From a virus: a stretch of DNA of 64,000 nucleotides. This document shows positions 1 to 64,000 of the stretch, piece by piece. The notes beneath the pieces were generated by a model. The model had not been told where the DNA came from, did no database searches, and worked only from the letters and a program-made list of their open reading frames with translations. The first letter of the stretch is position 1. Each line of letters starts with the position of its first letter. Where the stretch lies: positions 1-64,000 of IMG/VR virus record IMGVR_UViG_3300021559_000009. One strand, 5' to 3'. Made by a program: the position numbers and the translations under genes.

Positions 1-328
1 CAGCAAGCAGGCCGTGGTTCCGACGCAAATCTTCGAAGTCGCGCTCGATGCCGGTGCTCAGATCGGAAAGCTTCTTCTCCTGCTCGCGCGCTGCCTTCTC
101 GTCGGCGAGCTGCTTCTTCAGTTCCTCAACGGAGGTTTGGAGCGGCGCCACGCGCTGCTCAAGCGGATCAGGCTGATCCAGCTCGGGGATCTCGGCTTTG
201 GGATCGAACGCCTTGTTGGCCTCAAGCAGCTTGCGCCGCGCGACGGGATTCTTCATCCACGCACCGATCTGCTCACGCAGCTTGCGGTTAGCGCGAACTT
301 CCTCCTCGTCCACTTCGATAAGCGCCAT
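1..328 (-). CDS. Scaffold-like protein (3' end missing)
   Basis: This minus-strand gene begins with ATG at 328 and runs off the left edge after 109 codons. The visible part is very acidic at the start (MALIEVDEEEV), then carries a basic AWMKNPVARRKLLE stretch and a long Gln/Glu/Lys-rich coiled coil. This composition, together with its place two small genes after the portal-side genes and before the presumed capsid gene, fits a phage head scaffolding protein. Its ATG overlaps the TGA of the preceding gene. The role is inferred from composition and order; no catalytic motif is expected or seen. Confidence 0.65.
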   Translation of the reverse strand, partial: MALIEVDEEEVRANRKLREQIGAWMKNPVARRKLLEANKAFDPKAEIPELDQPDPLEQRVAPLQTSVEELKKQLADEKAAREQEKKLSDLSTGIERDFEDLRRNHGLLA

Positions 329-507
329 CACTTGGTTCCGATGCTGCTACCCGCGTTCGGGATGTGGGAGATGGTCATGGCGGGCGACGACGCCTGCGCC
401 GGCAAGTGCGACTTGCGTCCCTGAATGTCATCCGACTCCATATCGACGCGCACGATCTGCTCGTCCGACTTGGGGATCGACTTGGCGGGATTGTGAAAAA
501 GGCTCAT
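328..507 (-). CDS. Small phage protein, 59 aa
   Basis: The gene has a good GGAG Shine-Dalgarno nine bases before ATG 507 and ends in a TGATG overlap with the scaffold-like gene. The product starts MSLFHNPAKSIPKSDEQIV and is polar, with no membrane segment or known motif. I do not recognise it. Its place between portal and scaffold suggests a minor virion or assembly role, which is inference from position only. Confidence 0.6.
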   Translation of the reverse strand: MSLFHNPAKSIPKSDEQIVRVDMESDDIQGRKSHLPAQASSPAMTISHIPNAGSSIGTK

Positions 508-519
508 TCGCTCGACTCC

Positions 520-693
520 TCAAACAGCGTGGCCGCGACGCGGCCTCGCGACGTGTTCAACCGATCGGCCGGACAAATGCTGTTCGCCGGACAAGAGCGG
601 CGTGCCGGGCAGCGTGTCCTCGCGCACCATGGCGGTCGCCGTGTTCTCGTACTTGGACGGCATCTCGTCCTTGCACTTGAAAATGTCGGTCAT
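520..693 (-). CDS. Small phage protein, 57 aa
   Basis: This frame starts at ATG 693, overlapping the stop of the preceding 127-aa gene (ATGA), and ends 12 bases before the next start. The product begins MTDIFKCKDEMPSKYENTA and ends in a basic RPRRGHAV tail. No family is recognised. The tight stop-start coupling on both sides is the main evidence that it is translated. Confidence 0.55.
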   Translation of the reverse strand: MTDIFKCKDEMPSKYENTATAMVREDTLPGTPLLSGEQHLSGRSVEHVARPRRGHAV

Positions 694-1073
694 GCAGCCA
701 TCCCTTGCGGCCCGGCTTGCTGGCCTGCGCCCCCGGCACCACCCTGCTTGAGCGCCTGCATCTGCTGGTTCGCCTGGGTAGCGCGCATCATGGTGTTCTC
801 AGCCATGCTCTTCTGCCCGGCCGGCGTCACCGACCCAGGCGGCACGTGCTTGGCAAGCGAACCAAGCGCCTTGAGCACCGCGGCGCCCGCCTCGGACGTG
901 GCGCCGAGCATCGGGACGAGCTGCTGAAGCTGTTCGACAATCATGCCGAGTTTCTGGAGTCCGGCGGCCTCGTACCCCTTATTGGGCGTCGGGCCCGTCG
1001 CCGACGACACGCCCATGGGGGGAGCTTGCGCTTGAGCGCCGCCGGGCATTCCAGCTTGCGGGGTAACGGGCAC
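690..1073 (-). CDS. Ala/Gly/Gln-rich small virion-type protein
   Basis: The 127-aa product has Pro/Gly/Gln-rich ends around a helical central part (LQKLGMIVEQLQQLVPMLGATSEAG). Proteins of this kind are often encoded between portal and scaffold genes in podovirus-like phages. The frame opens at GTG 1073; an ATG further in, at about 1049, is the alternative but has no better ribosome site. It lies 15 bases after a 14-codon basic mini-gene. The function is not known. Confidence 0.6.
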   Translation of the reverse strand: MPVTPQAGMPGGAQAQAPPMGVSSATGPTPNKGYEAAGLQKLGMIVEQLQQLVPMLGATSEAGAAVLKALGSLAKHVPPGSVTPAGQKSMAENTMMRATQANQQMQALKQGGAGGAGQQAGPQGMAA

Positions 1074-1088
1074 TGTGTGGCAGCCTGT

Positions 1089-1133
1089 TTACTTGCGCCG
1101 GCCGCGTCGCCCACGCCGATTGTACGTCAGCAT
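1089..1133 (-). CDS. 14-aa arginine-rich mini-protein
   Basis: A strong AGGAG ribosome site lies seven to eight bases before ATG 1133, and the reading frame codes only MLTYNRRGRRGRRK before TAA. Half of the residues are Arg or Lys. It could be a real micro-protein, for example one that binds nucleic acid in the head, or a leader that couples translation to the next gene 15 bases downstream. The ribosome site is unusually good for a chance frame, but so short a product cannot be proved from sequence alone. Confidence 0.45.
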   Translation of the reverse strand: MLTYNRRGRRGRRK

Positions 1134-1193
1134 AGTGACTCTCCTGGTTGCGCGTGGAACTATTCCCACGGTTACGCTCAAGAATCCTCGCTG

Positions 1194-1224
1194 CCCTTGT
1201 GAATCTCAATAGACTTTGTTATGG
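1194..1224 (+). promoter_or_regulatory. Possible promoter for the plus-strand insert
   Basis: A TTGTGA (-35-like) and TATGGA (-10-like) pair spaced 17 bases lies before the plus-strand gene pair at 1259-1806. These genes face against the surrounding minus-strand operon and need a promoter of their own. Only four and three positions match the sigma-70 consensus, so this is a weak call. Confidence 0.25.
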
Positions 1225-1258
1225 AAGTTCTAGGAGCTATCAGGACATCCTTGCGCGC

Positions 1259-1456
1259 ATGCCATCCATAGACCAATTCCTCGATGTCAGAGACTGCGCC
1301 AGGATACTCAAAATGAGCACGCGATTCGTCTATCTTGCACTGCGTTCAGGGCGAGGACCGCGCTACCAGCGTTGGGGAGGCGAAAGAGGCCGCTACCGGA
1401 TACGCTACTCCGACCTGATGCGATGGGCGCAAAGACCAAACGGAAAGGAACGCTGA
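1259..1456 (+). CDS. Excisionase-like HTH protein
   Basis: The 65-aa product contains a MerR/excisionase-type helix-turn-helix: LDVRDCARILKMSTRFVYLA, followed by a wing with GRYRIRYSDLMRW. I chose ATG 1259 rather than an upstream ATG at 1148 because the upstream part has no domain character. It lies on the plus strand inside a minus-strand head operon and is coupled (TGATG) to the following gene. It could regulate its own unit or act as a recombination directionality factor. DNA binding is a confident call; the target is unknown. Confidence 0.65.
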   Translation: MPSIDQFLDVRDCARILKMSTRFVYLALRSGRGPRYQRWGGERGRYRIRYSDLMRWAQRPNGKER

Positions 1457-1806
1457 TGTACTGCCTCACCATCTGCTTCGGACCGGCGGCTACGACGTGG
1501 GCGCTGATGTTCAAAACGGAAGAAAAAGCGATCCAAGCACTGCAATTTGTCAACGAGCATGTGGACGGCAACTTCACTGACGATTTTGGTCAGACAATCG
1601 CGCTAAAAACATCCGAACTTCACGGCGTCATGCTCGAAGACCTCAGCCTCAGCAAGCTCGCTCACATCGAGCGCGCACTCCACCAGGCGCGCATGCAAGC
1701 CGAAGGGCAAAAAATGGCGCAGACCGACCCGGCGCTCATGCACGCCGCACGAGGACCAAACATCATCTCGCCGATGATGGGAGGCAATGGGAGATTTCCA
1801 ACTTGA
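1456..1806 (+). CDS. Hypothetical protein of the plus-strand insert
   Basis: The 116-aa product (starts MYCLTICFGPAATTWALMF) has a GGAAAGGAACGC ribosome site and starts on the stop of the HTH gene. It is mostly helical, with FKTEEKAIQALQFVNEHV and a Met/Gln-rich C-terminal half. I do not recognise it. The pair ends before a strong hairpin at 1896-1919 that separates it from the convergent portal gene, so the two genes form a self-contained unit. Confidence 0.6.
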   Translation: MYCLTICFGPAATTWALMFKTEEKAIQALQFVNEHVDGNFTDDFGQTIALKTSELHGVMLEDLSLSKLAHIERALHQARMQAEGQKMAQTDPALMHAARGPNIISPMMGGNGRFPT

Positions 1807-1823
1807 AAGCGAGGTGATGCCTT

Positions 1824-1922
1824 TTGAAGACCGAATGCCTCTTGATGCTCCTAGCATTTTGCAATGTGGCGACCGGCCATGCCTATTTAGTAGCGGCCCC
1901 GATACGAAAGTATCGGGGCTAG
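1824..1922 (+). CDS. Possible 32-aa membrane/secreted peptide
   Basis: A TTG codon preceded by GAGGTGAT opens a 32-codon frame whose product has a hydrophobic core (LLMLLAFCNVATGHAYLV) and a basic end, like a short signal peptide. It runs through the terminator hairpin and overlaps the last bases of the convergent portal gene, which argues against it. It is kept only as a candidate. Confidence 0.25.
   Translation: MKTECLLMLLAFCNVATGHAYLVAAPIRKYRG
1896..1919. terminator. Bidirectional hairpin with GAAA loop
   Basis: A perfect 10-bp inverted repeat, GCCCCGATAC and GTATCGGGGC, closes a four-base loop (GAAA on the plus strand). It lies exactly between the convergent plus-strand pair and the portal gene. 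There is no long T-run on either side, so it may work as a weak or bidirectional terminator or as an mRNA end protector. Confidence 0.6.
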
Positions 1923-3643
1923 TGCTTTCCTCCTCCTACCTGCCGCAGCAGCACCTTCTCCCCGACTTCCGGGTGCTCCTGCATGAGCTTCTGCATGAAC
2001 TGCGCCTTCTCAACCTTGCGCTCGCGCGCCGCGAGCTTGGCCGCCTCCTTGTTCGGGTAGTGCATGTTCTCGAGCACGTACTCGTCGTCTACGATCCCCG
2101 ACTTGTGCGAAGCAAAAATAAGCTGTTCGGTCTCGCTCGCAAAGATCGGACTGGAGCTGTGACTATCCACCGTCACCCGCCAATCGTCAGGCAGCTCCGA
2201 CAAGAGAAAGCGCGTCTCTTCACACGATTCAAACGTGTCGCCATTCGTCCAATAAAACCGCCCATCCTTCGCCTCCATAATCGACAGCGTAAGATCGGCC
2301 GAATCGGCGCACTGACGTTCCACTAAAAGAGAGCGATCACGCAGCGTCGGCGAAGCCGTCTTGACCAGCGTGTCGGCGTGCGCGCCGGCCCGCACGCCAG
2401 GCTCGCCCTGCCCGCGCATGATCTCGGGAAACGACCCCAACTCGTTGATCTTCTGCTCAAGGTGCTGAATCATCGGCAACAATTCAGACGGAAACTTGGG
2501 CGTCAAATCCTTGATGTCTGACCCTGCCCCTTGGTTCAAATAACCGGCGATTCGCGCCTGCGAGTACAACTCATCCGTCATCCCCGACTCGCCAACGAAA
2601 CCCAAAAACTTGTCTATCTGCTGCCCTATCAAGCGTCGCGCGTCAGCGTACCACTCCGACAGCAATCCCTGCGGCTCAATCAAATCGGTCAGCTCGCTGC
2701 GCCCCCAAAACCAATTCGTCACCTCGTTAGGCTGGATTAGACGATAAGGCTGAAGCCGAGAATCCTTGATCAGCAAGTTCGCCCTGGCAAACCGCGGCGC
2801 GATGACGATGTCGGGATCAACTACGATGATGGTCGTGTAATCCTTCTCGTCCTGCACCCACAGCTCGTGGACCTTAACGACCGGCGCCATTACCTGCGGC
2901 CCCATGACCGCATAATTCGGATCGTTGCCAAGCTGTACGATACCGCCCGGTGCTGGCTGCGTCGCCCCCTGAAGCCCAGTGTTTAGCTGCGACGCCGACA
3001 GAACCTGATGAAAGTAACTCGTCATATCCGACATCGACGAACCGGTTGCCGCGTGCGCCTTGATGCGGTCGTAAAGCTTGTCCGCGTCCGGCATGTGCCA
3101 GATGCGTCGCCACACCTCGGCCAGCGTCATCACGGTCGTCTCGCACAGCGCGATCTGCTTATTGATGTCGTTCTCGGCCTCGTTGTAGACGCCGAATCGC
3201 CACGGCAACACGAGTTTCTGGTAATACCGCGGCGTCTCCTTCTCGCCCTCAACCTGCACAAACTGCTTGAGAATGGCAGCGCCGTACTTGAGCGCCTCGA
3301 ACACGCCAAGACCGAACAGAAGGTCCGTGTTGCTGCGATCCCACTGGCGGGTCAGCGCACGCGCCGCCACCTTCGCCCGCTCCATCTCACGCTTGGGATA
3401 AAGGTTCTCGTAGTCCAAGTCGAACTTCAACTCCACGGGGCTGTAGAGATGCGCCGCCGACCGCTCCAGATGCTGATGCATCATGTTGACGAGCGACTTG
3501 GTCCCGTCGTAACGCCCGGTTTCAGTGATTGCGTTGAGAAGCCGGCACTGCGCCTCGCGCGAAGCCGCACTCACGCGGCACTGCTCGATCGTCTCGTTGG
3601 CAAAAGCGAGCAGTGCGCGCTTCTCGGCGGGAACACGGAGCAT
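1919..3643 (-). CDS. Portal protein
   Basis: This 574-aa protein lies directly downstream of the terminase block and upstream of the scaffold-like gene, the usual portal position. Its features fit: an N-terminal helical region (TKSLVNMMHQHLERSAAHLYSP), an alpha/beta wing region (YYQKLVLPWRFGVYNEAEND), a conserved-looking FWGRSELTDLIEPQ segment and a helical stem with ELGSFPEIMRGQGEPG. It would form the dodecameric ring at the head-tail vertex through which DNA is packaged. Its start overlaps the previous gene (TGATG). The assignment rests on pattern recognition and order. Confidence 0.85.
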   Translation of the reverse strand: MLRVPAEKRALLAFANETIEQCRVSAASREAQCRLLNAITETGRYDGTKSLVNMMHQHLERSAAHLYSPVELKFDLDYENLYPKREMERAKVAARALTRQWDRSNTDLLFGLGVFEALKYGAAILKQFVQVEGEKETPRYYQKLVLPWRFGVYNEAENDINKQIALCETTVMTLAEVWRRIWHMPDADKLYDRIKAHAATGSSMSDMTSYFHQVLSASQLNTGLQGATQPAPGGIVQLGNDPNYAVMGPQVMAPVVKVHELWVQDEKDYTTIIVVDPDIVIAPRFARANLLIKDSRLQPYRLIQPNEVTNWFWGRSELTDLIEPQGLLSEWYADARRLIGQQIDKFLGFVGESGMTDELYSQARIAGYLNQGAGSDIKDLTPKFPSELLPMIQHLEQKINELGSFPEIMRGQGEPGVRAGAHADTLVKTASPTLRDRSLLVERQCADSADLTLSIMEAKDGRFYWTNGDTFESCEETRFLLSELPDDWRVTVDSHSSSPIFASETEQLIFASHKSGIVDDEYVLENMHYPNKEAAKLAARERKVEKAQFMQKLMQEHPEVGEKVLLRQVGGGKH

Positions 3644-4197
3644 CAGACGCGCCGCCTATAACCAGGCTGCAACACCTCGTTGGCGGGCAAGTCGCCCACC
3701 TTATCCCACCCCATGCGCTCGGCGTGCGCACCACGCAGCGCAGTCTGCGTGCGCGCACCAGCATTGGGGAACGGACCACCCGAGACATCAGTGCTGTACT
3801 CCAACCCCGCCGAGTAACCCACCTGCGCATTGGGATTGCGCGCACGGATCGCATCCATGTTCTTCGTAATAACGTTATGAACCACTGGCGCTGCCACATC
3901 GCCCTCGTGGCGCGTCGGCGCGAGGTCGGTGATCTTGAGCCCTGACATCTCGGAAACAGGGACGCCCGCCATCTCAGCCGCCATCTCGGCTCGCCGCTCC
4001 GACCCACGCTCCATATCACGATAGACCTTGTCGCTCGCTGTCGTCGAAGCGTGGCGAATGAACGGTACGACTATGTCATCGTCATCCCGATCGTGCCCCA
4101 CATAGGCGCCGCACAGCATGCAGTTCTTGGGCATCCCCTTACAGGGATCCCACGCGAACTTGCCGCGACAGTCAGGGCAGCGGAGACTAAATGCCAT
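3643..4197 (-). CDS. Zinc-ribbon phage protein between terminase and portal
   Basis: The 184-aa product starts with a probable zinc ribbon: CPDC near residue 8 and CMLC near residue 26. The rest is polar, with a Ser/Ala/Arg-rich helical middle and a Gly-rich C-terminus. It is coupled to the portal gene. Proteins at this position in related phages are usually uncharacterised; it might help packaging or head completion. Only the zinc-binding pattern is directly visible. Confidence 0.6.
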   Translation of the reverse strand: MAFSLRCPDCRGKFAWDPCKGMPKNCMLCGAYVGHDRDDDDIVVPFIRHASTTASDKVYRDMERGSERRAEMAAEMAGVPVSEMSGLKITDLAPTRHEGDVAAPVVHNVITKNMDAIRARNPNAQVGYSAGLEYSTDVSGGPFPNAGARTQTALRGAHAERMGWDKVGDLPANEVLQPGYRRRV

Positions 4198-4295
4198 TTT
4201 AATGACTCCGGTGGCCCGCCGGCTAAACCAAGGTCACCCAGGGCTCGATCTCTCCGTGTAGGTAGAGACCCGTAATCCTCAGCGGGCCGCCACAA

Positions 4296-6218
4296 TCATC
4301 TATAACGCCATGACAACCTCGCCGCCTCCGCCTGCTGGCGCACTCGTGCACGCTGCTTCTCGGCAAAGAACGCCTCCAGCTTGTTCTTGTTGAACAATTG
4401 CAGAGCCCCTTGCATTGTCAAGGCCCGCCGCGCCGCCTCCGCCTCGCGCGTGAGCTTGCGCATGATCAAGTTCTTTCTGATCTCCTTCTGCCAATAATAC
4501 ACCATCAGGGCCGCAGAAACAGCCCGGTCGTCCTTCTTGCCGCTCGGCGCCTCGATCGTGTCGCCGTCCTGCGCGAGCGTGCGCATCTCTTCGATGAGGT
4601 CGGTCGATCGCACACGGAACAACCCCGAAATCACGTAGTCCCGCAAGTGGTTCATGTACATGACTTTGAGATTAGTGTTAGTCTTCATGTGCCAGTTCTG
4701 GCCCGCCGCCATCCCGTCCGGCCGTGTGTAGATGAACGTGCGCACGTTGCGAAATATATTCTTAAGCCCCTTCTCCTCGATCTCCCGCGACTGGTAGCCG
4801 TTGTCGATCTGGTGCCGCAGGCTCTTGATCTCGTTGAACACCGTCTGACCCGGACCATTCAGCTCCAGCACATAGCGCACCTCAGCCTTCTCGGACCCAC
4901 CGTACCAACCCATGATCGCCGCGAGCATCCACGCGAACTGCTGCGGTGTCGGGTGCGGCGAAGCGAACTCGGCCACCTGATCGATGCCGTCGGCGTAGCA
5001 ACGCCCCACCTCGATCGAGGAGCGATCGTTATGCTCATTCTCCCCGAAAGCGGTATCGACGCCGAGACAATAGACGCCCTCGGGATCGGGCTCCTCCCAC
5101 ACTTTCATCTCGGTCAGCTTCACGGAGTTCGTCCGGTGCACCATCATCCGGGAAAACTCGTCGCCGGGCGTAAAGTGATAGCGATCGAAGCGGTCGGAGG
5201 CGGAGTAATGATACTGCGCCGTGAGCTTGTCGGCTGGAATAAACTGCGAACCCGTGATCTGAAACGCCTCGTCCTCAGTCCACGGCTGCTCCTGGATGCG
5301 AGTTGTCGAGCCCTCGTACTCGGTCGTCGTGTCGGAATCCGTCTCATAGACAGCCGTCGGGTCCATCTTGCGCCTGATCCAGGCAAGCTGCTCCTGCGTA
5401 ATCTCGTGCCCGTACAGCTCGCGCACCAGCCTGATCTTGGCAACCTCGCGCTCGGTCGGCAGCTGCTCGCCGTAACGCAAGAAGTCGGGATCGTCGCGAC
5501 CAATGCACTGGCTCGGCTTGGACCACCACCCGAGGAACACACAGCAAGAATGCGCCTTGTCCCTGCGCGCCTCCTCCCACATGTCCTGCCACTTGTTGGG
5601 ACCGCGCGCCGTAGACTCGTAAATGTAGAGTCGATCGGGGTTCACGTCCGACAGCGACTGCTCGAACGCCTCCAAACCCTCATCGTTGTCGTAGGAACAC
5701 AGCTCCGATAAAGTCGCGAAGGCGAGGCCAATCGACCGGCCCAGCGTACCCGACGACTTGGACTTCTTGACGCCGGCCGACTTAAACAAAATCTTGGAGT
5801 TGTTCTCCAGCGTCAGCCCCTCGCGGTTGCCCTCACCCGCCCCCTTGACGTGAGGAAACTTGATCGACTCGGGCAGGTCACGGATCATCGCGACCAGCTC
5901 CTGGCGCGCATTCTCGCGGTTGGGAGCGGTGTCGAACACCAGCGCACCGGCGAGTCCGCGGTGGATGCCCAGCATGAAGACCGTGAGAGCACGGACGATA
6001 GTGGAAATGCCAAGCTGGCGGGATTTCAGAACAAAGATGCGATGAACATCCCGCTCCAGCGCGTCAAAAATCTCGGTAATGAGCTTGATCTGCCCGTCAT
6101 AAAGGTTCTCGCCCAGGCAGATGTGCCCGTCGTCCTTCGAGTCGATGCTGCAAGCGTTGAGGAACTGGTAAAAGGCGGCTTCCACCACACCGCGCTTGCG
6201 CTTGGACCATCCTGGCAT
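4296..6218 (-). CDS. terL: Terminase large subunit
   Basis: The 640-aa protein has the two-part layout of a DNA packaging motor. The ATPase half has a Walker-A-like VLKSRQLGIST (residues 63-73), a Walker-B region near residues 163-176 with an acidic ELCSYDNDE end, and a YESTARGPN motif near 200-208. The nuclease half has a metal-binding YCLGVDTAFG segment near residue 387 and a late DDRAVSAALMVYY motif, both typical of the RNase H-like fold. It would cut concatemers and pump DNA through the portal. A small terminase subunit was not identified. Confidence 0.92.
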   Translation of the reverse strand: MPGWSKRKRGVVEAAFYQFLNACSIDSKDDGHICLGENLYDGQIKLITEIFDALERDVHRIFVLKSRQLGISTIVRALTVFMLGIHRGLAGALVFDTAPNRENARQELVAMIRDLPESIKFPHVKGAGEGNREGLTLENNSKILFKSAGVKKSKSSGTLGRSIGLAFATLSELCSYDNDEGLEAFEQSLSDVNPDRLYIYESTARGPNKWQDMWEEARRDKAHSCCVFLGWWSKPSQCIGRDDPDFLRYGEQLPTEREVAKIRLVRELYGHEITQEQLAWIRRKMDPTAVYETDSDTTTEYEGSTTRIQEQPWTEDEAFQITGSQFIPADKLTAQYHYSASDRFDRYHFTPGDEFSRMMVHRTNSVKLTEMKVWEEPDPEGVYCLGVDTAFGENEHNDRSSIEVGRCYADGIDQVAEFASPHPTPQQFAWMLAAIMGWYGGSEKAEVRYVLELNGPGQTVFNEIKSLRHQIDNGYQSREIEEKGLKNIFRNVRTFIYTRPDGMAAGQNWHMKTNTNLKVMYMNHLRDYVISGLFRVRSTDLIEEMRTLAQDGDTIEAPSGKKDDRAVSAALMVYYWQKEIRKNLIMRKLTREAEAARRALTMQGALQLFNKNKLEAFFAEKQRARVRQQAEAARLSWRYR

Positions 6219-6267
6219 GCAGGATGATTACTACTCCCAAGCACGGACGACAATAGGAGCGCGATCG

Positions 6268-6537
6268 TCATCGCCTCAAGAACCCCGCCTGACTCTGCCG
6301 CTGCTGCGCATCAAGCGCCTGCAACTCCGCGTCGCACTTAGCCTTGAGCATAAGCCAAAACGTCATCCCGTCCTGCCGCGCATCGAGGATGACGGTCGCG
6401 ATCGGGTTGCCGCAATCCTTTGGGGGCACCACGACGAACGCTCCGCCGAAGCCAGAGGCCGCATTGCGGTCGATCTCCTCGGCAACGCGGAGAAAAAACT
6501 CCGCGTTGGAGGGAGGCTTGGGCTGCTCGTCAGCCAC
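6268..6537 (-). CDS. Hypothetical protein upstream of terminase, 89 aa
   Basis: The product begins MADEQPKPPSNAEFFLRVAE and has two short beta-rich stretches (GGAFVVVPPKDC, NPIATVILDARQ) followed by a charged helix rich in Gln and Arg. It lies 50 bases upstream of the large terminase gene. The position is where a small terminase is often found, but no HTH is visible, so I leave the function open. Confidence 0.6.
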   Translation of the reverse strand: MADEQPKPPSNAEFFLRVAEEIDRNAASGFGGAFVVVPPKDCGNPIATVILDARQDGMTFWLMLKAKCDAELQALDAQQRQSQAGFLRR

Positions 6538-6540
6538 GAA

Positions 6541-6900
6541 CTAGGGACCGGGGCTAGCCGGTACGGGCTGAGAAACGTGCGTAGCGTCAGCCGTATCAAG
6601 TACGATGTTACTCGGTGTCACGTCTTGCACGATATCCACGACCAGCGTCGCCACCTTCAATCCGGCCGTGTCAGACACGGTGACCGTGATCCCCGGTGAA
6701 ACCTGCACGAGTGGCGTGAGAACAATGGCGGGATTGCCACCCTTATCCGTCCCAACCGCAGTACCGAGGCTAGCCGGCTTGCTGGAAGTTACCGAGAACA
6801 CGTCCCCGGTCGGAACCGGCTCGGTTGTACCAGCCGCGTTCTGAGTCTTGATCGTGATGGTATCGATCTCGTCGTTCGGCAGCTCATAGTTCGGCATCAG
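6541..6900 (-). CDS. Ig-like small surface protein
   Basis: The product is about 119 aa, begins MPNYELPNDEIDTITIKT and is almost all beta strand with Thr/Val/Pro-rich repeats such as GDVFSVTSSKPASL and SPGITVTVSDTAG, as in bacterial Ig-like domains used as head decoration or fibre modules. I chose ATG 6900 because AGAAAGGAAAG precedes it. The frame stays open upstream; ATG 6996, behind GAGGAACC, is a real alternative and would leave a smaller gap to the next gene. Confidence 0.6.
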   Translation of the reverse strand: MMPNYELPNDEIDTITIKTQNAAGTTEPVPTGDVFSVTSSKPASLGTAVGTDKGGNPAIVLTPLVQVSPGITVTVSDTAGLKVATLVVDIVQDVTPSNIVLDTADATHVSQPVPASPGP

Positions 6901-7006
6901 CTTTCCTTTCTTGGTTCGCGTTGGCAGTTCAAGCCCTATAACGGTAGGCTTGTGGTAAAACATGTACAGAGCTTCAACCAGTTGCTGAAAAGCCATGGTT
7001 CCTCGG

Positions 7007-7339
7007 TCACACACTTCTGCCTTGGCGCATTTCAGCAACAGTTCGAGCATCATCGAGACGATGCTTGCCGCGATCAGGATCGCCAGCACCGTACTCTTGC
7101 CGATAGCGTTCAAACTCATCAGCCAGCGCTCTCACCGACGCAGCGTATCCAGGGTCACAGAACTTAAACGCCTGTTCCGCATACGCTCGCAACGCAGCCG
7201 GCGCGCACGGGTCTCGCGCTCCAAGCGTGAACGACGGCCACTCGACTACAGTGCCGTCACGTCGCTTCACCAAATACTTACCTTCCGGCGTCGCTGGATC
7301 GTCACGCCAGAGCCCGTGTATCAGAGGCTTCTCATCCAT
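7007..7339 (-). CDS. Hypothetical protein, 110 aa
   Basis: The product starts MDEKPLIHGLWRDDPATPEG, followed by a beta hairpin-like segment (KYLVKRRDGTVVEWPSF) and a long helix with ALRAYAEQAF and VRALADEFERYRQ. It sits in a run of small genes upstream of the terminase. I recognise no domain. Coding use looks like that of its neighbours. Confidence 0.6.
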   Translation of the reverse strand: MDEKPLIHGLWRDDPATPEGKYLVKRRDGTVVEWPSFTLGARDPCAPAALRAYAEQAFKFCDPGYAASVRALADEFERYRQEYGAGDPDRGKHRLDDARTVAEMRQGRSV

Positions 7340-7343
7340 TTTC

Positions 7344-7559
7344 CTACCTCACGTAGCGGTGCGAATAAACGTTCTTGACCTGCGCATTGAGCGCCTGCCC
7401 CACCGACGGCGCGTTCGCGATCTGCACAGCAAGCTCCTCGGCCACGCCCACGTAGGCGCTGACACGACCACTCTGCCACGTCACGAGAAGCTCGTTTGAG
7501 TCACTGTCGTAGCCAACCTCGGCGACGTGGGAGGAATAGACCGGCTGGGTCCAACTCAT
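7344..7559 (-). CDS. KTSC-domain protein
   Basis: The 71-aa product matches the small KTSC fold: SSHVAEVGYDSDSNELLVTW, a GRVSAYVGV turn, then APSVGQALNAQVKNVYSHRYV. I start it at ATG 7559, which has an AGGAAGGAC ribosome site and overlaps the stop of the iron-sulphur-type gene upstream. KTSC domains occur alone in many phages and next to lysyl-tRNA synthetase-related proteins in bacteria; they are thought to bind RNA or proteins, but the function here is unknown. Confidence 0.8.
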   Translation of the reverse strand: MSWTQPVYSSHVAEVGYDSDSNELLVTWQSGRVSAYVGVAEELAVQIANAPSVGQALNAQVKNVYSHRYVR

Positions 7560-7717
7560 TTGTCCTTCCTCTCCCAATGCCGACACCACCCGTGCGAGGA
7601 AATCCTGCCCTCGACGAGGGTGCACAAATACGGCTTCCTGAACATGGAACAGCCCTCGCACTTATGCAGCGCCTTCGGGTTATCCTGATACTTGGCCTCG
7701 GTCTTGGTAATTTTCAT
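7556..7717 (-). CDS. Four-cysteine HiPIP-like small protein
   Basis: The 53-aa product has four Cys at about 20, 23, 32 and 45 in the pattern C-x2-C-x8-C-x12-C with a GWCRHW ending, resembling the small high-potential iron-sulphur-like proteins of alphaproteobacterial phages. It may bind a 4Fe-4S cluster or zinc. It is coupled by ATGA overlaps to both neighbours. The metal site is inferred from Cys spacing. Confidence 0.6.
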   Translation of the reverse strand: MKITKTEAKYQDNPKALHKCEGCSMFRKPYLCTLVEGRISSHGWCRHWERKDK

Positions 7718-7905
7718 TTTACATCCGTCAACCGCCAGCCCTCAATTAGCGAACTCTCGGCTTTTCCATTACACACCCACGACACCTCGTAAGAAACCTG
7801 TTGCGGACTGCGATAGTGCACCGCCGTTATCACCCCGACAAGTTCCCTACATCCGTCCACATAGACGCGATCCTTAATCGTAAAAGCCGTGTCGATCTTA
7901 GGCAC
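7714..7905 (-). CDS. Small beta-barrel-like protein, 63 aa
   Basis: The product has the pattern FTIKDRVYVDG, LVGVITAVHYR, YEVSWVCNG, SLIEGWRLTD, which is typical of a small SH3-like or chromo-like beta barrel. Such proteins are frequent in phage early regions and uncharacterised. It ends in an ATGA overlap with the four-cysteine gene. Confidence 0.6.
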   Translation of the reverse strand: MPKIDTAFTIKDRVYVDGCRELVGVITAVHYRSPQQVSYEVSWVCNGKAESSLIEGWRLTDVK

Positions 7906-8252
7906 TAGCGCGCCATCCCATGTTCCTTAGCCGCATCCACCATGATCTGATGAACCAGAGGGAGCAGCACCTCGTCGGTGTCCTCGACGGTCTCGTCGGC
8001 AAAGAGGAGGAAGGGAATCTTGAGGAGCGGCCGGCGCGCGGGATCGTAGAACGGGTTGCCCTCCGGGACGCGCCATACCAGGACGCGCCTGCGGTCGCGG
8101 TTGTGGTCGCCCAGCGTCCTGAACTCAGCCTCCATCTCGTCCACGACACCCACCGCGCGCTGGCGGTTCTTCGCAAACTCCTTCGCGGGCAAGCGAATGC
8201 GCGCCCGGCGATCGGGGTGATCGGCGAAGAACTGGGCGTCTTGATCAGTCAT
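7905..8252 (-). CDS. Hypothetical phage protein, 115 aa
   Basis: The product starts MTDQDAQFFADHPDRRARI; this HPDRR-x-RIR opening is one I know from other uncharacterised phage and prophage proteins of Alphaproteobacteria. The middle part is beta-rich (RRRVLVWRVPEGNPFYDPARR) and the C-terminus helical and acidic. No function is known to me. It overlaps both neighbours slightly, as in a translationally coupled operon. Confidence 0.65.
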   Translation of the reverse strand: MTDQDAQFFADHPDRRARIRLPAKEFAKNRQRAVGVVDEMEAEFRTLGDHNRDRRRVLVWRVPEGNPFYDPARRPLLKIPFLLFADETVEDTDEVLLPLVHQIMVDAAKEHGMAR

Positions 8253-8430
8253 ACCCGCCTCGCGCCCTAAACAAATCGCGCTCCAACTCTTTTATCCGCC
8301 TCGCCGCCTCTTGAAAAAGATCGTGCCAATCGGCCGCAAGCTGATCGTAGGTGCGCGGGCTCAACGTGGCTTTAACGCGTTGGTCGCACTTGGCCGCCGC
8401 CGTCTCAAGCCGCATCACGAGATCACTCAT
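8245..8430 (-). CDS. Tandem paralogue 1: small helical protein
   Basis: The 61-aa product starts MSDLVMRLETAAAKCDQRV and continues as charged helices (LFQEAARRIKELERDLF). GAGGAGAAGCTCA gives a good ribosome site for ATG 8430. It is the most diverged of three tandem copies; the other two follow upstream. The family is unknown, probably a small oligomeric coiled-coil protein. Confidence 0.6.
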   Translation of the reverse strand: MSDLVMRLETAAAKCDQRVKATLSPRTYDQLAADWHDLFQEAARRIKELERDLFRARGGYD

Positions 8431-8662
8431 TGAGCTTCTCCTCACGCTTTCGCGTCGCCTCCATCTCTCGCGTCGCCTCCCGCAAAATACCGTAAACGTC
8501 ATGACACTCACGGTTCAGCCTTTTTATTTCTCGCGCCGCCTCTTGCAGAAGAATACACACCGCATCAACCTGTATGTAGTAATTAGCTACGTGCGCGAAA
8601 CCTTCGCTTTGTTTAGCGCACTTGGCCGCCACCGTCTCAAGCCGCGTCACGAGATCACTCAT
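8423..8662 (-). CDS. Tandem paralogue 2: small helical protein
   Basis: The 79-aa product shares MSDLVTRLETVAAKCAKQSE and the EAAREIKRLNRECHDVYG helix with its neighbours. It starts at ATG 8662 behind the same GAGGAGAAGTTCA ribosome site as the other copies. Its 3' end overlaps the start of copy 1 by eight bases. It extends longest at the C-terminus (EATREMEATRKREEKLNE), an almost pure charged helix. Confidence 0.65.
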   Translation of the reverse strand: MSDLVTRLETVAAKCAKQSEGFAHVANYYIQVDAVCILLQEAAREIKRLNRECHDVYGILREATREMEATRKREEKLNE

Positions 8663-8876
8663 TGAACTTCTCCTCACGCTCTCGCGTCGCCTCCTGCAAA
8701 AGACCATAAGCGTCTTGACACTCACGGTTCAGTCTTTTTATTTCTCGCGCCGCCGCTTGCAGAAGAACGCGCACGGCATCAGCCTGTATATAGTAAGTAG
8801 ATGTCTTCGCGAAACCTTCGCTTTGTTTAGCGAACTGAGTCGCCACCCTTTCAAGCTGCGTTACGAGATCGCCCAT
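8655..8876 (-). CDS. Tandem paralogue 3: small helical protein
   Basis: The 73-aa product begins MGDLVTQLERVATQFAKQSE and is closest to copy 2, sharing AAREIKRLNRECQDAYGLL. Its beginning overlaps the 3' end of the glycosyltransferase gene. The three copies appear to have arisen by tandem duplication that included the ribosome site. Function unknown. Confidence 0.65.
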   Translation of the reverse strand: MGDLVTQLERVATQFAKQSEGFAKTSTYYIQADAVRVLLQAAAREIKRLNRECQDAYGLLQEATREREEKFNE

Positions 8877-10257
8877 TGAGCTTATCCTCCAACGCTGACG
8901 TTATCCCCCTGAACACGCTCGACCAGCTCTCGCCCTGGAGCTGCCTGAAAATACGATGCTTCGGCGTCCACAGCAGCTTCTCGCCTGCGAGCCCGACTCG
9001 GTAGTCACGGCCGCCCCACGAGTACGGTATCCAGCATTCCTTCCCTACGAGCGCCGCGATGTGCCCGAGGGCTGACTCGCAGCATATCACAAGGTCAAGG
9101 TCACGCAGGAGAGACACTGTGTCCGCCACGTCGCTGATGTAGGGCGTGAGGTCGCGGATGAACCCCGCCGCCCCGACATCGTGCATCTCCTTGCCCTTCT
9201 CATCCTTTTGAAGCGAGTAAAGCTGCACGCCCGGCACGCGCAGCAGCTCGAAGAACTGGGTCACCGGAATGTTGCGAAAGCGATCAATGTCGTTTGCGGG
9301 CGAACCCGACCACGCGATGCCGACATGCAGCTTCCTGTCGGGAACCTTCCAGGTACGCGGCATCCCAAAGACGGGCGCTTCTATATGCTTCTGGCTGACG
9401 ACCTCGCTGTTACCCAGCCCAAGCGCATAGGGCAGGCTCACGAACGTCGTCCAGTAGTCGGCCGCCGGAAACGGCGCTGGCGCCGGGATCAAGTTGACGT
9501 TCGGGAGGTGCGCGAAAGCGTGAGCGAGGAGCCGCAGAAGCGCCGGCTGAATGAAAAGGTGAAGGTAGCGAGCGCGCTTGGCGGCGGCAGGAACGAAGCG
9601 TGCGAATGACAGCGTGTCACCCAACCCTTGGTCCGCCGCCACAAACACGGTCTTGCCCGGCTGGCCTGCCCACTTCTCGTAGGGAAACTTAAGGAACTGC
9701 GGCAAGCGCCATTCAAACCGGCGCTCGAAGTGCCTGAAACCGCGCTCGTAATCGCCGTTAAACAGGCAAGCAAACGCAACCGCAATCTCGCAGTTGGCGT
9801 TCTCGGGCGCGTCCTTAGGGCACAGCTCCCAGCACTTCTCGGCCGCCACCTGCATGTGAACGCTGTCGCAAAGGTGCGACCGGATCAGCGACATGTTGAG
9901 CCAGCCGAGAAAGTGCGTATCGTCGAGCTTGAGCGCGGCATCGGTCGCGGCTAGCGCTTCGTTGGTACGCGCCAGCGAGTGCAATCGCCAGCCAAGGTTG
10001 ACGAGGGCGCGCACTTTCTCGTCCTTGGTCATCTCGCACTGAAGAGCGAGCCGCCAGTTGGTGATAGCGGCCTCGTAGTGGTTAAGGTTCGAGTTGTTGT
10101 TGCCGGCCTGAAAATTTGCTTCGTACCACGTCGGATCGGCGTGGCAGGCGGAAGAAAAAAGCTGGTAAGAAGTCGTGAGATGCCGCGGGTCGGTCGCAGT
10201 GTTGTGGGCCTCGACGGCTTGGTTATAGAACTTGACAGCGGTTGCGCGATCACCCAT
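8851..10257 (-). CDS. TPR-glycosyltransferase fusion
   Basis: The roughly 469-aa protein has TPR-like helical repeats in its first 190 residues (ATAVKFYNQAVEAH, YEAAITNWRLALQ, NEALAATDAALKLD, YERGFRHFERRFEW) and a GT-B-type glycosyltransferase half (GKTVFVAADQGLGDTLSFAR, LHVGIAWSGSP, VICCESALGHIAALVG). This is the layout of TPR/heptosyltransferase-like enzymes that transfer a sugar to protein or glycan. I start at ATG 10257, where GGAG is nine bases upstream, rather than at 10287. It is likely to modify virion, host surface or DNA-linked sugars together with the epimerase and the other transferases nearby. Confidence 0.8.
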   Translation of the reverse strand: MGDRATAVKFYNQAVEAHNTATDPRHLTTSYQLFSSACHADPTWYEANFQAGNNNSNLNHYEAAITNWRLALQCEMTKDEKVRALVNLGWRLHSLARTNEALAATDAALKLDDTHFLGWLNMSLIRSHLCDSVHMQVAAEKCWELCPKDAPENANCEIAVAFACLFNGDYERGFRHFERRFEWRLPQFLKFPYEKWAGQPGKTVFVAADQGLGDTLSFARFVPAAAKRARYLHLFIQPALLRLLAHAFAHLPNVNLIPAPAPFPAADYWTTFVSLPYALGLGNSEVVSQKHIEAPVFGMPRTWKVPDRKLHVGIAWSGSPANDIDRFRNIPVTQFFELLRVPGVQLYSLQKDEKGKEMHDVGAAGFIRDLTPYISDVADTVSLLRDLDLVICCESALGHIAALVGKECWIPYSWGGRDYRVGLAGEKLLWTPKHRIFRQLQGESWSSVFRGITSALEDKLNGRSRNAA

Positions 10258-10340
10258 CAAACAGGACTCCAAAAAGCTAACCAGCAAACCGCAACGAAAA
10301 CAATTAAGGAGACGACTAGCGAAATCACGCTAACCGCCAT
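10257..10340 (-). CDS. 27-aa single-span membrane peptide
   Basis: ATG 10340 opens a 27-codon frame of nearly all hydrophobic residues (VSVISLVVSLIVFVAVCWLA), ending in TTTGATG, which overlaps the start of the TPR-transferase gene. It starts inside the last codons of the recombinase gene. A single transmembrane helix of this kind may be a small holin-like or membrane-anchor peptide. Overlap on both sides supports translation. Confidence 0.5.
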   Translation of the reverse strand: MAVSVISLVVSLIVFVAVCWLAFWSPV

Positions 10341-11049
10341 TTGCAAATCCCACTCTGTCATTTCTAATCATCCTCATCACCTGCGTCGCCTGCACCGGCT
10401 TCTCGCCACGCAGACGCACGCCCATCTCGTTGAGGCGAGTCGCCACACGGTGCGGGCGCGCATGCAGCTCGCGCCAGAGCTTGGCAGTCAGACGAATAAC
10501 CTCTTGCTCATCCTCGCGGGGCTCGAGCACCGCCTGCCTGCCCTCGCCTACAACTTTGAAGCCGTAGGGCGCCTGCCCGCCGATGTGACCGCCGTTGCGC
10601 CGCTTGCCGGCGCGGCCCTCGATCGTGCGCTCGCTGATGCGCTCGCGCTCGAACTCGGCGACGAGGGCGAGCAAGCCAAAGAACAGCTTGGCGACCCCGT
10701 TCCCCGTCACCGGCTCGGCGCCCATGTCGATCAGGATCAGATCGATCCCTCGCTTCTTGAGCTGCTCGGCCGTGAGCATGGCGTCGGAAGCCGAGCGAAA
10801 CAAGCGATCGAGCTTGTTCGCCACAATCACGTCTCCCGCCTTGGCGGCGGCGAGAAGCTCGGCGCCGGCAGGACGCAAGCCAAGCGAAATCGAGCCGCTG
10901 ACACCCGCGTCCTCGTAATGGGCGAAGTCGTGCGCGGAGACGCCACGCAACTGCGCAACCGCCCAGTTCTTGCGCCGCTGCTCGGCAAGCGAGGTCGCGC
11001 CGTCGGCGGCTTGCTCTGCTGTGCTCACGCGCGAATACGAGAGAATCAT
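10330..11049 (-). CDS. Serine recombinase (resolvase/invertase type)
   Basis: The 239-aa protein starts with the catalytic motif YSRVST (nucleophile Ser 9), followed by GVSGS, the arginine-bearing KLDRLFRSASD, GIDLILID and the E-helix FEREIISER-like FERERISERT. The C-terminal half is a DNA-binding part with RRNGGHIGGQAPYGF and VATRLNEMGVRLRG. This is the small serine recombinase layout; a large-integrase C-terminus is absent. It could invert or resolve DNA or integrate the element at a short site. It sits alone in the sugar island, and I saw no clear recombination site nearby. Confidence 0.88.
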   Translation of the reverse strand: MILSYSRVSTAEQAADGATSLAEQRRKNWAVAQLRGVSAHDFAHYEDAGVSGSISLGLRPAGAELLAAAKAGDVIVANKLDRLFRSASDAMLTAEQLKKRGIDLILIDMGAEPVTGNGVAKLFFGLLALVAEFERERISERTIEGRAGKRRNGGHIGGQAPYGFKVVGEGRQAVLEPREDEQEVIRLTAKLWRELHARPHRVATRLNEMGVRLRGEKPVQATQVMRMIRNDRVGFANGG

Positions 11050-11050
11050 C

Positions 11051-11314
11051 TCAGCACTCCATCAACGGAGGCAAGTACCTCACCGTAACCACGTAGGGCT
11101 TATCAGGAGGCGGCGAGAACTCAATCGTGTTAACGAATATAGCACACACCCTTGGCCTGCCCGCTTCCAGATTGCGCTCCAACGCCAAGGGGTTTACGAT
11201 CTGCAGCACGTATCTATGCAATTGGTTGTGCTTTTGATTACCCTCGATCCACGCTGCCACCACCTGACTATAAGCTGGCAGCTTGTACTTGGTCTTTCCC
11301 TTGCGAAGCTTCAT
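11051..11314 (-). CDS. Hypothetical protein, 87 aa, first gene after an operator
   Basis: The product starts MKLRKGKTKYKLPAYSQVV and has a basic N-terminus and a beta-rich C-terminal half (VCAIFVNTIEFSPPP, YVVTVRYLPPLMEC). GGGAGGTGCGAC is its ribosome site. It is the first gene downstream of a TGTAGT-N7-ACTACA palindrome and lies one base before the recombinase, so both are probably transcribed together. No family recognised. Confidence 0.55.
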   Translation of the reverse strand: MKLRKGKTKYKLPAYSQVVAAWIEGNQKHNQLHRYVLQIVNPLALERNLEAGRPRVCAIFVNTIEFSPPPDKPYVVTVRYLPPLMEC

Positions 11315-11324
11315 GTCGCACCTC

Positions 11325-11364
11325 CCGTGTAGTCACCCTTACTACACGGACGCCCTGGTGTCAA
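11325..11364 (-). promoter_or_regulatory. Promoter with palindromic operator (copy C)
   Basis: On the minus strand a perfect TTGACA at 11359-11364 is followed 17 bases on by a weak -10 region (TAAGGG). The -10 area lies within a 9-bp-arm palindrome, CCGTGTAGT-N7-ACTACACGG (11325-11349). The core TGTAGT-N7-ACTACA recurs at 15995 and 18077. The arrangement suggests a repressor that blocks the -10 region of the recombinase operon. Confidence 0.6.
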
Positions 11365-12322
11365 GCCTCGCTTGCTTGATCGCACGCTGCACGCCCTCCG
11401 CGAGGAACACCTTCGGCCGATAAAACTGCCGCATCTTGGCGGTGTCGGCAACACGCCAGAACACGCCTTCGGGCTTGGTCTTGTCCACAGTTACCTTCGC
11501 CTTCCGAGCCGCGTAGACCAGAGCTATACGCGCCAAGTCCAAAAACGAAGTGGGGTAACCGCTACCAATATTGAGCACCTCTCCCGGCGCAAGCTTCCAC
11601 GCCGTCTCCATGACGCAGTCCATCACGTCATCGATGTGGACGAAGTCGCGCACCTGGTCACCCGAGCCCCACACTACTAGCGGGCCCTCACCAGCAACGG
11701 CGCGCTTGATGATGCTGGGAAACGGGTAAGCGAGATCCTGGTCCTCGCCATAACCCGAGAACGGACGATAGATAACAATGTCAACGCCACGCTCGACCGC
11801 GCGTTGAGCCAAGTACTCGCCGGCGAGCTTCGCCCAGCCATAAGTTGCATCAGGGACGCCGATGCGATCGCCGTCAAACGCCATCAGCGGCTCGCCGAGC
11901 GAGCAATGGGATTCTCGCCGCTGGAATATCGTTGGATAGACAGCGGACGAAGAGAAGTAGACGATCTTCTGGCCTTTTTGCGGGTCACGCGAAACCCAAC
12001 AAAAGAAGTCGGCATCGATCGCAAAGTTCTGCGCGATGGCGAGAGGAGCGCCCTCAATCTTCGCACGCCCGCCCACCACGGCGGCGCAGTGGATAATGAG
12101 ATCAAAGCCCTTGGACGAACCTGTCGCTGAAAAATAACTGCGTACGGCGTTCTCAGCGAACGTCAAATTGATCTCGTAGTTCGATTTGAACATCCACCTG
12201 TGAGGAGGAAGACCTGCGGACATATCGTCCACTCCCGTGACCTTCCAACCGTCGTCGAGGAGACGCTTCGCGAAGTGGCGACCAACGAATCCTCCACAGC
12301 CTAAAATTAGCGCGCGCTTCAT
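11342..12322 (-). CDS. NAD-dependent nucleotide-sugar epimerase/dehydratase
   Basis: This 326-aa extended short-chain dehydrogenase has the NAD-binding GCGGFVGRH (GxxGxxG at residues 9-15), DLIIHCAAVVGG, the active-site serine region VYFSSSAVYP, and the catalytic YGWAK pair near residue 160. RPFSGYGEDQDLAYPFPSII and GSGDQVRDFVHIDDV are typical of UDP-glucose 4-epimerase-like and related enzymes. It would make a nucleotide sugar for the adjoining glycosyltransferases. The exact substrate cannot be told. Its 3' end overlaps the operator of the next transcription unit. Confidence 0.88.
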   Translation of the reverse strand: MKRALILGCGGFVGRHFAKRLLDDGWKVTGVDDMSAGLPPHRWMFKSNYEINLTFAENAVRSYFSATGSSKGFDLIIHCAAVVGGRAKIEGAPLAIAQNFAIDADFFCWVSRDPQKGQKIVYFSSSAVYPTIFQRRESHCSLGEPLMAFDGDRIGVPDATYGWAKLAGEYLAQRAVERGVDIVIYRPFSGYGEDQDLAYPFPSIIKRAVAGEGPLVVWGSGDQVRDFVHIDDVMDCVMETAWKLAPGEVLNIGSGYPTSFLDLARIALVYAARKAKVTVDKTKPEGVFWRVADTAKMRQFYRPKVFLAEGVQRAIKQARLDTRASV

Positions 12323-13101
12323 TCGATCCCCTTCTTTTTTCTCATCCTGCGTCCCAATTTGTATAGCTTGCGCAACGCTGCAGCGTCGTAGTGAGGCGAG
12401 TCGTCGATCGACGCAACTGCCGCTTTAGACGCGCGGTAACCCCACTCGTGCTCGTACACGTCGCCCCACAGATCGACCGTGCCGCTCACGACGATAGTAC
12501 CATCCTGCTCGTAGTCCCTGATGTAAGAACAAGCGCGATGCCTGTTCTTGAACCCGTGCACCCCCTCGTCGATCTTGTTGGGATCGCCCTCCGCCGGCTT
12601 ACCCGGATGCCACGCGTAATTCGACATCGCAGCGCTATACAGCAGGCCATCGCGAAGCACCCAACAGCGATAGGCGACTACTTCGCCGGCTCTAATTCCG
12701 GCGTCTTCGATGGGCTTCGCCGGCGGCGGGGAGACGGTATTGAAGGCTCCGACGGAACCGATGGTCGCGCTGGTAACACCGGGTCCGGGCCAGAGGGAGG
12801 AAGGCGGCGGAAGGGACGGCATTTGGACGGAGGAGATACCGCCGGCTCCGGCGCCTGCACCGGGTGGCGCGTTGGCACCGCCACGAACTTTCGCAAGGGT
12901 TCTCCGATATAAGCCACGAGCAGCCTCCCATAAATTGACGACGTAGCGAGTGCGCCTCTTAAACGCGCGAATTAGCGGAGAGACGACTCTCTCCTGGAAC
13001 AGTACCCTCTCGACCTTGCGATCGACAGCCTCGCCCTCTCCCCTCGACCGCAACAACTCGTCCAGATAGCGATCAGGGCAATCGAACAAGTTCCAATCCA
13101 T
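12319..13101 (-). CDS. Phage protein with Gly/Pro hinge, unknown function
   Basis: The 260-aa product begins at ATG 13101 (MDWNLFDCPDRYLDELLRS), has a helical basic N-terminal part, a Gly/Pro/Ala-rich hinge of about 60 residues, and a conserved-looking C-terminal domain with GEVVAYRCWVL, GVHGFKNRHRACSYI and TVDLWGDVYEHEWGYRA. The C-terminal domain resembles uncharacterised proteins widespread in bacteria and phages. An earlier Met at 13140 is less likely. Function unknown. Confidence 0.6.
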   Translation of the reverse strand: MDWNLFDCPDRYLDELLRSRGEGEAVDRKVERVLFQERVVSPLIRAFKRRTRYVVNLWEAARGLYRRTLAKVRGGANAPPGAGAGAGGISSVQMPSLPPPSSLWPGPGVTSATIGSVGAFNTVSPPPAKPIEDAGIRAGEVVAYRCWVLRDGLLYSAAMSNYAWHPGKPAEGDPNKIDEGVHGFKNRHRACSYIRDYEQDGTIVVSGTVDLWGDVYEHEWGYRASKAAVASIDDSPHYDAAALRKLYKLGRRMRKKKGIE

Positions 13102-13103
13102 GA

Positions 13104-14396
13104 CTACACCGGCGGCAGTTTGTGCCAGTCGAACCACCACTGCGGCGAGAACGGCTGCGGCTCGCGCGATCGAACGCCATAGAAAACCATGCCAGGAGAA
13201 AGAGCCGTCAACCGCACATCGCGATACGACACCTGCGCCGGAATGGGAAGCGAGACGAGATCGCGCGGCGGCAGAGTTGGACTAGCGACGTAGCCGCTGT
13301 GCGTGTCCTCGACGCGCAGAGAGCCGCCCTGTTTTCCTCCACTCGCAAGCAGCTCGACAGGACCGGAGAGAGGGATCGTCACCGTCGGCGAACCATCAAA
13401 CAGCGTCAGCCGCTGACCATTCAGCTCGTGTTCAATATTACCCGCGCGCCACGCAAACGGCCCAAAGCCCTGGCTGAACTCCAAGCGCCAGTCGCCCTCG
13501 TAGCACGCGCCAATGCCCTCCACCTGGTGGGCGAAGTACGTGAAGGTGCCGGAGGCGGGGTCATGCAGCACTGACCCGAGACAGCCGGCATCCTGCTCGC
13601 CCCGCCTGATCGCGGCCGTGCGCGCCGCGTAGGTCGCGAACGCCTCGTCGTTAGCTAGCTGTTCGACCGGCTGGCCGGCAATCTTCAACCCCTGTTCGGC
13701 CAGAGGGGGTTCCTGCCCGATCATCTCGACCGGCGAGGGAACGAGGGCGAGCGAAGCAAGGCCGTGAGAGGCGAGCACGCGGTCGTTTCCCCAGTCTGCG
13801 CACAGCATACTATCGTGGCTGCGAAACGCCCACCAGCGTCCGATATCAAGGTTCGAGAGGCGGGCGAAGAGGCGACGGTTCTCGGAGGTAAGCGACGTTC
13901 GCATGTGCGCGAGGGACAGCGCCGCGGCCTCACGCGTCAGTATCTGGGTTCCCCAGCCGAGATTGTGCATGACGGCGTAACCGTCTCGCTGAAAGAGAAT
14001 GCGATCCTCGTAAGCTCGCGCCGACACGGCTCCCACCGCCAAGCCATCCGCGGCTCCGCGCTCGAAGAGAGCCATGGTTGGTCCAAACCAGTCGGGTTGC
14101 AAGAATACATCGTTCTCAACAAGACCGACATGCGTCCAGTCTCCTCCCTTGAGCATCTGGGTCAGCGCGTAGGCGACCGCCGCATCGGGCCCGCCGCGCA
14201 CATTGCCGTGCACGATGATGCCATGCCGCTCGCCGGCGCGCATCTGGGTCTCGTGCGGGAACCGCCTGCCCTCCTCCGTCGTCGAACCATCGCACCACAT
14301 GATATTGGCGCCAGTGGCGAGGAGCGGCTCGATCGTCTGACGGGAGAGATCGATGCGGTCCTTGGATAAGAAGGCGAGGCAGACTTTACTCATCAT
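13104..14396 (-). CDS. Family 2-like glycosyltransferase with C-terminal domain
   Basis: The 430-aa protein begins MMSKVCLAFLSKDRIDLSRQ. Its first 240 residues look like a GT-A sugar transferase: alternating strands and helices, a GLVENDVFLQPDWF segment near residues 92-105 in the DxD position, and NLGWGTQILTREAA. The last 180 residues are beta-rich (GTFTYFAHQVEGIG, HELNGQRLTLFDGS) and may bind glycan. With neighbours encoding an epimerase and two other transferases it belongs to a glycosylation cassette. Start could also be the second ATG. Confidence 0.7.
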   Translation of the reverse strand: MMSKVCLAFLSKDRIDLSRQTIEPLLATGANIMWCDGSTTEEGRRFPHETQMRAGERHGIIVHGNVRGGPDAAVAYALTQMLKGGDWTHVGLVENDVFLQPDWFGPTMALFERGAADGLAVGAVSARAYEDRILFQRDGYAVMHNLGWGTQILTREAAALSLAHMRTSLTSENRRLFARLSNLDIGRWWAFRSHDSMLCADWGNDRVLASHGLASLALVPSPVEMIGQEPPLAEQGLKIAGQPVEQLANDEAFATYAARTAAIRRGEQDAGCLGSVLHDPASGTFTYFAHQVEGIGACYEGDWRLEFSQGFGPFAWRAGNIEHELNGQRLTLFDGSPTVTIPLSGPVELLASGGKQGGSLRVEDTHSGYVASPTLPPRDLVSLPIPAQVSYRDVRLTALSPGMVFYGVRSREPQPFSPQWWFDWHKLPPV

Positions 14397-14628
14397 CCGG
14401 CAGCTCGCTACCCAATATGTTTACTACGCACGCCAACAGCTCTTCAGCGCGAACCGAAGCCTGTTCATGCGCAAAATAGTCAAAAGGTTGAAGTCCGTTG
14501 CGCTTATCCTGCGCATAGTCATGCCTACTGATTATATAATCTAGCGCCTTGCGCAAATACTGAACCTGATCATAACGAAGCCTAATGTCAAACCAGCGAA
14601 TTTCAACCGCTTGCAAATCTTCGCTCAT
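14386..14628 (-). CDS. Hypothetical protein, 80 aa
   Basis: The product begins MSEDLQAVEIRWFDIRLRY at ATG 14628, a start that overlaps the stop of the next upstream gene (ATGA). It is mostly helical with a His/Tyr-rich middle (IISRHDYAQDKRNGLQPFDYF). It lies between two transferase genes and overlaps both. No function recognised. Confidence 0.55.
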   Translation of the reverse strand: MSEDLQAVEIRWFDIRLRYDQVQYLRKALDYIISRHDYAQDKRNGLQPFDYFAHEQASVRAEELLACVVNILGSELPDDE

Positions 14629-15704
14629 GTCATTGCCCTCCCGCAGTCGCGGCACCACGCCTCGCCAAGCTCGGCCACGCCGCTAGGCAAACGCCGCAGC
14701 ATCTTCTCGGTCTTCCACAGCAGCTGCGCCATCTCAAGCGGGGAGAGATTCGCGGCGAACGTCTCCCGAGCGAGCCAGTCGGCAAACTCGATGACATGCT
14801 GCATCCCCCACAACTCGGCCTTCAGATCCTTGACGAGGTCGTGAGAATTGCGCTGCTGCCACACGAACGGCCTGCCATAGTGAACGCAAAGGTTGCGCTC
14901 GCACATGACGCGCTGGGCGACGAGGCCGGCGAAGATGTCATCGTAGCGAAAAAATTGCGGAACCATGAGAAAGCAGGGAGCAAGCTCGCGCAGGAAAGCG
15001 ATGTTCTGGGCATTGAGTGGCGCCCACGTGGTGCGCGGGTCGGAGACGACACCGGCGCGAAGGATTTCCGATACCTGGTGCACCATCGGATGCCGCGAAA
15101 TGCGATCGACGGCGGAGGTGTCAGGGTCACCCAGGACTGCGCCTTGCGCCACGCCGATACGCGCGTCAACGACGGGCTCGAAGGATTGGAGACCGAGAAA
15201 CTGCTGGGGAAAGCCACGCTGGCAAACAGGGTCTACGCCATCGGCGGGGAATTGGAGCTGGCCGGGATCGAACCAGCCGCGACCGCTGACTTTTAACCCA
15301 CTCCACGCACGATTCCACGTGATAGGCGGCGTGCTTGGATCGTCAAAATAAACTTTGTCATCGAACATCTTAAAATAATTTATAAAATATGCAGCACCCA
15401 TCGGGATGTTGTCGTCGTCCACACTGACGATCAGCTCGGCGCCCCACTTGAGCGCCTCCAGGAGCGCGATGTTGCGCCGCGCGATCGTATTCCAGCCGAT
15501 GAGGGGGGAGCACTCCCAGCCCAACTCCTTCTGCCTGCCGGGCGAATACGCTTCGCAGTCGGGGATGGATGCGCAAAAGTCGTAAGCGGCCTTGGGGGTC
15601 TTTTCGTCGCAAGCAACAAAAAAGCGAACGCTTGGGTCGAAGCGCCGGTAGAGCGCGAGAACGTGAGGGACGTTGATCGTCGTAAGAATGAGCGCAGTCT
15701 TCAT
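14625..15704 (-). CDS. STELLO/RGP-like glycosyltransferase
   Basis: The 359-aa product has MKTALILTTINVPHVL at the start, RRNIALLEALKWGAELIVSV, and the metal-binding DDDNIP near residue 94, followed by AWSGLKVSGRGWF and a long C-terminal half. This set matches the family of STELLO-like and reversibly glycosylated polypeptide-like sugar transferases, common in environmental phages of this type. It may glycosylate host envelope or virion components. The C-terminus has CRDCGRA. Substrate unknown. Confidence 0.75.
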   Translation of the reverse strand: MKTALILTTINVPHVLALYRRFDPSVRFFVACDEKTPKAAYDFCASIPDCEAYSPGRQKELGWECSPLIGWNTIARRNIALLEALKWGAELIVSVDDDNIPMGAAYFINYFKMFDDKVYFDDPSTPPITWNRAWSGLKVSGRGWFDPGQLQFPADGVDPVCQRGFPQQFLGLQSFEPVVDARIGVAQGAVLGDPDTSAVDRISRHPMVHQVSEILRAGVVSDPRTTWAPLNAQNIAFLRELAPCFLMVPQFFRYDDIFAGLVAQRVMCERNLCVHYGRPFVWQQRNSHDLVKDLKAELWGMQHVIEFADWLARETFAANLSPLEMAQLLWKTEKMLRRLPSGVAELGEAWCRDCGRAMT

Positions 15705-15904
15705 GGCGGACCAGGATCTCGATCGATCGAATCAGGGATGCGCTTTTTCCGCACTTGCGAGCGCTTCTCCCTCACCTCCCACTCGCGCAGAATCTGCGCG
15801 ATCTTGAACGAGACGGCGCAGCCCTGCTCATTGGCCGCGCGCCTCACACTTTGCAAGAGGTCGGGAGGAAGGCGGACGGAGGTGGGTTTTTCCAGGCGAG
15901 ACAG
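15701..15904 (-). CDS. Ribbon-helix-helix protein with probable CTG start
   Basis: The 67-aa product carries LEKPTSVRLPPDLLQSVRRA, the beta strand and first helix of a ribbon-helix-helix DNA-binding fold, followed by a basic helix (REWEVREKRSQVRKKRI). There is no ATG, GTG or TTG that fits; the best start is CTG at 15904, seven bases after a perfect AGGAG. It directly follows an intrinsic terminator hairpin and an operator, so it is likely an autoregulated, attenuated regulator. GTG and TTG starts further upstream would fall in the promoter region. Confidence 0.6.
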   Translation of the reverse strand: MSRLEKPTSVRLPPDLLQSVRRAANEQGCAVSFKIAQILREWEVREKRSQVRKKRIPDSIDRDPGPP

Positions 15905-15916
15905 CGCGCAACTCCT

Positions 15917-15971
15917 AAAAAAGGCCGGGCGGTTGGCGTCACATACGGGGAGGATGTATGGCCGCCCGGCC
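15917..15971 (-). terminator. Intrinsic terminator in the leader of the RHH gene
   Basis: On the minus strand a perfect 10-bp stem, GGCCGGGCGG with CCGCCCGGCC, is followed by six T. The 29-base interval contains a second small stem (CATAC and GTATG). It stands between the promoter/operator at 15995-16029 and the RHH start at 15904, so it would stop transcription before the gene unless read through; it behaves like an attenuator as well as a terminator. Confidence 0.8.
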
Positions 15972-15994
15972 CGCTCGCTTTTGGGGACGAGCGA

Positions 15995-16029
15995 TGTAGT
16001 CAATAGCACTACAGAGGGGGAGGCGTCAA
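15995..16029 (-). promoter_or_regulatory. Promoter with palindromic operator (copy A)
   Basis: The minus strand has TTGACG (16024-16029), 18 bases and TATTGA (16000-16005). The -10 lies within TGTAGT-N7-ACTACA (15995-16013), the same palindrome as at 11328 and 18077. The transcript would run into the terminator hairpin and then the RHH gene. The RHH protein itself is an obvious candidate to bind these sites. Confidence 0.6.
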
Positions 16030-16440
16030 GGGCTCCTTGGCGAGAGCGCGAATGGCGGTGGCAATCTCGATACGCTCCATTGATGGTGAAACTCCTATCG
16101 ACAGCAGCGATTCTCCGTCTGCCAACTTCGCGCACCGCTCGATCGTCGCGGCTTCGACATCTCGTCGAACAGCGTCGAGACATTCTACGCTCATGGTGGT
16201 GTCCTCCAGCTCCCGCACGTGGGCTTCGGCTCCCTCAGCGCGCACTTGAAACGCGCGGATGAGCGAGCTTTGCGTCACAAAGTCGGACTTGCACCTCTCA
16301 ATCTCCTGTGCCTGTGCGGTGAGGGCAATCACCATGTCAGCGATCAATTCCCACATATCGCCCGGCATGTATGATCGGTTCGCCTCGTGCAAATCAACCT
16401 CATGATTTGCATGCGCGATCAATTCTGCGGTGTCGGTCAT
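16009..16440 (-). CDS. MTDTAELIA-family coiled-coil protein
   Basis: The 143-aa product starts MTDTAELIAHANHEV, then has an ALTAQAQEIERCKSDF coiled coil and a C-terminal helix pair (ATIERCAKLADGE, MERIEIATAIRALAKE). GGAGAGACGG precedes ATG 16440. Relatives in this window are at 16437, 16844 and 27580; they share the TAELIAR opening and the AQAQEIER motif. Proteins like this are frequent and uncharacterised in alphaproteobacterial phages. Confidence 0.65.
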   Translation of the reverse strand: MTDTAELIAHANHEVDLHEANRSYMPGDMWELIADMVIALTAQAQEIERCKSDFVTQSSLIRAFQVRAEGAEAHVRELEDTTMSVECLDAVRRDVEAATIERCAKLADGESLLSIGVSPSMERIEIATAIRALAKEPLTPPPL

Positions 16441-16703
16441 CCGTCTCTCCCGATGAGAGCGTTTTGAAGCTTGCCGATTTTGGCGACGTGCCGGTCTATC
16501 GTTTGCGCGTCATCCTCAATGCGATTGCGGGCCGCCGTCAATGCAGTTTTAAGCCGCTCGATCTCCTGCGCTTGCGCGGCGAGAGCAGCAACGGCTTCCT
16601 CAGCCAATGAGGACCACGGAGCGCGGTGCCCATTTTGATCAGGCATCGCTATGTACTTAAGCCGCGCGATCAGTTCTACGTGGTCAGTGATGCGGTCAAG
16701 CAT
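16437..16703 (-). CDS. MTDTAELIA-family coiled-coil protein, 88 aa
   Basis: The product starts MLDRITDHVELIARLKYIAM and contains LAAQAQEIERLKTAL, the signature shared with the 16009 and 27580 genes. The rest is one long amphipathic helix (ARNRIEDDAQTIDRHVAKIG). It overlaps its downstream neighbour by four bases. Probably a small oligomer; role unknown. Confidence 0.6.
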   Translation of the reverse strand: MLDRITDHVELIARLKYIAMPDQNGHRAPWSSLAEEAVAALAAQAQEIERLKTALTAARNRIEDDAQTIDRHVAKIGKLQNALIGRDG

Positions 16704-16851
16704 GAAAACTTCCCCAATATTTCTCGATCTTGGCGCCCAAAGAAAAAGCCGCCAAGCCGACCTGAATTACGTTCGTAGGAAAAGGTAGTGTCACGCCAAC
16801 TACGATCACGACTATGAGCAGCGGAATCCAGAACTTGTCGCGGTCAAACAT
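16696..16851 (-). CDS. Small membrane protein, 51 aa
   Basis: ATG 16851 is preceded by GGAGATGATT. The product starts MFDRDKFWIPLLIVVIVVGV and has one clear membrane helix (residues 8-24), then a second moderately hydrophobic segment (VIQVGLAAFSLG), ending in a charged, Trp-containing tail. Its stop overlaps the start of the next gene and its start overlaps the mini-gene upstream. It might be a holin-like or anchoring protein. Confidence 0.55.
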   Translation of the reverse strand: MFDRDKFWIPLLIVVIVVGVTLPFPTNVIQVGLAAFSLGAKIEKYWGSFHA

Positions 16852-16897
16852 AATCATCTCCATTCGTCCGCGCGATCAGTTCTGCGGTGCCGATCAT
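16844..16897 (-). CDS. 17-aa remnant of the MTDTAELIA family
   Basis: ATG 16897 overlaps the stop of the J-domain gene (ATGA) and opens MIGTAELIARTNGDDYV, ending on a TGA that overlaps the next start. Its first ten residues match the opening of the 16009 and 27580 proteins, but no coiled coil follows. It looks like a truncated copy whose start region was kept, perhaps only to couple translation. Confidence 0.4.
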   Translation of the reverse strand: MIGTAELIARTNGDDYV

Positions 16898-17595
16898 CGT
16901 GTCCCCCCATCGCTTCGCGTCGCTCCGCGATAAAAGCGCGCTTGCGCCGAATTTACGCCTTCCATGACCGCCGCCATGCGCTCCAAGTCGAGGTCTCTGT
17001 CGGGAGCGAACTCGTAGCCGTCGAGCAGCGCGATCGCATCGCGATAAGCAGCAATCTGCGCGTCGATGGCGGCGAGCGGCTGCGCGGTGGAAGCGGCCTG
17101 CATTTTTAAAACTTGGCGCAGCAGCGGGTTGGCGAAGCGCTTGGCCTTGAGTCGCGCTTCCACCTGTTCGAGCTTCAGCCTGGCGCGCTCAATCGGGCGC
17201 TTGGCTGCTTCGAACTTGGCGATCTCCTTGGCGAAGGCTTCGCGCGCAAGAGCGACGAGGTTCATGGTGAGCGGATCGGTGGCGCCGAAGCGCACGTGCT
17301 GCTCCACCACAGAAGCAAAGAAACCAACGCAGATCGATACCGCCTTGGAAAGAGAGTTGTCGGCGGCGCTTTCGTCGATCGTACCATCTTGGTCGAAGCG
17401 CGCGCGTTTCGCGGGATCGGCGAGGACGAGGTGCGCGCGGGAAAGACGAGAAAACGCCTCGGCGCTGCCGCCGGCATCGGGGTGGAGACGCTTGGCGCGA
17501 GAGCGGTAGGCTGCTCGCACACTGGCAGTGGAAGCCGTCTTGTCCACGCCTAAGATTTGGTAGGGGTCGAAGGTCAAGCCATTAACTCCCGCCAT
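16894..17595 (-). CDS. J-domain (DnaJ-like) protein
   Basis: The 233-aa protein opens with a J domain: DPYQILGVDKTASTASVRAA, then RAKRLHPDAGG with the HPD loop at residues 38-40, and LSRAHLVLADPAKRARFD. It lacks the Gly-rich and zinc parts of DnaJ. The rest is a long helical region of unknown fold. It would stimulate the host Hsp70 (DnaK), perhaps for replication or head assembly. I chose ATG 17595; a TTG at 17577 that overlaps the upstream stop is the alternative start. Confidence 0.85.
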   Translation of the reverse strand: MAGVNGLTFDPYQILGVDKTASTASVRAAYRSRAKRLHPDAGGSAEAFSRLSRAHLVLADPAKRARFDQDGTIDESAADNSLSKAVSICVGFFASVVEQHVRFGATDPLTMNLVALAREAFAKEIAKFEAAKRPIERARLKLEQVEARLKAKRFANPLLRQVLKMQAASTAQPLAAIDAQIAAYRDAIALLDGYEFAPDRDLDLERMAAVMEGVNSAQARFYRGATRSDGGTR

Positions 17596-18026
17596 ACTTT
17601 TTCGCACCACTTTGCATCAGCAAGCGCGTTGTGCTCGCTGCCATCTTGCTTATTGAACCGTGGATTTCCTAGGCTATCGGCAAGCTGTTTAACGTCACGA
17701 CAGTACTTGGGCCATCCTTTTGGAAGATCGATCATGCGCCCAAAAAGCTGGCATAGAACAACCCAATCGTAATCAGCGTAATAAGCCCAAATCTCTGGCT
17801 TCTCGCCCATGAACGCGATCAATTCCCGCGCAATTACGAAGCGGGATTTCTCAGGTCCAGACAAGTGAGGCAACACATTGTCGCGCAGCCAGTCCGTCGA
17901 GCACTTCTCGCGGGCAAAATCGGTTTCAGCGTAATAAGTGCGCCCATCCTCGGCAACCACGCCGATCGAGATGAGGTCGATGGTGCGACCATCCTCGTTA
18001 AATTCAGTATCGAACCAAAAACGCAT
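17574..18026 (-). CDS. Rv2179c-like 3'-5' exoribonuclease
   Basis: The 150-aa protein has the DEDD exonuclease pattern: FWFDTEFNEDG (acidic pair Asp 6 and Glu 8), IDLISIGVVAEDGRTYYAE, a central AYYADYDWVVLCQLFG with Asp, and EHNALADAKWCEKVW at the end. The FDTEFxEDGxxIDLISIG opening is typical of the small exoribonucleases related to mycobacterial Rv2179c. It would degrade RNA, host or phage. It is the first gene downstream of an operator at 18077. Confidence 0.85.
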   Translation of the reverse strand: MRFWFDTEFNEDGRTIDLISIGVVAEDGRTYYAETDFAREKCSTDWLRDNVLPHLSGPEKSRFVIARELIAFMGEKPEIWAYYADYDWVVLCQLFGRMIDLPKGWPKYCRDVKQLADSLGNPRFNKQDGSEHNALADAKWCEKVWRELMA

Positions 18027-18076
18027 GCTCTACTCCATCGCGATCCAAAAGAGAAGGCGGTTGATAGCACGGGGAG

Positions 18077-18095
18077 TGTAGTCAGTACAACTACA
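18077..18095 (-). promoter_or_regulatory. Palindromic operator (copy B)
   Basis: TGTAGT-CAGTACA-ACTACA is the third copy of the same 19-bp palindrome; it lies 50 bases before the exoribonuclease start. A TACTGA at 18082-18087 on the minus strand falls where copy A has its -10, but no good -35 is seen. It probably controls the leftward operon. Confidence 0.55.
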
Positions 18096-18605
18096 ATCTG
18101 AAAAAATTTTTTATGGTTTTTAGGATTTACGGTGGGGGGAATGCATGGGGAGGACAAAATCCTCACTCGGCAGAACCCATCGTGCCGTCGGTTGTAAAAA
18201 AGTGTTGTCTCGCGCGGTTGTTGCAACTCGATTTACCCTTGCAAGTAGAAAGCATCATGTTACCCGCAATTAGCGATTTCAGCGCGCCGAGCGCTCGCAG
18301 CCGTTTGATATCTCGTGATAGTTCGTGATAGTTGCAAAAGCTTCCTCAACAAAATCAAGCGGTTACAAGGCGCTTAGCTTTGCGGTACCTTCGCACAGTC
18401 TTGTAAGGCCGTAAAGAATTGACGCGGCATTATGTCGCAAATTGGTCGAAAAAGCTCGCCAATGCGCCAGGCGCACGGTACGCGAATCACGATGCGACGA
18501 AATTTGATCACGGAAGCGCGAATCGAATGCGAGGAGTATGGTCCTAAAAACCTAGCTGACTGCGCTCCCGTGTGCCGTGCTAGACCTGCTTTCGAACAAG
18601 CCGTT
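18096..18605. other. Intergenic control region, no confident gene
   Basis: This stretch between the divergent exoribonuclease and HTH genes has an A6T6 tract (18101-18112), a direct repeat of TCGTGATAGT at about 18311-18330, and GC-rich imperfect palindromes near 18282 (GCGCGCCGAGCGCTCGC). Reading frames from 18113 and 18432 on the plus strand are open but have no ribosome site and poor protein character. It probably holds early promoters and operators that I cannot place exactly. Confidence 0.4.
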
Positions 18606-18872
18606 ATGTGTCTTGTGCCATGGACTAATTCACGTGCGCCTGGTCACCGCAAGTTTCCTGGTGTGCATCGTTGCTTGGTCGATCTATTCGCCGGCCGCGC
18701 CCAATACGGCGCTATTCAAGGGTGGCGCTTTGGGCGCCGCAATCCTCCCGATTGGGCGATCGACATGCTTGCGCAGCGCCTCGAAGACGAAGCCTCACAG
18801 CGCCTCGCCGCGGCCCGTCTGTTGCGCGAATCAAAAAAGCCGGCCCCAACCAGGACCGGCTTGAAAAAGTGA
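18606..18872 (+). CDS. HTH-like protein, 88 aa
   Basis: The C-terminal part (GVHRCLVDLFAGRAQYGAIQ, then WRFGRRNPPDWAIDMLAQ) looks like a small HTH domain found in many alphaproteobacterial phage and prophage proteins. I start it at ATG 18606 (MCLVPWTN); the frame stays open up to an ATG at 18432, and neither has a clear ribosome site. The last 13 codons are made of the terminator hairpin of the convergent unit. It faces away from the leftward operon and may be its regulator. Confidence 0.5.
   Translation: MCLVPWTNSRAPGHRKFPGVHRCLVDLFAGRAQYGAIQGWRFGRRNPPDWAIDMLAQRLEDEASQRLAAARLLRESKKPAPTRTGLKK
18833..18862 (-). terminator. Cassette terminator 1 (AAGCCGG/CCGGCTT)
   Basis: Minus strand: AAGCCGG, a 12-base loop, then CCGGCTTTTTT. 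It ends the cassette of the 94-aa gene at 18884. The same stem recurs at 19246-19275 and 20044-20073. It lies inside the 3' end of the convergent plus-strand HTH gene. Confidence 0.8.
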
Positions 18873-18883
18873 TAGGCGAGGCT

Positions 18884-19168
18884 CTAATCAGCATCGAGCT
18901 CGTCACCGGTATCAGGATCTACATCATACAAATCCCTGATGTGCGCTCGCGCTTCGGCCAAGGTGTCAAATGGGCCACTCCAATCGGTGCAATCCATATA
19001 ACCGGGCGCAGACAAGCGGCACCAAAACTTACCGCGAACGTGCTCAATTTCGTCGCCCTCATCCAAATCAGCCGCATAGATCGGATGCGGGAACGATTCG
19101 CTTTCCCCGTTCTCATGCGTCACCACGTCAAATGGCTCGTTAGTGTAAAACGGAACCATAAAAGCCAT
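18884..19168 (-). CDS. Cassette gene 1, acidic 94-aa protein
   Basis: The product starts MAFMVPFYTNEPFDVVTHEN and is strongly acidic, ending DVDPDTGDELDAD. A central FWCRLSAPGYMDCTDWSGPF and a helix (LAEARAHIRDLYD) are visible. ATG 19168 has the shared GGGAGGGTTAC leader. It has its own promoter (19210-19238) and terminator (18833-18862). An acidic, single-gene early protein could be a DNA mimic, but this is only a guess. Confidence 0.65.
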   Translation of the reverse strand: MAFMVPFYTNEPFDVVTHENGESESFPHPIYAADLDEGDEIEHVRGKFWCRLSAPGYMDCTDWSGPFDTLAEARAHIRDLYDVDPDTGDELDAD

Positions 19169-19183
19169 GTAACCCTCCCATTA

Positions 19184-19243
19184 AGCGACACCACGTCGCC
19201 ACAGCCTCTTATGTACTCCCTAAATATCACCCTGTCAAGCGAA
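19184..19243 (-). repeat. 60-bp leader/promoter repeat, copy 1
   Basis: These 60 bases are identical to 19481-19540. They contain a -35 TTGACA, a 17-base spacer, TACATA and, in the mRNA leader, a GCGAC-ACCAC-GTCGC hairpin. The similarity continues with few changes to the GGGAGGGTTAC ribosome site and start codon. Confidence 0.9.
19210..19238 (-). promoter_or_regulatory. Cassette promoter D
   Basis: Minus strand: TTGACA (19233-19238), 17-base spacer ending TTTAGGGAG, TACATA (19210-19215). It starts right after the terminator of the upstream cassette and reads into the 94-aa gene. Confidence 0.75.
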
Positions 19244-19245
19244 TC

Positions 19246-19275
19246 AAAAAAGCCGGCCCCGACTAGGACCGGCTT
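19246..19275 (-). terminator. Cassette terminator 2 (AAGCCGG/CCGGCTT)
   Basis: Minus strand: AAGCCGG, 12-base loop with TCCTAGTCGGGG, then CCGGCTTTTTT. It closes the cassette of the 55-aa gene and touches the next promoter, with only seven bases between the T-run and TTGACA. Confidence 0.8.
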
Positions 19276-19297
19276 GAAAAAGTGACAGGCGAGGCTG

Positions 19298-19465
19298 CTA
19301 CGAAGCTATTTCAGCCTCTTCACGCCACACTTTCGCCCATTCTGAATAAGGATAGCCCGGTTTATCCTTTTGAGCTTCACACCATTCAGCACGCCGCAAA
19401 CAAAGCTCTTTCGTACGGTGTTCTATGCCGCCTATTTGATAACCAAAATCAGATTGACGGTTCAT
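19298..19465 (-). CDS. Cassette gene 2, 55-aa protein
   Basis: ATG 19465 has a perfect AAGGGAGGG ribosome site. The product starts MNRQSDFGYQIGGIEHRTKE and has a Trp/Glu/Lys-rich helical second half (LRRAEWCEAQKDKPGYPYSE). It is flanked by promoter E and terminator 2, so it is a complete one-gene unit. No family recognised. Confidence 0.65.
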   Translation of the reverse strand: MNRQSDFGYQIGGIEHRTKELCLRRAEWCEAQKDKPGYPYSEWAKVWREEAEIAS

Positions 19466-19480
19466 GTAACCCTCCCTTAA

Positions 19481-19540
19481 AGCGACACCACGTCGCCACA
19501 GCCTCTTATGTACTCCCTAAATATCACCCTGTCAAGCGAA
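19481..19540 (-). repeat. 60-bp leader/promoter repeat, copy 2
   Basis: Identical over 60 bases to 19184-19243, including promoter boxes and leader hairpin. Copying of the whole control segment in front of unrelated genes explains the cassette layout. Confidence 0.9.
19507..19535 (-). promoter_or_regulatory. Cassette promoter E
   Basis: Minus strand: TTGACA (19530-19535), 17-base spacer, TACATA (19507-19512). It drives the 55-aa gene and is identical to promoter D. Confidence 0.75.
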
Positions 19541-19590
19541 GCCGCTATATATCACGCCCATGTCCTCCAATCGTAAGCCGCAATTCGAGA

Positions 19591-19779
19591 CTAGGTGCCC
19601 CACACGCCAATAAAATGCGAGACGTTCCCGTTTTCGATCCAAATCGCGACGCGCCCGAAGCTCGCCAGCATCCTTCCCGCCTTCTCCAGCGTGACCGCCA
19701 AGTTCCAGATGCAAACGTCTCGCGGACAAGGCAAGCGCGCGATCTCGAGTCCGTCACGCATGATTCGAAGCTTGTGCAT
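19591..19779 (-). CDS. Small protein, 62 aa
   Basis: ATG 19779 has a strong GGGGAGGATTGAAC ribosome site. The product starts MHKLRIMRDGLEIARLPCPR and has a helix (NLAVTLEKAGRMLASFG) followed by a beta strand pair (RVAIWIENGNVSHFIGVWG). It follows the 81-aa gene by two bases and so shares its transcript. Function unknown. Confidence 0.6.
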   Translation of the reverse strand: MHKLRIMRDGLEIARLPCPRDVCIWNLAVTLEKAGRMLASFGRVAIWIENGNVSHFIGVWGT

Positions 19780-19781
19780 GT

Positions 19782-20027
19782 TCAATCCTCCCCACCAAAA
19801 GACAATCGGTAAGCCGCAGCAACACCTTCACGGTTGGCGCCAGCCTTAACCATGGCCAAGGCCGCCGCTTTCGCATAGATTTTGTTTTTTCGAGCTATAC
19901 GATTCAAGATACCCATGTAAGCGCCGTAGTGGTGCTTAGTAGCAGCCGGCGCAGCTTCAAGCGCCGCAATCGCCGGCCGTAAATCGTTGGCCAGTTCAGC
20001 GATTAACTTGGTGATTTCCGCATCCAT
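19782..20027 (-). CDS. Small helical protein, 81 aa
   Basis: The product starts MDAEITKLIAELANDLRPAI and is mostly helical with an Ala-rich middle and a basic segment (ILNRIARKNKIYAKAAALAM). ATG 20027 follows the same AAGGGAGGGTTAC leader as the cassette genes, but here a terminator hairpin stands where the promoter would be, so expression needs read-through from the gene upstream. Confidence 0.6.
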   Translation of the reverse strand: MDAEITKLIAELANDLRPAIAALEAAPAATKHHYGAYMGILNRIARKNKIYAKAAALAMVKAGANREGVAAAYRLSFGGED

Positions 20028-20043
20028 GTCGTAACCCTCCCTT

Positions 20044-20073
20044 AAAAAGCCGGCCGCACGTCGCGACCGGCTT
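20044..20073 (-). terminator. Cassette terminator 3 between two genes
   Basis: Minus strand: AAGCCGG, a loop with a CGCG core, CCGGCTTTTT. It ends the 163-aa gene, and the ribosome site of the next gene starts directly after the T-run. This terminator-then-ribosome-site order repeats what is seen before the RHH gene at 15904. Confidence 0.75.
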
Positions 20074-20101
20074 GTTATATATGCGGACCATGCCACCCTC
20101 C

Positions 20102-20593
20102 TCACAACCACTTGTGCTTAAGCGCGTAACCAGCGCCACCAAACCACTCGCGACCGGGCTTAGTCCAATCGGGTGGCTCCTTCTTGCCCCCTTGGTGCCA
20201 ATAGAACTTATCCGCCTCATAGATAGCCTTGCGAAGCGCATTAGCAGCCTCGCCAGTGCCCTCCGACGCCTCTTTGCCCCACAGCGCATAGCCGAGCGAA
20301 TGAACAATGTGGAAGCCCATATCCATCCCGCAACCGCCGACCACAAGCCCATCGCGCTTGGCCCGCCGATAACCGAGCACAAGCCCAGCCGCATGGTTAG
20401 GATGGAGATCGATCGGCCTATCGTTCTCGCACTTGAGCACCACAAGGCGAATATGCCGGCACATGCCCGACCGCGACACGTGGTCAAGGATCGTGTGCAC
20501 CGTGTCTCCAGGCTTAAGCCATTTGCGCAACAACTCGCGCGCCTCTGTAACTTCCGGCTTCTCTTTCTTGCTTCTATTCGGATGATTTAGCAT
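20102..20593 (-). CDS. Conserved phage protein with SRSGM motif
   Basis: The 163-aa product contains LKPGDTVHTILDHVSRSGMC, an I-x-L-VV strand, VVGGCGMDMGFHIVHSLGYA and a basic C-terminus with HQGGKKEPPDWTKPGREWF. This pattern is familiar from an uncharacterised family in phages and bacteria. Promoter F and terminator 3 flank it. Its conserved Gly, Ser, His and Cys residues suggest an enzyme or metal site, but no reaction is known to me. Confidence 0.7.
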   Translation of the reverse strand: MLNHPNRSKKEKPEVTEARELLRKWLKPGDTVHTILDHVSRSGMCRHIRLVVLKCENDRPIDLHPNHAAGLVLGYRRAKRDGLVVGGCGMDMGFHIVHSLGYALWGKEASEGTGEAANALRKAIYEADKFYWHQGGKKEPPDWTKPGREWFGGAGYALKHKWL

Positions 20594-20658
20594 CTAAAAC
20601 ACTCCGCCCCTGCTGAGCCCTTGTCGAAGGATTGGCCGCGAGGCGCCGGCACGCTCTT

Positions 20659-20687
20659 TATGTACTCCCTAAATTATTGGGTGTCAA
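20659..20687 (-). promoter_or_regulatory. Cassette promoter F
   Basis: Minus strand: TTGACA (20682-20687), 17-base spacer ending TTTAGGGAG, TACATA (20659-20664). It matches promoters D and E in the boxes and the second half of the spacer but not elsewhere. It lies within the last codons of the 57-aa gene. Confidence 0.75.
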
Positions 20688-20847
20688 CTCCGTCCTCAAA
20701 AATTTCAACCCGTATTGAGTCTCTTTCATCTAACGTCTTGATCCAATTAACGATTTTTTCCGCCGCTTGACGCGTATTAGTCCGGACCGTCTTTAGATGA
20801 TAACGCGTTCTTCCACTCCAGATTCTAATCACGACTACGTAGCGCAT
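20674..20847 (-). CDS. Small basic protein, 57 aa
   Basis: ATG 20847 is preceded by GGAGAGAGTAA. The product starts MRYVVVIRIWSGRTRYHLKT: two beta strands, a helix (RQAAEKIVNWIKTLDER) and a final strand (SIRVEIFEDG), a compact alpha/beta arrangement. It is the first leftward gene next to the origin-like region. Its 3' end carries promoter F. Confidence 0.6.
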   Translation of the reverse strand: MRYVVVIRIWSGRTRYHLKTVRTNTRQAAEKIVNWIKTLDERDSIRVEIFEDGVDTQ

Positions 20848-20865
20848 TTACTCTCTCCACTTTTT

Positions 20866-21108
20866 GTTGCACCTGTTTTGGGTGTGTGGCGCCCCCATGT
20901 TGCACCTGTTCTTTAATGATTTCAACGCTGTGGCACCTGTTGCACGTTCTACCATAGAGCCCTTATAGAATCTTATATAATATGTAGTATATAATTATGT
21001 ACTCTATAAATATATATCTCTATATTCCATTACATTATTATAGAAAAGGCAAAACAGGTGAAACAGGTGCCACAACGATGAAATCACTACCGAATTTCTG
21101 TTGCACCT
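20866..21108. other. Probable replication origin: iterons and AT-rich core
   Basis: The 112 bases at 20946-21057 are strikingly AT-rich (TATATAA and TATA runs) and are flanked by an inverted repeat of 29 bases with 26 matches: 20917-20945 and 21058-21086. Its core is GTGGCACCTGTT. Further iterons of (G)TTGCACCTGTT lie at 20866, 20899 and 21100, and a partial one at 21053. The region adjoins the primase-helicase gene. Iterons plus a melting core next to the replication gene is the usual sign of an origin; no initiator other than the primase was found. Confidence 0.7.
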
Positions 21109-21138
21109 CCCCCATGGTACCCGCAACACCCGCAACAC

Positions 21139-23430
21139 TTACGCCTTTTTAGTGTAGCCTCTAGGGGTTCCGCCCGCAAATCTGATGGTTTTTGGTCCAT
21201 CCCACCCTAAACGCCGCAAGCTATACGCCAAACGCTTCGCTATCGTGTCCGTTTGCTCTCGCGCGCCCAATTTCAAACATTCGCTTAAGATATCCTTGGT
21301 TGGCACTCTCCATTCGCCCCCTCCATCGCCCGCTTGTTCAAGTTTTACTGAGTAGTGTTTTTCAAGTTCCGCCAAGGCGTCGTCCCATGGGTCGCGGTCA
21401 AGGCGTTCCCCTTGGAGCGCTCTTGCCTCTGCCCACAATGCTCGCGGCAATTCGAGCGTTATCCCTTGCTCCTCGATCGCGCTCGCCTCCGCCCACAGCT
21501 GGTCGCGATCGCGCCGTAGCGCCTCCAAATCGATTCGCCCGCAACGTATCGGCCAAAACCGCCGATTGCCCGTCTGCGATTGCAGATAAGTTTCGTTGTT
21601 CGTGGTCCCGAAAAATATGCAGCGCCTTGGCTGATCAACGCGCCGCCGCCCGTAGGCCGGCCGCGCCCTGTCATGCGTGCGGCTAGCGAACGCTTTCATG
21701 CGCTCGACTTCCCACCGCTTATGGCCCGCCAGGTCCGCGATTTCGTAGAGCCACACCCCGCTTACCGCCTCCTGTTCCCGCTGGTCGCCAAGCCCGAGCA
21801 GCGTCTGGTCCGAAAACCACTCGCCGGCGAGTAGGCGCACCGCCGAGCTTTTGAGTGTGCCCTCCGGTCCCTCCAGAACCGTGATCTGGTCGAACTTGCA
21901 GCCGGGCTCGCGGGCCCGCCGGACCGCGGCAACCAGCACAAGCGTCCCGACCACCTGGTTGAACGCCGTGCCGGCCGCCCCCAGGTAGGCGCTCAGCCAC
22001 CCCGCCAGCCTCGCCCGGCGGTCCCAGGCGAGCGAATCGAGATAGTCGAGCACCGGATCACGGCTCGCGGCCAGGCACTCCTGTACGGCCGCGTCATGTG
22101 TAGAAATCGTGCCAGGGTCGAAACGGTACGTCTGTTCAATCGCAACGCGCAGGATATGCACTGCGTTGTCCGTGAGTTCCCCTGACCAGTTGTCCACAAC
22201 TTGCCCCCCGAGCGTGCACCGGTCCCGAAAAGCGTCGTGGCGGCACTCGATCCCGAGCCCCCGAATCGCCAGGCGCGCATTGCGGCACGTCGCCAATGGT
22301 TTACCGGCTTTGTTGGTATCGGGAAATGCAATGCGAGGCGTGCTTGAGAAAATAGGCGCAGGCAACGCCGCAACGCCATTGACTTTACTGTGGTTTACGT
22401 TGTTAGTGTCCGGCGTAAAATTTTCCGTCCATCCCCACCGCTTGGCCTCCGCGCAGATGAAAGCCACGGTCACCCGCAACCCTGTGTAGTTCTTGTTTTG
22501 GAACCCTTGCCACCGCTTCGCAAGGTCCGCTCGTCCCCGGTACTCCCCGTTGCCCGCGCCTTTACCCTGACTGGTTCGTGACCACGCGTCCCACAACTCG
22601 AATCCCACATCCTGCCCGTCCTGAGTGCTGGTCGAAGGATGGTTCCAGCGGAGATCGCACAGCGCTGCACCGATCTTGAACCATGTTTCTCCGTCAATGT
22701 CGGCCGGCACAGCCGCGAGCATCGAGCGCAAGCGCGTCTCCGCCTCGGGTGACCACGGTTGAGCCTCCGCCTCCTGAAGCGCTCTCATTGCCCGCTGAGC
22801 GGTCGTGGCGGCCCCACCTGCCACTGCCCGCAGGTGGGGCCCGTTGGTAGGGGTTGAAGTTCTTTCAGCTGGCACCACCCCCTTTCCTCTCGATCGCACC
22901 CATGGCCCGACCCACGCTGGCACCGCTACCACTGGTGAGTCCACAACAATTGTGTAGATAGTACCGTTCTCGTGGACGCACCCCGGCGCCAGCACGTAGC
23001 CGGTACTGCCGCGAACGTCCAAGTGCTCGCCCTTGACTTGGCTCGATGGTACTCCTGAGCCCGTCGAAGGGGCCGCGTAGTAAAGATGAAATCCCCCTGG
23101 CCGCCCCGTCTTGACGGTCAATGTGCGCGGCACAAACGTGCCGCACTTTTCCAAATCTTTCCGTGTTTCCGAGAGTTTCCGTAGCAGTGCTTGCCCCTCC
23201 GGACCGTCGAGGTCGAGCACCACCAAGCCTGAAGGCCCGGTCGCTATTCCGCAATTGGCGTCGGGCGCCGCTCGCCCCCATGCCTCCACCTGCGCGCGGT
23301 CGAGCGTCGCATCCTTGAACCCGCGGCTGCCTTTGAACGGCAGCTTGGAGCGCGGCTGCAATGGAAAAACCCACCACCCGCGGGCGAGACATGGCAGGGC
23401 AATTTCAAGAAATCGTGGCTGGTCTGGCAT
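21139..23430 (-). CDS. Primase-polymerase/helicase (VapE/D5-like)
   Basis: The 763-aa protein has an N-terminal Prim-Pol domain (FKGSRGFKDATLDRAQV, GIATGPSGLVVLDLDGPEG with the metal-binding acids, KTGRPGGFHLYYAAP), a middle PriCT-like part (WFKIGAALCDLRW) and a C-terminal VapE/superfamily 3-type ATPase with Walker A EGPEGTLKSS near residue 520, EIADLAGHKRWEVERMKAF and FFGTTNNETYLQSQTGNRRF. It would unwind and prime at the adjacent origin. Start is uncertain: I use ATG 23430; the open frame upstream runs through a hairpin and is unlikely to be coding. Confidence 0.85.
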   Translation of the reverse strand: MPDQPRFLEIALPCLARGWWVFPLQPRSKLPFKGSRGFKDATLDRAQVEAWGRAAPDANCGIATGPSGLVVLDLDGPEGQALLRKLSETRKDLEKCGTFVPRTLTVKTGRPGGFHLYYAAPSTGSGVPSSQVKGEHLDVRGSTGYVLAPGCVHENGTIYTIVVDSPVVAVPAWVGPWVRSRGKGVVPAERTSTPTNGPHLRAVAGGAATTAQRAMRALQEAEAQPWSPEAETRLRSMLAAVPADIDGETWFKIGAALCDLRWNHPSTSTQDGQDVGFELWDAWSRTSQGKGAGNGEYRGRADLAKRWQGFQNKNYTGLRVTVAFICAEAKRWGWTENFTPDTNNVNHSKVNGVAALPAPIFSSTPRIAFPDTNKAGKPLATCRNARLAIRGLGIECRHDAFRDRCTLGGQVVDNWSGELTDNAVHILRVAIEQTYRFDPGTISTHDAAVQECLAASRDPVLDYLDSLAWDRRARLAGWLSAYLGAAGTAFNQVVGTLVLVAAVRRAREPGCKFDQITVLEGPEGTLKSSAVRLLAGEWFSDQTLLGLGDQREQEAVSGVWLYEIADLAGHKRWEVERMKAFASRTHDRARPAYGRRRVDQPRRCIFFGTTNNETYLQSQTGNRRFWPIRCGRIDLEALRRDRDQLWAEASAIEEQGITLELPRALWAEARALQGERLDRDPWDDALAELEKHYSVKLEQAGDGGGEWRVPTKDILSECLKLGAREQTDTIAKRLAYSLRRLGWDGPKTIRFAGGTPRGYTKKA

Positions 23431-23503
23431 CCCCTTGCGCGCCTCTGCGGCTTCTGCTACGCAAGGTTCCGGTGCAATCCTCCCAGGACGTACCACCTTG
23501 CCT

Positions 23504-23547
23504 AAAGGCCCCACCGCATAGCCGCGCCGGTGGGGCCTTTTCTTTTT
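23504..23547. terminator. Strong hairpin with T-run upstream of primase
   Basis: A perfect 13-bp stem, AAAGGCCCCACCG with CGGTGGGGCCTTT, has an 11-base loop and, on the plus strand, a TTTTCTTTTT tail. As a plus-strand terminator it would stop transcription antisense to the primase before it enters the early operon. On the minus strand it lies in the primase leader and may regulate its expression. Confidence 0.65.
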
Positions 23548-23632
23548 GCGATGGTGCACCCTCGCCGCAATATCGTCAACATGTGACGCCGCGCAATTTT
23601 ATTGCTTTTTAGTGAGAGCAGCGCGCGGGGAA

Positions 23633-23662
23633 TTGACTTGCTACGGGCGTTTAGCGTACTAG
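23633..23662 (+). promoter_or_regulatory. Early promoter G
   Basis: TTGACT, an 18-base spacer ending TTTAGCG, TACTAG. The boxes and the leader (CTAAATGTACTCAATGGGAGGG) are nearly identical to promoter H at 23910. Confidence 0.7.
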
Positions 23663-23688
23663 CTAAATGTACTCAATGGGAGGGCTTC

Positions 23689-23913
23689 ATGAGGCGCATT
23701 CTTTGTCTTTTTGGGATTCATCGGCTAGGTCCGCCGGACTGGACGTTTACGAGCATGGACTCGTATCGCTGGTATCGCGAGTGTAAAATATGCCGATGCA
23801 CGAAGCACATAGAATCTTTGGGTAGTCCTCCGAGCCGTTTTGTGGATGGCCGTGAGGAATACCGTCCTGAGTTGCGAACAACAAGTCAAATAAAAGCCGG
23901 TGTGAGGGCTTGA
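23689..23913 (+). CDS. Small zinc-binding protein, 74 aa
   Basis: The product starts MRRILCLFGIHRLGPPDWTF and has a CKIC pair after a Tyr/Trp-rich linker (MDSYRWYRECKICRCTKHIE), typical of small prophage proteins with a C-x-H...C-x2-C zinc site. GGGAGGGCTTC is the ribosome site for ATG 23689. It is the first gene of the rightward early region, under promoter G. Its stop overlaps the -35 of promoter H. Confidence 0.65.
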   Translation: MRRILCLFGIHRLGPPDWTFTSMDSYRWYRECKICRCTKHIESLGSPPSRFVDGREEYRPELRTTSQIKAGVRA

Positions 23914-23939
23914 CTTGCTAAAGCGCGCTAGTGTACTAG
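23910..23939 (+). promoter_or_regulatory. Early promoter H
   Basis: TTGACT (23910-23915), 18-base spacer with GCTAGTG, TACTAG (23934-23939). GCTAG-TGTA-CTAGC forms a palindrome over the -10 and could be an operator. The leader is shared with promoter G. Confidence 0.7.
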
Positions 23940-23966
23940 CTAAATGTACTCAATGGGAGGGTTCGC

Positions 23967-24194
23967 ATGAGCCAATATCTACACGTCCGCGCCCAGTTTA
24001 CCTGCGTGTGCTGCGGTGGCGGCAAGGACAGGGAATTGCTTCTTTGCTGGCCCTGTCACCACAAGCAGAAACGACAGAACGAAGGCGGCTACTCGCATCG
24101 CGTTGAGTCGCTGCTCGCTTCGCTCGAGACGCGCTTGCGGCGGCAGACGAATAGTGCGCTGCCCGCAGTCTCGCGTGCTTCGCACTATTCGTAA
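23967..24194 (+). CDS. Zinc-finger-like protein, 75 aa
   Basis: The product has CVCCGGGKDRELLLCWPCH near residues 13-31, a four-Cys (plus His) zinc site, followed by a basic helix (KQKRQNEGGYSHRVESLLAS). GGGAGGGTTCGC precedes ATG 23967. Likely a nucleic-acid or protein-binding early protein, possibly acting on the host. No named family recognised. Confidence 0.6.
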   Translation: MSQYLHVRAQFTCVCCGGGKDRELLLCWPCHHKQKRQNEGGYSHRVESLLASLETRLRRQTNSALPAVSRASHYS

Positions 24195-24205
24195 ATGGAA
24201 GCCGC

Positions 24206-24460
24206 GTGACCGAGCACGAGCAGGCAAAACAGTGGCGCGAGCGCCGCGGGCTCTCCAAGGCCCGCCTCGCCGAGCTGACCGGCTACTCCTACGAGTCGAT
24301 TCACCACTTCGAGAAAGGGCTCACGCCGCCGCGAACGTGGCGGTCACGGACGGCCGCCAAGGTGAAACAGCGGGTAATCGACCCTTACGTGTGGCACAGA
24401 TATAAGACTTGCTGCGCGGGGGTGGAGGCGAAGCTGGGTGGAACTGAGTTTAATTGGTAG
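24206..24460 (+). CDS. XRE-family HTH protein
   Basis: The 84-aa product starts at GTG 24206 and contains AKQWRERRGLSKARLAELTG followed by YSYESIHHFEKG, the helix 2-turn-helix 3 layout of Cro/CI-type regulators. A C-terminal tail with KVKQRVIDPYVWHRYKTCC follows. It is probably an early transcription regulator of the region, for instance at promoters G and H. Confidence 0.7.
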   Translation: MTEHEQAKQWRERRGLSKARLAELTGYSYESIHHFEKGLTPPRTWRSRTAAKVKQRVIDPYVWHRYKTCCAGVEAKLGGTEFNW

Positions 24461-24471
24461 GGAGGAATGTG

Positions 24472-24666
24472 ATGCTTTGGATGGCCGTTTATTATCACAT
24501 TGACACTCACAAAGCTGCGGATATTCCGCCGGTCACAAACCTCTCAAGAGAGGAATGCGACGCGCTTCGAACAAGCTCGGAGCTCTGGAAAAACAGCCTT
24601 TACCTAGTTTGCAAACCTCAGCAATCGCTGATCAAGACAGATAGAGGGGAGGATTTTCAATGGTAA
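24472..24666 (+). CDS. Hypothetical protein, 64 aa
   Basis: ATG 24472 has a GGGAGGAATGTG ribosome site. The product starts MLWMAVYYHIDTHKAADIPP and includes NLSREECDALRTSSELWKNS and a C-terminal beta segment. Its end overlaps the next start (ATGGTAA). No family recognised. Confidence 0.55.
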   Translation: MLWMAVYYHIDTHKAADIPPVTNLSREECDALRTSSELWKNSLYLVCKPQQSLIKTDRGEDFQW

Positions 24667-24839
24667 AAATAAGGGTTTGTTGGGATGAGCGCTATCCTGA
24701 CTACATGATTGGGTCAGATACAGATACTAGTGGCGCGGAAATCGAGGTCACCGACGAAGAATTGGCGTTTATAAAACAAGCTGTCGAGTTATACGAAAGA
24801 GCACAAAATATTTTAGCGCGGGCAGAGGAGCAGCCATGA
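24660..24839 (+). CDS. Hypothetical acidic protein, 59 aa
   Basis: The product starts MVKIRVCWDERYPDYMIGSD, then an acidic beta strand (GAEIEVTDEELAF) and a helix (IKQAVELYERAQNILARAEE). Similar strand-helix proteins are frequent in phage early operons. It overlaps the next gene (ATGA). Function unknown. Confidence 0.6.
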   Translation: MVKIRVCWDERYPDYMIGSDTDTSGAEIEVTDEELAFIKQAVELYERAQNILARAEEQP

Positions 24840-24931
24840 CCCATTGGCTCCTCTCTCACTTGCTTGCCGCCCTCGCCGCGGGACTGCTCGCCCACGTCAT
24901 CGTCTCACTTGCGCCGGAGGAGAAACCGTGA
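24836..24931 (+). CDS. 31-aa membrane peptide
   Basis: ATG 24836 overlaps the previous stop. The product starts MTHWLLSHLLAALAAGLLAH: one transmembrane helix, then a short polar tail. Its stop overlaps the GTG of the next gene. A second, similar one-helix peptide lies at 25077. Translational coupling on both sides supports it. Confidence 0.5.
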   Translation: MTHWLLSHLLAALAAGLLAHVIVSLAPEEKP

Positions 24932-25080
24932 GCTTCATCGACATGCCTAGCGACACCCTGGAAATCGTGATCGACGCGAGCGGCACCAAGGTTTGGATCA
25001 ATGATAGCAAGGGGCAGTGCGTGGCGCGCTGGTATCGCATTAAAAACCTCGTTCTCAAAGACGAGAGAGATAGGCGATGA
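24928..25080 (+). CDS. Small beta-rich protein, 50 aa
   Basis: GTG 24928 is preceded by GGAGGAGAAACC. The product starts MSFIDMPSDTLEIVIDASGT and continues KVWINDSKGQCVARWYRI. The pattern is familiar from uncharacterised phage early proteins with a VWIN/VWVN core and a conserved Cys. It ends in an ATGA overlap. Confidence 0.6.
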   Translation: MSFIDMPSDTLEIVIDASGTKVWINDSKGQCVARWYRIKNLVLKDERDRR

Positions 25081-25166
25081 ACTTCGCACGCGGAATCGTT
25101 ATCGCTCTTCTCATCGAAGCGGAAGCTGTCATCCTCGTCGCTCTCGTTTGGCATTGGTTCGGATGA
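25077..25166 (+). CDS. 29-aa membrane peptide
   Basis: ATG 25077 opens MNFARGIVIALLIEAEAVIL, a single hydrophobic helix with a central Glu pair, ending VWHWFG. It overlaps both neighbours by four bases. Like the 31-aa peptide upstream it may insert in the inner membrane; role unknown. Confidence 0.45.
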   Translation: MNFARGIVIALLIEAEAVILVALVWHWFG

Positions 25167-25492
25167 AAAACTCTCCCAACGGCTACGTCCGCACCAGGCA
25201 GTTCTGGCACACGCGCGTCATGTGTCCCCACTGCCAGCAGCCGATGCCCGAGATGCGTCTGGGCGTACGCTTCCCGCCCCTCAAGGCGGCGATCTTCGAT
25301 CTGATAAAGCTTACGGGCGATCACGGCATGACGCAGCAAGAGATACAAGACTCGTTCGAGCTGAGCTCGCTCTACACGGTGCGTGCGCACGTCTGGGGCA
25401 TCAACGAGCTGATCGAGGACACGGGCTGGAGGATCAGGGGCGGCACGAAGCATGCGCCGGGGTATAAGCTGATTAGAGTCGATCCGCGATGA
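25163..25492 (+). CDS. Zinc-knuckle/winged-helix phage protein
   Basis: The 109-aa product has a CPHC pair near residue 21 and then a winged-helix-like domain: FPPLKAAIFDLIKLTGDHGM, TQQEIQDSFELSSLYTVRAH, GINELIEDTGWRIRGG. Related proteins are common, without known function, in alphaproteobacterial phages. It starts in the previous stop and overlaps the DNA polymerase start, so it may be a replication accessory or a regulator. Confidence 0.65.
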   Translation: MKNSPNGYVRTRQFWHTRVMCPHCQQPMPEMRLGVRFPPLKAAIFDLIKLTGDHGMTQQEIQDSFELSSLYTVRAHVWGINELIEDTGWRIRGGTKHAPGYKLIRVDPR

Positions 25493-27363
25493 GAATCGTC
25501 GTCATAGATTTCGAATCGTTTTTTGCCGACGACTATACTTTGTCCAAGATGAGTACGGAAGCTTACGTCCGTGATAAGCGTTTCGAGGCTCACGGCGCCG
25601 CAATTAAATGGTCCAAGGATACGCCTGCACGATGGTACGATGAGAGGCAGTTGCGAGAGGTGTTGAAGAACGAGGACTGGTCAGATGTGTTTCTCCTTTC
25701 CCACCACGCGAATTTTGACCACCTCATACTATCTCACCACTACTCCGTGGCGCCTCGAATGTCCGGTTGCACGCTGTCCATGGCTCGGCTCTTGCTTGGC
25801 AACCATATCTCTGTCTCCCTCGATTCTGTCCGACAGCAATTCGGTTTGCCCGTTAAGCGTACCCCGTATCACCTTTTCAAGGGCAAGCATTGGCGCGAGC
25901 TGAGCGATGAGATAAGGCAGCAGGTCGCTGACGGCGCTTGCGATGAGGTCGAGTCGATCTGGACGCTGTTCGGGATACTCTCGAAGCAGTTTTCGAGCGA
26001 AGAATATTCCGTCGTGGACACCACGATAAAAATGTTTACGCAGCCCGTGCTGCGTGCTGACACCGAATTGCTCGCTCAAATCTGGGAGAAAGAAGAAAGT
26101 GACAAATCACGTCGTCTTGCCGATTTGGGCGTTAGTGCTATCGAGTTGCAGTCCAGTGATCGTTTTGCTGACCTTATTCGCGCTGAGGGCATTGAACCTG
26201 AGACCAAAGAAGGACCGGAACGCAAGGACGGCTCGCGAGGAATAATCTACGCGTTTGCCAAGACCGACTATTTCATGGAGGAATTGCTTGAGCACGAGAA
26301 CCCGCGAGTTCGCGCTCTCGCCGAGGCTCGCATCGGCCAGAAGTCCACTCTCATGCAAACGCGCGCCGAGACGCTGGGCTGGATGGCAAGTCGGGGACCT
26401 CTGTGCGTTTATCTGCGCTACGCAGGCGCTCACACGACGAGATGGAGCGGAGGAGACAAGACGAATTTCCAGAACTTCAAGAAGCCCGATCCCGATCTCC
26501 CTCCAGACGAGAACCCGAATATCAGGGACGCGGTCTTGGCGCCCGAGGGTTATGTCTTAATTAAGCCCGACTGTTCGCAGATCGAATGCAGGCTGCTTAA
26601 CTTCGTTGCCGGCCAGCACGACGTGATCGAGCGGTTCCGCAACGGCGAGGACCCTTACGTCAACGTCGCTTCGGCGTTCTATGGTTATGCCGTCAACAAG
26701 CGCGACCATCCGACCGAGCGCCAGTGCGGCAAGGTGCTTGAGTTGCAGGCAGGTTACGGCTCGGGCGGCGATAAGATCAGGCACACGCTGCGCGTCAAGA
26801 CCAAGGGCAAGATACTGCTAACACCGGAGGAAGGGCTCAAAGCGCGCGACGCGTACCGCGACACCCATCCCGCGGTGACCGACCTTTGGAAACAGGCTGG
26901 CCGGATGCTGGCGCGGCTTGCTGGCGGACCACCGACGACATGGGGCCCGTGCGAGGTGCGCAACCATCGGATCGTTTTGCCCAATAAGACGGAACTTATC
27001 TACGACACTCTGGAATTTCACCGCCCCGAATCCGAGGAAGAGATAAAGACTGACTGGGATCGCGATGGGTGGTGGCGCTTGCGCACGCGGCGCGGCTGGA
27101 CCAAGATGTACGGCGCGAAACTGGTGGAGAATTTGATCCAGGCCCTCGCGCGTGTCGTCGTGTCCCAGGCGATGATTCGCGTAGTGAACATGGGCTATCG
27201 CGTGGTAAGCATGGAGCACGACTCGCTGTGGATTTTGATTCCGGAGCAAAACGCTAAAGACCACGCCGAACGCTGTCGTCTTGAGCTGTGCCGCGACGTG
27301 CCGTGGCTGCCGGGATTGCCGCTCGATGCGGAGGTGACGCTGGGAGAAAAGTATTCGAAATGA
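25489..27363 (+). CDS. DNA polymerase, family A, with 3'-5' exonuclease
   Basis: The 624-aa protein has an N-terminal DEDD exonuclease (VVIDFESFF with Asp 7 and Glu 9, LLSHHANFDHLIL) and a family A polymerase: LRYAGAHTTRWSGGDKTNFQ, motif A KPDCSQIECRLL near residue 360, motif B with GKVLELQAGYGSGG near 415 and motif C SMEHDSLW near 573 (H-D-S in place of the usual H-D-E). A 5' nuclease domain is lacking, as in other phage enzymes. It would copy the genome from primers made by the primase. Confidence 0.95.
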   Translation: MRIVVIDFESFFADDYTLSKMSTEAYVRDKRFEAHGAAIKWSKDTPARWYDERQLREVLKNEDWSDVFLLSHHANFDHLILSHHYSVAPRMSGCTLSMARLLLGNHISVSLDSVRQQFGLPVKRTPYHLFKGKHWRELSDEIRQQVADGACDEVESIWTLFGILSKQFSSEEYSVVDTTIKMFTQPVLRADTELLAQIWEKEESDKSRRLADLGVSAIELQSSDRFADLIRAEGIEPETKEGPERKDGSRGIIYAFAKTDYFMEELLEHENPRVRALAEARIGQKSTLMQTRAETLGWMASRGPLCVYLRYAGAHTTRWSGGDKTNFQNFKKPDPDLPPDENPNIRDAVLAPEGYVLIKPDCSQIECRLLNFVAGQHDVIERFRNGEDPYVNVASAFYGYAVNKRDHPTERQCGKVLELQAGYGSGGDKIRHTLRVKTKGKILLTPEEGLKARDAYRDTHPAVTDLWKQAGRMLARLAGGPPTTWGPCEVRNHRIVLPNKTELIYDTLEFHRPESEEEIKTDWDRDGWWRLRTRRGWTKMYGAKLVENLIQALARVVVSQAMIRVVNMGYRVVSMEHDSLWILIPEQNAKDHAERCRLELCRDVPWLPGLPLDAEVTLGEKYSK

Positions 27364-27557
27364 GTGATCGGTGTCTTTGTTCCGATTTCGAGTTGCGTGG
27401 TCAGAACTACGAAATCTGGTCAGACTCTATGCATCCGAGCAATCAGTGTCTCATTGATCCGCGCAAGCACGAAGTGGTAGACACTGATCACGCTTTTGAT
27501 CCGCCGCTCTCTAACGATGAACTGCTGAGCATATATGACTACGGAAAAGGCTACTGA
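27360..27557 (+). CDS. Hypothetical acidic protein, 65 aa
   Basis: It starts at ATG 27360, overlapping the polymerase stop. The product begins MSDRCLCSDFELRGQNYEIW and is acidic, Asp/His/Tyr-rich, ending SIYDYGKGY. A CLC pair may bind metal. Only one gene position and coupling support it; no family known. Confidence 0.55.
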   Translation: MSDRCLCSDFELRGQNYEIWSDSMHPSNQCLIDPRKHEVVDTDHAFDPPLSNDELLSIYDYGKGY

Positions 27558-27579
27558 CGCCCCCTCGTGGGTACGCTAA

Positions 27580-28068
27580 ATGACTGACACCGCAGAGCTG
27601 ATCGCGCGACCGTGCCCGACGTGCGGCTACCAGATAGATCGCGTTGAGCGCCTTACCAACACGGTTGCCGCGCAGGCGCAGGAGATCGAGCGGAAGGAAC
27701 TCAATCGGTTGCAGGCATGGGCGAGATGGGAAGTGTCACAGCGTCAGTGGGAGGCCGCCGAAGCCCGCGTGAGGGAGACAACGCAAGAATACAACGCGCT
27801 TATAGAAAGCGTGCGATCGCTGTGCAACGACGAAATTGAGATCACGCCCGCGATGATCCGCGCGGGCGTCGAAGCTTTCAAGCCTTTTCTTTTTGAGTAT
27901 TATCATATTTTTGATTCTGATCACCCGGAGATAGTTCGGGCGGTTTGGACGGCCATGTGTAAGGCAGCCAGTTATCAAGCTTTTGTTTCAAAGGCCGTCA
28001 AGACTTACCCGCAACCTTCCCTTCGACCACCCGGAGGCGCTCGTGAAGGCCAGGAAAATCCAACATGA
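27580..28068 (+). CDS. MTDTAELIA-family protein, 162 aa
   Basis: The product starts MTDTAELIARPCPTCGYQID with a CPTC knuckle, then TVAAQAQEIERKELNRL and a coiled coil, then EIEITPAMIRAGVEAFKPFL, a motif known from many phage proteins of unknown function. It shares its opening with the leftward genes at 16009 and 16844 although it is on the other strand 11 kb away. No strong ribosome site is seen before ATG 27580. Confidence 0.65.
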   Translation: MTDTAELIARPCPTCGYQIDRVERLTNTVAAQAQEIERKELNRLQAWARWEVSQRQWEAAEARVRETTQEYNALIESVRSLCNDEIEITPAMIRAGVEAFKPFLFEYYHIFDSDHPEIVRAVWTAMCKAASYQAFVSKAVKTYPQPSLRPPGGAREGQENPT

Positions 28069-28787
28069 ACACGCTAGACGGCGTTCCCCCCTTCCTCGAC
28101 CGCACGCGCCTCGTCGGCATATACTCGATCCTCAATGCGTATAAAAACTGCCCCCACCAGATGGCGCGACGCTATGTCATCAAGGACCAGCCTTTTATTG
28201 AAACGCCCGAGATGGCTTGGGGTAACAAAGTGCATTCCGCAATGGAACTGCGCGTGGGCGGCAAGAAGCCGCTGCCCGTTGACATGCAGCAGTGGGAGCA
28301 GTTCTGCACCCCGTTTGACCGCGTGTACGACACCGATAAGTCGGCAATAGCAGTTGAATTGAAGCTGGGCGTCACATGGAACATGCGCCCCTGCGATTTC
28401 TGGGACAAGGAAGTCTGGTTCCGCGGCAAGATCGACGTGACGCTCGTGAACCACAAAACAGACGAGATGTCCGCTTACATCGCGGACTGGAAAACTGGCG
28501 GCTCCAAGTACGAAGACCCGTTTGAGCTAGCGACCAACGCGGTCTTGCTCAAGGCGAAGCATCCTGGATTGACGCGCATCTGCGGGAGCTATATTTGGCT
28601 CAAGGAGAATCGCGTCGGCGAGCTGCATGACCTGTCCGACGTAACCAAGACGTGGGCCGAGATGAAGCGGCTGATGGGTGAGATCGAGGAGAAGAAAAAG
28701 AGCGGGCAATGGGACAAGACCAAGAGCGGACTCTGCGGTTGGTGCAGCGTCAGGGACTGCGAGCACTGGCACGAGGCGAGAAAATAA
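28065..28787 (+). CDS. PD-(D/E)XK nuclease (Cas4/RecB-like)
   Basis: The 240-aa protein begins with a Cys-bearing NAYKNCPHQMARRYV and MAWGNKVHSAMELRVGG, then the nuclease core GKIDVTLV (Asp near residue 122) and AYIADWKTGG (near 138-146), and a C-terminal GLCGWCSVRDCEHW. One N-terminal and three C-terminal Cys are the arrangement that holds a 4Fe-4S cluster in Cas4/AddB-like nucleases. In phages such enzymes process DNA ends for recombination. It overlaps the genes on both sides. Confidence 0.85.
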   Translation: MNTLDGVPPFLDRTRLVGIYSILNAYKNCPHQMARRYVIKDQPFIETPEMAWGNKVHSAMELRVGGKKPLPVDMQQWEQFCTPFDRVYDTDKSAIAVELKLGVTWNMRPCDFWDKEVWFRGKIDVTLVNHKTDEMSAYIADWKTGGSKYEDPFELATNAVLLKAKHPGLTRICGSYIWLKENRVGELHDLSDVTKTWAEMKRLMGEIEEKKKSGQWDKTKSGLCGWCSVRDCEHWHEARK

Positions 28788-29089
28788 TGGGAGAACTGCC
28801 TTATCCAAATTGTCCATATTGTGGGGCTCGCGGCGTTTGTTTTTCTCTTGATACGTGTTTGTGCAAAAACGGTCACCAGTATGCCCGAATGGACCATCCA
28901 AAAGATTCCGCCCTACAAGCGCAACCGCTACCCGCGAGGACCGAGGATGAAGACGCCGGAAGCAGTGGAGAAGGACGAGTTAAAGAAGTACCTTGCCGGG
29001 ATCGGTGCGTTCTACTTCCTCACCTTCGCTCCCGGCTTCGGCAAGTCGGGCCTGCCCGACATCGTGGCGTGCATTGCGAGAAGCAGTGA
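28787..29089 (+). CDS. Zinc-ribbon protein overlapping the VRR-NUC gene
   Basis: ATG 28787 overlaps the stop of the nuclease gene (TAATG) and opens a frame with CPYCGARGVCFSLDTCLCKN, three Cys pairs in a zinc-ribbon-like pattern. The N-terminal 35 residues look real. The C-terminal half is acidic and then overlaps 140 bases of the VRR-NUC gene in another frame, which is unusual; the true end may be affected by a frameshift or the overlap may be genuine. Confidence 0.5.
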   Translation: MGELPYPNCPYCGARGVCFSLDTCLCKNGHQYARMDHPKDSALQAQPLPARTEDEDAGSSGEGRVKEVPCRDRCVLLPHLRSRLRQVGPARHRGVHCEKQ

Positions 29090-29357
29090 GAGGCCGAGGA
29101 GTAGCGCCTTCATAGCGTGGCTGGATAGAAATAACCTTACGGGCATCGACGCGTTAAACAGCGCTTTCAACTGTGGCTACGCCACGGGTCAGCGCAGCGT
29201 TGGCGCATTCTGGGGGATCGAGGTCAAGCGTGAGGGCTTCGGGCCAACCAAGATTCAAGAGATACGAATGGAGGAAGTTAAGAGAGTGGGTGGCATGACG
29301 GCGTGGGGAACGGCTGAGAAAGTGATAGGGGAGATCGAGGCGTGGAGAAAATCCTGA
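28947..29357 (+). CDS. VRR-NUC domain nuclease
   Basis: The 136-aa product has the fold signature: KDELKKYLAGIGAFYFLTFA, GFGKSGLPDIVACI (catalytic Asp), and GIEVKREGFGPTKIQEIRME (Glu and Lys of the E-x-K motif). Between the two halves is an insert of about 45 residues. ATG 28947 follows GAGGACCGAGG; an ATG at 28881 is also possible. VRR-NUC proteins are Holliday-junction or flap nucleases in phages, fitting the replication/recombination operon. Confidence 0.85.
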   Translation: MKTPEAVEKDELKKYLAGIGAFYFLTFAPGFGKSGLPDIVACIARSSERPRSSAFIAWLDRNNLTGIDALNSAFNCGYATGQRSVGAFWGIEVKREGFGPTKIQEIRMEEVKRVGGMTAWGTAEKVIGEIEAWRKS

Positions 29358-29821
29358 CGGGTGACTGTCGTGTGCTGCTCCGCGATCTCCCCGCCGAGTC
29401 GATTAACTGCGTGGTGACGAGCCCGCCCTATTGGAATTTGCGGGATTATAAGATCGAACCGCTGCTGTGGGAAGACGGCTGGCGCGGTGTGCACGGATTG
29501 GAACCAACAATTGAGCTTTACGTGCGCCACTCGATTGAGATTTTCCGCGAGATACGCCGCGTGTTGCGCTCTGATGGAACGCTTTGGCTTAATCTGGGTG
29601 ACAGTTATGCAAGCGGCGGTCGCGGCGGCTCGCCTCTCCACGGAATCGTGCTCGACCCATTTGCCGGCGCGGGAACGGTTGCCCTGGTAGCGCGTAATCT
29701 CGGCCGGCACTGCGTGCTGATGGAAATGAACCCTGAGTACGTGGTAATGGCCGAGCGGCGTCTTGCCGGTCTTCCCGTCGCGCCTCCCATTACCGAGCAG
29801 GCACATGCAGTTCTACCATGA
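29342..29821 (+). CDS. Internally shortened N4/N6 DNA methyltransferase
   Basis: The 159-aa product has the beta-class order: the catalytic VVTSPPYWNLRDYK near residues 23-36, LRSDGTLWLNLGDSYASGG, then at once LDPFAGAGTVALVA (SAM-binding, near 104-117) and VLMEMNPEYVVMAERRL. Full-length relatives have 100 or more residues between the GDSY and DPFAGAGT parts, including the target-recognition region; here it is absent but the frame is intact. GTG 29342 starts inside the VRR-NUC 3' end. It may be inactive or may work with a partner. Confidence 0.8.
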   Translation: MEKILTGDCRVLLRDLPAESINCVVTSPPYWNLRDYKIEPLLWEDGWRGVHGLEPTIELYVRHSIEIFREIRRVLRSDGTLWLNLGDSYASGGRGGSPLHGIVLDPFAGAGTVALVARNLGRHCVLMEMNPEYVVMAERRLAGLPVAPPITEQAHAVLP

Positions 29822-31421
29822 CGCCGCGCGCAAACTTTTAATTTACGAGCACCCCTCCTCGCTCGTCGCGCAGCACGTGCCGGACGCCGTGCAGGTCAAC
29901 GGGCAGTACGTCGCGGTACCGCAGACGCTGCGCAACAGCCAGGTGCTGCGGTGGCTGGGGTATCCCGTGGCGCCAATCATGACCGACTACGATTGGCCGA
30001 TCGGACCCGGCAAGGTGCCGGGAGCGCATCAGAAGCTCATGGCCAATTTCCAGCTCATTCATCCCAAGTGCTTCAACCTCTCGGATCCCGGTACGCAGAA
30101 GACGCTTCCCGCCCTGTGGGCCGCCGACTGGCTTATGAACCAGTTCCCGCCAGGCGAGTGCCGCTGCCTCATCGTGGGCCCGCTCAATGTGATCGAGACA
30201 GTGTGGGTAGACGAGATATGGTCGAACCTGCTTGGGCGGCGCACTTTCGAGGTGCTCTATGGTGACGAGCAGAAGCGACTGCGCCTCTTGGCGAAGAAAC
30301 CAGACTTCGCGATCGTGAACATCGACGGCGTGGGGGTGGGGGCGCACACCTATCGCAGCGACCGTAAGATGCGCACCTCGGTGCGGCTCGACGGCTTTTC
30401 GAAGGCGCTGGCCGAGGACAAGAGCATAAAAATAATAATCGTGGACGAGGCCGACGGCTACGTTGACTCGCGCACCAAGCGTCATCACATCGCGCGCGAA
30501 ATCTTCGGCTCGCGTCCCTATCTATGGATGATGACGGGTACACCCACGTCGCAACGCCCCGACGAGGCGTACGGAATAGCGAAGCTGGTTAACAACGCCT
30601 TTGGCAAGTCGTACACCGGTTTTCGTGACGAGACCATGACCAAGATCGATCAGTTCAAGTGGGTCCCGAGGAAGGACGGTTACGAAAAGGCATTTCAGAT
30701 TTTAACCCCCGCCGTGCGCTTCACGCTTGAGGAGATATGGCAGAACCGGCCTGCACTAAGTACAGTTTTGCATGAGGTGGCGCTAACCGAGGAGCAGAAA
30801 AAAGCGGCGAGCGACCTCAAACGCACGCTTTTAATCCAGCTACAGGGCGGCAAGAAGCTGACGGTCGCTAACGAAGCGGTCGCGAGAGCGAAGCTCTTGC
30901 AAATTGTGCTCGGCGCCGTATACGATGACCTGCACAAAGTACATAAAATCGACGCCGAGCCGCGTTACCAGATGATTGAGGAGATAGTTGCGAACGCAAA
31001 ACACAAGGTTCTTATCTTTTGTCCCTTGACAAGCGTAGTCAACCTGCTGCATTATAGACTACAGAAGCGGTGGCGGTGCGGGATCATCAATGGCCACGTG
31101 GCGCCAAGCGAGAGAATGGCGGTAATCAGGGCTTACCGCGACGAGGCGGACTTCAAAGTCATGGTGGTGGATGCGCAGAGCGTCAGCCACGGCATTAATC
31201 AGTTCACGGTCGCGGACACGGTGGTATGGATGGTCCCGATCGACAAAACGCGGCTTTACATCCAGGGCAATAGAAGGGTTTACCGGCCGGGACAGAAGAA
31301 CGACGTGACGGTGCATCGAATTACAGCGACGCCGCTGGAGAAGGAGATGTACCGGCGATTGGACACCAACACGAGCATGCAGGGCGCACTGTTAAGCTGG
31401 ATCAGGAGGGGAGAGATATGA
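29805..31421 (+). CDS. SNF2/DEAD-type helicase
   Basis: The 538-aa protein has superfamily 2 motifs: motif I in NLSDPGTQKTLPALW near residue 93, motif II IIIVDEADGYV near 210, WMMTGTPTSQRPDEAYG (motif III), a C-terminal RecA domain with VLIFCPLTSVVNLL, and motif VI YIQGNRRVYRPGQKN near 485. Motif I is GTQKT where GTGKT is usual. Such phage proteins remodel or unwind DNA during replication and recombination. Start ATG 29805 overlaps the methyltransferase. Confidence 0.88.
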   Translation: MQFYHDAARKLLIYEHPSSLVAQHVPDAVQVNGQYVAVPQTLRNSQVLRWLGYPVAPIMTDYDWPIGPGKVPGAHQKLMANFQLIHPKCFNLSDPGTQKTLPALWAADWLMNQFPPGECRCLIVGPLNVIETVWVDEIWSNLLGRRTFEVLYGDEQKRLRLLAKKPDFAIVNIDGVGVGAHTYRSDRKMRTSVRLDGFSKALAEDKSIKIIIVDEADGYVDSRTKRHHIAREIFGSRPYLWMMTGTPTSQRPDEAYGIAKLVNNAFGKSYTGFRDETMTKIDQFKWVPRKDGYEKAFQILTPAVRFTLEEIWQNRPALSTVLHEVALTEEQKKAASDLKRTLLIQLQGGKKLTVANEAVARAKLLQIVLGAVYDDLHKVHKIDAEPRYQMIEEIVANAKHKVLIFCPLTSVVNLLHYRLQKRWRCGIINGHVAPSERMAVIRAYRDEADFKVMVVDAQSVSHGINQFTVADTVVWMVPIDKTRLYIQGNRRVYRPGQKNDVTVHRITATPLEKEMYRRLDTNTSMQGALLSWIRRGEI

Positions 31422-31552
31422 ACTGGCTGGCAGTTTTTGCGATCAGTCTATTTTTTGGCATTATTGCCGGCAGCAAAAATGGCCCTATTTTTCCATGGGC
31501 ATTACTAGCCGCGATAGTCGCAGGAACATTAGCCGCATTGGAGGTAATTTAA
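31418..31552 (+). CDS. Small membrane protein, 44 aa
   Basis: ATG 31418 overlaps the helicase stop; GGAGGGGAGAGAT is a good ribosome site. The product starts MNWLAVFAISLFFGIIAGSK and has two hydrophobic helices separated by a short KNGP turn. It is probably a small inner-membrane hairpin protein. Its stop overlaps the ribosome site of the next gene. Confidence 0.55.
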   Translation: MNWLAVFAISLFFGIIAGSKNGPIFPWALLAAIVAGTLAALEVI

Positions 31553-32020
31553 TTGAGCACCCAGTCCCTTCTCCAGGTCGATGTTTCCGCTCTCGTCCAG
31601 GAATGGAATCAGCTGAAACAGCACCTCGCCGAGCAGTCCAAGGCGTTTGCCGAGTTCTGCAAGCCCTATCGTGAGCGCCAAGACGCGATCGAGAACGCAA
31701 TTCACAAGTTTCTCAATGAAACCAACCAGCAAAGCGCGCGCACCGAGCACGGGACGGCCTACAAGTCGGTCAGCACGACGCCCAAAATCGAGGACCGCAA
31801 CGCCTACCTCGACTTTTGCCTTGACTCGTGGGACGAGGGCGGCAACGAGATGTTGCAACTAGGTGCCCCGCAGATCGACGCATTCAGAAAGTACATGGAG
31901 ATGCGCGAAAAACAGCTTAAGGAAATGAAACAAAGGGGAGCGTTACCCAACGACTTGAGTGTCACGCCTCCCGGCACGTCGGTGTCATTCTTCGAGAAGG
32001 TCAACATAAGGAAATCGTGA
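31553..32020 (+). CDS. Coiled-coil protein of the replication operon
   Basis: The 155-aa product begins at TTG 31553 behind GGAGGTAATTTAA. It has a long N-terminal coiled coil (ALVQEWNQLKQHLAEQSKAF, RERQDAIENAIHKFLNE), then TEHGTAYKSVSTTPKIEDRN and ends in PPGTSVSFFEKVNIRKS. This is a familiar phage protein that lies near single-strand annealing or SSB genes; its GTAYKSxSTTPKxxDRxA core resembles Gam/Gp157-like DNA-end proteins. A recombination accessory role is likely. Confidence 0.7.
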   Translation: MSTQSLLQVDVSALVQEWNQLKQHLAEQSKAFAEFCKPYRERQDAIENAIHKFLNETNQQSARTEHGTAYKSVSTTPKIEDRNAYLDFCLDSWDEGGNEMLQLGAPQIDAFRKYMEMREKQLKEMKQRGALPNDLSVTPPGTSVSFFEKVNIRKS

Positions 32021-32253
32021 TGAGCGCTATGAACATTAATGCGCTGGTGGATTCGCTCAAAAATAATGTCAAACTTGTTGGCGCCGACTTGCCTGCTAGT
32101 GAACGCCTGAACGCGCAATCACTGGCAGTTGTCGGGTTGGAGCTGCTGCGCCAGTTCCTTTTCGACGTGAACCGCTGCGCCGACGCACTGGAGGTGCTCG
32201 CAGACGCTCATAGAACCTTCGTCGAGCACAACGAGAAAACCAAACATCGCTGA
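32020..32253 (+). CDS. Hypothetical helical protein, 77 aa
   Basis: The product starts MSAMNINALVDSLKNNVKLV with ATG 32020 in a TGATG overlap. It is helical throughout (ALEVLADAHRTFVEHNEKTK). No domain is recognised. It sits between the coiled-coil protein and the probable SSB, so it may belong to the same recombination module. Confidence 0.6.
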   Translation: MSAMNINALVDSLKNNVKLVGADLPASERLNAQSLAVVGLELLRQFLFDVNRCADALEVLADAHRTFVEHNEKTKHR

Positions 32254-32279
32254 CTGGTATTAAAGGAGAGTAAGAGCAA

Positions 32280-33410
32280 ATGGTCGATCACAATCAACTG
32301 CCGGACTACATCCGCAACAAGCAGGGCAGTGCCCCCTCGCTCGCTTACAAAGCAATCGGGAACGTCGGCGCAGGCGCCGGGCCCTACCTGTCTATCTTGG
32401 GCGACCGGTTCACCCTCGTGGACATTGCGGGCAACGAGCAGCCCATCCAGACGCTTTACATCGATGTCGTGATCGTAGACGTGAACGACCACATGTCAAA
32501 GATGTACTACGAGACCAAGTACGACCCAAAAAATCCGACGCCGCCGGCTTGCTTCTCGGACAATGGAATTGCGCCCTCGATCGCGGCAGGCTCGCCGCAG
32601 TCGCCAACTTGCGCGTCGTGTCCTCAAAATGTGTGGGGCAGCAAGATCAGCGAGATGGGATCGAAGGTGAAGGCGTGCCGCGACGAACAAAAGACCGCGA
32701 TCGTCATTCCCGGCATGCCCAACAGCATGTTCCGGCTGACCATCCCGCCCAACTCTCTGAAAAACTGGCGGGCCTATGTCGCCAAGTTCCTCAACGCCGG
32801 TTTCGACATGAGCGATGTCGTGACCAGGTTGTCGTTCGAGGGCGGCGGCGAGCGTGGCACCCTCGCATTTGCCCCGTCGCCGCAGGCATGGCTCGATGCC
32901 GCGACCCTCGCGGTACGCGACCAGGCCATCAAGACCAAGGCATCCGACATCATCGTGGGCCGCCTCGACCGGCCGCGGCAGGCTGCGATTGCGCCTCCTG
33001 TTGGCATTCAAATGGGGGATCAATACGCGCCGCTTCCTGTGCACCCTTTCCCTGCGGCCACTGCGGCGCCGCCGGCGGCGATCCCCTCCGCCGCGCCCCC
33101 CGCGCAGCATTGGGGCGCCCCTACCCCGCAGGCCACCCCTACAATGCCTGGACCGACTGTTGCGCCTATTGCATCCCCTTCTGACCCGCCCGCGCGTCGC
33201 CGGCGCCGAACGAAGCAGGAGATGGAGCAGGCCAACACGCAACAACAACCTGCCGCGACCCCGGCAGCGGCGCCTCCCGCGTCGGGCCCCGGTCCGGTGC
33301 TGGCGCCGTTCCGCCCAGCTGCCAACTCCGGTCCGGCGTTCGGCATGCAAGAGGCGCCACCCCCGAACGCCGAGCTGCAAGCGAACATCGAGTCCATCTT
33401 TGGCCGCTAG
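32280..33410 (+). CDS. Probable single-stranded DNA-binding protein
   Basis: The 376-aa product has a beta-rich N-terminal domain (PYLSILGDRFTLVDIAGNEQ, TLYIDVVIVDVNDHMSKMYY), a cysteine-bearing segment TPPACFSDNGIAPS and TCASCPQNVWGSK, a conserved-looking NSLKNWRAYVAKFLNAGFDM, and a 120-residue Pro/Ala-rich low-complexity tail ending in ANIESIFGR. The ordered domain plus long flexible tail resembles phage SSB-like proteins. GGAGAGTAAGAG precedes ATG 32280. The DNA-binding role is inferred from this architecture and the operon. Confidence 0.65.
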   Translation: MVDHNQLPDYIRNKQGSAPSLAYKAIGNVGAGAGPYLSILGDRFTLVDIAGNEQPIQTLYIDVVIVDVNDHMSKMYYETKYDPKNPTPPACFSDNGIAPSIAAGSPQSPTCASCPQNVWGSKISEMGSKVKACRDEQKTAIVIPGMPNSMFRLTIPPNSLKNWRAYVAKFLNAGFDMSDVVTRLSFEGGGERGTLAFAPSPQAWLDAATLAVRDQAIKTKASDIIVGRLDRPRQAAIAPPVGIQMGDQYAPLPVHPFPAATAAPPAAIPSAAPPAQHWGAPTPQATPTMPGPTVAPIASPSDPPARRRRRTKQEMEQANTQQQPAATPAAAPPASGPGPVLAPFRPAANSGPAFGMQEAPPPNAELQANIESIFGR

Positions 33411-33426
33411 GAGGAGCAAAGATAAC

Positions 33427-33579
33427 ATGAGGCTCGTTCGAATTCGAACCAAGCGGTGGGGCGTCATTGCTTTAGACTGGTGGTGGCCAGAAGCTGGTTG
33501 TGTCCTTTGGATCGGAGGCATGATTCGCTGGAAGACATGGGGCAGTCGCTGGGGATATCGCCGGAAGGTGCTTTTATGA
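33427..33579 (+). CDS. Trp/Arg-rich small protein, 50 aa
   Basis: A GGAGGAGCAAAGATAAC ribosome site precedes ATG 33427. The product starts MRLVRIRTKRWGVIALDWWW and carries nine Trp in 50 residues with many Arg, ending WGSRWGYRRKVLL. It may be membrane-associated. Its end overlaps the next gene. No family known. Confidence 0.5.
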   Translation: MRLVRIRTKRWGVIALDWWWPEAGCVLWIGGMIRWKTWGSRWGYRRKVLL

Positions 33580-33833
33580 TCGTGCGAACGCTGTCGGCTC
33601 TCGTAGTCCTCGCGCTTTCGACGTGCGCGGCGGCGGCGCAGCGCCATCACGCTTACCACCACGTCGCGGTCGCGCATCATCGCGCGATTCCCGCCGACGC
33701 ATTCGCGCAAGCTAAACCTGGTGCTGTGCCTATTCTTATTAAGCCTGAGGTCGAGAGTATCCCACTACCGCGCCAGCGTCCCTTTGATCTGATTTGGTAC
33801 GACCGTGTCACATCCGTCATTGGAGGAAGATAA
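33576..33833 (+). CDS. Secreted His-rich small protein
   Basis: The 85-aa product starts MIVRTLSALVVLALSTCAAA, a clear Sec signal peptide with a possible lipobox (LSTC). The mature part begins with a His-rich stretch (QRHHAYHHVAVAHHRAIP), which could bind a metal, and ends in VESIPLPRQRPFDLIWYD. It is odd to find an exported protein at the end of the replication operon; it might act in the periplasm during lysis or superinfection control. Confidence 0.6.
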   Translation: MIVRTLSALVVLALSTCAAAAQRHHAYHHVAVAHHRAIPADAFAQAKPGAVPILIKPEVESIPLPRQRPFDLIWYDRVTSVIGGR

Positions 33834-34253
33834 ATGACCAGAGCAAATGGAGCGCCCGAGTTCCTGCGCCGTAACGCCGCGACCGACCTCGGCAAACCGG
33901 ATTACGCCGTGGACCTCGACGAGCCAAGGGCCGAGCCGCAGCTCGGGCCAGATGACTTTGGCGGACGCCGAAACGCTAGACAGCGCAGCGCTGACGCGGT
34001 CAATTTGTCCCGTTTACAAGAAGCGATCGGCGACGTGGCGGCCAGCAACGTCAGGGCGGCAAAGACCTGGGAGGACAAGGTGCCCCTCGACGACATCGCC
34101 GAACGAATGTCACGGCTGACATACGGCGAACTGGTCGAGTTCGCCGAGGGACTCGTCAAGGTCCAGGACTACAAGGCGACCGACGATCCGTCTCTGCTAG
34201 CTTCTTTTTTGTGGAAGTGGTGCGTTAATATCCAACAAGAGGTGAAAAAATGA
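33834..34253 (+). CDS. Hypothetical acidic protein, 139 aa
   Basis: The product starts MTRANGAPEFLRRNAATDLG and has a disordered acidic N-terminus (DEPRAEPQLGPDDFGGRR) and a helical C-terminal domain (WEDKVPLDDIAERMSRLTYG, ELVEFAEGLVKVQDY). ATG 33834 is directly behind the previous stop with a GGAGGAAGATAA ribosome site. No family recognised; the C-terminal part may bind a partner protein. Confidence 0.6.
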   Translation: MTRANGAPEFLRRNAATDLGKPDYAVDLDEPRAEPQLGPDDFGGRRNARQRSADAVNLSRLQEAIGDVAASNVRAAKTWEDKVPLDDIAERMSRLTYGELVEFAEGLVKVQDYKATDDPSLLASFLWKWCVNIQQEVKK

Positions 34254-34366
34254 GACCAGTCTGCATTGACAGAAATGAACTTCGGTCTAAGCTTAGTGGT
34301 GCAAGGATTTGTGCTTCGGATCGCTTCACTTGCCAAAGCGAAGGAGGAGGTAAAGCGTTATGTTGA
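34250..34366 (+). CDS. Possible 38-aa Cys-containing peptide
   Basis: ATG 34250 overlaps the previous stop (ATGA) and opens MRPVCIDRNELRSKLSGARI with four Cys in 38 residues, ending KALC. The stop-start coupling is good, but a second frame (34275-34481) is also open here, so this call is tentative. Confidence 0.4.
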   Translation: MRPVCIDRNELRSKLSGARICASDRFTCQSEGGGKALC

Positions 34367-34524
34367 CCAACTTGCGCAAGCAGCCGCTGCCGCATCAGGA
34401 GGGGGAGCCGCATCGCAAACGGCTCCTACAGGAGGAACTGGAAGCGCACCCCCTGACGACGGCAAAGAAAGGCCTTCTTAAAAAAAGTCAGGAAAGGCGT
34501 GACGAGTATGAAAAGTATGCTTGA
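34360..34524 (+). CDS. Charged 54-aa protein
   Basis: AAGGAGGAGGTAAAGCG gives one of the best ribosome sites in the window for ATG 34360. The product starts MLTNLRKQPLPHQEGEPHRK and is a charged helix (LLQEELEAHPLTTAKKGLLK). Its last codons overlap the -35 box and operator of the next unit. A competing frame, 34275-34481, codes for an Ala/Gly-rich peptide with KAKEEVKRYVDQLAQAAAA; only one of the two is likely to be used. Confidence 0.55.
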   Translation: MLTNLRKQPLPHQEGEPHRKRLLQEELEAHPLTTAKKGLLKKSQERRDEYEKYA

Positions 34525-34549
34525 CAGTCAAGCATCGTTTTCATATTGT
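34518..34549 (+). promoter_or_regulatory. Promoter overlapped by a 7-bp palindrome
   Basis: TTGACA (34521-34526), exactly 17 bases, TATTGT (34544-34549) is the best sigma-70-like promoter seen. The -35 is embedded in the perfect palindrome TGCTTGA-CAG-TCAAGCA (34518-34534). The predicted transcript start falls on or next to ATG 34557, so the mRNA would be leaderless. The encoded HTH protein is the natural candidate repressor. Confidence 0.7.
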
Positions 34550-34556
34550 GCGGGGT

Positions 34557-34730
34557 ATGAACAAGCTCCCCGCCGAGAAGCGCACTCAAATTCTTCATCT
34601 CCTTTGCGAGGGGAACAGCCTTCGGGCAACAAGCCGCTTGGCGGACGCGGCCTACAACTCGGTCGCCAAGCTGTTCGTTGACGCCGCGAAAGCCTGCCTC
34701 GATTACCAGGATCGCAGAGCCCTCGGTTGA
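34557..34730 (+). CDS. IS1-type transposase N-terminal HTH, stand-alone
   Basis: The 57-aa product starts MNKLPAEKRTQILHLLCEGN, followed by SLRATSRLADAAYNSVAKLF and VDAAKACLDYQD. This is the N-terminal zinc-less HTH region of transposases of the IS1 group found in many bacteria; the catalytic DDE part is missing and the frame stops cleanly. It has a strong promoter with a palindromic operator, so it looks like a transposase fragment turned into a small repressor rather than a dead remnant. There is no ribosome site, consistent with leaderless translation. Confidence 0.65.
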   Translation: MNKLPAEKRTQILHLLCEGNSLRATSRLADAAYNSVAKLFVDAAKACLDYQDRRALG

Positions 34731-34752
34731 TCTTGGCCGGGGGCTGGCCGCT

Positions 34753-35502
34753 CTATCCCGCCTTCATCAACAACACTGCAATGATGGTGCCGACGCCAGC
34801 GGCCATGGCAATTGCCGTAGCAATCCAGGCAAAGACTTGGCCTTGACCGATATGTCGTCCAGATATGCTGCTGTCTGACTCTCGCATGTTTGCCAAGGTA
34901 ACGGTTAACTTTGCGATGGCTTCGGCAGTCATAGCAGATGTCTTGTTCATGGCATCGGTAGTCGTGGTTGAAAGCGAAGCTATTCCCGCGGCCATCCGAG
35001 ACAGCGCGTCGGCCGTCTGGGGATCTTGAACGGAACTCTTGCCAGCCTGGGTGAACGCTCCGGCCTCCAACTTAGTGACACGCGTGTCGAAGGTCGCCTG
35101 AATCTGAACGAGCTGCGTGCTGACCAAGTTCGATGTTGTGCGCACCGACTCCGCCAGCATGTCGCGGATGGTGTTCTGGAACTCCTGACGGGTCTGGGCG
35201 AGCTGGTCGATGCGCTTGGTCTCAGCGTCGCGCTGGGCGTTCTGATAGGAAACCATCGCGCTGGCGGTAATTTCGAGCCTGTCGCTGACGCCGGTTACCT
35301 TCACATCGAGGAGCTTCTCTAAGGCATCCCGCATAGCATCTTGATACTTGCTCTCAGCCCTAACGAGATCGAGGACATTCTTAGTCGGATCAATGACCTT
35401 GCCGCCGCGAAGGTCAATGCCGTGACCGACCCTCTCCTCAAGCTCGGTATTGTTTTCATTGTTGTGGACGCGTCGGCTACTTATTCTAGCTGTCTTGGCC
35501 AT
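34753..35502 (-). CDS. Coiled-coil protein with C-terminal membrane anchor
   Basis: The 249-aa product has a helical start (NVLDLVRAESKYQDAMRDAL), a long coiled coil (QRDAETKRIDQLAQTRQEFQ) and a single C-terminal membrane helix (FAWIATAIAMAAGVGTIIAV) with a short tail. AAGGA lies nine bases before ATG 35502. Similar NVLDLV proteins occur in the lysis regions of many phages; they may anchor or regulate the holin. It converges with the plus-strand operon at about 34740. Confidence 0.65.
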   Translation of the reverse strand: MAKTARISSRRVHNNENNTELEERVGHGIDLRGGKVIDPTKNVLDLVRAESKYQDAMRDALEKLLDVKVTGVSDRLEITASAMVSYQNAQRDAETKRIDQLAQTRQEFQNTIRDMLAESVRTTSNLVSTQLVQIQATFDTRVTKLEAGAFTQAGKSSVQDPQTADALSRMAAGIASLSTTTTDAMNKTSAMTAEAIAKLTVTLANMRESDSSISGRHIGQGQVFAWIATAIAMAAGVGTIIAVLLMKAG

Positions 35503-35553
35503 AATGTAAGATCCTTGCGCTTGAGCTACGCAAGTCGCACGTCCTTGCTCCTT

Positions 35554-35576
35554 GACGGTACCATTTAGCTACCGTC
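35554..35576. terminator. GACGGTA/TACCGTC hairpin
   Basis: A perfect 7-bp inverted repeat with a nine-base loop lies between two lysis-region genes. It has no T-run on the minus strand, so it may be an mRNA structure rather than a terminator. Confidence 0.35.
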
Positions 35577-35592
35577 TAGCAAAGATGCTATT

Positions 35593-35811
35593 TCAACGTG
35601 GCGGAAACAACGTGATATTGCCAAGCACCGGCCACAATAGCCTGACGAGGATCAGGATCGCGACCAGTATGAAAATGACACCGAGGATCGTGAGCACCAT
35701 GTGCGGCAAAGCAAAGCCAAGCGCACCGAGCACCCAGATAATTAAGTAGTAGCAGAGGGCGACGACGCAGAGATAGATCAGCGCGCGGACGACGGCTTCG
35801 AACAGTCCCAT
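35593..35811 (-). CDS. Small membrane protein (holin candidate)
   Basis: The 72-aa product starts MGLFEAVVRALIYLCVVALC and consists of two or three closely spaced hydrophobic helices (YYLIIWVLGALGFALPHMVL, ILGVIFILVAILILVRLLW). AGGAAAAAGCC precedes ATG 35811. Its size and location in the lysis cluster fit a holin or antiholin, although a second holin-like domain is fused to the endolysin. Confidence 0.65.
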   Translation of the reverse strand: MGLFEAVVRALIYLCVVALCYYLIIWVLGALGFALPHMVLTILGVIFILVAILILVRLLWPVLGNITLFPPR

Positions 35812-35822
35812 GGCTTTTTCCT

Positions 35823-35966
35823 TCAGGACAGAGCCCAGATCGCGAACGCTAGCACGAAAGCGCCCAGGATTACCACTAGGGCGATTATTGGGTAGATGGT
35901 GGGCCGATCCCGCCTCAGTGGAGAGTCGTCGGAATTCGAGAAGGATAGTTCAAAAGTTTGGGCCAG
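35823..35966 (-). other. Possible membrane-peptide frame without standard start
   Basis: An open frame of 47 codons ends 12 bases before the next gene and codes for RPTIYPIIALVVILGAFVLA, a clear membrane helix. It has no ATG, GTG or TTG in its N-terminal half. CTG at 35966, eight bases after AGGGG, could start it, but both lie in a strong hairpin. It is either a CTG-started, structure-controlled gene or a decayed one. Confidence 0.3.
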
Positions 35967-35984
35967 AGGATGGTCCCCTGGCCC
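35960..35984 (-). terminator. Hairpin GGGCCAG/CTGGCCC
   Basis: An 11-bp stem with one G-U pair (GGGCCAGGGGA and TCCTCTGGCCC on the minus strand) closes a CCA loop. On the minus strand AAACTTTTG follows. It could end transcription that comes from the structured region upstream or hide the ribosome site of the short frame downstream. Confidence 0.5.
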
Positions 35985-36303
35985 TTAAACTCTCGGCGGT
36001 TGGTTACCGCTAACCTAGCCCTGGTGCAACAGGGCGCAACCTTGGAGGTTTTCAATGCGGCACTTCGACCGCATGTCAGGTAGATAGTCAGCCGGTCGCG
36101 CTCTTGGGGTAACCGCCCTTGGGCGCGGCCCGCTGGCCACATTTGATTCTTTAGCAACATTCGCCCCATCATGCAAGCGCATTCAGGTCGATGAAGCGAG
36201 GGCGTTTTGCTACGCGAAGCAAAAGAATGTGCCGACCGCGAAGGCTGCGCCCGAGGGTGCTGGCGACCACTACCGATTATCGCGAGGACCATCCACTCGC
36301 CTC
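35985..36303. ncRNA. Candidate structured RNA region
   Basis: No convincing gene lies here, but perfect hairpins follow one another: GCGGT-TGGTT-ACCGC (about 35995-36009), GCCCTG-GTGCAA-CAGGGC (36018-36035), ATGCGG-CACTTCGA-CCGCAT (36055-36074), TTTTGCT-ACGCGA-AGCAAAA (36205-36224). GGTTACC near 36003 can also pair with GGTAACC near 36109. The direction of transcription is unknown, though flanking genes read on the minus strand. It is not a tRNA. This is a candidate only. Confidence 0.35.
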
Positions 36304-36498
36304 TCATGGCTTTTGCCCCTTGGTCGCGTTCCGCCTCGGCGGACGGTGGTTTGCCCCGCCGGCGGTCGCTTCCAACGGGATAAATCGCCGCCCCAGGTCG
36401 CGGATGCCGTCGCGAATCAGCGGCCAGTGCTCAGACACATTATCCGGCCTGATCTCATCCAGAGCTCGAAGCAAATCCTCGAACGTCCGCCGCGGCAT
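36304..36498 (-). CDS. Hypothetical protein, 64 aa
   Basis: The product starts MPRRTFEDLLRALDEIRPDN and is helical and charged (WPLIRDGIRDLGRRFIPLEA) with a basic end. It starts eight bases after the stop of the membrane-protein gene, but its ribosome site is weak. Unknown function; its place is within the lysis cluster. Confidence 0.5.
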   Translation of the reverse strand: MPRRTFEDLLRALDEIRPDNVSEHWPLIRDGIRDLGRRFIPLEATAGGANHRPPRRNATKGQKP

Positions 36499-36506
36499 AG
36501 TCTAAC

Positions 36507-36719
36507 TCAATGTACAACGGTAACGGGCCAGTAGAAATGACCCAGCAAGATGCCGAGGAACAGGCCAAACAATCCAATACTTAGTGGCCACTTGCTCCCG
36601 ACGTGGGCCATCGTCTCGGATAACGTCCACTGGCGATCCCGATGGTTAATCGCGTACCGTTCAAAAACGGCAAACAAGCCGACCGCGACTGCCAACCAAA
36701 CGATCCACAGCCATGCCAC
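36507..36719 (-). CDS. Two-span membrane protein, 70 aa
   Basis: The product starts MAWLWIVWLAVAVGLFAVFE, a first membrane helix, has a polar NHRDRQWTLSETMAHVGSK loop and a second helix (SIGLFGLFLGILLGHFYWP). The layout suits a holin-like or antiholin protein. It lies in the lysis cluster 13 bases before the peptidoglycan-binding gene in the same direction of transcription. Confidence 0.6.
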   Translation of the reverse strand: MAWLWIVWLAVAVGLFAVFERYAINHRDRQWTLSETMAHVGSKWPLSIGLFGLFLGILLGHFYWPVTVVH

Positions 36720-36731
36720 AGGAAATAGGTC

Positions 36732-37055
36732 CTAGCCAAGCGATTTGATCAGCGCCTCGACCTTGGTCCAAGTCTCGTCGCCCACGATGCCATCAACCTC
36801 TAGCCCGTGCGCCGTCTGAAACGCCCGCACGCGATCCTCGGTGTCCTGCGAGTAAGCCAGCATCGCCTGCACCTGGGCGACCGCGGCGACGGGGTCCTGG
36901 TGCGCCGCGATCGTCGCCATGATGGCCATAAGGTCAGGCCCGGCGCCGGCTGCGAAGCTCATGGCGGCGTCAAGACCGCCGAGCCGCTCGACGATGTCCT
37001 CGATCTCGCCGCGGTTCGAGAACAGGACATCGAAGAAAGCGCCGACGCTGGCCAT
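36732..37055 (-). CDS. Peptidoglycan-binding domain protein
   Basis: The 107-aa product ends with DRVRAFQTAHGLEVDGIVGD followed by ETWTKVEALIK, the hallmark of the PG_binding_1 fold. The N-terminal 65 residues are helical (FFDVLFSNRGEIEDIVERLG) and may contact a partner or the virion. No catalytic domain is attached. It probably targets the lysis machinery or virion to the cell wall. Confidence 0.8.
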   Translation of the reverse strand: MASVGAFFDVLFSNRGEIEDIVERLGGLDAAMSFAAGAGPDLMAIMATIAAHQDPVAAVAQVQAMLAYSQDTEDRVRAFQTAHGLEVDGIVGDETWTKVEALIKSLG

Positions 37056-37058
37056 TTT

Positions 37059-37286
37059 TTAAGAGGGTTGTACTGGCATCGGCACCGGGATCGACAACGG
37101 CTTAGCGGTTTCTGACAATGCTGGAGCGGCCGTACCTCCAGCAGTGTTGTGATCAAACCAAGCTTGAAAGGCGCTTTCGACCGTATGCGCGGCATCGGAT
37201 GCCATGATTTGCTGGATGGCTTCGACAACCTTCGGGATCGACGCCGAAGCCTGCATGATGATCTGGAACATCGTAAACGGGTTCAT
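37059..37286 (-). CDS. Hypothetical protein, 75 aa
   Basis: The product starts MNPFTMFQIIMQASASIPKV with an amphipathic or weakly hydrophobic N-terminus and a Pro-rich C-terminus (LSIPVPMPVQPS). AAGGACCTAAAA precedes ATG 37286. It is four bases from the peptidoglycan-binding gene and so in the same operon. Function unknown. Confidence 0.55.
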   Translation of the reverse strand: MNPFTMFQIIMQASASIPKVVEAIQQIMASDAAHTVESAFQAWFDHNTAGGTAAPALSETAKPLSIPVPMPVQPS

Positions 37287-37344
37287 TTTTAGGTCCTTTC
37301 ATGCGCGGTCCCGCCGCGCGCGGTTTATCTATTTGTAGCCGTCC

Positions 37345-37512
37345 CTATCTTCCAGCGGTGCCGTAGTCCGCACGTCGATCACTACTTGGACAACGCTTGC
37401 TCACAGTGACCTCGCCAGACCCAAAATGCGCAATTGTTTGCTTGGCCATTTCCCTGATCGACTTCTCGAAAGCCTTGCAAGCCTCTATGTCGCGTAGGAT
37501 TTCACAGCTCAT
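37345..37512 (-). CDS. Small cysteine-containing protein, 55 aa
   Basis: ATG 37512 has a perfect AGGAGGAC ribosome site. The product starts MSCEILRDIEACKAFEKSIR and has a helical first half and a polar, basic second half (SKRCPSSDRRADYGTAGR). It follows the endolysin gene by 20 bases. No family recognised. Confidence 0.6.
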   Translation of the reverse strand: MSCEILRDIEACKAFEKSIREMAKQTIAHFGSGEVTVSKRCPSSDRRADYGTAGR

Positions 37513-37532
37513 TTTTGTCCTCCTGATTAAAG

Positions 37533-38711
37533 CTAGATCACCTTGGGCTCAGTGGAAGCTGGCCACCAGTAGCCGAGCAGTCCCATGGTGGAGCCGGATA
37601 TCGGGATGGATTCGATCATCACTTGATCGTTTTCGTTGCCGCCTAGAACATTGATGCGCCCAGTCGCGGCATCGCCGACATAGAAGCCGACGTGTCCCTC
37701 AGTACCGGACGGAGACCCGCGCCAGAACACGGCGATCGCGCCCAGCCGCGGCGTGTCGATCTTGGTAAAGGCTGGAGAGGTCGTAAAGCTGCGTGCCATT
37801 GCGTTAATGCCTGTGAGCGTGATGCCGGCCTTGCGCAACATCGCTCCGGCAAAGATCGCGCACCACGGTTCGCCGTCTGCGCCATAGCCGGCGAGGTCCA
37901 CGTATTTCTGAATGCCGTGATTGTCGGGCAGCTCGTGAAAGCCGATCTCTGCGCGCGCAAGGGTGAGCCATGGAGGTTCGCTTGCCACGCCGGCAGGGAC
38001 CGTCGCAGCGGGTGCGCTCAAGCCCTCGAATGCCCAATCGACACTTCCCTTGCCGTCGATGCCTACGGCGCGCGCGGCTGCGGGTGTCAGGTCGATGCCG
38101 GCCAGGTTGGTGTGACGGCCACCCATGTCGGTGCCGGTCTCGGCTTGGGGCCGTCCGCCGGTCTGCCAATAGGGATCGTGCGTGTTCCAGGGACCGACAT
38201 CGACGATATCGCAGACGGCATCGCCCTTCGGTCCCCAGACATGGACCCGGGGCCGCGTGCCTGGGAAACGATAGGGCAGGGCGACACCCAGCTCAGTATC
38301 ATTGATGACGTGGTTGTCGTAGGCGCTGGTATTGGGGTCGGAGGCGCCACCGAATTCCGTGGCCGTGATGCCGGTCTGGCGATCCGTAGCGGGTTCAGGG
38401 ATAGGCTTGGGCGCTGGAGGCGGCTGCGGAACGCTCACCGGTGGACTCGGCGCAGGCACGACAGGAACTTGCGGGAGCTGTCCGGCGATCAGGGCGTCCT
38501 TTGCACGACTCCCTGCGCTCGACCCAAGCTCATAGCCCAGCGCCCAGCAAAAACCGGCCGTCAGAACGCCGAACACGCCCCCCGTTAGGGTCAACGCGAC
38601 ATCGCCGGAAACGTCAGGCTTGATCCAGCCAGTGAGCAGCAGGTAGCCGAAAACCAGATAGCCAAAGATAACAAGGAATGAAACGATCGCTGTGCGGGTC
38701 CGGTCGCTCAT
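37533..38711 (-). CDS. Holin-like/RlpA-like/CHAP-like endolysin fusion
   Basis: The 392-aa protein has three parts. Residues 8-60 form two membrane helices followed by LGYELGSSAGSRAKDALI, the typical end of a phage holin-type domain. A Pro-rich linker follows (to about 110). Residues 112-235 (ATEFGGASDPNTSAYDNHVI, DIVDVGPWNTHDPYW) resemble the RlpA-like double-psi barrel found in lytic enzymes. Residues 250-392 are a CHAP/NlpC-P60-like hydrolase of the TIGR02594 type with EPWCAIFAGAM (Cys near 283) and GHVGFYVG (His near 340). It would be a membrane-tethered wall hydrolase. Confidence 0.85.
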   Translation of the reverse strand: MSDRTRTAIVSFLVIFGYLVFGYLLLTGWIKPDVSGDVALTLTGGVFGVLTAGFCWALGYELGSSAGSRAKDALIAGQLPQVPVVPAPSPPVSVPQPPPAPKPIPEPATDRQTGITATEFGGASDPNTSAYDNHVINDTELGVALPYRFPGTRPRVHVWGPKGDAVCDIVDVGPWNTHDPYWQTGGRPQAETGTDMGGRHTNLAGIDLTPAAARAVGIDGKGSVDWAFEGLSAPAATVPAGVASEPPWLTLARAEIGFHELPDNHGIQKYVDLAGYGADGEPWCAIFAGAMLRKAGITLTGINAMARSFTTSPAFTKIDTPRLGAIAVFWRGSPSGTEGHVGFYVGDAATGRINVLGGNENDQVMIESIPISGSTMGLLGYWWPASTEPKVI

Positions 38712-38717
38712 TCCTTT

Positions 38718-40109
38718 TTATGCTCCTATGCAAATCCAGGACGCTGTCGTCGCTGCCGCGCTCACGAACCCTATAGTCAAGGTAGTCGCAGTTACAGTCA
38801 TGTTGGTCGTTACGGGAGCAGCAACAGTGCAAAACGGTATGTTTGCAAACGCGGTGCCAAAATTGAACGAGCAAGTGCTAGCATTGCTGGTAAATGTCGC
38901 GCGTCCAGCAAAATCAGTCGCTCCTGTTCCAAGCGCGAATCCCGCGCAGGTGTTTACGACGGGCACGCTTGTGGAGACGCTAGAGAGATGTCCATTATTG
39001 TCAAACACGAGCGATTGGTTGTTAAGACCGGCAGCGTTGCTTGTGCTAATTTGCACTTTGGTCGGGACGTTGCTCCCGCTCGGCGCCGCGGAGACGATCG
39101 CCTGTATCTGTGCCGCATTGCGCTGAGCGGCGTTCGAGAAGCCGCTGAAATTGACGATGCCGAGCACATCGCTATTGAGAACCGCGCCGCCGCTTCTGTT
39201 CTTTTGGAGATTGTAGGAAGCAGCTGACGCATCGGAAGTCGTATTCTGGTTGACGTGCGCTGGAGTGGCAGTCACGCTTGAGGCGCACGAGACCGTGTTG
39301 TTCGCGTCGATCGTGCAACCGCTCACGGTTGGGGCGCCACCAGCGCCTCCGCCCAACATGACTGCGTTTGCGGTAAGCGCGCCCGACGATGCTAGCGTGT
39401 TAGCGGAGTTGAAATAGGGAACGCCTCCGCTAGTGCCGCCCGTGAGCCCTGTACCGCCAAAACCAACGGCAATGGCGGTTCCTTGCCATACGCCGGTCCC
39501 GATCGTTCCAACGGTCGTGATGTTTCCCTGCACCGCCGCGGGGAGCGTGGACGAGATCGACGGCACGCCTCCGGCCGACGTAACGAGCGCGCCATTGTTG
39601 GCAGTCGCGAGTCCCGACACCACTGCGCCGCTCGCGGCGTACCACGCAAGCTGGTTAATTGTACCGCTGTTGACGCCATTGGTGTTGCCACAGTCCTTGA
39701 GGTCCCCGGTAGTGTCTGAGAAGCACGCGAAGTCGTTGATGGTGACAGGGAGGCCGGTAGTGATAGGCAATCCCTGCGTCACACCATTGAGAGTCCAGGT
39801 GAAACCGCCAGTTGCGCCGCCGAAATTATCAAGCGCGAAACCGCCGCCGGTTCCGGTGACGTTGAAACAAAGGCGGTTGTAGGGACCCGAAAAGAACCCG
39901 CTGAACTGGCATATGCCGAAGCCGCTCGCGGTCGCGTTGAGGCTCGTTGGATTGGCGCCTGCGGGATCGGGCCCGCCATCACCGATGACACCCGTTGTGA
40001 TCCACTTGGTGACGTGACCCGGCGTGACGTTGCCGCTCTGCCGAACTTGCTGCGCGCTCGCGGGGAGAGAGGCGAGGAGAGCGGCTAGAATCGTAAGGAT
40101 TTTTTTCAT
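38718..40109 (-). CDS. Tail fibre-type protein with signal peptide
   Basis: The 463-aa product starts MKKILTILAALLASLPASAQ, a textbook signal peptide, then RQSGNVTPGHVTKWITTGVI, a motif shared with the 40684 protein and seen in many environmental phage fibre proteins. The rest is Gly/Thr/Ala/Asn-rich and beta-repetitive (GTGVWQGTAIAVGFGGTG), ending in a compact domain with Cys pairs. Start ATG 40109 is chosen for the signal peptide; an in-frame start at 40133 exists. Fibre function is inferred from composition and neighbours. Confidence 0.7.
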   Translation of the reverse strand: MKKILTILAALLASLPASAQQVRQSGNVTPGHVTKWITTGVIGDGGPDPAGANPTSLNATASGFGICQFSGFFSGPYNRLCFNVTGTGGGFALDNFGGATGGFTWTLNGVTQGLPITTGLPVTINDFACFSDTTGDLKDCGNTNGVNSGTINQLAWYAASGAVVSGLATANNGALVTSAGGVPSISSTLPAAVQGNITTVGTIGTGVWQGTAIAVGFGGTGLTGGTSGGVPYFNSANTLASSGALTANAVMLGGGAGGAPTVSGCTIDANNTVSCASSVTATPAHVNQNTTSDASAASYNLQKNRSGGAVLNSDVLGIVNFSGFSNAAQRNAAQIQAIVSAAPSGSNVPTKVQISTSNAAGLNNQSLVFDNNGHLSSVSTSVPVVNTCAGFALGTGATDFAGRATFTSNASTCSFNFGTAFANIPFCTVAAPVTTNMTVTATTLTIGFVSAAATTASWICIGA

Positions 40110-40177
40110 GGAAGCCTCTTTTACGCTACCCAAAACTCGTTTACAACTCGCTGGCTAGCAAACAGGAGAACAAGCGC

Positions 40178-40687
40178 ATGCCTTCCACCCTAGAGGATTT
40201 TGTAGACAATTTGGAAAAAAGCCCAAGCTCCATCGAGATGAACCGCCACTTCGACGTATTCGTGGACGCCATGCGCGACGTGCGGCAGCGACTGGAAAAC
40301 CTTGAGCTGGCGCACATCAAGAGCGGAGTTCAGGTGGCGGCGCATGAAACGAAGCTCGTTGACAATGGCGTCGTTATCGCCTCGCTGGAGCGCGATCGGA
40401 CCGATCTCAAGAAGCGCCAGGACGCCATAGAGAGCAAACCGCTTGCTCACGATGACCGGCTCGACGAACTGGAAGCGCGAGTGCGCATAACGGAAGGCGC
40501 CATTGGGGCGCTTGGCGGCAAGATCGATAAACCGCCGGCAAAAACGGAAGCGCATCCAATTGCTCCTGCTCCGGCAAAAAAAGTCGAAGCGCCTCCAACT
40601 GCTCCTGCTCCGACAAAACCGTGGTTTGGGGCCCAGAGCAAAGAACATGAGACCCCGCCCCCGATGGGTGCTCCGGTACCAGCTTAA
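40178..40687 (+). CDS. Plus-strand coiled-coil protein inside the fibre block
   Basis: The 169-aa product starts MPSTLEDFVDNLEKSPSSIE behind an AGGAG ribosome site. It has a coiled coil (MRDVRQRLENLELAHIKSGV, DDRLDELEARVRITEGAIGA) and a Pro/Ala/Lys tail with two copies of an APAPxKxxEAPPTAPAP-like repeat. It faces opposite to all neighbours and its last four bases overlap the convergent 40684 gene. It behaves like a moron; its function is unknown. No good promoter was found in the 68 bases upstream. Confidence 0.6.
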   Translation: MPSTLEDFVDNLEKSPSSIEMNRHFDVFVDAMRDVRQRLENLELAHIKSGVQVAAHETKLVDNGVVIASLERDRTDLKKRQDAIESKPLAHDDRLDELEARVRITEGAIGALGGKIDKPPAKTEAHPIAPAPAKKVEAPPTAPAPTKPWFGAQSKEHETPPPMGAPVPA

Positions 40688-41172
40688 GACAGGTCAATTC
40701 CCACGAGGTAGATATCCGCCGTCGCCGCGACGGGCTGAGCCGTCGTAAGCGCGAACCAAATATTGAGCAGCCCGCCGATCGTCCCGAGGTTCGCCGACGA
40801 GAACCGCGTGCCGCTCCCGAACGCCGCGAGCGTGGCGTTAAGCAGCGCGTTGGCGGTCGTAAGCGTTGAGTACGCCTGCGCAGCTGCCACGATCGGCGTG
40901 CCCGCCTTCGCTGCCTGTGGGTAGAACCCGCCCACGGCTGCCGTTAAACTGAGCGAGGCGTTCGTCACTATGATCCCAGTAAGCGCAAAGGCCGTTACGC
41001 GCTGCGGGATCGCGATCGGCTGGTCACTGGTCGTGTTGAAGTTGGCGCCGCGTAGCGAGGCGAGAACGCGCTGAGCCGCGAGCGCTGCGCCGCCGTCACC
41101 AATGACGCCTGGCGCGACCCACACAGGCAGATGCCCTGGAGTAATGTTGCCGCTTTGCTGGACAAAACCCAT
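40684..41172 (-). CDS. Small fibre-associated protein, 162 aa
   Basis: The product begins MGFVQQSGNITPGHLPVWVA and GVIGDGG, the same motif as in the 38718 fibre but without a signal peptide, followed by hydrophobic beta-rich stretches (VTAFALTGIIVTNASLSLTA). It may form the tip or a joining piece of a fibre. The shared N-terminus suggests that both attach to the same partner or use the same assembly site. Confidence 0.65.
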   Translation of the reverse strand: MGFVQQSGNITPGHLPVWVAPGVIGDGGAALAAQRVLASLRGANFNTTSDQPIAIPQRVTAFALTGIIVTNASLSLTAAVGGFYPQAAKAGTPIVAAAQAYSTLTTANALLNATLAAFGSGTRFSSANLGTIGGLLNIWFALTTAQPVAATADIYLVGIDLS

Positions 41173-41175
41173 CGG

Positions 41176-42276
41176 CTACACCACGACCATGATGCTATCG
41201 TCAGGGCCATACACTCGCACGCGTCTAATGCTCAATGGCCAGTCGCCACCACCTGGCTGGTTGCCGCAGGTGATGTAGAGCGAATAGCCCAGGTAGTCGG
41301 GAGTGTTGGTCACATTCTCACACGACGAAAAAGTGCCGGCTGGAGCCCCAGGCGGGTAGCTCGGTGGCGCCGTGCGGGAGTACGTCAGGCGATTCGGCGC
41401 GAACTCTTTGTCATCAAAATAGCGCTCCATGAACCCCGTGCCGCCTCCGGTAACGGTGTCGATGAGCAAGTGGCCAACCGTGTGCAGGTCCGTACCATCG
41501 AATTTCGGATTGCCAAGGTCGGCGAACGTCGGTTGCGGGAACTGTCCACTCTGCAGAGGTGGATATGTAGTGACACCCTTTGAAAAATCCCCACAATTGA
41601 AACCGATCGACCCGTTCTGTCCGGCCTCGACGGGAAGGCCGGCGAACCGCGTCTGTGGAAAAAACTCCAAGAAATCGATTTCCGTGCCTAGAATACCATT
41701 CCACCAATCGACGCCCCAAAAAGCAGGAAAGCCCGCGCCGCCGCGCGCGAGGCGCTGGTCGAACGTGAACTGAAAATCAATGTACCAAGGCGGACGGAAG
41801 AAACGACCGTGATTGTTGGCTCTAAGCACCGCCATGTTTGCGGCGCTAGCATTCCCCAATGAGCCAGGGAACCAATTGCTGGCCAGCGTTGGCTGGTTAT
41901 TTTGATAGTACGCGCCGGGTCGCGCCTGGGCGATCCGAAGGATGCCGTTGCTGACCGACAACGCGCTCGCAGGAATGTTCGGGATCAGGCCATAAGCAGG
42001 GTTTTCTCCCGGCTGCCCAATGTAGCTGTTGGCAACCCACCAGTCCGTTGTCGCGGTCGAGGTGTTGGCGTTGTTGATGTCGATGCGCGACAGGTCGGTG
42101 AATGGACCAGACTGAAACACAAGTTTCGGCAGGCCGTGGGCAACCGCCTGCAGTGGAGGCGTCGCATCGAGCGCGACTTGCATGGGGTCGAGGATCGCTT
42201 TCAGCGCGTCATCTGACGCGCCGATGCTTGTTCGTATCTGCTGCAAGGCTGCAAGCGTGGCAGGTTGGATGCTCAT
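41176..42276 (-). CDS. GH16-like glycan hydrolase of the tail
   Basis: The 366-aa protein carries NGILGTEIDFLEFF near residues 188-201; EIDFLE matches the E-x-D-x-x-E catalytic motif of family 16 glucanases. The surrounding jelly-roll-like strands (YIDFQFTFDQRLARGGAGFP, AFWGVDWWN) and the C-terminal DWPLSIRRVRVYGPDD fit. It would cut host polysaccharide (a depolymerase). I start at ATG 42276 behind GGGAGGTG; a GTG at 42285 is possible. The N-terminal 50 residues may attach it to the tail. Confidence 0.75.
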   Translation of the reverse strand: MSIQPATLAALQQIRTSIGASDDALKAILDPMQVALDATPPLQAVAHGLPKLVFQSGPFTDLSRIDINNANTSTATTDWWVANSYIGQPGENPAYGLIPNIPASALSVSNGILRIAQARPGAYYQNNQPTLASNWFPGSLGNASAANMAVLRANNHGRFFRPPWYIDFQFTFDQRLARGGAGFPAFWGVDWWNGILGTEIDFLEFFPQTRFAGLPVEAGQNGSIGFNCGDFSKGVTTYPPLQSGQFPQPTFADLGNPKFDGTDLHTVGHLLIDTVTGGGTGFMERYFDDKEFAPNRLTYSRTAPPSYPPGAPAGTFSSCENVTNTPDYLGYSLYITCGNQPGGGDWPLSIRRVRVYGPDDSIMVVV

Positions 42277-42289
42277 GGTGAGCACCTCC

Positions 42290-44737
42290 CTACGCGGTTA
42301 CAGGAGGGGCATTGCCGGGCGACGAGTTCCAGCCTGACGCAGTCGAGACGTACCAATTGCCCTGGTTGTTCTTGGTCCACACGATGCCGATTTTGTCGAT
42401 CGTGAGCGAGGCACCGCTTCCATTGGCGAACGGCACGTTGTCCCGGAGAATGACGAAGCCGTAGGGAGCCGTAGCGCCAAGCGACCAGACGTGGCCCGCA
42501 GCATCCGTTATGGTCGCACCGCCTACAGGCGTCGTGCCACTGATCGTAGTCCCAGGAGGAGACGTAGTTCCCGGAGGGAGTCCCGCTGCGTTGGCGAGGA
42601 TTGCAGCGAACTGCGTCAAGGCGCTCTGGATTTGCCCGTAAACGCTTTGTAGCTGCGCGAGCGTCGTCGGGTCTATGATGGCGGCCATGTTGATCCCCTT
42701 GATGTGGATGCCCGTCTTGCAGTTCTCGATTGTAACACGAGCGAACCTGACATCGGTAGCCCCAGCCGGCAAATCGACTAGCAGCGTCGGATGCGTAGCG
42801 CGCGACTGCGCCAACGCGGCGCGTATCTGGTCATCAGTCGCCACCACGGCGTCTGCGATGGGCGTCGAGCCGTTGGTCGTACCGTAGAGGCGGTTCTCCA
42901 GCGTCCCAGCCCCCGCAGCGTATGGGACCGTAGTGAACGCCGACAGGAAGCTGCACCCGCCCACGAACATGGCGTAATTGGCAGCCCCGCCCAACGTCGT
43001 GCTCAAAACCTCGGCAGGACCAGAGACCGCGACGGCCCCGGCTGATTGCATGTTATGAACGCAGCCCTCGACCGTAACTTGGCTTGCACCCATCACCGAC
43101 ACCAGGACCGGATTGATAGCGCTACCTGTAGGCGTGTCGTTCCACATGTCACGCACGACGACGTTTGCGCTGTCGGCCAACACGTTAGTCACGTTGAGGT
43201 CGGCAGAGCCGGCGAGCATCGCCATCAGTGATGCAACGCCACCTTCAATCTGGGCGCCAACGGCGCAATTTTCAAAGTTGAAATCCCGCAACTCGACGAG
43301 CGCGAAGTTCACACCATCGACGAAGATGCCAGCGGCGCTCGCTGCGATGAAGATCGGCTCTTGCAAGAGGACGCGGCCAGAAAATGCGTCCTCAATCGTT
43401 ATCGCCGTATCAGCGGCATTCTTGACGTGCAAGCCGCTCAACGTGACGCGTGATCGCCCTTGAATGTCGATGCCGATCCCCGGCGTGTTACCGCAATCGA
43501 TGATCGTATTCGGCCACCCATCGCCGATGATCTGTACATCGCACACCGGCACCGTGATCGGCTTGCGCAGCGCGAGCGTCCCGACCGGGATGTGCACGAC
43601 TGGCTTGCTGCCATTGAGCGCGGCGGCTTGCGTGATAGCGGCTTGGAGCGCGGTGCCGTCGTCCGTGATCGGCACCTCGAAGACCTGACGGCTCGTCAAC
43701 AGGGGCGTAGGCGGCAACACCGGCATCAATGGCAACGTCAGCGAGGACACAACCGCGTCATCGACGGATCGCAACCGACTGGCTATCGGCGATACCGTGT
43801 ATTTGTTGCCGACAGAGATGATGTCGCCGCCGTTGGACGAGGTCACAGTGACGGGGCCGGCAATGGTGCTGTCCGTAATCAGCAATGGACCGCCGTTGCC
43901 CATGTAGATGCCGCTGTCGGCGACGCAGTTCTGAACCCGCGTCTGAGCGGCGTTTGTGTAATAGAAGACCTCGTTGATGAACTGCCGCGAGCCTTTTGAA
44001 TAACAATCCCGAAAATTGAAATTCCCGGTATTGCCGATCTGGATATCGGCAAATGTCGAACCGAGGAATTGGCAGCCATAAGCGTGAAACATGCCCGCGC
44101 CACCGGCCGCAATGTTGTCCTGCGGAGTATTGGCAATGCCAGTTCGGCAATTCACGAACTCGCAGAACCAATGCCACCAGTCCAAGCAATTGCCATTTAG
44201 TAGCAGGACGCCATTCTTGAGGCCGAGGAACTTACACCGCAGGACTGTACTCTCGGCCTCGCCAATGCCCGCATCACCCGCCCTGATGCCTATCGAGGCG
44301 TTCTGAAATACCAGATCAGCGTATTCGTTGCCAGTACCAAACTGGCGCGGTGGTCCGCCAACGAGCGCATTCTGATCCACCAGAATGGTCGTATTGCGGC
44401 CCCCATCCAGCGTCAGCCGACCAAGTCGCCCGTAGGCGCAACCGTCAAGATGCAGCAGCGTGCCGTCAGCGGCGCCGCCCCACTTGATGGTTGTGGTCGC
44501 GGGATCGGCTCCGATGATGCCCGCCCCGAGACCACCGAGCAGCGTGACGGTCTGGGTGACGAGGTAAGTCCCGGACGGGATAAACAGGTTGCGCGGTCTG
44601 CCAGTCGCCGTGAGATCGCTCACCGCCGCCTGCAAAGCGGCGGTGTCGTCGGATATGCCGTCTCCCTTTGCGCCGTAATCACGCTTGAGGTTGGACCAAC
44701 TGGCGAAAGGACCGACGAACTCTTCCTGCGCACCCAT
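42290..44737 (-). CDS. Beta-helix tailspike (pectate lyase superfamily)
   Basis: The 815-aa protein starts with NLKRDYGAKGDGISDDTAAL, the signature of right-handed beta-helix pectate-lyase-type tailspikes, continues with helical coils rich in small and Asn/Gly residues, and then a second start-like module at about residue 355 (ITDDGTALQAAITQAAALNG) with another beta-helix. A short C-terminal domain (AAGHVWSLGATAPYGFVILR) ends it. Two beta-helices in one chain suggest an internal duplication. It probably binds and cleaves host polysaccharide. Confidence 0.85.
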   Translation of the reverse strand: MGAQEEFVGPFASWSNLKRDYGAKGDGISDDTAALQAAVSDLTATGRPRNLFIPSGTYLVTQTVTLLGGLGAGIIGADPATTTIKWGGAADGTLLHLDGCAYGRLGRLTLDGGRNTTILVDQNALVGGPPRQFGTGNEYADLVFQNASIGIRAGDAGIGEAESTVLRCKFLGLKNGVLLLNGNCLDWWHWFCEFVNCRTGIANTPQDNIAAGGAGMFHAYGCQFLGSTFADIQIGNTGNFNFRDCYSKGSRQFINEVFYYTNAAQTRVQNCVADSGIYMGNGGPLLITDSTIAGPVTVTSSNGGDIISVGNKYTVSPIASRLRSVDDAVVSSLTLPLMPVLPPTPLLTSRQVFEVPITDDGTALQAAITQAAALNGSKPVVHIPVGTLALRKPITVPVCDVQIIGDGWPNTIIDCGNTPGIGIDIQGRSRVTLSGLHVKNAADTAITIEDAFSGRVLLQEPIFIAASAAGIFVDGVNFALVELRDFNFENCAVGAQIEGGVASLMAMLAGSADLNVTNVLADSANVVVRDMWNDTPTGSAINPVLVSVMGASQVTVEGCVHNMQSAGAVAVSGPAEVLSTTLGGAANYAMFVGGCSFLSAFTTVPYAAGAGTLENRLYGTTNGSTPIADAVVATDDQIRAALAQSRATHPTLLVDLPAGATDVRFARVTIENCKTGIHIKGINMAAIIDPTTLAQLQSVYGQIQSALTQFAAILANAAGLPPGTTSPPGTTISGTTPVGGATITDAAGHVWSLGATAPYGFVILRDNVPFANGSGASLTIDKIGIVWTKNNQGNWYVSTASGWNSSPGNAPPVTA

Positions 44738-46260
44738 TAGTTCTGCACCAGCTTGTCAGTCAGAAGCGTTTGCCATACCTGAATGTTTTTGACATGCATG
44801 GGCCAATTACCGCAGCCTCCACCAGGGCAACCGGCTGTCATTCCAGCACTGCAGGCCGAGGTCGTAAACGAAGCCGTACAACCACTGGAAATAATCAATA
44901 TAAAGCCGTTGCTGCCATCGGCTTCCGTAAACGCCCCATCATATGGACTCGCCGTGCATGTCGCCTGCTTGCCCGAGCCTTTGGCAAAGTAGGTGCAGTT
45001 ATTGGCATTAGTTGCGATCATCAACGACGACGCCACGGCTCCTCGGTTAAAGCTCAAAGCATAGACGCCCACCTTACCTGGAGTGCCGCTGGTTTGCGAT
45101 GCGACCGTTGTCGCTGCTGTCGTGGAGTTGCCGTTTCCTATGTAGCTACCAGTAGCAATCGACCCGGCAGACAGCATTTGCGTCACATGAAGCGTCACGC
45201 CGTCGCTATCGATCGAGCCGGTAAAAACCGCGTTACCGGGGCAGGTATCTGCGTCTACCAGATAGCCGTAAAATCCCACTCCGTTGTTTTTTGCCGGAGG
45301 TACCCACAACTGATCAAAGGTGTGAAACGTATTGCCGTCCAAAACCGGATTGCATTCCGTCGAGCGCAGCGGCGGCGTGCCAAAGTAGTCCGAAAAAATA
45401 GAACCGCCCGAGCATGAGACGCCGCAGAGATTATCGTGGAGGAAGTTGTTGAGCAACACGCTACCATTGGCAGAGAAACAATCACAATTATCGGTTTCGA
45501 TAAAATTCGAACCAGGTATCGTTCCGGGCCATGAAGTCAACCACCACGCAGGCCACCGCCAAGGTGAACCGGCTATGCCGTTCGGCGCCTTGGTCTCATC
45601 GAATGAAACGTATGCGCGAGCATATAGACCGTTTTTAAAACTGATGCCTCGGTAGGTTTCCGGCACGCCCGAGGGCACGTTCAGCGAAGTCCATGTGCTG
45701 ATGCCGTAATTGCTGTCGCCCTGTGAAACATTAGTTAGTGTCAACCCGGTAACGGAATCAACCGATAAGGTGTTAGTGGCTTGAATGATCGAAGCCATGA
45801 ACTCGCAGCTAGCGAGCGTCTGCGCCGGACTAACTGTGTATGTCCCCGTTCCGCCGGAGCCTGCCGTGATAGTCGTCCCTATTGACGGAGCGCATCCTCC
45901 GGCTCCGACACCAGGACTCAATGTCATTCCAATTTTGAGTACCGCAGAAGACACAGCCGTTACTGTCATCGTGCCGGTGTTGGCGATCGACGCAGTCACG
46001 TCTACGCGGGTCAAACCCTGAGTTCGCCAATTGAATCCGGCCGCATTGGTGGCGCCAAGATCGATCGTCCCAAGCGATGTCATTGGATCAAAAAAGGTAC
46101 ACGTATTAAATCCAAAAGCACCAGCGGTACTCGGAACGGCGTCAGGACAACCTTGTGAAGAACCGCTTGAAAAAACTTGAAATATAGCAAATCCTGCCGT
46201 TGCTAATTTAGCGACCAACAGAATACCGACGATTGATAGTGCAATTAAAAGACGGCGCAT
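44737..46260 (-). CDS. Signal-peptide-bearing glycan-binding tail protein
   Basis: The 507-aa product starts MRRLLIALSIVGILLVAKLA, a signal peptide or N-terminal membrane anchor. The body resembles a GH16-like jelly roll (SPWRWPAWWLTSWPGTIPGS, TFHTFDQLWVPPAKNNGVGF, CGNWPMHVKNIQVWQ) but at the active-site position reads NFIETDNCDCF rather than E-x-D-x-x-E, so it may bind instead of cut. It contains many Cys, perhaps paired outside the cytoplasm. It is a diverged relative of the 41176 protein. Confidence 0.65.
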   Translation of the reverse strand: MRRLLIALSIVGILLVAKLATAGFAIFQVFSSGSSQGCPDAVPSTAGAFGFNTCTFFDPMTSLGTIDLGATNAAGFNWRTQGLTRVDVTASIANTGTMTVTAVSSAVLKIGMTLSPGVGAGGCAPSIGTTITAGSGGTGTYTVSPAQTLASCEFMASIIQATNTLSVDSVTGLTLTNVSQGDSNYGISTWTSLNVPSGVPETYRGISFKNGLYARAYVSFDETKAPNGIAGSPWRWPAWWLTSWPGTIPGSNFIETDNCDCFSANGSVLLNNFLHDNLCGVSCSGGSIFSDYFGTPPLRSTECNPVLDGNTFHTFDQLWVPPAKNNGVGFYGYLVDADTCPGNAVFTGSIDSDGVTLHVTQMLSAGSIATGSYIGNGNSTTAATTVASQTSGTPGKVGVYALSFNRGAVASSLMIATNANNCTYFAKGSGKQATCTASPYDGAFTEADGSNGFILIISSGCTASFTTSACSAGMTAGCPGGGCGNWPMHVKNIQVWQTLLTDKLVQN

Positions 46261-46270
46261 TAATCACCTA

Positions 46271-47182
46271 TCAGCTAGTTGGGCAGGAGCCGTGCACTGT
46301 GGTAAAATACGTGCAAAGACGACCTTCAAGGTTTGTAACATCAGTAGAGGATAAACTGCCTCCAATAGTGATTGCACCAAGCTGTAAAGCACTCCCGAAA
46401 TTCACCGTCGATCCAGCAACACGCTGAGCAAGGATGGCAACGTTACCATTGAGAACGGCGGCAGAAGCTTCTGTGCTATCGCCAACATCGGATGCATTCT
46501 TGTAATGTTGAACTGCACCAGCACCAGAACGATTAACCACATAATGTCCGATGCTGTCAGCATTCAATATCCCTGTAGCGTTTGTTGCGGAATTAGCATC
46601 ACCGTAAAAGTTGCCATCATTGTATTTCGGAAACAGTCTCGTGGAATTAGTTGCCGCCAACACAAGACCCATAACCGTACCGCCCGATGCGCCGCTTGTC
46701 GCATTTGTGAAACTCCATGCCGATATGTGCGAAGAATTCTGCGTGAAATGCGGTGAAGTTGCAGTGGAAGGATTGAAACCCGTATCGATATAGATCGTTG
46801 TGCTGGCATCGACACCGCTCCATCCATTATTTGCAGAAAAACAAGCAGTAGCCCCAGCGCAACCTGTTGAAACATTACCGTTTGCGGTCCCATTAAAAGT
46901 GCCAGGATTGACAGCATTGACGAGAGAATTTGCACTTGAATTGACAGCAAAAACATAAAGCACATCAAGTTTGGCAAACACACCATCAGTTACCATCCCG
47001 CATATCAATGTCGTAATAGCACTTGAATTTTGACTACCATCAAGCATACCATTATACGTAGTCGCTTGAGAGCAGCCGCCGCCTCCTGCCGAGGCCGAAA
47101 CGAGCGGCAGCCAGCCAGCAGCGCGAACAGCGACAGCAGCAAGTACAAAGAAAACACCAATGACGGCGGCGAGCCGTTTCAT
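46271..47182 (-). CDS. Signal-peptide-bearing fibre protein, 303 aa
   Basis: Starting at ATG 47182 (behind GGGGAGGAAAAGAAGCC), the product has a signal peptide (MKRLAAVIGVFFVLAAVAVR), then YNGMLDGSQNSSAITTLICG, a LYVFAVNSS strand, TIYIDTGFNPSTATSPHFTQ and HYKNASDVGDSTEAS. The YIDTGFNPST/TQNSSH motif is one I know from phage and prophage adhesin-type proteins. Cys residues fall in pairs. A receptor-binding or glycan-binding role is likely. Confidence 0.65.
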   Translation of the reverse strand: MKRLAAVIGVFFVLAAVAVRAAGWLPLVSASAGGGGCSQATTYNGMLDGSQNSSAITTLICGMVTDGVFAKLDVLYVFAVNSSANSLVNAVNPGTFNGTANGNVSTGCAGATACFSANNGWSGVDASTTIYIDTGFNPSTATSPHFTQNSSHISAWSFTNATSGASGGTVMGLVLAATNSTRLFPKYNDGNFYGDANSATNATGILNADSIGHYVVNRSGAGAVQHYKNASDVGDSTEASAAVLNGNVAILAQRVAGSTVNFGSALQLGAITIGGSLSSTDVTNLEGRLCTYFTTVHGSCPTS

Positions 47183-47439
47183 GGCTTCTTTTCCTCCCCA
47201 GCACTTTCCTTCGCCTTCTCGGCTGCGTCGCGCTCGGCTTTCAGCGCCTCGGGTAGCTTGACCTTCGCAAGATCGCAAAAGTCCTGGAACCTCATGCGAA
47301 AGCCGTAAAGAGCCGCCTCACAGAGCAGCGGAATGATCGTCGCTTGATCGGCAAGCGTCAGCGGAATGTTGACCGTGGACTGCTGAGCGCCGGCACAAGA
47401 TGGCGCAAGCAGAGCGAAAACAAGTAAAACCTTGCGCAT
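47179..47439 (-). CDS. Small secreted protein, 86 aa
   Basis: The product starts MRKVLLVFALLAPSCAGAQQ, a signal peptide (possible lipobox at PSCA), followed by VNIPLTLADQATIIPLLCEA and a charged helical C-terminus ending ESAGEEKKP. Its gene overlaps the 303-aa fibre gene by four bases. It resembles the 50582 protein in size, export signal and charged tail. Both may be chaperones or anchors for the exported fibres. Confidence 0.6.
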   Translation of the reverse strand: MRKVLLVFALLAPSCAGAQQSTVNIPLTLADQATIIPLLCEAALYGFRMRFQDFCDLAKVKLPEALKAERDAAEKAKESAGEEKKP

Positions 47440-47447
47440 TCAGCATC

Positions 47448-47798
47448 TCACTTCGGTGCAATGGGCGTATAGGTGCTAACCGCGTTTTGCTGCAGTATTT
47501 GCTGATCGAATCCGCTCACATCAGAAACGATCCCATTTTTTATGGTATCGGCCCAAAAGGTCAGCACCTGCCCCGCCGTGCAAATACCGTTTATGCTGCC
47601 ATTGCAGCCCTTTTGATACGTCGCGATCATCTTCGCAATTGTGACATTAGGTGGCGTAGCCGTAGCGTCGCTATAAGTTTTTGTGCATCCGGCGCCAGAG
47701 CATAGGCCGACAGGTGCTGTTAGCGTGATCGTCAATGTATCGGCGATAGCCGCAAATGAAGTGCAAACCAGCGCCATAGCGATTAAAGTGCGTTTCAT
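47448..47798 (-). CDS. Small secreted protein, 116 aa
   Basis: ATG 47798 follows GGAGCGTAAGAAA. The product starts MKRTLIAMALVCTSFAAIAD (signal peptide), then TLTITLTAPVGLCSGAGCTK and a domain with paired Cys (GCNGSINGICTAGQVLTFWA). Disulphide-stabilised small secreted proteins of this type in phages are uncharacterised. It sits between two fibre genes of the same cassette. Confidence 0.6.
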   Translation of the reverse strand: MKRTLIAMALVCTSFAAIADTLTITLTAPVGLCSGAGCTKTYSDATATPPNVTIAKMIATYQKGCNGSINGICTAGQVLTFWADTIKNGIVSDVSGFDQQILQQNAVSTYTPIAPK

Positions 47799-47802
47799 TT
47801 TC

Positions 47803-49224
47803 TTACGCTCCCTTCCACGAAGTGCCATCATAGAATACTGGACAAACCACAGACCCTCCACCTGTCGGAGCAGCCAGGAATGTGCAGGCGACCGCGTCGG
47901 TCACATAAGCCATCGCGCCAGTTATGCCTGTTGGCAATCCAGCTACCGTATAGCCCTTTAAAACAACCGGGATAGCTGCGGTGATCGCAGTAGCCGTCAC
48001 CGTTAAGTCAGTTACGCCGCTGCTCTGAATAGACAACGTACCTAGATTATTCCAGGTCGTACCGTTTGCAATGCCTGCGCCAGAAGTAACATTGGTGCTG
48101 CTGTTGACCGTAAAAATAGACTGCCCTGATATGTTTGTATTATTTCCCAATAAAATTGTTGCATAGGCACTAGAAAGAGCATTACTATTTTGAGCATAAA
48201 TAGCTCCTCCCTGACCATTATTGGACAAACTTGATTGTATAGTTGAACTAGCGGTAATGCCATTATTTAACGTAAGTTGCCCATTCCGAGATACGCTAAA
48301 TTCACTCGTAGTGCCGGAAGCGCCGCCATAGAGATTAAATAATGTCGTGCTTGCACCTCTTGCCGTATCCGTAATACGAATAGCAACGACATCCGGCGAT
48401 CCCGTTGTATTCAACGTGCCAGAAAGATCAAGCAAAGATGACGCATTCGATCCGGTAAGAGAATATCCGGTCTCCTTGATCGCTATGCTGTTAGCTTGGC
48501 CAACAACATTGATTCCCTCAGTTCCGAGTGCCCATGCATTGGTAAGCGTTACATTAGTTCCGGCCACCGGCACCTTAATATATGCACCATAGTAATTCGT
48601 AAATGTAGCCGCGCTTGATGCCGCAACCGTGTTGCCGCCAAAAACATCCGTATATGCAGCCGCAACCGTTCCACTCGACGATGTGTCAGTCATTGTCGCT
48701 GCAACATTCGCGTAGCGAATACCGCTCGTAGTCCATGCCGCCGCCGATATGTTGCCGCTCAAGACGAAACTGGCGCCCGCTACAGTAGTCTTTCCATTGA
48801 GCGTCGTGGTTCCTGTCGTACACAAAACATCCGTACCAATGGTGCAGCCGCCAATCGCAACCGAGGTCGCGGTCGCAACCCCGAGCGCAGGCGTAACAAG
48901 CGCTGGCGAGGTCTGCATCACCGCGACCGTACCACTGCCGGTCAGCGTGTATTCTCCAAGCACTCCCGCATTGTCGTAGAGAATGCGCGTCGTCGTCCCG
49001 CTCGTGATCGTGCTAGTTCCAACAGTGAGCCCACCGCCACTGCCACATGCGCCGGAGCCCACAGTGCCGCTGCTGATCGTGAGGCATTGGCCATTTGACC
49101 CGCCCGTAACAGGCGTCGTATTGACGACAATCGTTGTCTGCGCCGAAGCCGTTATGGTCTGCGGGTAGGCAGGCGACAGCGCGAAAAGTAGGCCAAAAAG
49201 AACACCAGCCAAGGTTCGTCGCAT
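47803..49224 (-). CDS. Tail fibre-type protein with signal peptide, 473 aa
   Basis: The product starts MRRTLAGVLFGLLFALSPAY (signal peptide) and is made of Thr/Gly/Ser/Ala-rich beta repeats typical of trimeric fibres (GTGTVAVMQTSPALVTPALG, ATATSVAIGGCTIGTD), with a Cys-containing C-terminal region (GAMAYVTDAVACTFLAAPTG) that resembles the ends of many environmental fibre proteins. Start ATG 49224 is set by the signal peptide and by the overlap with the next gene's end. Confidence 0.7.
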   Translation of the reverse strand: MRRTLAGVLFGLLFALSPAYPQTITASAQTTIVVNTTPVTGGSNGQCLTISSGTVGSGACGSGGGLTVGTSTITSGTTTRILYDNAGVLGEYTLTGSGTVAVMQTSPALVTPALGVATATSVAIGGCTIGTDVLCTTGTTTLNGKTTVAGASFVLSGNISAAAWTTSGIRYANVAATMTDTSSSGTVAAAYTDVFGGNTVAASSAATFTNYYGAYIKVPVAGTNVTLTNAWALGTEGINVVGQANSIAIKETGYSLTGSNASSLLDLSGTLNTTGSPDVVAIRITDTARGASTTLFNLYGGASGTTSEFSVSRNGQLTLNNGITASSTIQSSLSNNGQGGAIYAQNSNALSSAYATILLGNNTNISGQSIFTVNSSTNVTSGAGIANGTTWNNLGTLSIQSSGVTDLTVTATAITAAIPVVLKGYTVAGLPTGITGAMAYVTDAVACTFLAAPTGGGSVVCPVFYDGTSWKGA

Positions 49225-50579
49225 CACATCACCATGCCATGAATGAAGCCCGTAGTCGCCAGCGTCAACGTCGCACAAGTCGTGGAAGAAATCGCCGCAG
49301 TAATCCCTACCGAATAAACAGCAGGCGGTCCGCCAGCATAATTAACCGATCCAAAACCGCCGGCTGAAATCGGAATACACTCGACCATATTGCCAGATGC
49401 AACACCTGCCGTAGTTGATCCATTACTCGGTGCAGAGGTCGAATTGAACACCATCAACCAGCAAGCCGCCGAACATTCAGCGTAGACACTATAAAGATTG
49501 CCGGCCGCATTTTTAAGAACAAGTGATGACGCTGCCGAACCACCAACGACCGGTGTTATGCCAACCAATGCCGAAGATGACGGAGCAGGACCAACAAATG
49601 GAACAGCGTTCGCCGCAGCAGCAGGACCAAGCGTGATAATGCCTGGACTATCCGGCCGGAGATCGACCACAAGCGCCGTATTAGTTGCCGTAACCGGAGC
49701 AGTGTTTACTGCAACTTGACCTGTCGTAGTTGCAGTACCACCAAAAGCTGCAACATTAACTGGAATATTAGATTGATTACTCGCAACTACAACTGGCGAC
49801 GAATTCGCCATCGTCGCTTGACCATTAACGTTCGCATTCGTGACATCGACATTGAGCGCGTTCGATGTCGATGCAATCACGTTGCCCGCGCCGTCTACAA
49901 CCTGGGATTTTTGCGAAGCGTTCGTCTGGTTGGCAGAGGTCGCGAGCGTCGAGGTATTAAGATTGGTCCCAGCATTTGCGGTAACGGTAGGCGTATTTGT
50001 TATAAAAGCATTGACGCCCGGCACAAGAACCGCCCCCGGCGACGTGCCGTAATTCGCCATCGCGCCGAGGGTGCCGCCAGCCCAGGTCGTTATCGCTGAC
50101 GATCCTCCGCCGCCTCCGCCACCACCGCCGGAACCCGTAGCGAGTCCCGTTCCGCCCGAAAGAACCACGAGGTTAGAAACCGTCCCCGTCTGGTCGATAC
50201 AAGCGATATTGGTGTTGGCCCCGACCGTGTAGGAAAAAAACCCTCCTGGCGCTATTTGGTCTTCATTTGCAACCGCCGTCACACCGAGCGTGCAAGAAAC
50301 GGCTGTCGTCCCGGTATTGTAGGCGACAACAACAATCCCGGCCGGCAGCGCAGTAGTTGCTGAAGAGCCCGTGGCGGTCAGCGTCGCGTAGGCGCCCCCT
50401 GGCGCGAAGCCGCCCACTGTGGCGCTAACCGTGGCGGTGACAGGCAAAGGGTTAGACGCCGAGACAGGGGGGCAGTTATTAACCCCTAGCGTCACACACG
50501 GACGCACAATAGCTTGCGCCGACCCCTCGACATAACTTAGTAAAAGCAGGGCGATGGCAAGCCCGAGTTTGCGGAGCAT
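49224..50579 (-). CDS. Tail fibre-type protein with signal peptide, 451 aa
   Basis: The product starts MLRKLGLAIALLLLSYVEGS (signal peptide), has CVTLGVNNCPPVSASNPLPV, a poly-Gly run (nine or more Gly after ATGS) and a Ser/Ala/Asn-rich beta-repeat body (SNALNVDVTNANVNGQATMA). The C-terminal part has ECSAACWLMVFNSTSAPSNG, a compact domain with Cys pair. It probably forms a flexible fibre; the Gly run acts as hinge. The longer frame to 50681 lacks support. Confidence 0.7.
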   Translation of the reverse strand: MLRKLGLAIALLLLSYVEGSAQAIVRPCVTLGVNNCPPVSASNPLPVTATVSATVGGFAPGGAYATLTATGSSATTALPAGIVVVAYNTGTTAVSCTLGVTAVANEDQIAPGGFFSYTVGANTNIACIDQTGTVSNLVVLSGGTGLATGSGGGGGGGGGSSAITTWAGGTLGAMANYGTSPGAVLVPGVNAFITNTPTVTANAGTNLNTSTLATSANQTNASQKSQVVDGAGNVIASTSNALNVDVTNANVNGQATMANSSPVVVASNQSNIPVNVAAFGGTATTTGQVAVNTAPVTATNTALVVDLRPDSPGIITLGPAAAANAVPFVGPAPSSSALVGITPVVGGSAASSLVLKNAAGNLYSVYAECSAACWLMVFNSTSAPSNGSTTAGVASGNMVECIPISAGGFGSVNYAGGPPAVYSVGITAAISSTTCATLTLATTGFIHGMVM

Positions 50580-50581
50580 AG

Positions 50582-50812
50582 CTATTTTTCCTCTTTTTCC
50601 TCGCTCGACTTTGTTGGAGGAATGAGTTGGGTATTCGCCTGCGAGATCAGTTTTTGCAATAAGGGGTTGACCTCGTTCCACGGCGCCTCGCCGAGTTTTT
50701 TTATGATCTGGTTGGCTTCAGAAAGCGTTATGGTCCACGTAACATTGCGCTCTTGCGCCAAGACTCCCGCGGGCAGTAACAGCAATATCGCGATAAACGT
50801 GCGCCACATCAT
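50582..50812 (-). CDS. Small secreted protein, 76 aa
   Basis: The product starts MMWRTFIAILLLLPAGVLAQ, a clear signal peptide, followed by VTWTITLSEANQIIKKLGEA and a charged end (TKSSEEKEEK). This TLSEANxIxxxLGExPW pattern is familiar from small exported phage proteins next to fibre genes. ATG 50812 and ATG 50809 are both possible; the upstream stop overlaps them. Role unknown. Confidence 0.6.
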   Translation of the reverse strand: MMWRTFIAILLLLPAGVLAQERNVTWTITLSEANQIIKKLGEAPWNEVNPLLQKLISQANTQLIPPTKSSEEKEEK

Positions 50813-51063
50813 CGCTTTCTCACAATCCAGTTGGCCGCAAGCACGAACAGCGCGTAAATCGAAAGCGAGGTGATCTGGTAGACATTCGGATCGGGCACTG
50901 ACCACCACAGCCACCACGCGCCGAACACGGTGAGTAGACAAAAAAGGTCGGCAGCAGCCACGAGAGCGCGCTGAGAGAGGGCACGCAGCGCCAGCATCAC
51001 GCCGGCGACGGCCGCCGGCTCGGCGTCACCCTCTTCAACTATCTCGAACTTTCGCTCGGCCAT
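50809..51063 (-). CDS. Two-span membrane protein, 84 aa
   Basis: The product starts MAERKFEIVEEGDAEPAAVA and has two hydrophobic helices (ALVAAADLFCLLTVFGAWWL, ITSLSIYALFVLAANWIV) ending in RKR. This is holin-like in layout, but it is far from the endolysin and at the head of the fibre block. It overlaps genes on both sides. It may be involved in membrane handling of the exported fibre proteins. Confidence 0.6.
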   Translation of the reverse strand: MAERKFEIVEEGDAEPAAVAGVMLALRALSQRALVAAADLFCLLTVFGAWWLWWSVPDPNVYQITSLSIYALFVLAANWIVRKR

Positions 51064-51280
51064 TACCCACTTCCTCTACTTGCGCTGCAAAGTCCTCGAA
51101 GGTCGGCGTATCGTCCCGCTCGGGCGTCTTGCTACGGTTCTTGCTCACTATAGCAAGATACGCCGCCAAAGTCTTGAGCGCATCCACCTTCTCGCCAAAG
51201 CGAGGGGCGCCCTTGCCCGACTTGACCGCCTCGGTTGCGACGTGGGCAGCGAGCGCCCCAATGTCGTCGTCTATGCTCAT
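51035..51280 (-). CDS. Hypothetical helical protein, 81 aa
   Basis: The product starts MSIDDDIGALAAHVATEAVK and has FGEKVDALKTLAAYLAIVSK as main helix and a charged end. It overlaps the 1035-aa internal-protein gene (ATGA) upstream. Small helical proteins in this place may be structural or scaffolding; nothing specific is visible. Confidence 0.55.
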   Translation of the reverse strand: MSIDDDIGALAAHVATEAVKSGKGAPRFGEKVDALKTLAAYLAIVSKNRSKTPERDDTPTFEDFAAQVEEVGNGRAKVRDS

Positions 51281-54200
51281 TCGACGGCCTCCGATGACGG
51301 TTCTGACGCCTGTTCAAGTCCCTCGCCCACCCCCGCCCCAACGGCGCCGCCACGCTGGAGCGCCTTTTGAACCTGTTGGCGCACTATCTCGCGTGCCGCG
51401 GGATCGCCAGTCAATCCTTTCTGCACCCAGCGCAGGAAAGCGGGCGAAGTCGCGAGCTTACGCACGAGACCGTAGTAGCTGCCAAGCATTGTTCGTCCAG
51501 TCGCGTCGGCAAAAGGGACGATCTTGGTCGGTGCCATTAATGTCCTTGCAATTGCGCCACCGCGTCCCAAGATCGATGCCCACGGGTGCTCCACTTTGGA
51601 CTGTGCAGACATCGACTTAGCGGTACCCTGCGTCCCCCTGGTTGACATCAAAAAATCCATCTCTTTGGCAAGCTGCTGCATCTGATCGAGCGTCACTCCG
51701 GGGAACATGACCCGCTGCACCTCGGGCGATATCTTGGCAAGTTCCTTGCCCGGCTCAAGTGTCCCCTGAAGGATGCGTTGCGCGTGTACCTGCCGGAGCA
51801 TCTCGAACTCGGGCGAGTCTTCGCCAAACCGCGCGGCGGCGGCGAGGATCAAATCCTCCGAACCTAGAATGCGGTCAACCGCATCAGCGGCGCCCGTCGT
51901 GGGCTTGAGCAAGAACCCGAACGGACCGGCCAGCCGCTTGGCCCGCAAATCAGCCGACTCCTTCTTCGTTGCCGCCTCGATCCCGCCCATCTCGCGCTTG
52001 AGCGTGCCCAGCGGATCCTGTTTAGCGACCGCTTTGGCGGCGTCACCCGCTGCCCGCGCGCGAGCAATTATTTCGGTCACGGTGTCACCAGGCCGCACCG
52101 GTATCTCCAGGCGTCCGCCCAGCATCTCGATGCGCCGCGCCTGCTCGATGAGCTTGGCTGATGCCTCGCGCCCGTGCACCGCCTCCAGCATATTACCGAC
52201 GCTGCGATGTCGCTCCAGAACTTGACGGGCGAAAGCACGACCATCGATCTGATCGGGCACTAAAGTCTTGCTGGCATCTAACATGGCCTGCACGTCGGCC
52301 GCCTTGACGCCTGCCCACAAGTTGGGACCCACCAGACGCGCGACCGTCCTGGTGAGGTCCGAGCGTCCCTCCCTGACGAGCGTGTCGAACAGGTTCTTGG
52401 GATCGGCCGGCATGCCTGACTCAAGCCCGCTTACCACCGCCTGGATATGCTTGTCGGTCAGCGGCCTGATGGCATCGCGGTAGAAATCATCCGCTGCCCG
52501 CAGCGCGCGCGCCGCCTCTTGCAGCTCCGGCACCGCGCCGGGATCGTTGAGAATCTCATCCACCCGGTTGGCAAAAAACTTGAAGGTGCCCTGCTTCACA
52601 TCGGGCGTGAGATCGAGGTGATTGTAATTGGCGCGCAGCACGGAGCGCAGATTGTGCAGCTGCCCGAACGTAGGCGTCGCAGGCTCCTTCTCCCACTCGC
52701 CGGTCGGCACGCCATGCTCATCTAGCTTCTGGACGCCCGCGAGGTCGCGAATCTGCTTGACGATCGAGGGGTAGCGGTTCTCGAACCCTTCCGGCAGCTC
52801 GGCCAGGAACTGCGCGGCGCGCTCGGGGAGCCCCGCCATGTCGGGCAAGTGCCCACCCGCAAGCGCATCAGCCTCGTTGTACATCTTGCGCGCACGCGCC
52901 TGGATACCTTGCTTTACTGCCTTGAGCTTCTCACCCACCATCTGCCACAGATCGCCGGAATTACCTCCTGCCTTGGACACCTTAACGGCACCGTCAATGT
53001 CCTGTTGGATGTCCCGAAACCCTGCATCAATCAGGTTTTCAGCGGCTTTTCGCGCCGCAACTTCGGCCTGCCGCAACCCCTCAACGCGCGCGCTGTGCTC
53101 GCCCGCCTGACCCACGACCCTGCCGAGCGCAGCGCCTACCTCGCCCTCCCGCCTCGCCGCGTGCTCCGCCGCGAGACGCGCGTCCTGCTCAGCAGCGACC
53201 GCTTGCGCACGAACGAGGATCGCCGTACCGGCGCGCTCCGTGGACACCGCTTCGGTCGGACTGGAAATCGAGCCCGCAGGTCTATCGCCAAACTGCTCTA
53301 GGATGTCACCCGCTTTTTTCTCGTAGTGACGAGTAGCCGATTGTAGAAGCGGTTTTTCAGTGTGAAAAGCGGGATCAAACACCTCGTGCACGTTCTGAAG
53401 ATGCGGCGCTCCCTTGGCCCAACCCGACAGCGGAGCCATTGCACCAGGCTCAGTAATGCCTAACATGCGCAATAAAGCGTTCGAAGACTCGTGTTCACCT
53501 CGCTCGCCACCTTGCTCGCCTAACGTAATAGCCGTTTGCAGCCCTTCGGGATCGACGCCAAGAAATTCGGCCGCCACGCCAGGCAGTCCCAACTTGGCGC
53601 CACGCATCCGGGGCAGCACGGAAGCAACACCGCGCCCCATCGCAGTCCCGGCGCCTGCCATCACGCCCGAAGCGCCCAGCTCCATTGCCTCCTCGCCCGC
53701 GGAACGATCGTAGACCCCCGCGAGCGCCATGATCGCGTCGTTAAACCCCTGGCCCACCGCGCCGCCCGCTGCCGCGCCACCGACCGCCCCTGGCAGGCCG
53801 CCCGCGAGACCGCCGCCGATCTCACCCGCAACCGCGCCTACGGTCGGAAAAACGCCGCCCGTCGCCGCGGCGCCGGCTGCCTTCCAGTTCTCAGCGAGCG
53901 ACTCGTGCTCTTCCGACGGCCCTCTGGGACGACGGCGCGTGCCGTTCCGCTCCTGGACGTAGAGACCCTTCGGATCGTTCCTGATCTCAGCGCCGGGATA
54001 ACCGCGCTCCAAAGCGCGACGCTGTTCCCGCTCGTTGACCGCCATGTTGAACAATGAATGAGTCGTGAAATCCACGCTCTCATAGCGCGGCTTGGTACGC
54101 AGATTGCCGCGTGGGTCAAGGAAGTCGGCGCCCTCGGGCACTGCTTCGTAAGAATCTTCATCCGCGACCGACCACGGCTTGGTTCGGGTATTGCCCTGCG

Positions 54201-54384
54201 GATCAAGGAAGTCGGTACCAGGAGAAAGAGCGTCGTACTCCTGCTGGGACGCTACTTTCGGAGGTGGCGCCTTGTAGGCAATGTCGGGCCGGTCCCGCAT
54301 CGGTGCGCGGGGCTCGGCTGCAAGCCCGCGCTCCTTGAGAAGAGAGCGCTCGGCATCGAGCTGCGAGGAATACGCGTCACTCAT
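51277..54384 (-). CDS. Large internal virion (ejection) protein, 1035 aa
   Basis: The protein has a polar N-terminus with two copies of a short repeat (TDFLDPQGNTRTKPW, ADFLDPRGNLRTKPR), a Gly/Ala-rich hydrophobic section (EIGGGLAGGLPGAVGGAAAG) that can pass through membranes, and long helical stretches (RAQAVAAEQDARLAAEHAAR). Together with the two genes upstream it matches the trio of large internal proteins that podoviruses eject to build a channel across the envelope. No lytic transglycosylase motif was seen. Confidence 0.7.
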   Translation of the reverse strand: MSDAYSSQLDAERSLLKERGLAAEPRAPMRDRPDIAYKAPPPKVASQQEYDALSPGTDFLDPQGNTRTKPWSVADEDSYEAVPEGADFLDPRGNLRTKPRYESVDFTTHSLFNMAVNEREQRRALERGYPGAEIRNDPKGLYVQERNGTRRRPRGPSEEHESLAENWKAAGAAATGGVFPTVGAVAGEIGGGLAGGLPGAVGGAAAGGAVGQGFNDAIMALAGVYDRSAGEEAMELGASGVMAGAGTAMGRGVASVLPRMRGAKLGLPGVAAEFLGVDPEGLQTAITLGEQGGERGEHESSNALLRMLGITEPGAMAPLSGWAKGAPHLQNVHEVFDPAFHTEKPLLQSATRHYEKKAGDILEQFGDRPAGSISSPTEAVSTERAGTAILVRAQAVAAEQDARLAAEHAARREGEVGAALGRVVGQAGEHSARVEGLRQAEVAARKAAENLIDAGFRDIQQDIDGAVKVSKAGGNSGDLWQMVGEKLKAVKQGIQARARKMYNEADALAGGHLPDMAGLPERAAQFLAELPEGFENRYPSIVKQIRDLAGVQKLDEHGVPTGEWEKEPATPTFGQLHNLRSVLRANYNHLDLTPDVKQGTFKFFANRVDEILNDPGAVPELQEAARALRAADDFYRDAIRPLTDKHIQAVVSGLESGMPADPKNLFDTLVREGRSDLTRTVARLVGPNLWAGVKAADVQAMLDASKTLVPDQIDGRAFARQVLERHRSVGNMLEAVHGREASAKLIEQARRIEMLGGRLEIPVRPGDTVTEIIARARAAGDAAKAVAKQDPLGTLKREMGGIEAATKKESADLRAKRLAGPFGFLLKPTTGAADAVDRILGSEDLILAAAARFGEDSPEFEMLRQVHAQRILQGTLEPGKELAKISPEVQRVMFPGVTLDQMQQLAKEMDFLMSTRGTQGTAKSMSAQSKVEHPWASILGRGGAIARTLMAPTKIVPFADATGRTMLGSYYGLVRKLATSPAFLRWVQKGLTGDPAAREIVRQQVQKALQRGGAVGAGVGEGLEQASEPSSEAVE

Positions 54385-57300
54385 CGCTGGCAGTCCGCGA
54401 GGCGCGCTTGCGCTTCGGCTTCAAGCCGGGAGGAAGCTCCTCGTCCTCATCCCTCACCAGCTCGGGCAGCGTTTGCTTCGGCGAAGCAGCTTTCTTGCGG
54501 GGCGTGCGAGCGGACGCGACAAGCCCTTTGGAACGCGCGGTGGGCGGTACCGTGCGCCCCGGCACCGGTATCTTGGTCGAGGTGACTGCCGGCGGCAGGC
54601 CCTCCAGGATGCTTGACGGCAGGCGGCTGCCGTATTCCGACGGGTTGGTCAGGTTCTCCCAACCCTGCTTCTGAGCCTCGGCGCCGCGCGGCAGCACCGT
54701 CGCATCATAAGCGTTGGGAACCACAAAGGAAGCGTCGAATGGCAACGTGGCAGCCGCCGCGATAGTCACCGGGCTGTGCCCCTTGTCAGCCAGGGTTTTG
54801 AGAATCTCGGCGTGCTCCTTGTTGTACTCCTTGAGCGTGTTGACGAGAGGCGTCGCCGCGGTCTTGTCACCAGCTGCTAGCGCCTTTTCGGCTTTTTCGG
54901 CAGTCTCTTCCCACTTTTTTATGTACTTGTTGGCAGCGGACGCCTGCCGCAGCTTCACGGCGTAGGGGATCGCTGCAGAGAGCGAGGTCCCAATCCACGG
55001 GAGCATAGAGTTGAGAACGGGATAACGGTCGCGGAAGGCCGCGGTGCGCGCCTTGTATTCCGCCGCTTCCTTCTCATCGGCCTGGTGCTTGCGCTCAGCC
55101 TTGTCAGCCCAAAACTTAGTACGCTGCTCAGCATTAAAACCACGGTAAAGAGCACGCTCGTCCTCCGGCAGGCTCGAAACCTCGGCCTCAAGCTTGGTTC
55201 TGGCCTCCTCGTCGTGCTTAGCACGTTCTTCCTTCTCGCGCCCCTCCCTCTCTTGCTCGACTTGACGCTCGCGCGTTTCCTTCTCGGTCTGGGCGCGACG
55301 CTCGCCCGCCTCCTTGGCGAACGACTGGAGCAAAGCCGGCCGATCGGCGCGCGGGCTTCGGCGCAAAATTTCCTTCTGCTCCGCCGTCAACCCCTCGTCG
55401 CCCGCCTCAGCCCTTGATGCTGCGAGCGTCGTGCCCGCCCCTGCACCGGCGCCGAGCAACGTCGTCATGAGCTGCCGCACCATCGGCCGTGCAAGCGGCA
55501 TCCCGGCACGCACTGCGGCGCCGCCAACCGGTATGGCCGCCGACATAGCGTGGGCGCCTGCCTCCGATGGATTGTCTGCCTGAATAGATTCCTGGGCGCT
55601 CAGAGCCGCGCCCACGGGCGTGAGATCAAGCGCCGAGATGCCGCTGCCGCCGACACCAGTCGTACCAATGCCGGACGACCCAATCGTCTCGCGTGCCATC
55701 TGACGCGTGTGGTAAGACGCGCTATCGGGCAATATAAAGTTGGCAAGCCGATCACGCCACGTCGGCTCGTAGGCGCGCAATTCCGCATTCTGCGAGGAAA
55801 TGGGCTGCGAAAAAAACCCGCCTGCCTCGCCGGCACGTTCTGACCGGGCGGGAGGAAGCTCCTCCGCCTGGGCCGCCCCTACTGGATTGAAAAACGACGC
55901 GATTTTACCAAAAGAAGACTCGTTGGAAGACCTCTTATCCGCCGGCGTCTTGATGGGTGCCGCGTCCCACGGCATCTTCTCGTCGCCAGTCCCGCCAGCA
56001 GGAACTGTTTCACGTGGAGCACGAGGAGCGCCCGCGTCGCGAGGATCGAACACGCCCTCATAGCGACGCGTTGATTGCTCGCGCATCGTCCTAAACAGTT
56101 CCTGAAGGCGCAGGAGGCGCTTGGCGGTGTTCGCTGTGGTGTCGCCAGCGCTGAGACCAGGGATGATCCGTGCGATCTCGGCTTCTTCGGCCGCCAGCGG
56201 GCGTCCTTTCGATTCGTTGAGAAGCCGTGGACCCCACTCGCGCAACTCGGAAATGTAGCTCGCGAACTGCGCCCGATCGGTCGCGTTCGACCCGAACACG
56301 TTGCCCACCACTTCCGCAGGACGCGTGATCCGCCCGCCGAGGCCCGCAAGCGCGTTGTGCTTCTTGAGCAGCGCCTCGACCTTATCAATCGTTTGATCCG
56401 ACAACTGGAGTCGCTCGATCTGTCCCGCGAGATCGTCCTTGGTCTTGCCCGATATTGCCGCACCCTCAGTCTTAAGCTGCCGCGACACGTCTTCACGAAT
56501 GCGGGCGATGTCCTCCTGGCTCTTGCCTTCCAGCTCACCGCTCTGGCGTTTCTCCTCCATGATCTTGCGTACCGCGTCAGCGCGCTGGCGCTCGTCGGTG
56601 AGGTTGACATTGCCCCCGCTGCCCGCTCCACCAAGATACGGTCGCGTCAGCGCCTCGGTGATCTCCTTGTTCTTGGCGATCAGCTCATCGGCCGTCGGCA
56701 ATCGCCCCTTGCCCTTGATGGTTTCAGCCGCGAACTGGCCCAGCGCCTGCGCGCGCGGGTCGCCCGGCTTCATGTGGAGAAAAAACGCGTTGTTGAACGC
56801 GTCGAGCAGCGCCTGCCCCCTCTGAGTCGGGTCCTGAATGTGCTCCTCAATCGTCTTGGCGTCGCGCTCGAACACCAGCTTCTGGAGTCCGCGCCCCGTC
56901 ATCTCCTGCACGGCCTGCCCGGTCTTGTTGATCGCGTCGGCGCGCTTCTCCATCGCCTCGTACAGCTCGGGGAACATGCCGTGCTCGATGAGCACCATCT
57001 CCTTGCTCATCCCGAACTGAGCTGCCACCATGCGCGCTTTTGCCGCACCCGCCGCCATATCCGTGTCCATCAGACGCAACGCATCGCCCAGGCGCTCGTG
57101 CTCAAGCTGATGGCGCTTGAAAGTGAGGTCGGTGTTCTCCTTCCACGCGTCATGAGCGCGGTTATACGCCTCCTCGTCGCCAGCCCTGACTGCGTTCATA
57201 GCGGCAGCCGAGGCGTTAAGGGCGTTCTCCATCGGGGCGCGCGTGAACGCGCTCGCGAGCATCCCGAACACGCTGCCAAGCGAGCCGAACGCCTGAATCG

Positions 57301-57625
57301 GATCGGTCTGGTACTTCTTGCTCTCAGCGCCCGCGTCCCACTTCTGAAACTCGCCGGGCCCAACACCCTCCGCTTCGTACTGATGCTCGATCCGCGCGCG
57401 ATCACGTTCCATGCGCGCCTCGGTCTGCGCATCCACGTCGAGCAAGTGCTTGAACGTGCCGCGCTGAGCCTGCGTGTAATCTTCCTTCAATCCCGGCGGC
57501 AAACCGTCGTCGTCAGAAACTGGTAAAGCTCCGCCCGTACCACCAAGCGGGATGCGCGCACCCGTCATGTTTTGCGGTTGCTTGCCATCCAAAAGGTCGT
57601 TGCCAACAAAGGCAGAATCAGTCAT
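54377..57625 (-). CDS. Large internal virion (ejection) protein, 1082 aa
   Basis: The helical protein has an N-terminal coiled coil (AQTEARMERDRARIEHQYEA), FGSLGSVFGMLASAFTRAPM, a central LLKKHNALAGLGGRITRPAE followed by VVGNVFGSNATDRAQFASYI, which I know from other podovirus-type internal proteins, a hydrophobic Gly/Ala part near residue 760 and a Glu/Lys/Arg-rich coil (ERRAQTEKETRERQVEQERE). It overlaps the 1035-aa gene by eight bases. The likely role is channel formation in DNA ejection. Confidence 0.7.
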   Translation of the reverse strand: MTDSAFVGNDLLDGKQPQNMTGARIPLGGTGGALPVSDDDGLPPGLKEDYTQAQRGTFKHLLDVDAQTEARMERDRARIEHQYEAEGVGPGEFQKWDAGAESKKYQTDPIQAFGSLGSVFGMLASAFTRAPMENALNASAAAMNAVRAGDEEAYNRAHDAWKENTDLTFKRHQLEHERLGDALRLMDTDMAAGAAKARMVAAQFGMSKEMVLIEHGMFPELYEAMEKRADAINKTGQAVQEMTGRGLQKLVFERDAKTIEEHIQDPTQRGQALLDAFNNAFFLHMKPGDPRAQALGQFAAETIKGKGRLPTADELIAKNKEITEALTRPYLGGAGSGGNVNLTDERQRADAVRKIMEEKRQSGELEGKSQEDIARIREDVSRQLKTEGAAISGKTKDDLAGQIERLQLSDQTIDKVEALLKKHNALAGLGGRITRPAEVVGNVFGSNATDRAQFASYISELREWGPRLLNESKGRPLAAEEAEIARIIPGLSAGDTTANTAKRLLRLQELFRTMREQSTRRYEGVFDPRDAGAPRAPRETVPAGGTGDEKMPWDAAPIKTPADKRSSNESSFGKIASFFNPVGAAQAEELPPARSERAGEAGGFFSQPISSQNAELRAYEPTWRDRLANFILPDSASYHTRQMARETIGSSGIGTTGVGGSGISALDLTPVGAALSAQESIQADNPSEAGAHAMSAAIPVGGAAVRAGMPLARPMVRQLMTTLLGAGAGAGTTLAASRAEAGDEGLTAEQKEILRRSPRADRPALLQSFAKEAGERRAQTEKETRERQVEQEREGREKEERAKHDEEARTKLEAEVSSLPEDERALYRGFNAEQRTKFWADKAERKHQADEKEAAEYKARTAAFRDRYPVLNSMLPWIGTSLSAAIPYAVKLRQASAANKYIKKWEETAEKAEKALAAGDKTAATPLVNTLKEYNKEHAEILKTLADKGHSPVTIAAAATLPFDASFVVPNAYDATVLPRGAEAQKQGWENLTNPSEYGSRLPSSILEGLPPAVTSTKIPVPGRTVPPTARSKGLVASARTPRKKAASPKQTLPELVRDEDEELPPGLKPKRKRASRTASDE

Positions 57626-57626
57626 T

Positions 57627-58562
57627 TCACGCCGCCATCCTCGTCATCGGCCCCGACAGCGCGCCCGCGAAATTAGCAATGGCTTTCCCCATATTCGCGG
57701 TCTGCTGCTGGTCAATCTGCATTAGTTTATCGAGTATCTGGCTCGATAGCTGCACCTCGTTCGCACCAGCCTGGAACAACTGCTCGCCCTCCTGCGCCAC
57801 CGCAATCAACGCGTTGCGGTCAGCCGACGCCAAGTCCTGCGCCAGCGCGCTGTTCTGCGTCGGATCGGTCGAGAGCCCGTTGCGCGCCGCGTTGGCGATA
57901 ATCTGCGCCTTGGCAGCCTGGGTCGCGCGATCGACCGCCGCCTGCAACCCCGCCGGCAAAGTGCCGGTCTGCAGGTAGCTCATAAACTGCTGCCCCTGCG
58001 CGCTAAGCTGGTTCGCCTGCCCCTGGAGCTGATTCTGCTCGGGCAGTTTCTTCTGCCCTTGCATCATGTTATAGATGAGCCCGCCGGTACCGGCAGCGAC
58101 GCCCAGCGGATTCTTGAGAATCTGATTACCGATCGCGCCAGGAATCCCCTCGACACCACCGATCAGCTTGCTGATGAAGCTATCGCCCCCACCCGTCGCG
58201 GCGCCAAGATCGAGACCGGGCGTACCGGGGCGAGGAATTGGCAGCGGCACATCGCCCGACGCAGCGTCGGCAAAAGAAAGCACGTTGCCCCCACCCCCAC
58301 CACTCCCGATCAGATCGGTAATCGCGCCGCCGGCATCACCAGTCGCAGCTCCTCCCTCCGCCGCGAAGGGCAACGCACCACCAGCGGCTTCGGCTCCACC
58401 AAAACCGAGCGCACTACCCGCCCCAGCGGCCAACCCAGGCAAGGCAGCAAGCGCAAAAGGCGCCGCGACCGCTGCAGTTCCTTCCAGCGTCTGCGCCAGC
58501 TCATTCGGCCGGAACATGCCGCTGATATCATTGCCGAGATTCGAGGTCTTGCCTTCAAACAA
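57627..58562 (-). CDS. Internal virion protein, 311 aa
   Basis: The product has a Gly/Ala-rich hydrophobic N-terminal third (AVAAPFALAALPGLAAGAGS), a linker, then a long helical, Gln-rich C-terminal half (NQLQGQANQLSAQGQQFMSY, ANEVQLSSQILDKLMQIDQQ). Size, composition and position fit the smallest of the three ejection proteins of short-tailed phages (as T7 gp14 or P22 gp7). It lies two bases from the next internal-protein gene. Confidence 0.65.
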   Translation of the reverse strand: MFEGKTSNLGNDISGMFRPNELAQTLEGTAAVAAPFALAALPGLAAGAGSALGFGGAEAAGGALPFAAEGGAATGDAGGAITDLIGSGGGGGNVLSFADAASGDVPLPIPRPGTPGLDLGAATGGGDSFISKLIGGVEGIPGAIGNQILKNPLGVAAGTGGLIYNMMQGQKKLPEQNQLQGQANQLSAQGQQFMSYLQTGTLPAGLQAAVDRATQAAKAQIIANAARNGLSTDPTQNSALAQDLASADRNALIAVAQEGEQLFQAGANEVQLSSQILDKLMQIDQQQTANMGKAIANFAGALSGPMTRMAA

Positions 58563-58592
58563 ATCGCTAAAAAAGGAGATGGCAGCCTCCTA

Positions 58593-59054
58593 TCATAACC
58601 TCGCGAACACAACCTGCCGCGTGAACAGCCGCCCCATGCGCTCCTTGATCATGTCGTGCGGCACATCGCTCATGGCCTCAACCATCACAGCATCGACGCC
58701 CTGGTTCTTTCCCCACCTCACGAACTCGTCGTAGAAAGCGACGGCCTCGCGATCGTGCCCCTCCTTAACGAACACGAACATCTCCTGCACAACGGGCTTC
58801 ATCTCCAGCGGGTGCGCGCGCGTGACCGTCGCAAGCGCCACACCGTGCTCCTGGTAGAGGAACAAAAACTCGTTCGAGTAGATGATCCCGCGCAGCCAGC
58901 CCGCGAGATCGCGCGCGGTGCGATGCGGATACGCCTTGAGCAGACGGTCCGTGATCCAGCCTCCGTGGCGGTCGAGATCAGGCACCTCGAACCGGCGCAT
59001 CGCAATTTGCTCTCGCACCACCTCGCGCTTTGCAATTTCAGCTGTTACGGCCAT
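58593..59054 (-). CDS. GNAT-fold-like virion-associated protein
   Basis: The 153-aa product starts MAVTAEIAKREVVREQIAMR and has ARDLAGWLRGIIYSNEFLFL, a VALATVTRAHPLE strand, PVVQEMFVFVKEGHDREAVA and FVRWGKNQGVDAVMVEAMSD. The strand-helix order (beta-beta-alpha with QEMFVFV before a loop and a helix) resembles the GNAT acyltransferase fold seen in similar podovirus proteins. A real acetyl-CoA loop is not obvious, so the activity is uncertain. Start ATG 59054 follows GAGGCGCGT. Confidence 0.5.
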   Translation of the reverse strand: MAVTAEIAKREVVREQIAMRRFEVPDLDRHGGWITDRLLKAYPHRTARDLAGWLRGIIYSNEFLFLYQEHGVALATVTRAHPLEMKPVVQEMFVFVKEGHDREAVAFYDEFVRWGKNQGVDAVMVEAMSDVPHDMIKERMGRLFTRQVVFARL

Positions 59055-59061
59055 ACGCGCC

Positions 59062-59214
59062 TCATTGCCCCAATATAAACTTCGCTTGCCGCATGTACGC
59101 AGCCTGCACTTGCGCCGGCTGTGCCGCACATACCGACTGCTGATCCGCCGGTTTTGCCAACGCGATATTGTTTTCCAGGATGCAAAGCATCAACGCTAGT
59201 TGCACTACCGTCAT
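59062..59214 (-). CDS. Small protein with hydrophobic N-terminus, 50 aa
   Basis: ATG 59214 follows GAGGGTTGGAA. The product starts MTVVQLALMLCILENNIALA, like a short signal peptide, then KPADQQSVCAAQPAQVQAAY. Its stop is seven bases before the next start. Other frames in this interval have poor protein character. Function unknown. Confidence 0.55.
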   Translation of the reverse strand: MTVVQLALMLCILENNIALAKPADQQSVCAAQPAQVQAAYMRQAKFILGQ

Positions 59215-59223
59215 TTCCAACCC

Positions 59224-59559
59224 TCACAGATTAAGAAGCGTCCTCGCCCTGTCGTGGTTGTCGCCGTTGTCATTCATCCAGCGTATCACGTCCTGCGGGT
59301 CGCGCCAATCGATCGAGAGCAAGTCGTAGCCCTGGATGCCCAGCGCGTTGTTCATCTGGTCGTGCATCGCCTGGTGACGATAAAGCCACGAGGAGTCGTC
59401 GCGCCGGAACGGGTCAAGCACGTACTCAACGACCCTGATTCCCAGCGTCTGCAAGACCACCCGGTCAATGTCGCGATGGTCGGCGGCGTGCGCAAAGGAC
59501 CAGCGAGTAAAATCGTCCTCCGTCCACCCTTCCTCGGTGAGCTGGTCAATGTTAGGCAT
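59224..59559 (-). CDS. Conserved phage protein, 111 aa
   Basis: The product starts MPNIDQLTEEGWTEDDFTRW and has RDIDRVVLQTLGIRVVEYVL, MHDQMNNALGIQGYDLLSID and a C-terminal helix. It is acidic and compact. Proteins like it stand between the nozzle and ejection-protein genes of related phages without known function. It overlaps the nozzle gene by one base. Confidence 0.6.
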   Translation of the reverse strand: MPNIDQLTEEGWTEDDFTRWSFAHAADHRDIDRVVLQTLGIRVVEYVLDPFRRDDSSWLYRHQAMHDQMNNALGIQGYDLLSIDWRDPQDVIRWMNDNGDNHDRARTLLNL

Positions 59560-61859
59560 CAGCCACGATACCCCACCACGTCCTCGCCCAGCATAATCGA
59601 CACCAACGACGCATCCGCCGCATTAGTCTTCCACGTCATCCCGGTCAGCTCGCCCACCTGCCCCACCGCTTGCGGCGGCACCACAAAGTAGCCAGTCGCG
59701 GCCGGACCGGCAATCGTGTAGGTCGCCGAGTTAGCTGGCGCCTGCTGGTCCACGATCGCAGTCAAATTAGGGGAAACAACGCTATCGTACTTGGCAAGAC
59801 CCCACAGGCGCGTCGCGGCTTTCTTGAACAAGAAACCACCGGGCGCCTCCCACAATTTGGTCTGCACCGTCTTCTGGAAGCCCGACGAGGGGACCGCGAA
59901 CAGCGGCTTGATCGTGATGCCGTCGGTCCCGTAGGTCGTGATCTGCGACTGGATTTCCTGATGCTTCACGTAGGTCAGCGTCATACTTTGCTGCGACGCG
60001 AACCACTCCTTCTCGTGGTAAAGAAACAGCTTGTTTACGGTCGCGCCCGACACCGGATCCACGATCGCCGCCAGCACCACAATCGCCTTCTTGGAACCGA
60101 AGATCGTCGCCTGCGCAGCCGACGGCTGCATGCCAAAGTTGTAGCCGTTCGCCAGCGTCGCAACCGTGTTCCACACGCCATCCAGCTCGTGGCTGATCTT
60201 CTCGACGTTGCCGCCACGAATAACGTGCACGCCAAAGGCGTTCGCAAACAGCACGTCGCGCCCAAAACTTTCTACCGACGCCGGGAACGGCGTGCCGGTC
60301 TGCGTGTCGGCATTGAGGTTCGAGAAGGTCGTGGTCGGCGGCGTCCCCGTCGTCTGCACACCGCTGATGTAATTGACCGATGAGTCGCCGATCGCCCACA
60401 AGTAAGCGTTCGCCTGGATGAACTTGGAGTAATTGACGCGCAAGACCGAGTCGGCCGACGTGGTGTTGCCCCCACCATCCGAGGTCGCGAAGTCAGTGAG
60501 TGAACCGGGAGCGCTCCAGTAATAGGTCGCCCCATTCGCGACCCACGCATGCCCCTGGTAGATCTCGACCGTCGTCCCCTGGATCGCAAAAGGCATGAGC
60601 GAGATAGTTGCGGTTGCCTGGACCGCTGCGTCATTTATCGCAAGCGTAGGAGGCGTATTGGTACCATAAAGACCGGCCCCGACAATAGTTACGCCTGTAA
60701 TGACGCCGCCGGAGATCACCGGCTGCAACGTCGCCTGCGCAACCGGCGAGCCACCGCCCGACGCCGTGATCTTGGTCGAGGGCGAGTAGCCCGTACCAGT
60801 CGGCGTCCCGGTGACGCTACTGACATAAAATCCTGCACCGTTATCCGTGACCGTCACAGTTGGTGGCGTAGAAGACGTGTATTCGTTATGTCCACTAAAA
60901 CCGTTAGGAACAGGAACCGCACCTGTTATAATACCTCCCACTATCGTCAACTGTACAGCAGGAACGCTTCCTGGGTTATTAAAAGGATTTCCGCCAGAGA
61001 GAGAAGCCGTGGTATTACTGCTGTATCCACTCCCGCCGTTGTTCACCGTAATGCTACTAACAAAGAAAATACCGCCGCCACGGGCTGTCATAACAGCCGT
61101 CAACACGGCGCCAGACCCACCCGCTTGATGACTTAGCACCGCCGTGAGAGACGCTCCAGTGCCAGTCGAAGCTCCTCCAGTCAGCGTGAGCGTCGGCGTA
61201 TCGCCAGCAATATATCCAGTTCCCGGATTGAGCACCGTGATGCCGGTAACCTGCCCATTGCTGACAGTCGCCGCGAATGTCGCCCCCGTACCATGACCGC
61301 CCGAAATGACGACTGCGGGCGGCGTCTGATAAGCCGCTCCAGCATTAGTCACCACAACCAGCGGCGATAACCCGCCCGCCCCAAACGTCGTCGTGCCATC
61401 CCAAAGCCAATATCCGTTCGTCTGGTTGGAAACGGTAATGAGGTATTGCTGCCCCCACTGCGTGATCCCCTGGTTGAGTACCGACGGATTGATAATCGAA
61501 CCGGCCGTTAATATCGTCGTGACCGCAAGCGTCGTCGTGTTGACCACGACCACCGAACCGTCGGACATAAACACAACGCAGTAGGGCGTCACTCCGATGT
61601 TGAAAAAATCGAAGAATACGATCGTCAGGGAATCGGTACGCGTGAAGATCGCACTGCCCACATCCCACAGAGTACGAAGTTGCCGCGGCCCGACCCGGAT
61701 AAAACCGTCTATCCAGTAGCACTTCTCGTCCGGCACGCCGGTCCGGCCGCCCGACGTATCAAGTCCCATCCACTGGTCGTGGATAAGAGGTTGCGGTCCC
61801 GCGGGGAGATACGGGTTAGCCTGCTCTTGGGCTGCTTGCTCGGGCTGTTCGAGAGACAT
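59559..61859 (-). CDS. Tail nozzle/hub beta-propeller-like protein with inserted repeats
   Basis: The 766-aa protein starts in a polar region and has strand-rich propeller-like segments (FFDFFNIGVTPYCVVFMSDG, VVVVNTTTLAVTTIL; GYNFGMQPSAAQATIFGSKK, LFLYHEKEWFASQQ). Between about residues 170 and 420 lie several repeats of a GxGY...PTVTxxGGG module with AxVSNGQVTGITVLNPGTGY type units. It is the probable equivalent of P22 gp10 or T7 gp12. The repeats look like an insertion and recur in the 62050 protein. Confidence 0.75.
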   Translation of the reverse strand: MSLEQPEQAAQEQANPYLPAGPQPLIHDQWMGLDTSGGRTGVPDEKCYWIDGFIRVGPRQLRTLWDVGSAIFTRTDSLTIVFFDFFNIGVTPYCVVFMSDGSVVVVNTTTLAVTTILTAGSIINPSVLNQGITQWGQQYLITVSNQTNGYWLWDGTTTFGAGGLSPLVVVTNAGAAYQTPPAVVISGGHGTGATFAATVSNGQVTGITVLNPGTGYIAGDTPTLTLTGGASTGTGASLTAVLSHQAGGSGAVLTAVMTARGGGIFFVSSITVNNGGSGYSSNTTASLSGGNPFNNPGSVPAVQLTIVGGIITGAVPVPNGFSGHNEYTSSTPPTVTVTDNGAGFYVSSVTGTPTGTGYSPSTKITASGGGSPVAQATLQPVISGGVITGVTIVGAGLYGTNTPPTLAINDAAVQATATISLMPFAIQGTTVEIYQGHAWVANGATYYWSAPGSLTDFATSDGGGNTTSADSVLRVNYSKFIQANAYLWAIGDSSVNYISGVQTTGTPPTTTFSNLNADTQTGTPFPASVESFGRDVLFANAFGVHVIRGGNVEKISHELDGVWNTVATLANGYNFGMQPSAAQATIFGSKKAIVVLAAIVDPVSGATVNKLFLYHEKEWFASQQSMTLTYVKHQEIQSQITTYGTDGITIKPLFAVPSSGFQKTVQTKLWEAPGGFLFKKAATRLWGLAKYDSVVSPNLTAIVDQQAPANSATYTIAGPAATGYFVVPPQAVGQVGELTGMTWKTNAADASLVSIMLGEDVVGYRG

Positions 61860-62048
61860 TTAGTAAGTCCAAGTCCAATGCACTTTCGAACGCCTGACCA
61901 TCCAATTTCCAACTAAATACATTACTCGCCGCCAACGTGGATACGAATACCAGCGAGCCAAAGACTCTTGATTAAGCCGAACGTTCAAATCGCGAAACCG
62001 CTGAAACATAGGGTCTTGCCCCTTTGCGTGCTCGCCAAAAGAACCCAT
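61860..62048 (-). CDS. Small basic aromatic protein, 62 aa
   Basis: The product starts MGSFGEHAKGQDPMFQRFRD and is rich in Arg, Trp and Tyr (ARWYSYPRWRRVMYLVGNWM). Start ATG 62048 follows GGGAGAATCTAAT and overlaps the stop of the adaptor-type gene. It may be a small tail or neck component. No family recognised. Confidence 0.55.
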   Translation of the reverse strand: MGSFGEHAKGQDPMFQRFRDLNVRLNQESLARWYSYPRWRRVMYLVGNWMVRRSKVHWTWTY

Positions 62049-62049
62049 A

Positions 62050-62979
62050 TTAGATTCTCCCGTATCGATTGGGCGCGCGCCCAACCCGCGCATAGTTGCT
62101 GTAGCGCAGCAAATGCATGTCAAACAGTTCGAGGTAGAACTTAGCAGCATTGTAATTTTGAAGGTCGAGGTAGCACAAATGTGCAGTGAAATACTTCACT
62201 GCCTCGCTCCAAGGATCAGGGAGAATCTCGACGCTCAAGTCGGTCTTCAGGTCTTGCGGCAAGCACAGACAATCCATCTCGTACTGATACGCTTGCGACG
62301 GCAACGGATAGACAAACAAGCTTCCCGCCGTCCCCTGACCAAATTGAGCAGCGAACGCTGGCACATACTGGTATTGAAACGGGTACTGGCGAATCATCGC
62401 CTGATAGTCGGAGAACGCCGCAACGTAGAGCGTGTAGCGATAATTCGCGTAAATCACCGACACCGTGCGCGCATAATAGATCGCCCCCACACCGGGGAAC
62501 GCGCTGAGATCGATGTCAGCGTAATTGTAAACCTCCAATCCCTGACTAAACTGCGTAGTCGCCGAGAGCACCGGCGTCGCCGCCGCCCCAGTTCCCCCGC
62601 CGCCCGAGAACGATATCTGCGGCTGGAAGTAGCCATAGCCGCCGTAGTTGATGTCCACCGTCGAGACCTTCCCGCCGCTGATCAGAGCCTGCGCAGTCGC
62701 CTGGCTGCCGTTAGGAAACGCCCCCATGCCCGACGGAAAATCCGGCGCCGTGATCGTGACCGTAGGGGGACTGGTGTAACCCGACCCGCCGGCCGTCACG
62801 CTCGCCGACATGATCGAGCCCGAAATCGGCGTGAGCACGCGCACGCACTGCGCGCGCATCGCCACCTCGCGGCGCGCGGTGTTGACGTGGGCGATCATAT
62901 CAAGCGGGTTGATCGACTCTTGACGTGCGTCGCGCAGGAGGCGAGTGGTGTCCTTTAAATACTGATTCAGCGACGCCAT
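62050..62979 (-). CDS. Adaptor/neck protein A with GxGY insertion
   Basis: The 309-aa protein starts MASLNQYLKDTTRLLRDARQ, followed by IAHVNTARREVAMRAQCVRV, and after residue 55 carries an inserted module (GSGYTSPPTVTITAPDFPSG, VSTVDINYGGYGYFQPQISF). The C-terminal half (YPLPSQAYQYEMDCLCLPQD, LELFDMHLLRYSNYARV) matches the 62979 protein. It probably forms the ring between portal and nozzle. The inserted repeat resembles that of the nozzle protein. Confidence 0.7.
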   Translation of the reverse strand: MASLNQYLKDTTRLLRDARQESINPLDMIAHVNTARREVAMRAQCVRVLTPISGSIMSASVTAGGSGYTSPPTVTITAPDFPSGMGAFPNGSQATAQALISGGKVSTVDINYGGYGYFQPQISFSGGGGTGAAATPVLSATTQFSQGLEVYNYADIDLSAFPGVGAIYYARTVSVIYANYRYTLYVAAFSDYQAMIRQYPFQYQYVPAFAAQFGQGTAGSLFVYPLPSQAYQYEMDCLCLPQDLKTDLSVEILPDPWSEAVKYFTAHLCYLDLQNYNAAKFYLELFDMHLLRYSNYARVGRAPNRYGRI

Positions 62980-63728
62980 CAGCCCGTCGCCTTCTGCAGA
63001 CCGAGCTTGCTCGTAAGCGTCGGATCAAGCGCTTGTTCGTACTGAGAGCGCAGCACCGATGGGTTCGCAAATTGTCGCGCGCGCCCCATGAACGTCTTGT
63101 ACTGCCCGAATAAACGCTCGGCATCCGCAATCCGCGCATTCGTCTGCGCCGACATGAGCGCAAGATACGCAGCAAAGAACGGTGCAGCGTCAGTCCATAA
63201 AAATGGAATTGCCTCCACGTCGCCGTCGGCCGCTAGCTTCTGCGGGTAGCAAACGCAATCGCAGCTGAGCACATAGACCAGGTCGGGGGGCGGGTCGAGG
63301 TAGAAGCTCCCCGACGCGCCGCTCCCCGTGCTCTGCCCGCTTGAACCCTGAGCGAATTGACTCCACTCGACCGGCGAACCCGCCTGCGGCTCCGGGTTGT
63401 TCAGCGAGAACAGCTCAAACCACGGCCACGCTCGCGACTCAACGCGCTGAAAACCGTCGCCGACCGCGTAGCGCACCGACCGGACGTGAATCACGCCCTG
63501 CACGCCCGTCGTCGCCGCGACCCCGACGTTGATGGACGAGAAGTTGTAGGCGCGCTGCCCGATAACGGTCGGAATCGTGCCAATGGCGCGGATACATTCA
63601 CCCTCACCGGCGAGCTGCCCGCGCGCCGTATTGATCCACCCCGTGAGGTCAGACGTAGCGTAGAGTGGCGATGGCGCTGCCGGGTTCTGGAGAAGCTGCT
63701 GGGTTTGAAGGAGATATTGATTGAGCAC
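62979..63728 (-). CDS. Adaptor/neck protein B, paralogue of A
   Basis: The 249-aa product starts MLNQYLLQTQQLLQNPAAPS and contains LTGWINTARGQLAGEGECIR, YLDPPPDLVYVLSCDCVCYP and AERLFGQYKTFMGRARQFAN. Order and motifs parallel those of the 62050 protein without the inserted repeat, so the two are tandem paralogues. The gene starts 18 bases after the next upstream stop. In podoviruses similar proteins complete the head-tail joint. Confidence 0.7.
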   Translation of the reverse strand: MLNQYLLQTQQLLQNPAAPSPLYATSDLTGWINTARGQLAGEGECIRAIGTIPTVIGQRAYNFSSINVGVAATTGVQGVIHVRSVRYAVGDGFQRVESRAWPWFELFSLNNPEPQAGSPVEWSQFAQGSSGQSTGSGASGSFYLDPPPDLVYVLSCDCVCYPQKLAADGDVEAIPFLWTDAAPFFAAYLALMSAQTNARIADAERLFGQYKTFMGRARQFANPSVLRSQYEQALDPTLTSKLGLQKATG

Positions 63729-63746
63729 CGGCAGTCCTCCCGCCGG

Positions 63747-63971
63747 TCACACACGCCTCAAAACCGGGTTGGCAGGTGTCGATCGTCCAGCGTCCAGCAC
63801 ATAATACGCCTGCGATCCATCGGGGTTCAAGCACAGCAGCGGCGTATGAAGCTGCTGCGCCCGCGCCATGGCCCCCGGCGTCGCGCCCGAGTCGGGCAGC
63901 GTATGCACTTTTTGCGCAAACTTCTGTCCGATACCGGCGCCCGTGACCGCAAGGCTATAGGTCTCAGCCAC
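63747..63971 (-). CDS. Small protein upstream of the adaptors, 74 aa
   Basis: The product starts MAETYSLAVTGAGIGQKFAQ and has a beta-rich end (LLCLNPDGSQAYYVLDAGRS). It lies directly after the presumed capsid gene, where a head decoration or completion protein is common. Its sequence (Gly, Ser, Val-rich) fits, but no specific family is seen. Confidence 0.55.
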   Translation of the reverse strand: MAETYSLAVTGAGIGQKFAQKVHTLPDSGATPGAMARAQQLHTPLLCLNPDGSQAYYVLDAGRSTPANPVLRRV

Positions 63972-63972
63972 G

Positions 63973-64000
63973 TTACGCCGCCGGCTGGATGATGCACACG
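63973..64000 (-). CDS. 3' end of an upstream gene (possibly major capsid)
   Basis: The last 28 bases read VCIIQPAA and TAA on the minus strand; the rest lies beyond the right edge. The gene would stop one base after the next start. From the gene order (scaffold off the left edge, adaptors here) it is probably the major capsid gene of a circular map, but the visible part is too short to show this. Confidence 0.4.

Follow-up and report, generated by a model that had tools for sequence, protein, structure and literature searches.

A putative iteron origin directly downstream of the primase-helicase gene of a tailed phage and its likely recognition by the C-terminal winged helix of the gene product

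The region directly 3′ of the primase-helicase gene in virus record IMGVR_UViG_3300021559_000009 is very probably the replication origin of a tailed phage of about 66.5 kb, with the adjoining primase-helicase acting as initiator and reading the iterons of this region through its C-terminal winged helix. This assignment draws on comparison of sequences: the layout of the region, its recurrence in the family, a concerted switch of the iterons between close relatives, and covariation of the iterons with the wing and recognition helix of the protein. The fold of the winged helix is a prediction. The window analysed was a stretch of 64,000 nt, part of a record of 67,213 bases.

The putative origin was located past the end of the primase-helicase gene (21139), with a 57-aa ORF on its other side, and hence on the 3′ side of the gene. 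It contained nine iterons, degenerate copies counted, with the core TG-NN-ACA, which were named by alignment to the related phage L003. The features of the region are as follows.

20865–21137, no strand: putative origin, two blocks with nine iterons in all, one on either side of an AT-rich centre, from the sequence
20865–20871, minus strand: iteron 1, TGCAACA (TGTTACA in L003)
20898–20904, minus strand: iteron 2, TGCAACA (TGTTACA in L003)
20917–20945, plus strand: left arm of the inverted repeat, 26/29 positions matching the right arm
20929–20935, minus strand: iteron 3, TGCCACA, in the left arm, 9 bp from iteron 4 (TGTTACA in L003)
20938–20944, minus strand: iteron 4, TGCAACA, in the left arm (TGTTACA in L003)
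20946–21057, no strand: AT-rich centre, probable unwinding element, 76% A+T, best 80 bp 85%
21058–21086, minus strand: right arm of the inverted repeat, 26/29 positions matching the left arm
21059–21065, plus strand: iteron 5, TGAAACA, in the right arm, 9 bp from iteron 6 (TGTTACA in L003)
21068–21074, plus strand: iteron 6, TGCCACA, in the right arm (TGTTACA in L003)
21099–21105, minus strand: iteron 7, TGCAACA, in the right block, opposite orientation (TGTAACA in L003)
21122–21128, plus strand: iteron 8, CGCAACA, 9 bp from iteron 9 (CGTAACA in L003)
21131–21137, plus strand: iteron 9, CGCAACA, abutting the stop codon (TGTTACA in L003)

The initial annotation had proposed an iteron-flanked AT-rich origin with 29-bp inverted arms next to the primase-helicase gene, and this proposal is well supported. 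The arms were found exactly where it had placed them, the region does adjoin the gene, the repeats around the arms were borne out, and the layout turned out to be general in the family. The 112 bp between the arms had been called nearly pure A/T; they are AT-rich, and their best 80 bp are the lowest-GC 80 bp of the window (the next lowest elsewhere had 70% A+T), but the overall A+T content is well short of purity. When the arms were lengthened to 37 nt, 31/37 positions matched. A scan for 29-nt arms with at least 24 matches within ~260 nt detected no other inverted repeat of such quality in the 64 kb, and none in three composition-preserving shuffles. Longer repeat words were TGTTGCACCTGTT at 20865 and 20898, TGTGGCACCTGTT at 20929, and TGTTGCACCT at 21099, and ACAGGTG occurred at 21054 and 21063. 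Three iteron pairs had a start-to-start spacing of 9 bp (20929/20938, 21059/21068, and 21122/21131). Eight of the nine iterons shared the orientation of their own block, the exception being iteron 7.

The first ~705 bases of the record (window positions 1–705) were repeated at its end, at positions 66509–67213. Two near relatives, L003 (67,024 bases) and L007 (67,246 bases), were 92.7% and 93.9% identical to the window phage over the aligned 58–60 kb and represented circular permutations of its genome. The terminal recurrence and these permutations point to a probably complete genome of ~66.5 kb, either circularly permuted or assembled from a circle. Most of the DNA was ~85–98% identical to L003; the stretches at ~45.6–48.5 kb, adjoining a tail fibre/spike-like gene (42290–44737), and at 18.9–20.6 kb gave no alignment. 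A family-A DNA polymerase gene (25489–27363) is encoded on the other strand, diverges from the primase-helicase gene, and is followed downstream by exonuclease-like and then SNF2-like helicase genes. Ten large ORFs were scanned (window 1919–14396 and 44737–62979): seven, including that at 54377–57625 (1082 aa), had no PHROG match, one matched only a PHROG family of unknown function, and two gave partial matches to virion/baseplate proteins. The structural module of the window phage thus looks highly divergent.

GC skew, a check proposed in the initial annotation, was considered as a marker of the origin and rejected. The detrended minimum was positioned 2.4–2.7 kb from the putative origin in the window phage, L003, and L007 alike. 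Since the minimum lies close to where the primase gene starts and genes switch direction in the window, GC skew is not an independent locator of the origin.

Comparison with L003 revealed the concerted switch. The 290 bp 3′ of the gene aligned without gaps and contained 39 differences, which affected 16/18 of the NN positions of the nine iterons vs. 23/272 of the other positions (Fisher 6e-14). All nine iterons were changed, mainly from TG-CA-ACA in the window to TG-TT-ACA in L003: NN was CA in six, CC in two, and AA in one iteron of the window, and TT in seven and TA in two iterons of L003. The inner 71 bp of the AT-rich centre had two differences, and a viral scan for the exact pattern of this AT core matched L003 only. 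The primase-helicases of the two phages differed by seven amino acids in the last ~310 residues. Three of these changes (C761Y, T791L, and P799S) were found in the last 80 residues, two of them at the wing; T791L corresponds to ACC → CTT, with every base of the codon altered. In L007, the iterons were GTGTAAG in a 9-bp tandem, the origin region was not alignable with that of the window, and the winged helix was 54–57% identical to that of the window phage.

To see the layout on a wider scale, 176 non-redundant relatives from viral and bacterial collections, named phages included, were compared. The initial annotation had advised such a comparison. In 54/170 relatives, repeats with a 9-bp lag were present in the first 450 bp 3′ of the gene; they were absent from control regions upstream (0/159), further downstream (0/149), and within the gene (0/175). 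An earlier, first set of relatives likewise gave 9-bp tandem repeats downstream of the gene. The second commonest downstream lag was 18 (14 relatives), and in 59/172 relatives the 400 bp that follow the gene contained no clear iterons. Two iteron blocks flanking an AT-richer centre were plain in L007, L018, L020, L055, and L064, as well as in Marinobacter phage PS3, Corynebacterium phage IME1320_01, and Bordetella phage BPP-1. The latter carries ACGAGGCAA twice in tandem on each side (record positions 26607–26711; 1608–1711 in L013). These 9-bp tandem pairs flank a spacer of ~67 bp about 0.5 kb past the primase gene.

The arms of the window phage can fold into a long hairpin (z-score −6.6), and the changes between the window and L003 retain their pairing, so that recognition of this hairpin by the initiator could be considered instead. 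Recognition of a stem-loop has been proposed for proteins with this order of domains from pRN1 and phage BIP-1/BPP-1, and pRN1 requires its downstream stem-loop (PMC4234260). For BPP-1/BIP-1, the stem-loop was suggested after no suitable iterons had been found (PMC4234260), but the 9-bp tandem pairs of BPP-1 were seen in the present analysis. Moreover, the five iterons outside the arms were switched like the four inside, direct 9-bp tandems occur in many relatives, and a concerted change of iterons within an inverted repeat mimics compensation. The repeat pairs of BPP-1, together with the iteron switch beyond the arms, therefore favour iterons over a stem-loop, which we regard as very unlikely to be the recognised element, although the hairpin may play some role.

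The protein encoded next to the putative origin and its terminal domain are specified as follows.

21139–23559, minus strand: primase-helicase gene (Pfam PF09250, 8.8e-39, and PF05272, 1.1e-67; PHROG helicase/primase)
21142–21315, minus strand: coding sequence of the predicted winged helix, approximately residues 749–806 (AlphaFold2)

The domains follow in the order Prim-Pol (54–216), a weak PriCT_2, a VapE-like AAA+/SF3 helicase (507–718), and the predicted C-terminal winged helix (about 748–806). The VapE domain matched PDB entry 7pds, “similar to D. nodosus vapE” (3e-32), which we take to be SaPI Rep. AlphaFold2 modelling of the last 101 residues, with 58 homologues in the alignment, gave a mean pLDDT of 83, with ~90 across most of the domain; prediction for the full-length protein was of low confidence (pLDDT 38). 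The modelled domain begins with a strand (748–753), a helix (754–761), and a short helix (766–768), followed by the recognition helix (771–783) and the wing strands (787–791 and 800–805). T791 is the last residue of one wing strand and P799 lies just before the other, which places both at the base of the wing in the model. A search of the viral structure library with this model retrieved VapE proteins (E 7e-4), and a fold search of PDB gave no significant match, RepE54 included. Sequence searches with the C-terminus yielded no relevant match in Pfam and PDB, the NCBIfam search gave no match, and a Rep_3-type initiator domain (iteron plasmid Rep, RepE type) had no Pfam match in the primase-helicase.

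Iteron sequence covaried with the wing. Where the helicase cores of a pair were at least 85% identical, similarity of the iterons correlated with wing identity (r = 0.68; 0/5000 within-cluster permutations) and with identity of the recognition helix (r = 0.46; 12/5000), and had no clear link to the first helices (r = 0.31; 556/5000) or the helicase core (r = 0.10; 828/5000), all these correlations being inflated by relatedness among the sequences. In pairs with cores at least 90% identical, wing identity was 0.876 for the same iterons vs. 0.627 for different iterons, and core identity was 0.950 vs. 0.959, respectively. A further set, gathered later, consisted of relatives of L043, from which loci were removed if their downstream sequence was shared with the first set. 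In this set the coefficients were 0.89 for the wing, 0.91 for the recognition helix, and 0.77 for the first helices; the helicase core also correlated (0.72), which makes the contrast weaker.

In the L043 subfamily of both sets, with iteron classes assigned by automatic word counts, the wing residue four positions past the Trp that ends the recognition helix matched the iteron base in 53/53 loci, a rule that was spotted in the data before being counted. It was Gln in all 12 GTCAC loci and Arg or Lys in all 41 GTCC loci. Pairing of Arg/Lys with G and of Gln with A fits common protein-DNA chemistry. On the helicase-core tree the residue and the iteron each changed four times; two independent contrasts on well-supported branches were both as expected, a number too small for a sign test to reach significance. 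A different subfamily contains L085 (Tyr at this position, GTGCAC) and L089 (Lys, GTCCAT), which had cores 0.986 identical and differed mainly in the wing. A simple rule relating T791 to GCAAC and L791 to GTTAC was rejected: L097 has T at the equivalent position together with GTAACG repeats, which indicates that context matters. Covariation could also arise from joint movement of the C-terminus and the origin by recombination; such transfer would still imply that both work as a unit. The likely reader of the iterons is the C-terminal winged helix of the primase-helicase itself. This protein, one of the two kinds of reader that the initial annotation had suggested, is supported as the reader by the covariation; the N-terminus, which it had put forward for binding, is not the part to which the evidence points.

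Two other readers were weighed against the primase-helicase. The repeats lie 5′ of the next co-directional genes, and two weak promoter-like matches were found in the region (shuffled mean 1.0), as might be expected of operators or promoter elements that serve the downstream genes or the primase operon and that a repressor or host factor would read. Such a function is highly improbable, as iteron sequence varies together with the primase-helicase wing in separate clusters, tandem repeats are enriched solely directly 3′ of its gene, and the iteron words are nearly missing from the rest of the genome. The iterons might also be read by a host protein, a role that DnaA or IHF has at other origins. 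Host proteins commonly assist origins of this type, and a possible helper word, TTGAAA, was noticed by eye near some iteron blocks, though it was absent from the enriched words. However, iterons differ between near-identical phages in which the surrounding sequence is kept, and their sequence tracks the wing of the phage protein, so that a host protein as the iteron reader seems extremely unlikely.

Reading of iterons just downstream of its own gene by a helicase is already known: the C-terminal domain of SaPI Rep and SCCmec Cch2 recognises such iterons (PMC7581432), and the winged helix of P4 alpha binds origin repeats (PMC4234260). The recognition factor would thus not be new, contrary to the expectation in the initial annotation. 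The SaPI and SCCmec proteins are self-loading helicases with iterons directly downstream of their genes (PMC7581432). The window phage likewise has short iterons directly downstream of its helicase gene, and its VapE-type helicase domain is homologous to SaPI Rep. It differs in that its protein has a Prim-Pol fused to the helicase, in its TG-NN-ACA iterons, some of them in pairs spaced 9 bp apart, and in being a tailed phage of 66.5 kb that encodes a family-A polymerase. In P4, crr is situated directly 3′ of alpha, and annotated type 1 repeats are 9 bp apart (4314/4323 and 4494/4503) in both orientations. In contrast to the PF09250 Prim-Pol at the N-terminus of the window protein, the primase of alpha is of the Toprim type. 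The P4 origin includes a second part at a distance, and no significant sequence similarity was detected between alpha and the window primase-helicase. Streptococcus phage Sfi21 has an annotated 302-bp non-coding origin (phage inhibitory sequence) directly 3′ of a putative primase, where tandem AGTTACTT/AGTTACTA flank an AT tract in inverted orientation. The repeat spacing in Sfi21 is, however, 8 bp, and BLAST detected no similarity between its helicase and the window protein. pRN1 ORF904 and BPP-1/BIP-1 resemble the window phage in Prim-Pol, helicase, and C-terminal winged helix and in an origin downstream of the gene, but were described as having a stem-loop origin without iterons (PMC4234260). 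In PLE RepA/ori and ICP1 Odn, initiator and iterons co-vary under attack by an origin-directed nuclease (PMC8263062). The likeness here is a swappable module of initiator DNA-binding domain and iterons (PMC8263062); the PLE system differs in its RepA_N initiator, ~30-bp iterons, and N-terminal recognition.

By analogy with SaPI Rep and SCCmec Cch2 (PMC7581432) and P4 alpha (PMC4234260), we propose that the C-terminal winged helix would bind the iterons and that the two inverted iteron blocks would load two helicase rings face to face across the AT-rich centre. The centre would then melt, the Prim-Pol domain would prime the exposed strands, and the phage family-A DNA polymerase or host enzymes would extend the primers; by the same analogy, replication may be bidirectional, as the initial annotation had suggested. 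Wing and recognition helix would determine iteron specificity, so that iterons and wing would change together.

A broader interpretation, to which we give slightly less than an even chance, is that VapE-type primase-helicases use a short wing code (for example, Arg/Lys–GTCC and Gln–GTCAC; T791–GCAAC and L791–GTTAC in some backgrounds), and that phages ~93% identical repeatedly co-switch iterons and wing. They would thereby form replication compatibility groups, perhaps escaping origin-targeting rivals or satellites in the manner described for PLE and Odn.

The interest of the finding lies in the natural switches of specificity. Near-identical pairs that differ in every iteron and in a few residues of the wing are natural experiments, through which a change of initiator specificity without loss of replication becomes testable by one- to three-residue swaps. 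Iteron origins in this downstream position had been known in a small number of satellites and phages; they appear common across Prim-Pol/VapE phages and prophages, and origins of many uncultured phages may therefore be locatable from sequence. An iteron reading is now offered for the BPP-1 type as well, for which a stem-loop was previously proposed.

A word-enrichment search for a shared non-iteron element yielded chiefly AT-rich and GTTACA-type words. Iterons of the GTTACA/GTTAC type were present in the distant members L159, L003, L134, L147, L014, and L100, the wings of which differ; this suggests that a GTTACA-type word was reached repeatedly in separate members of the family.
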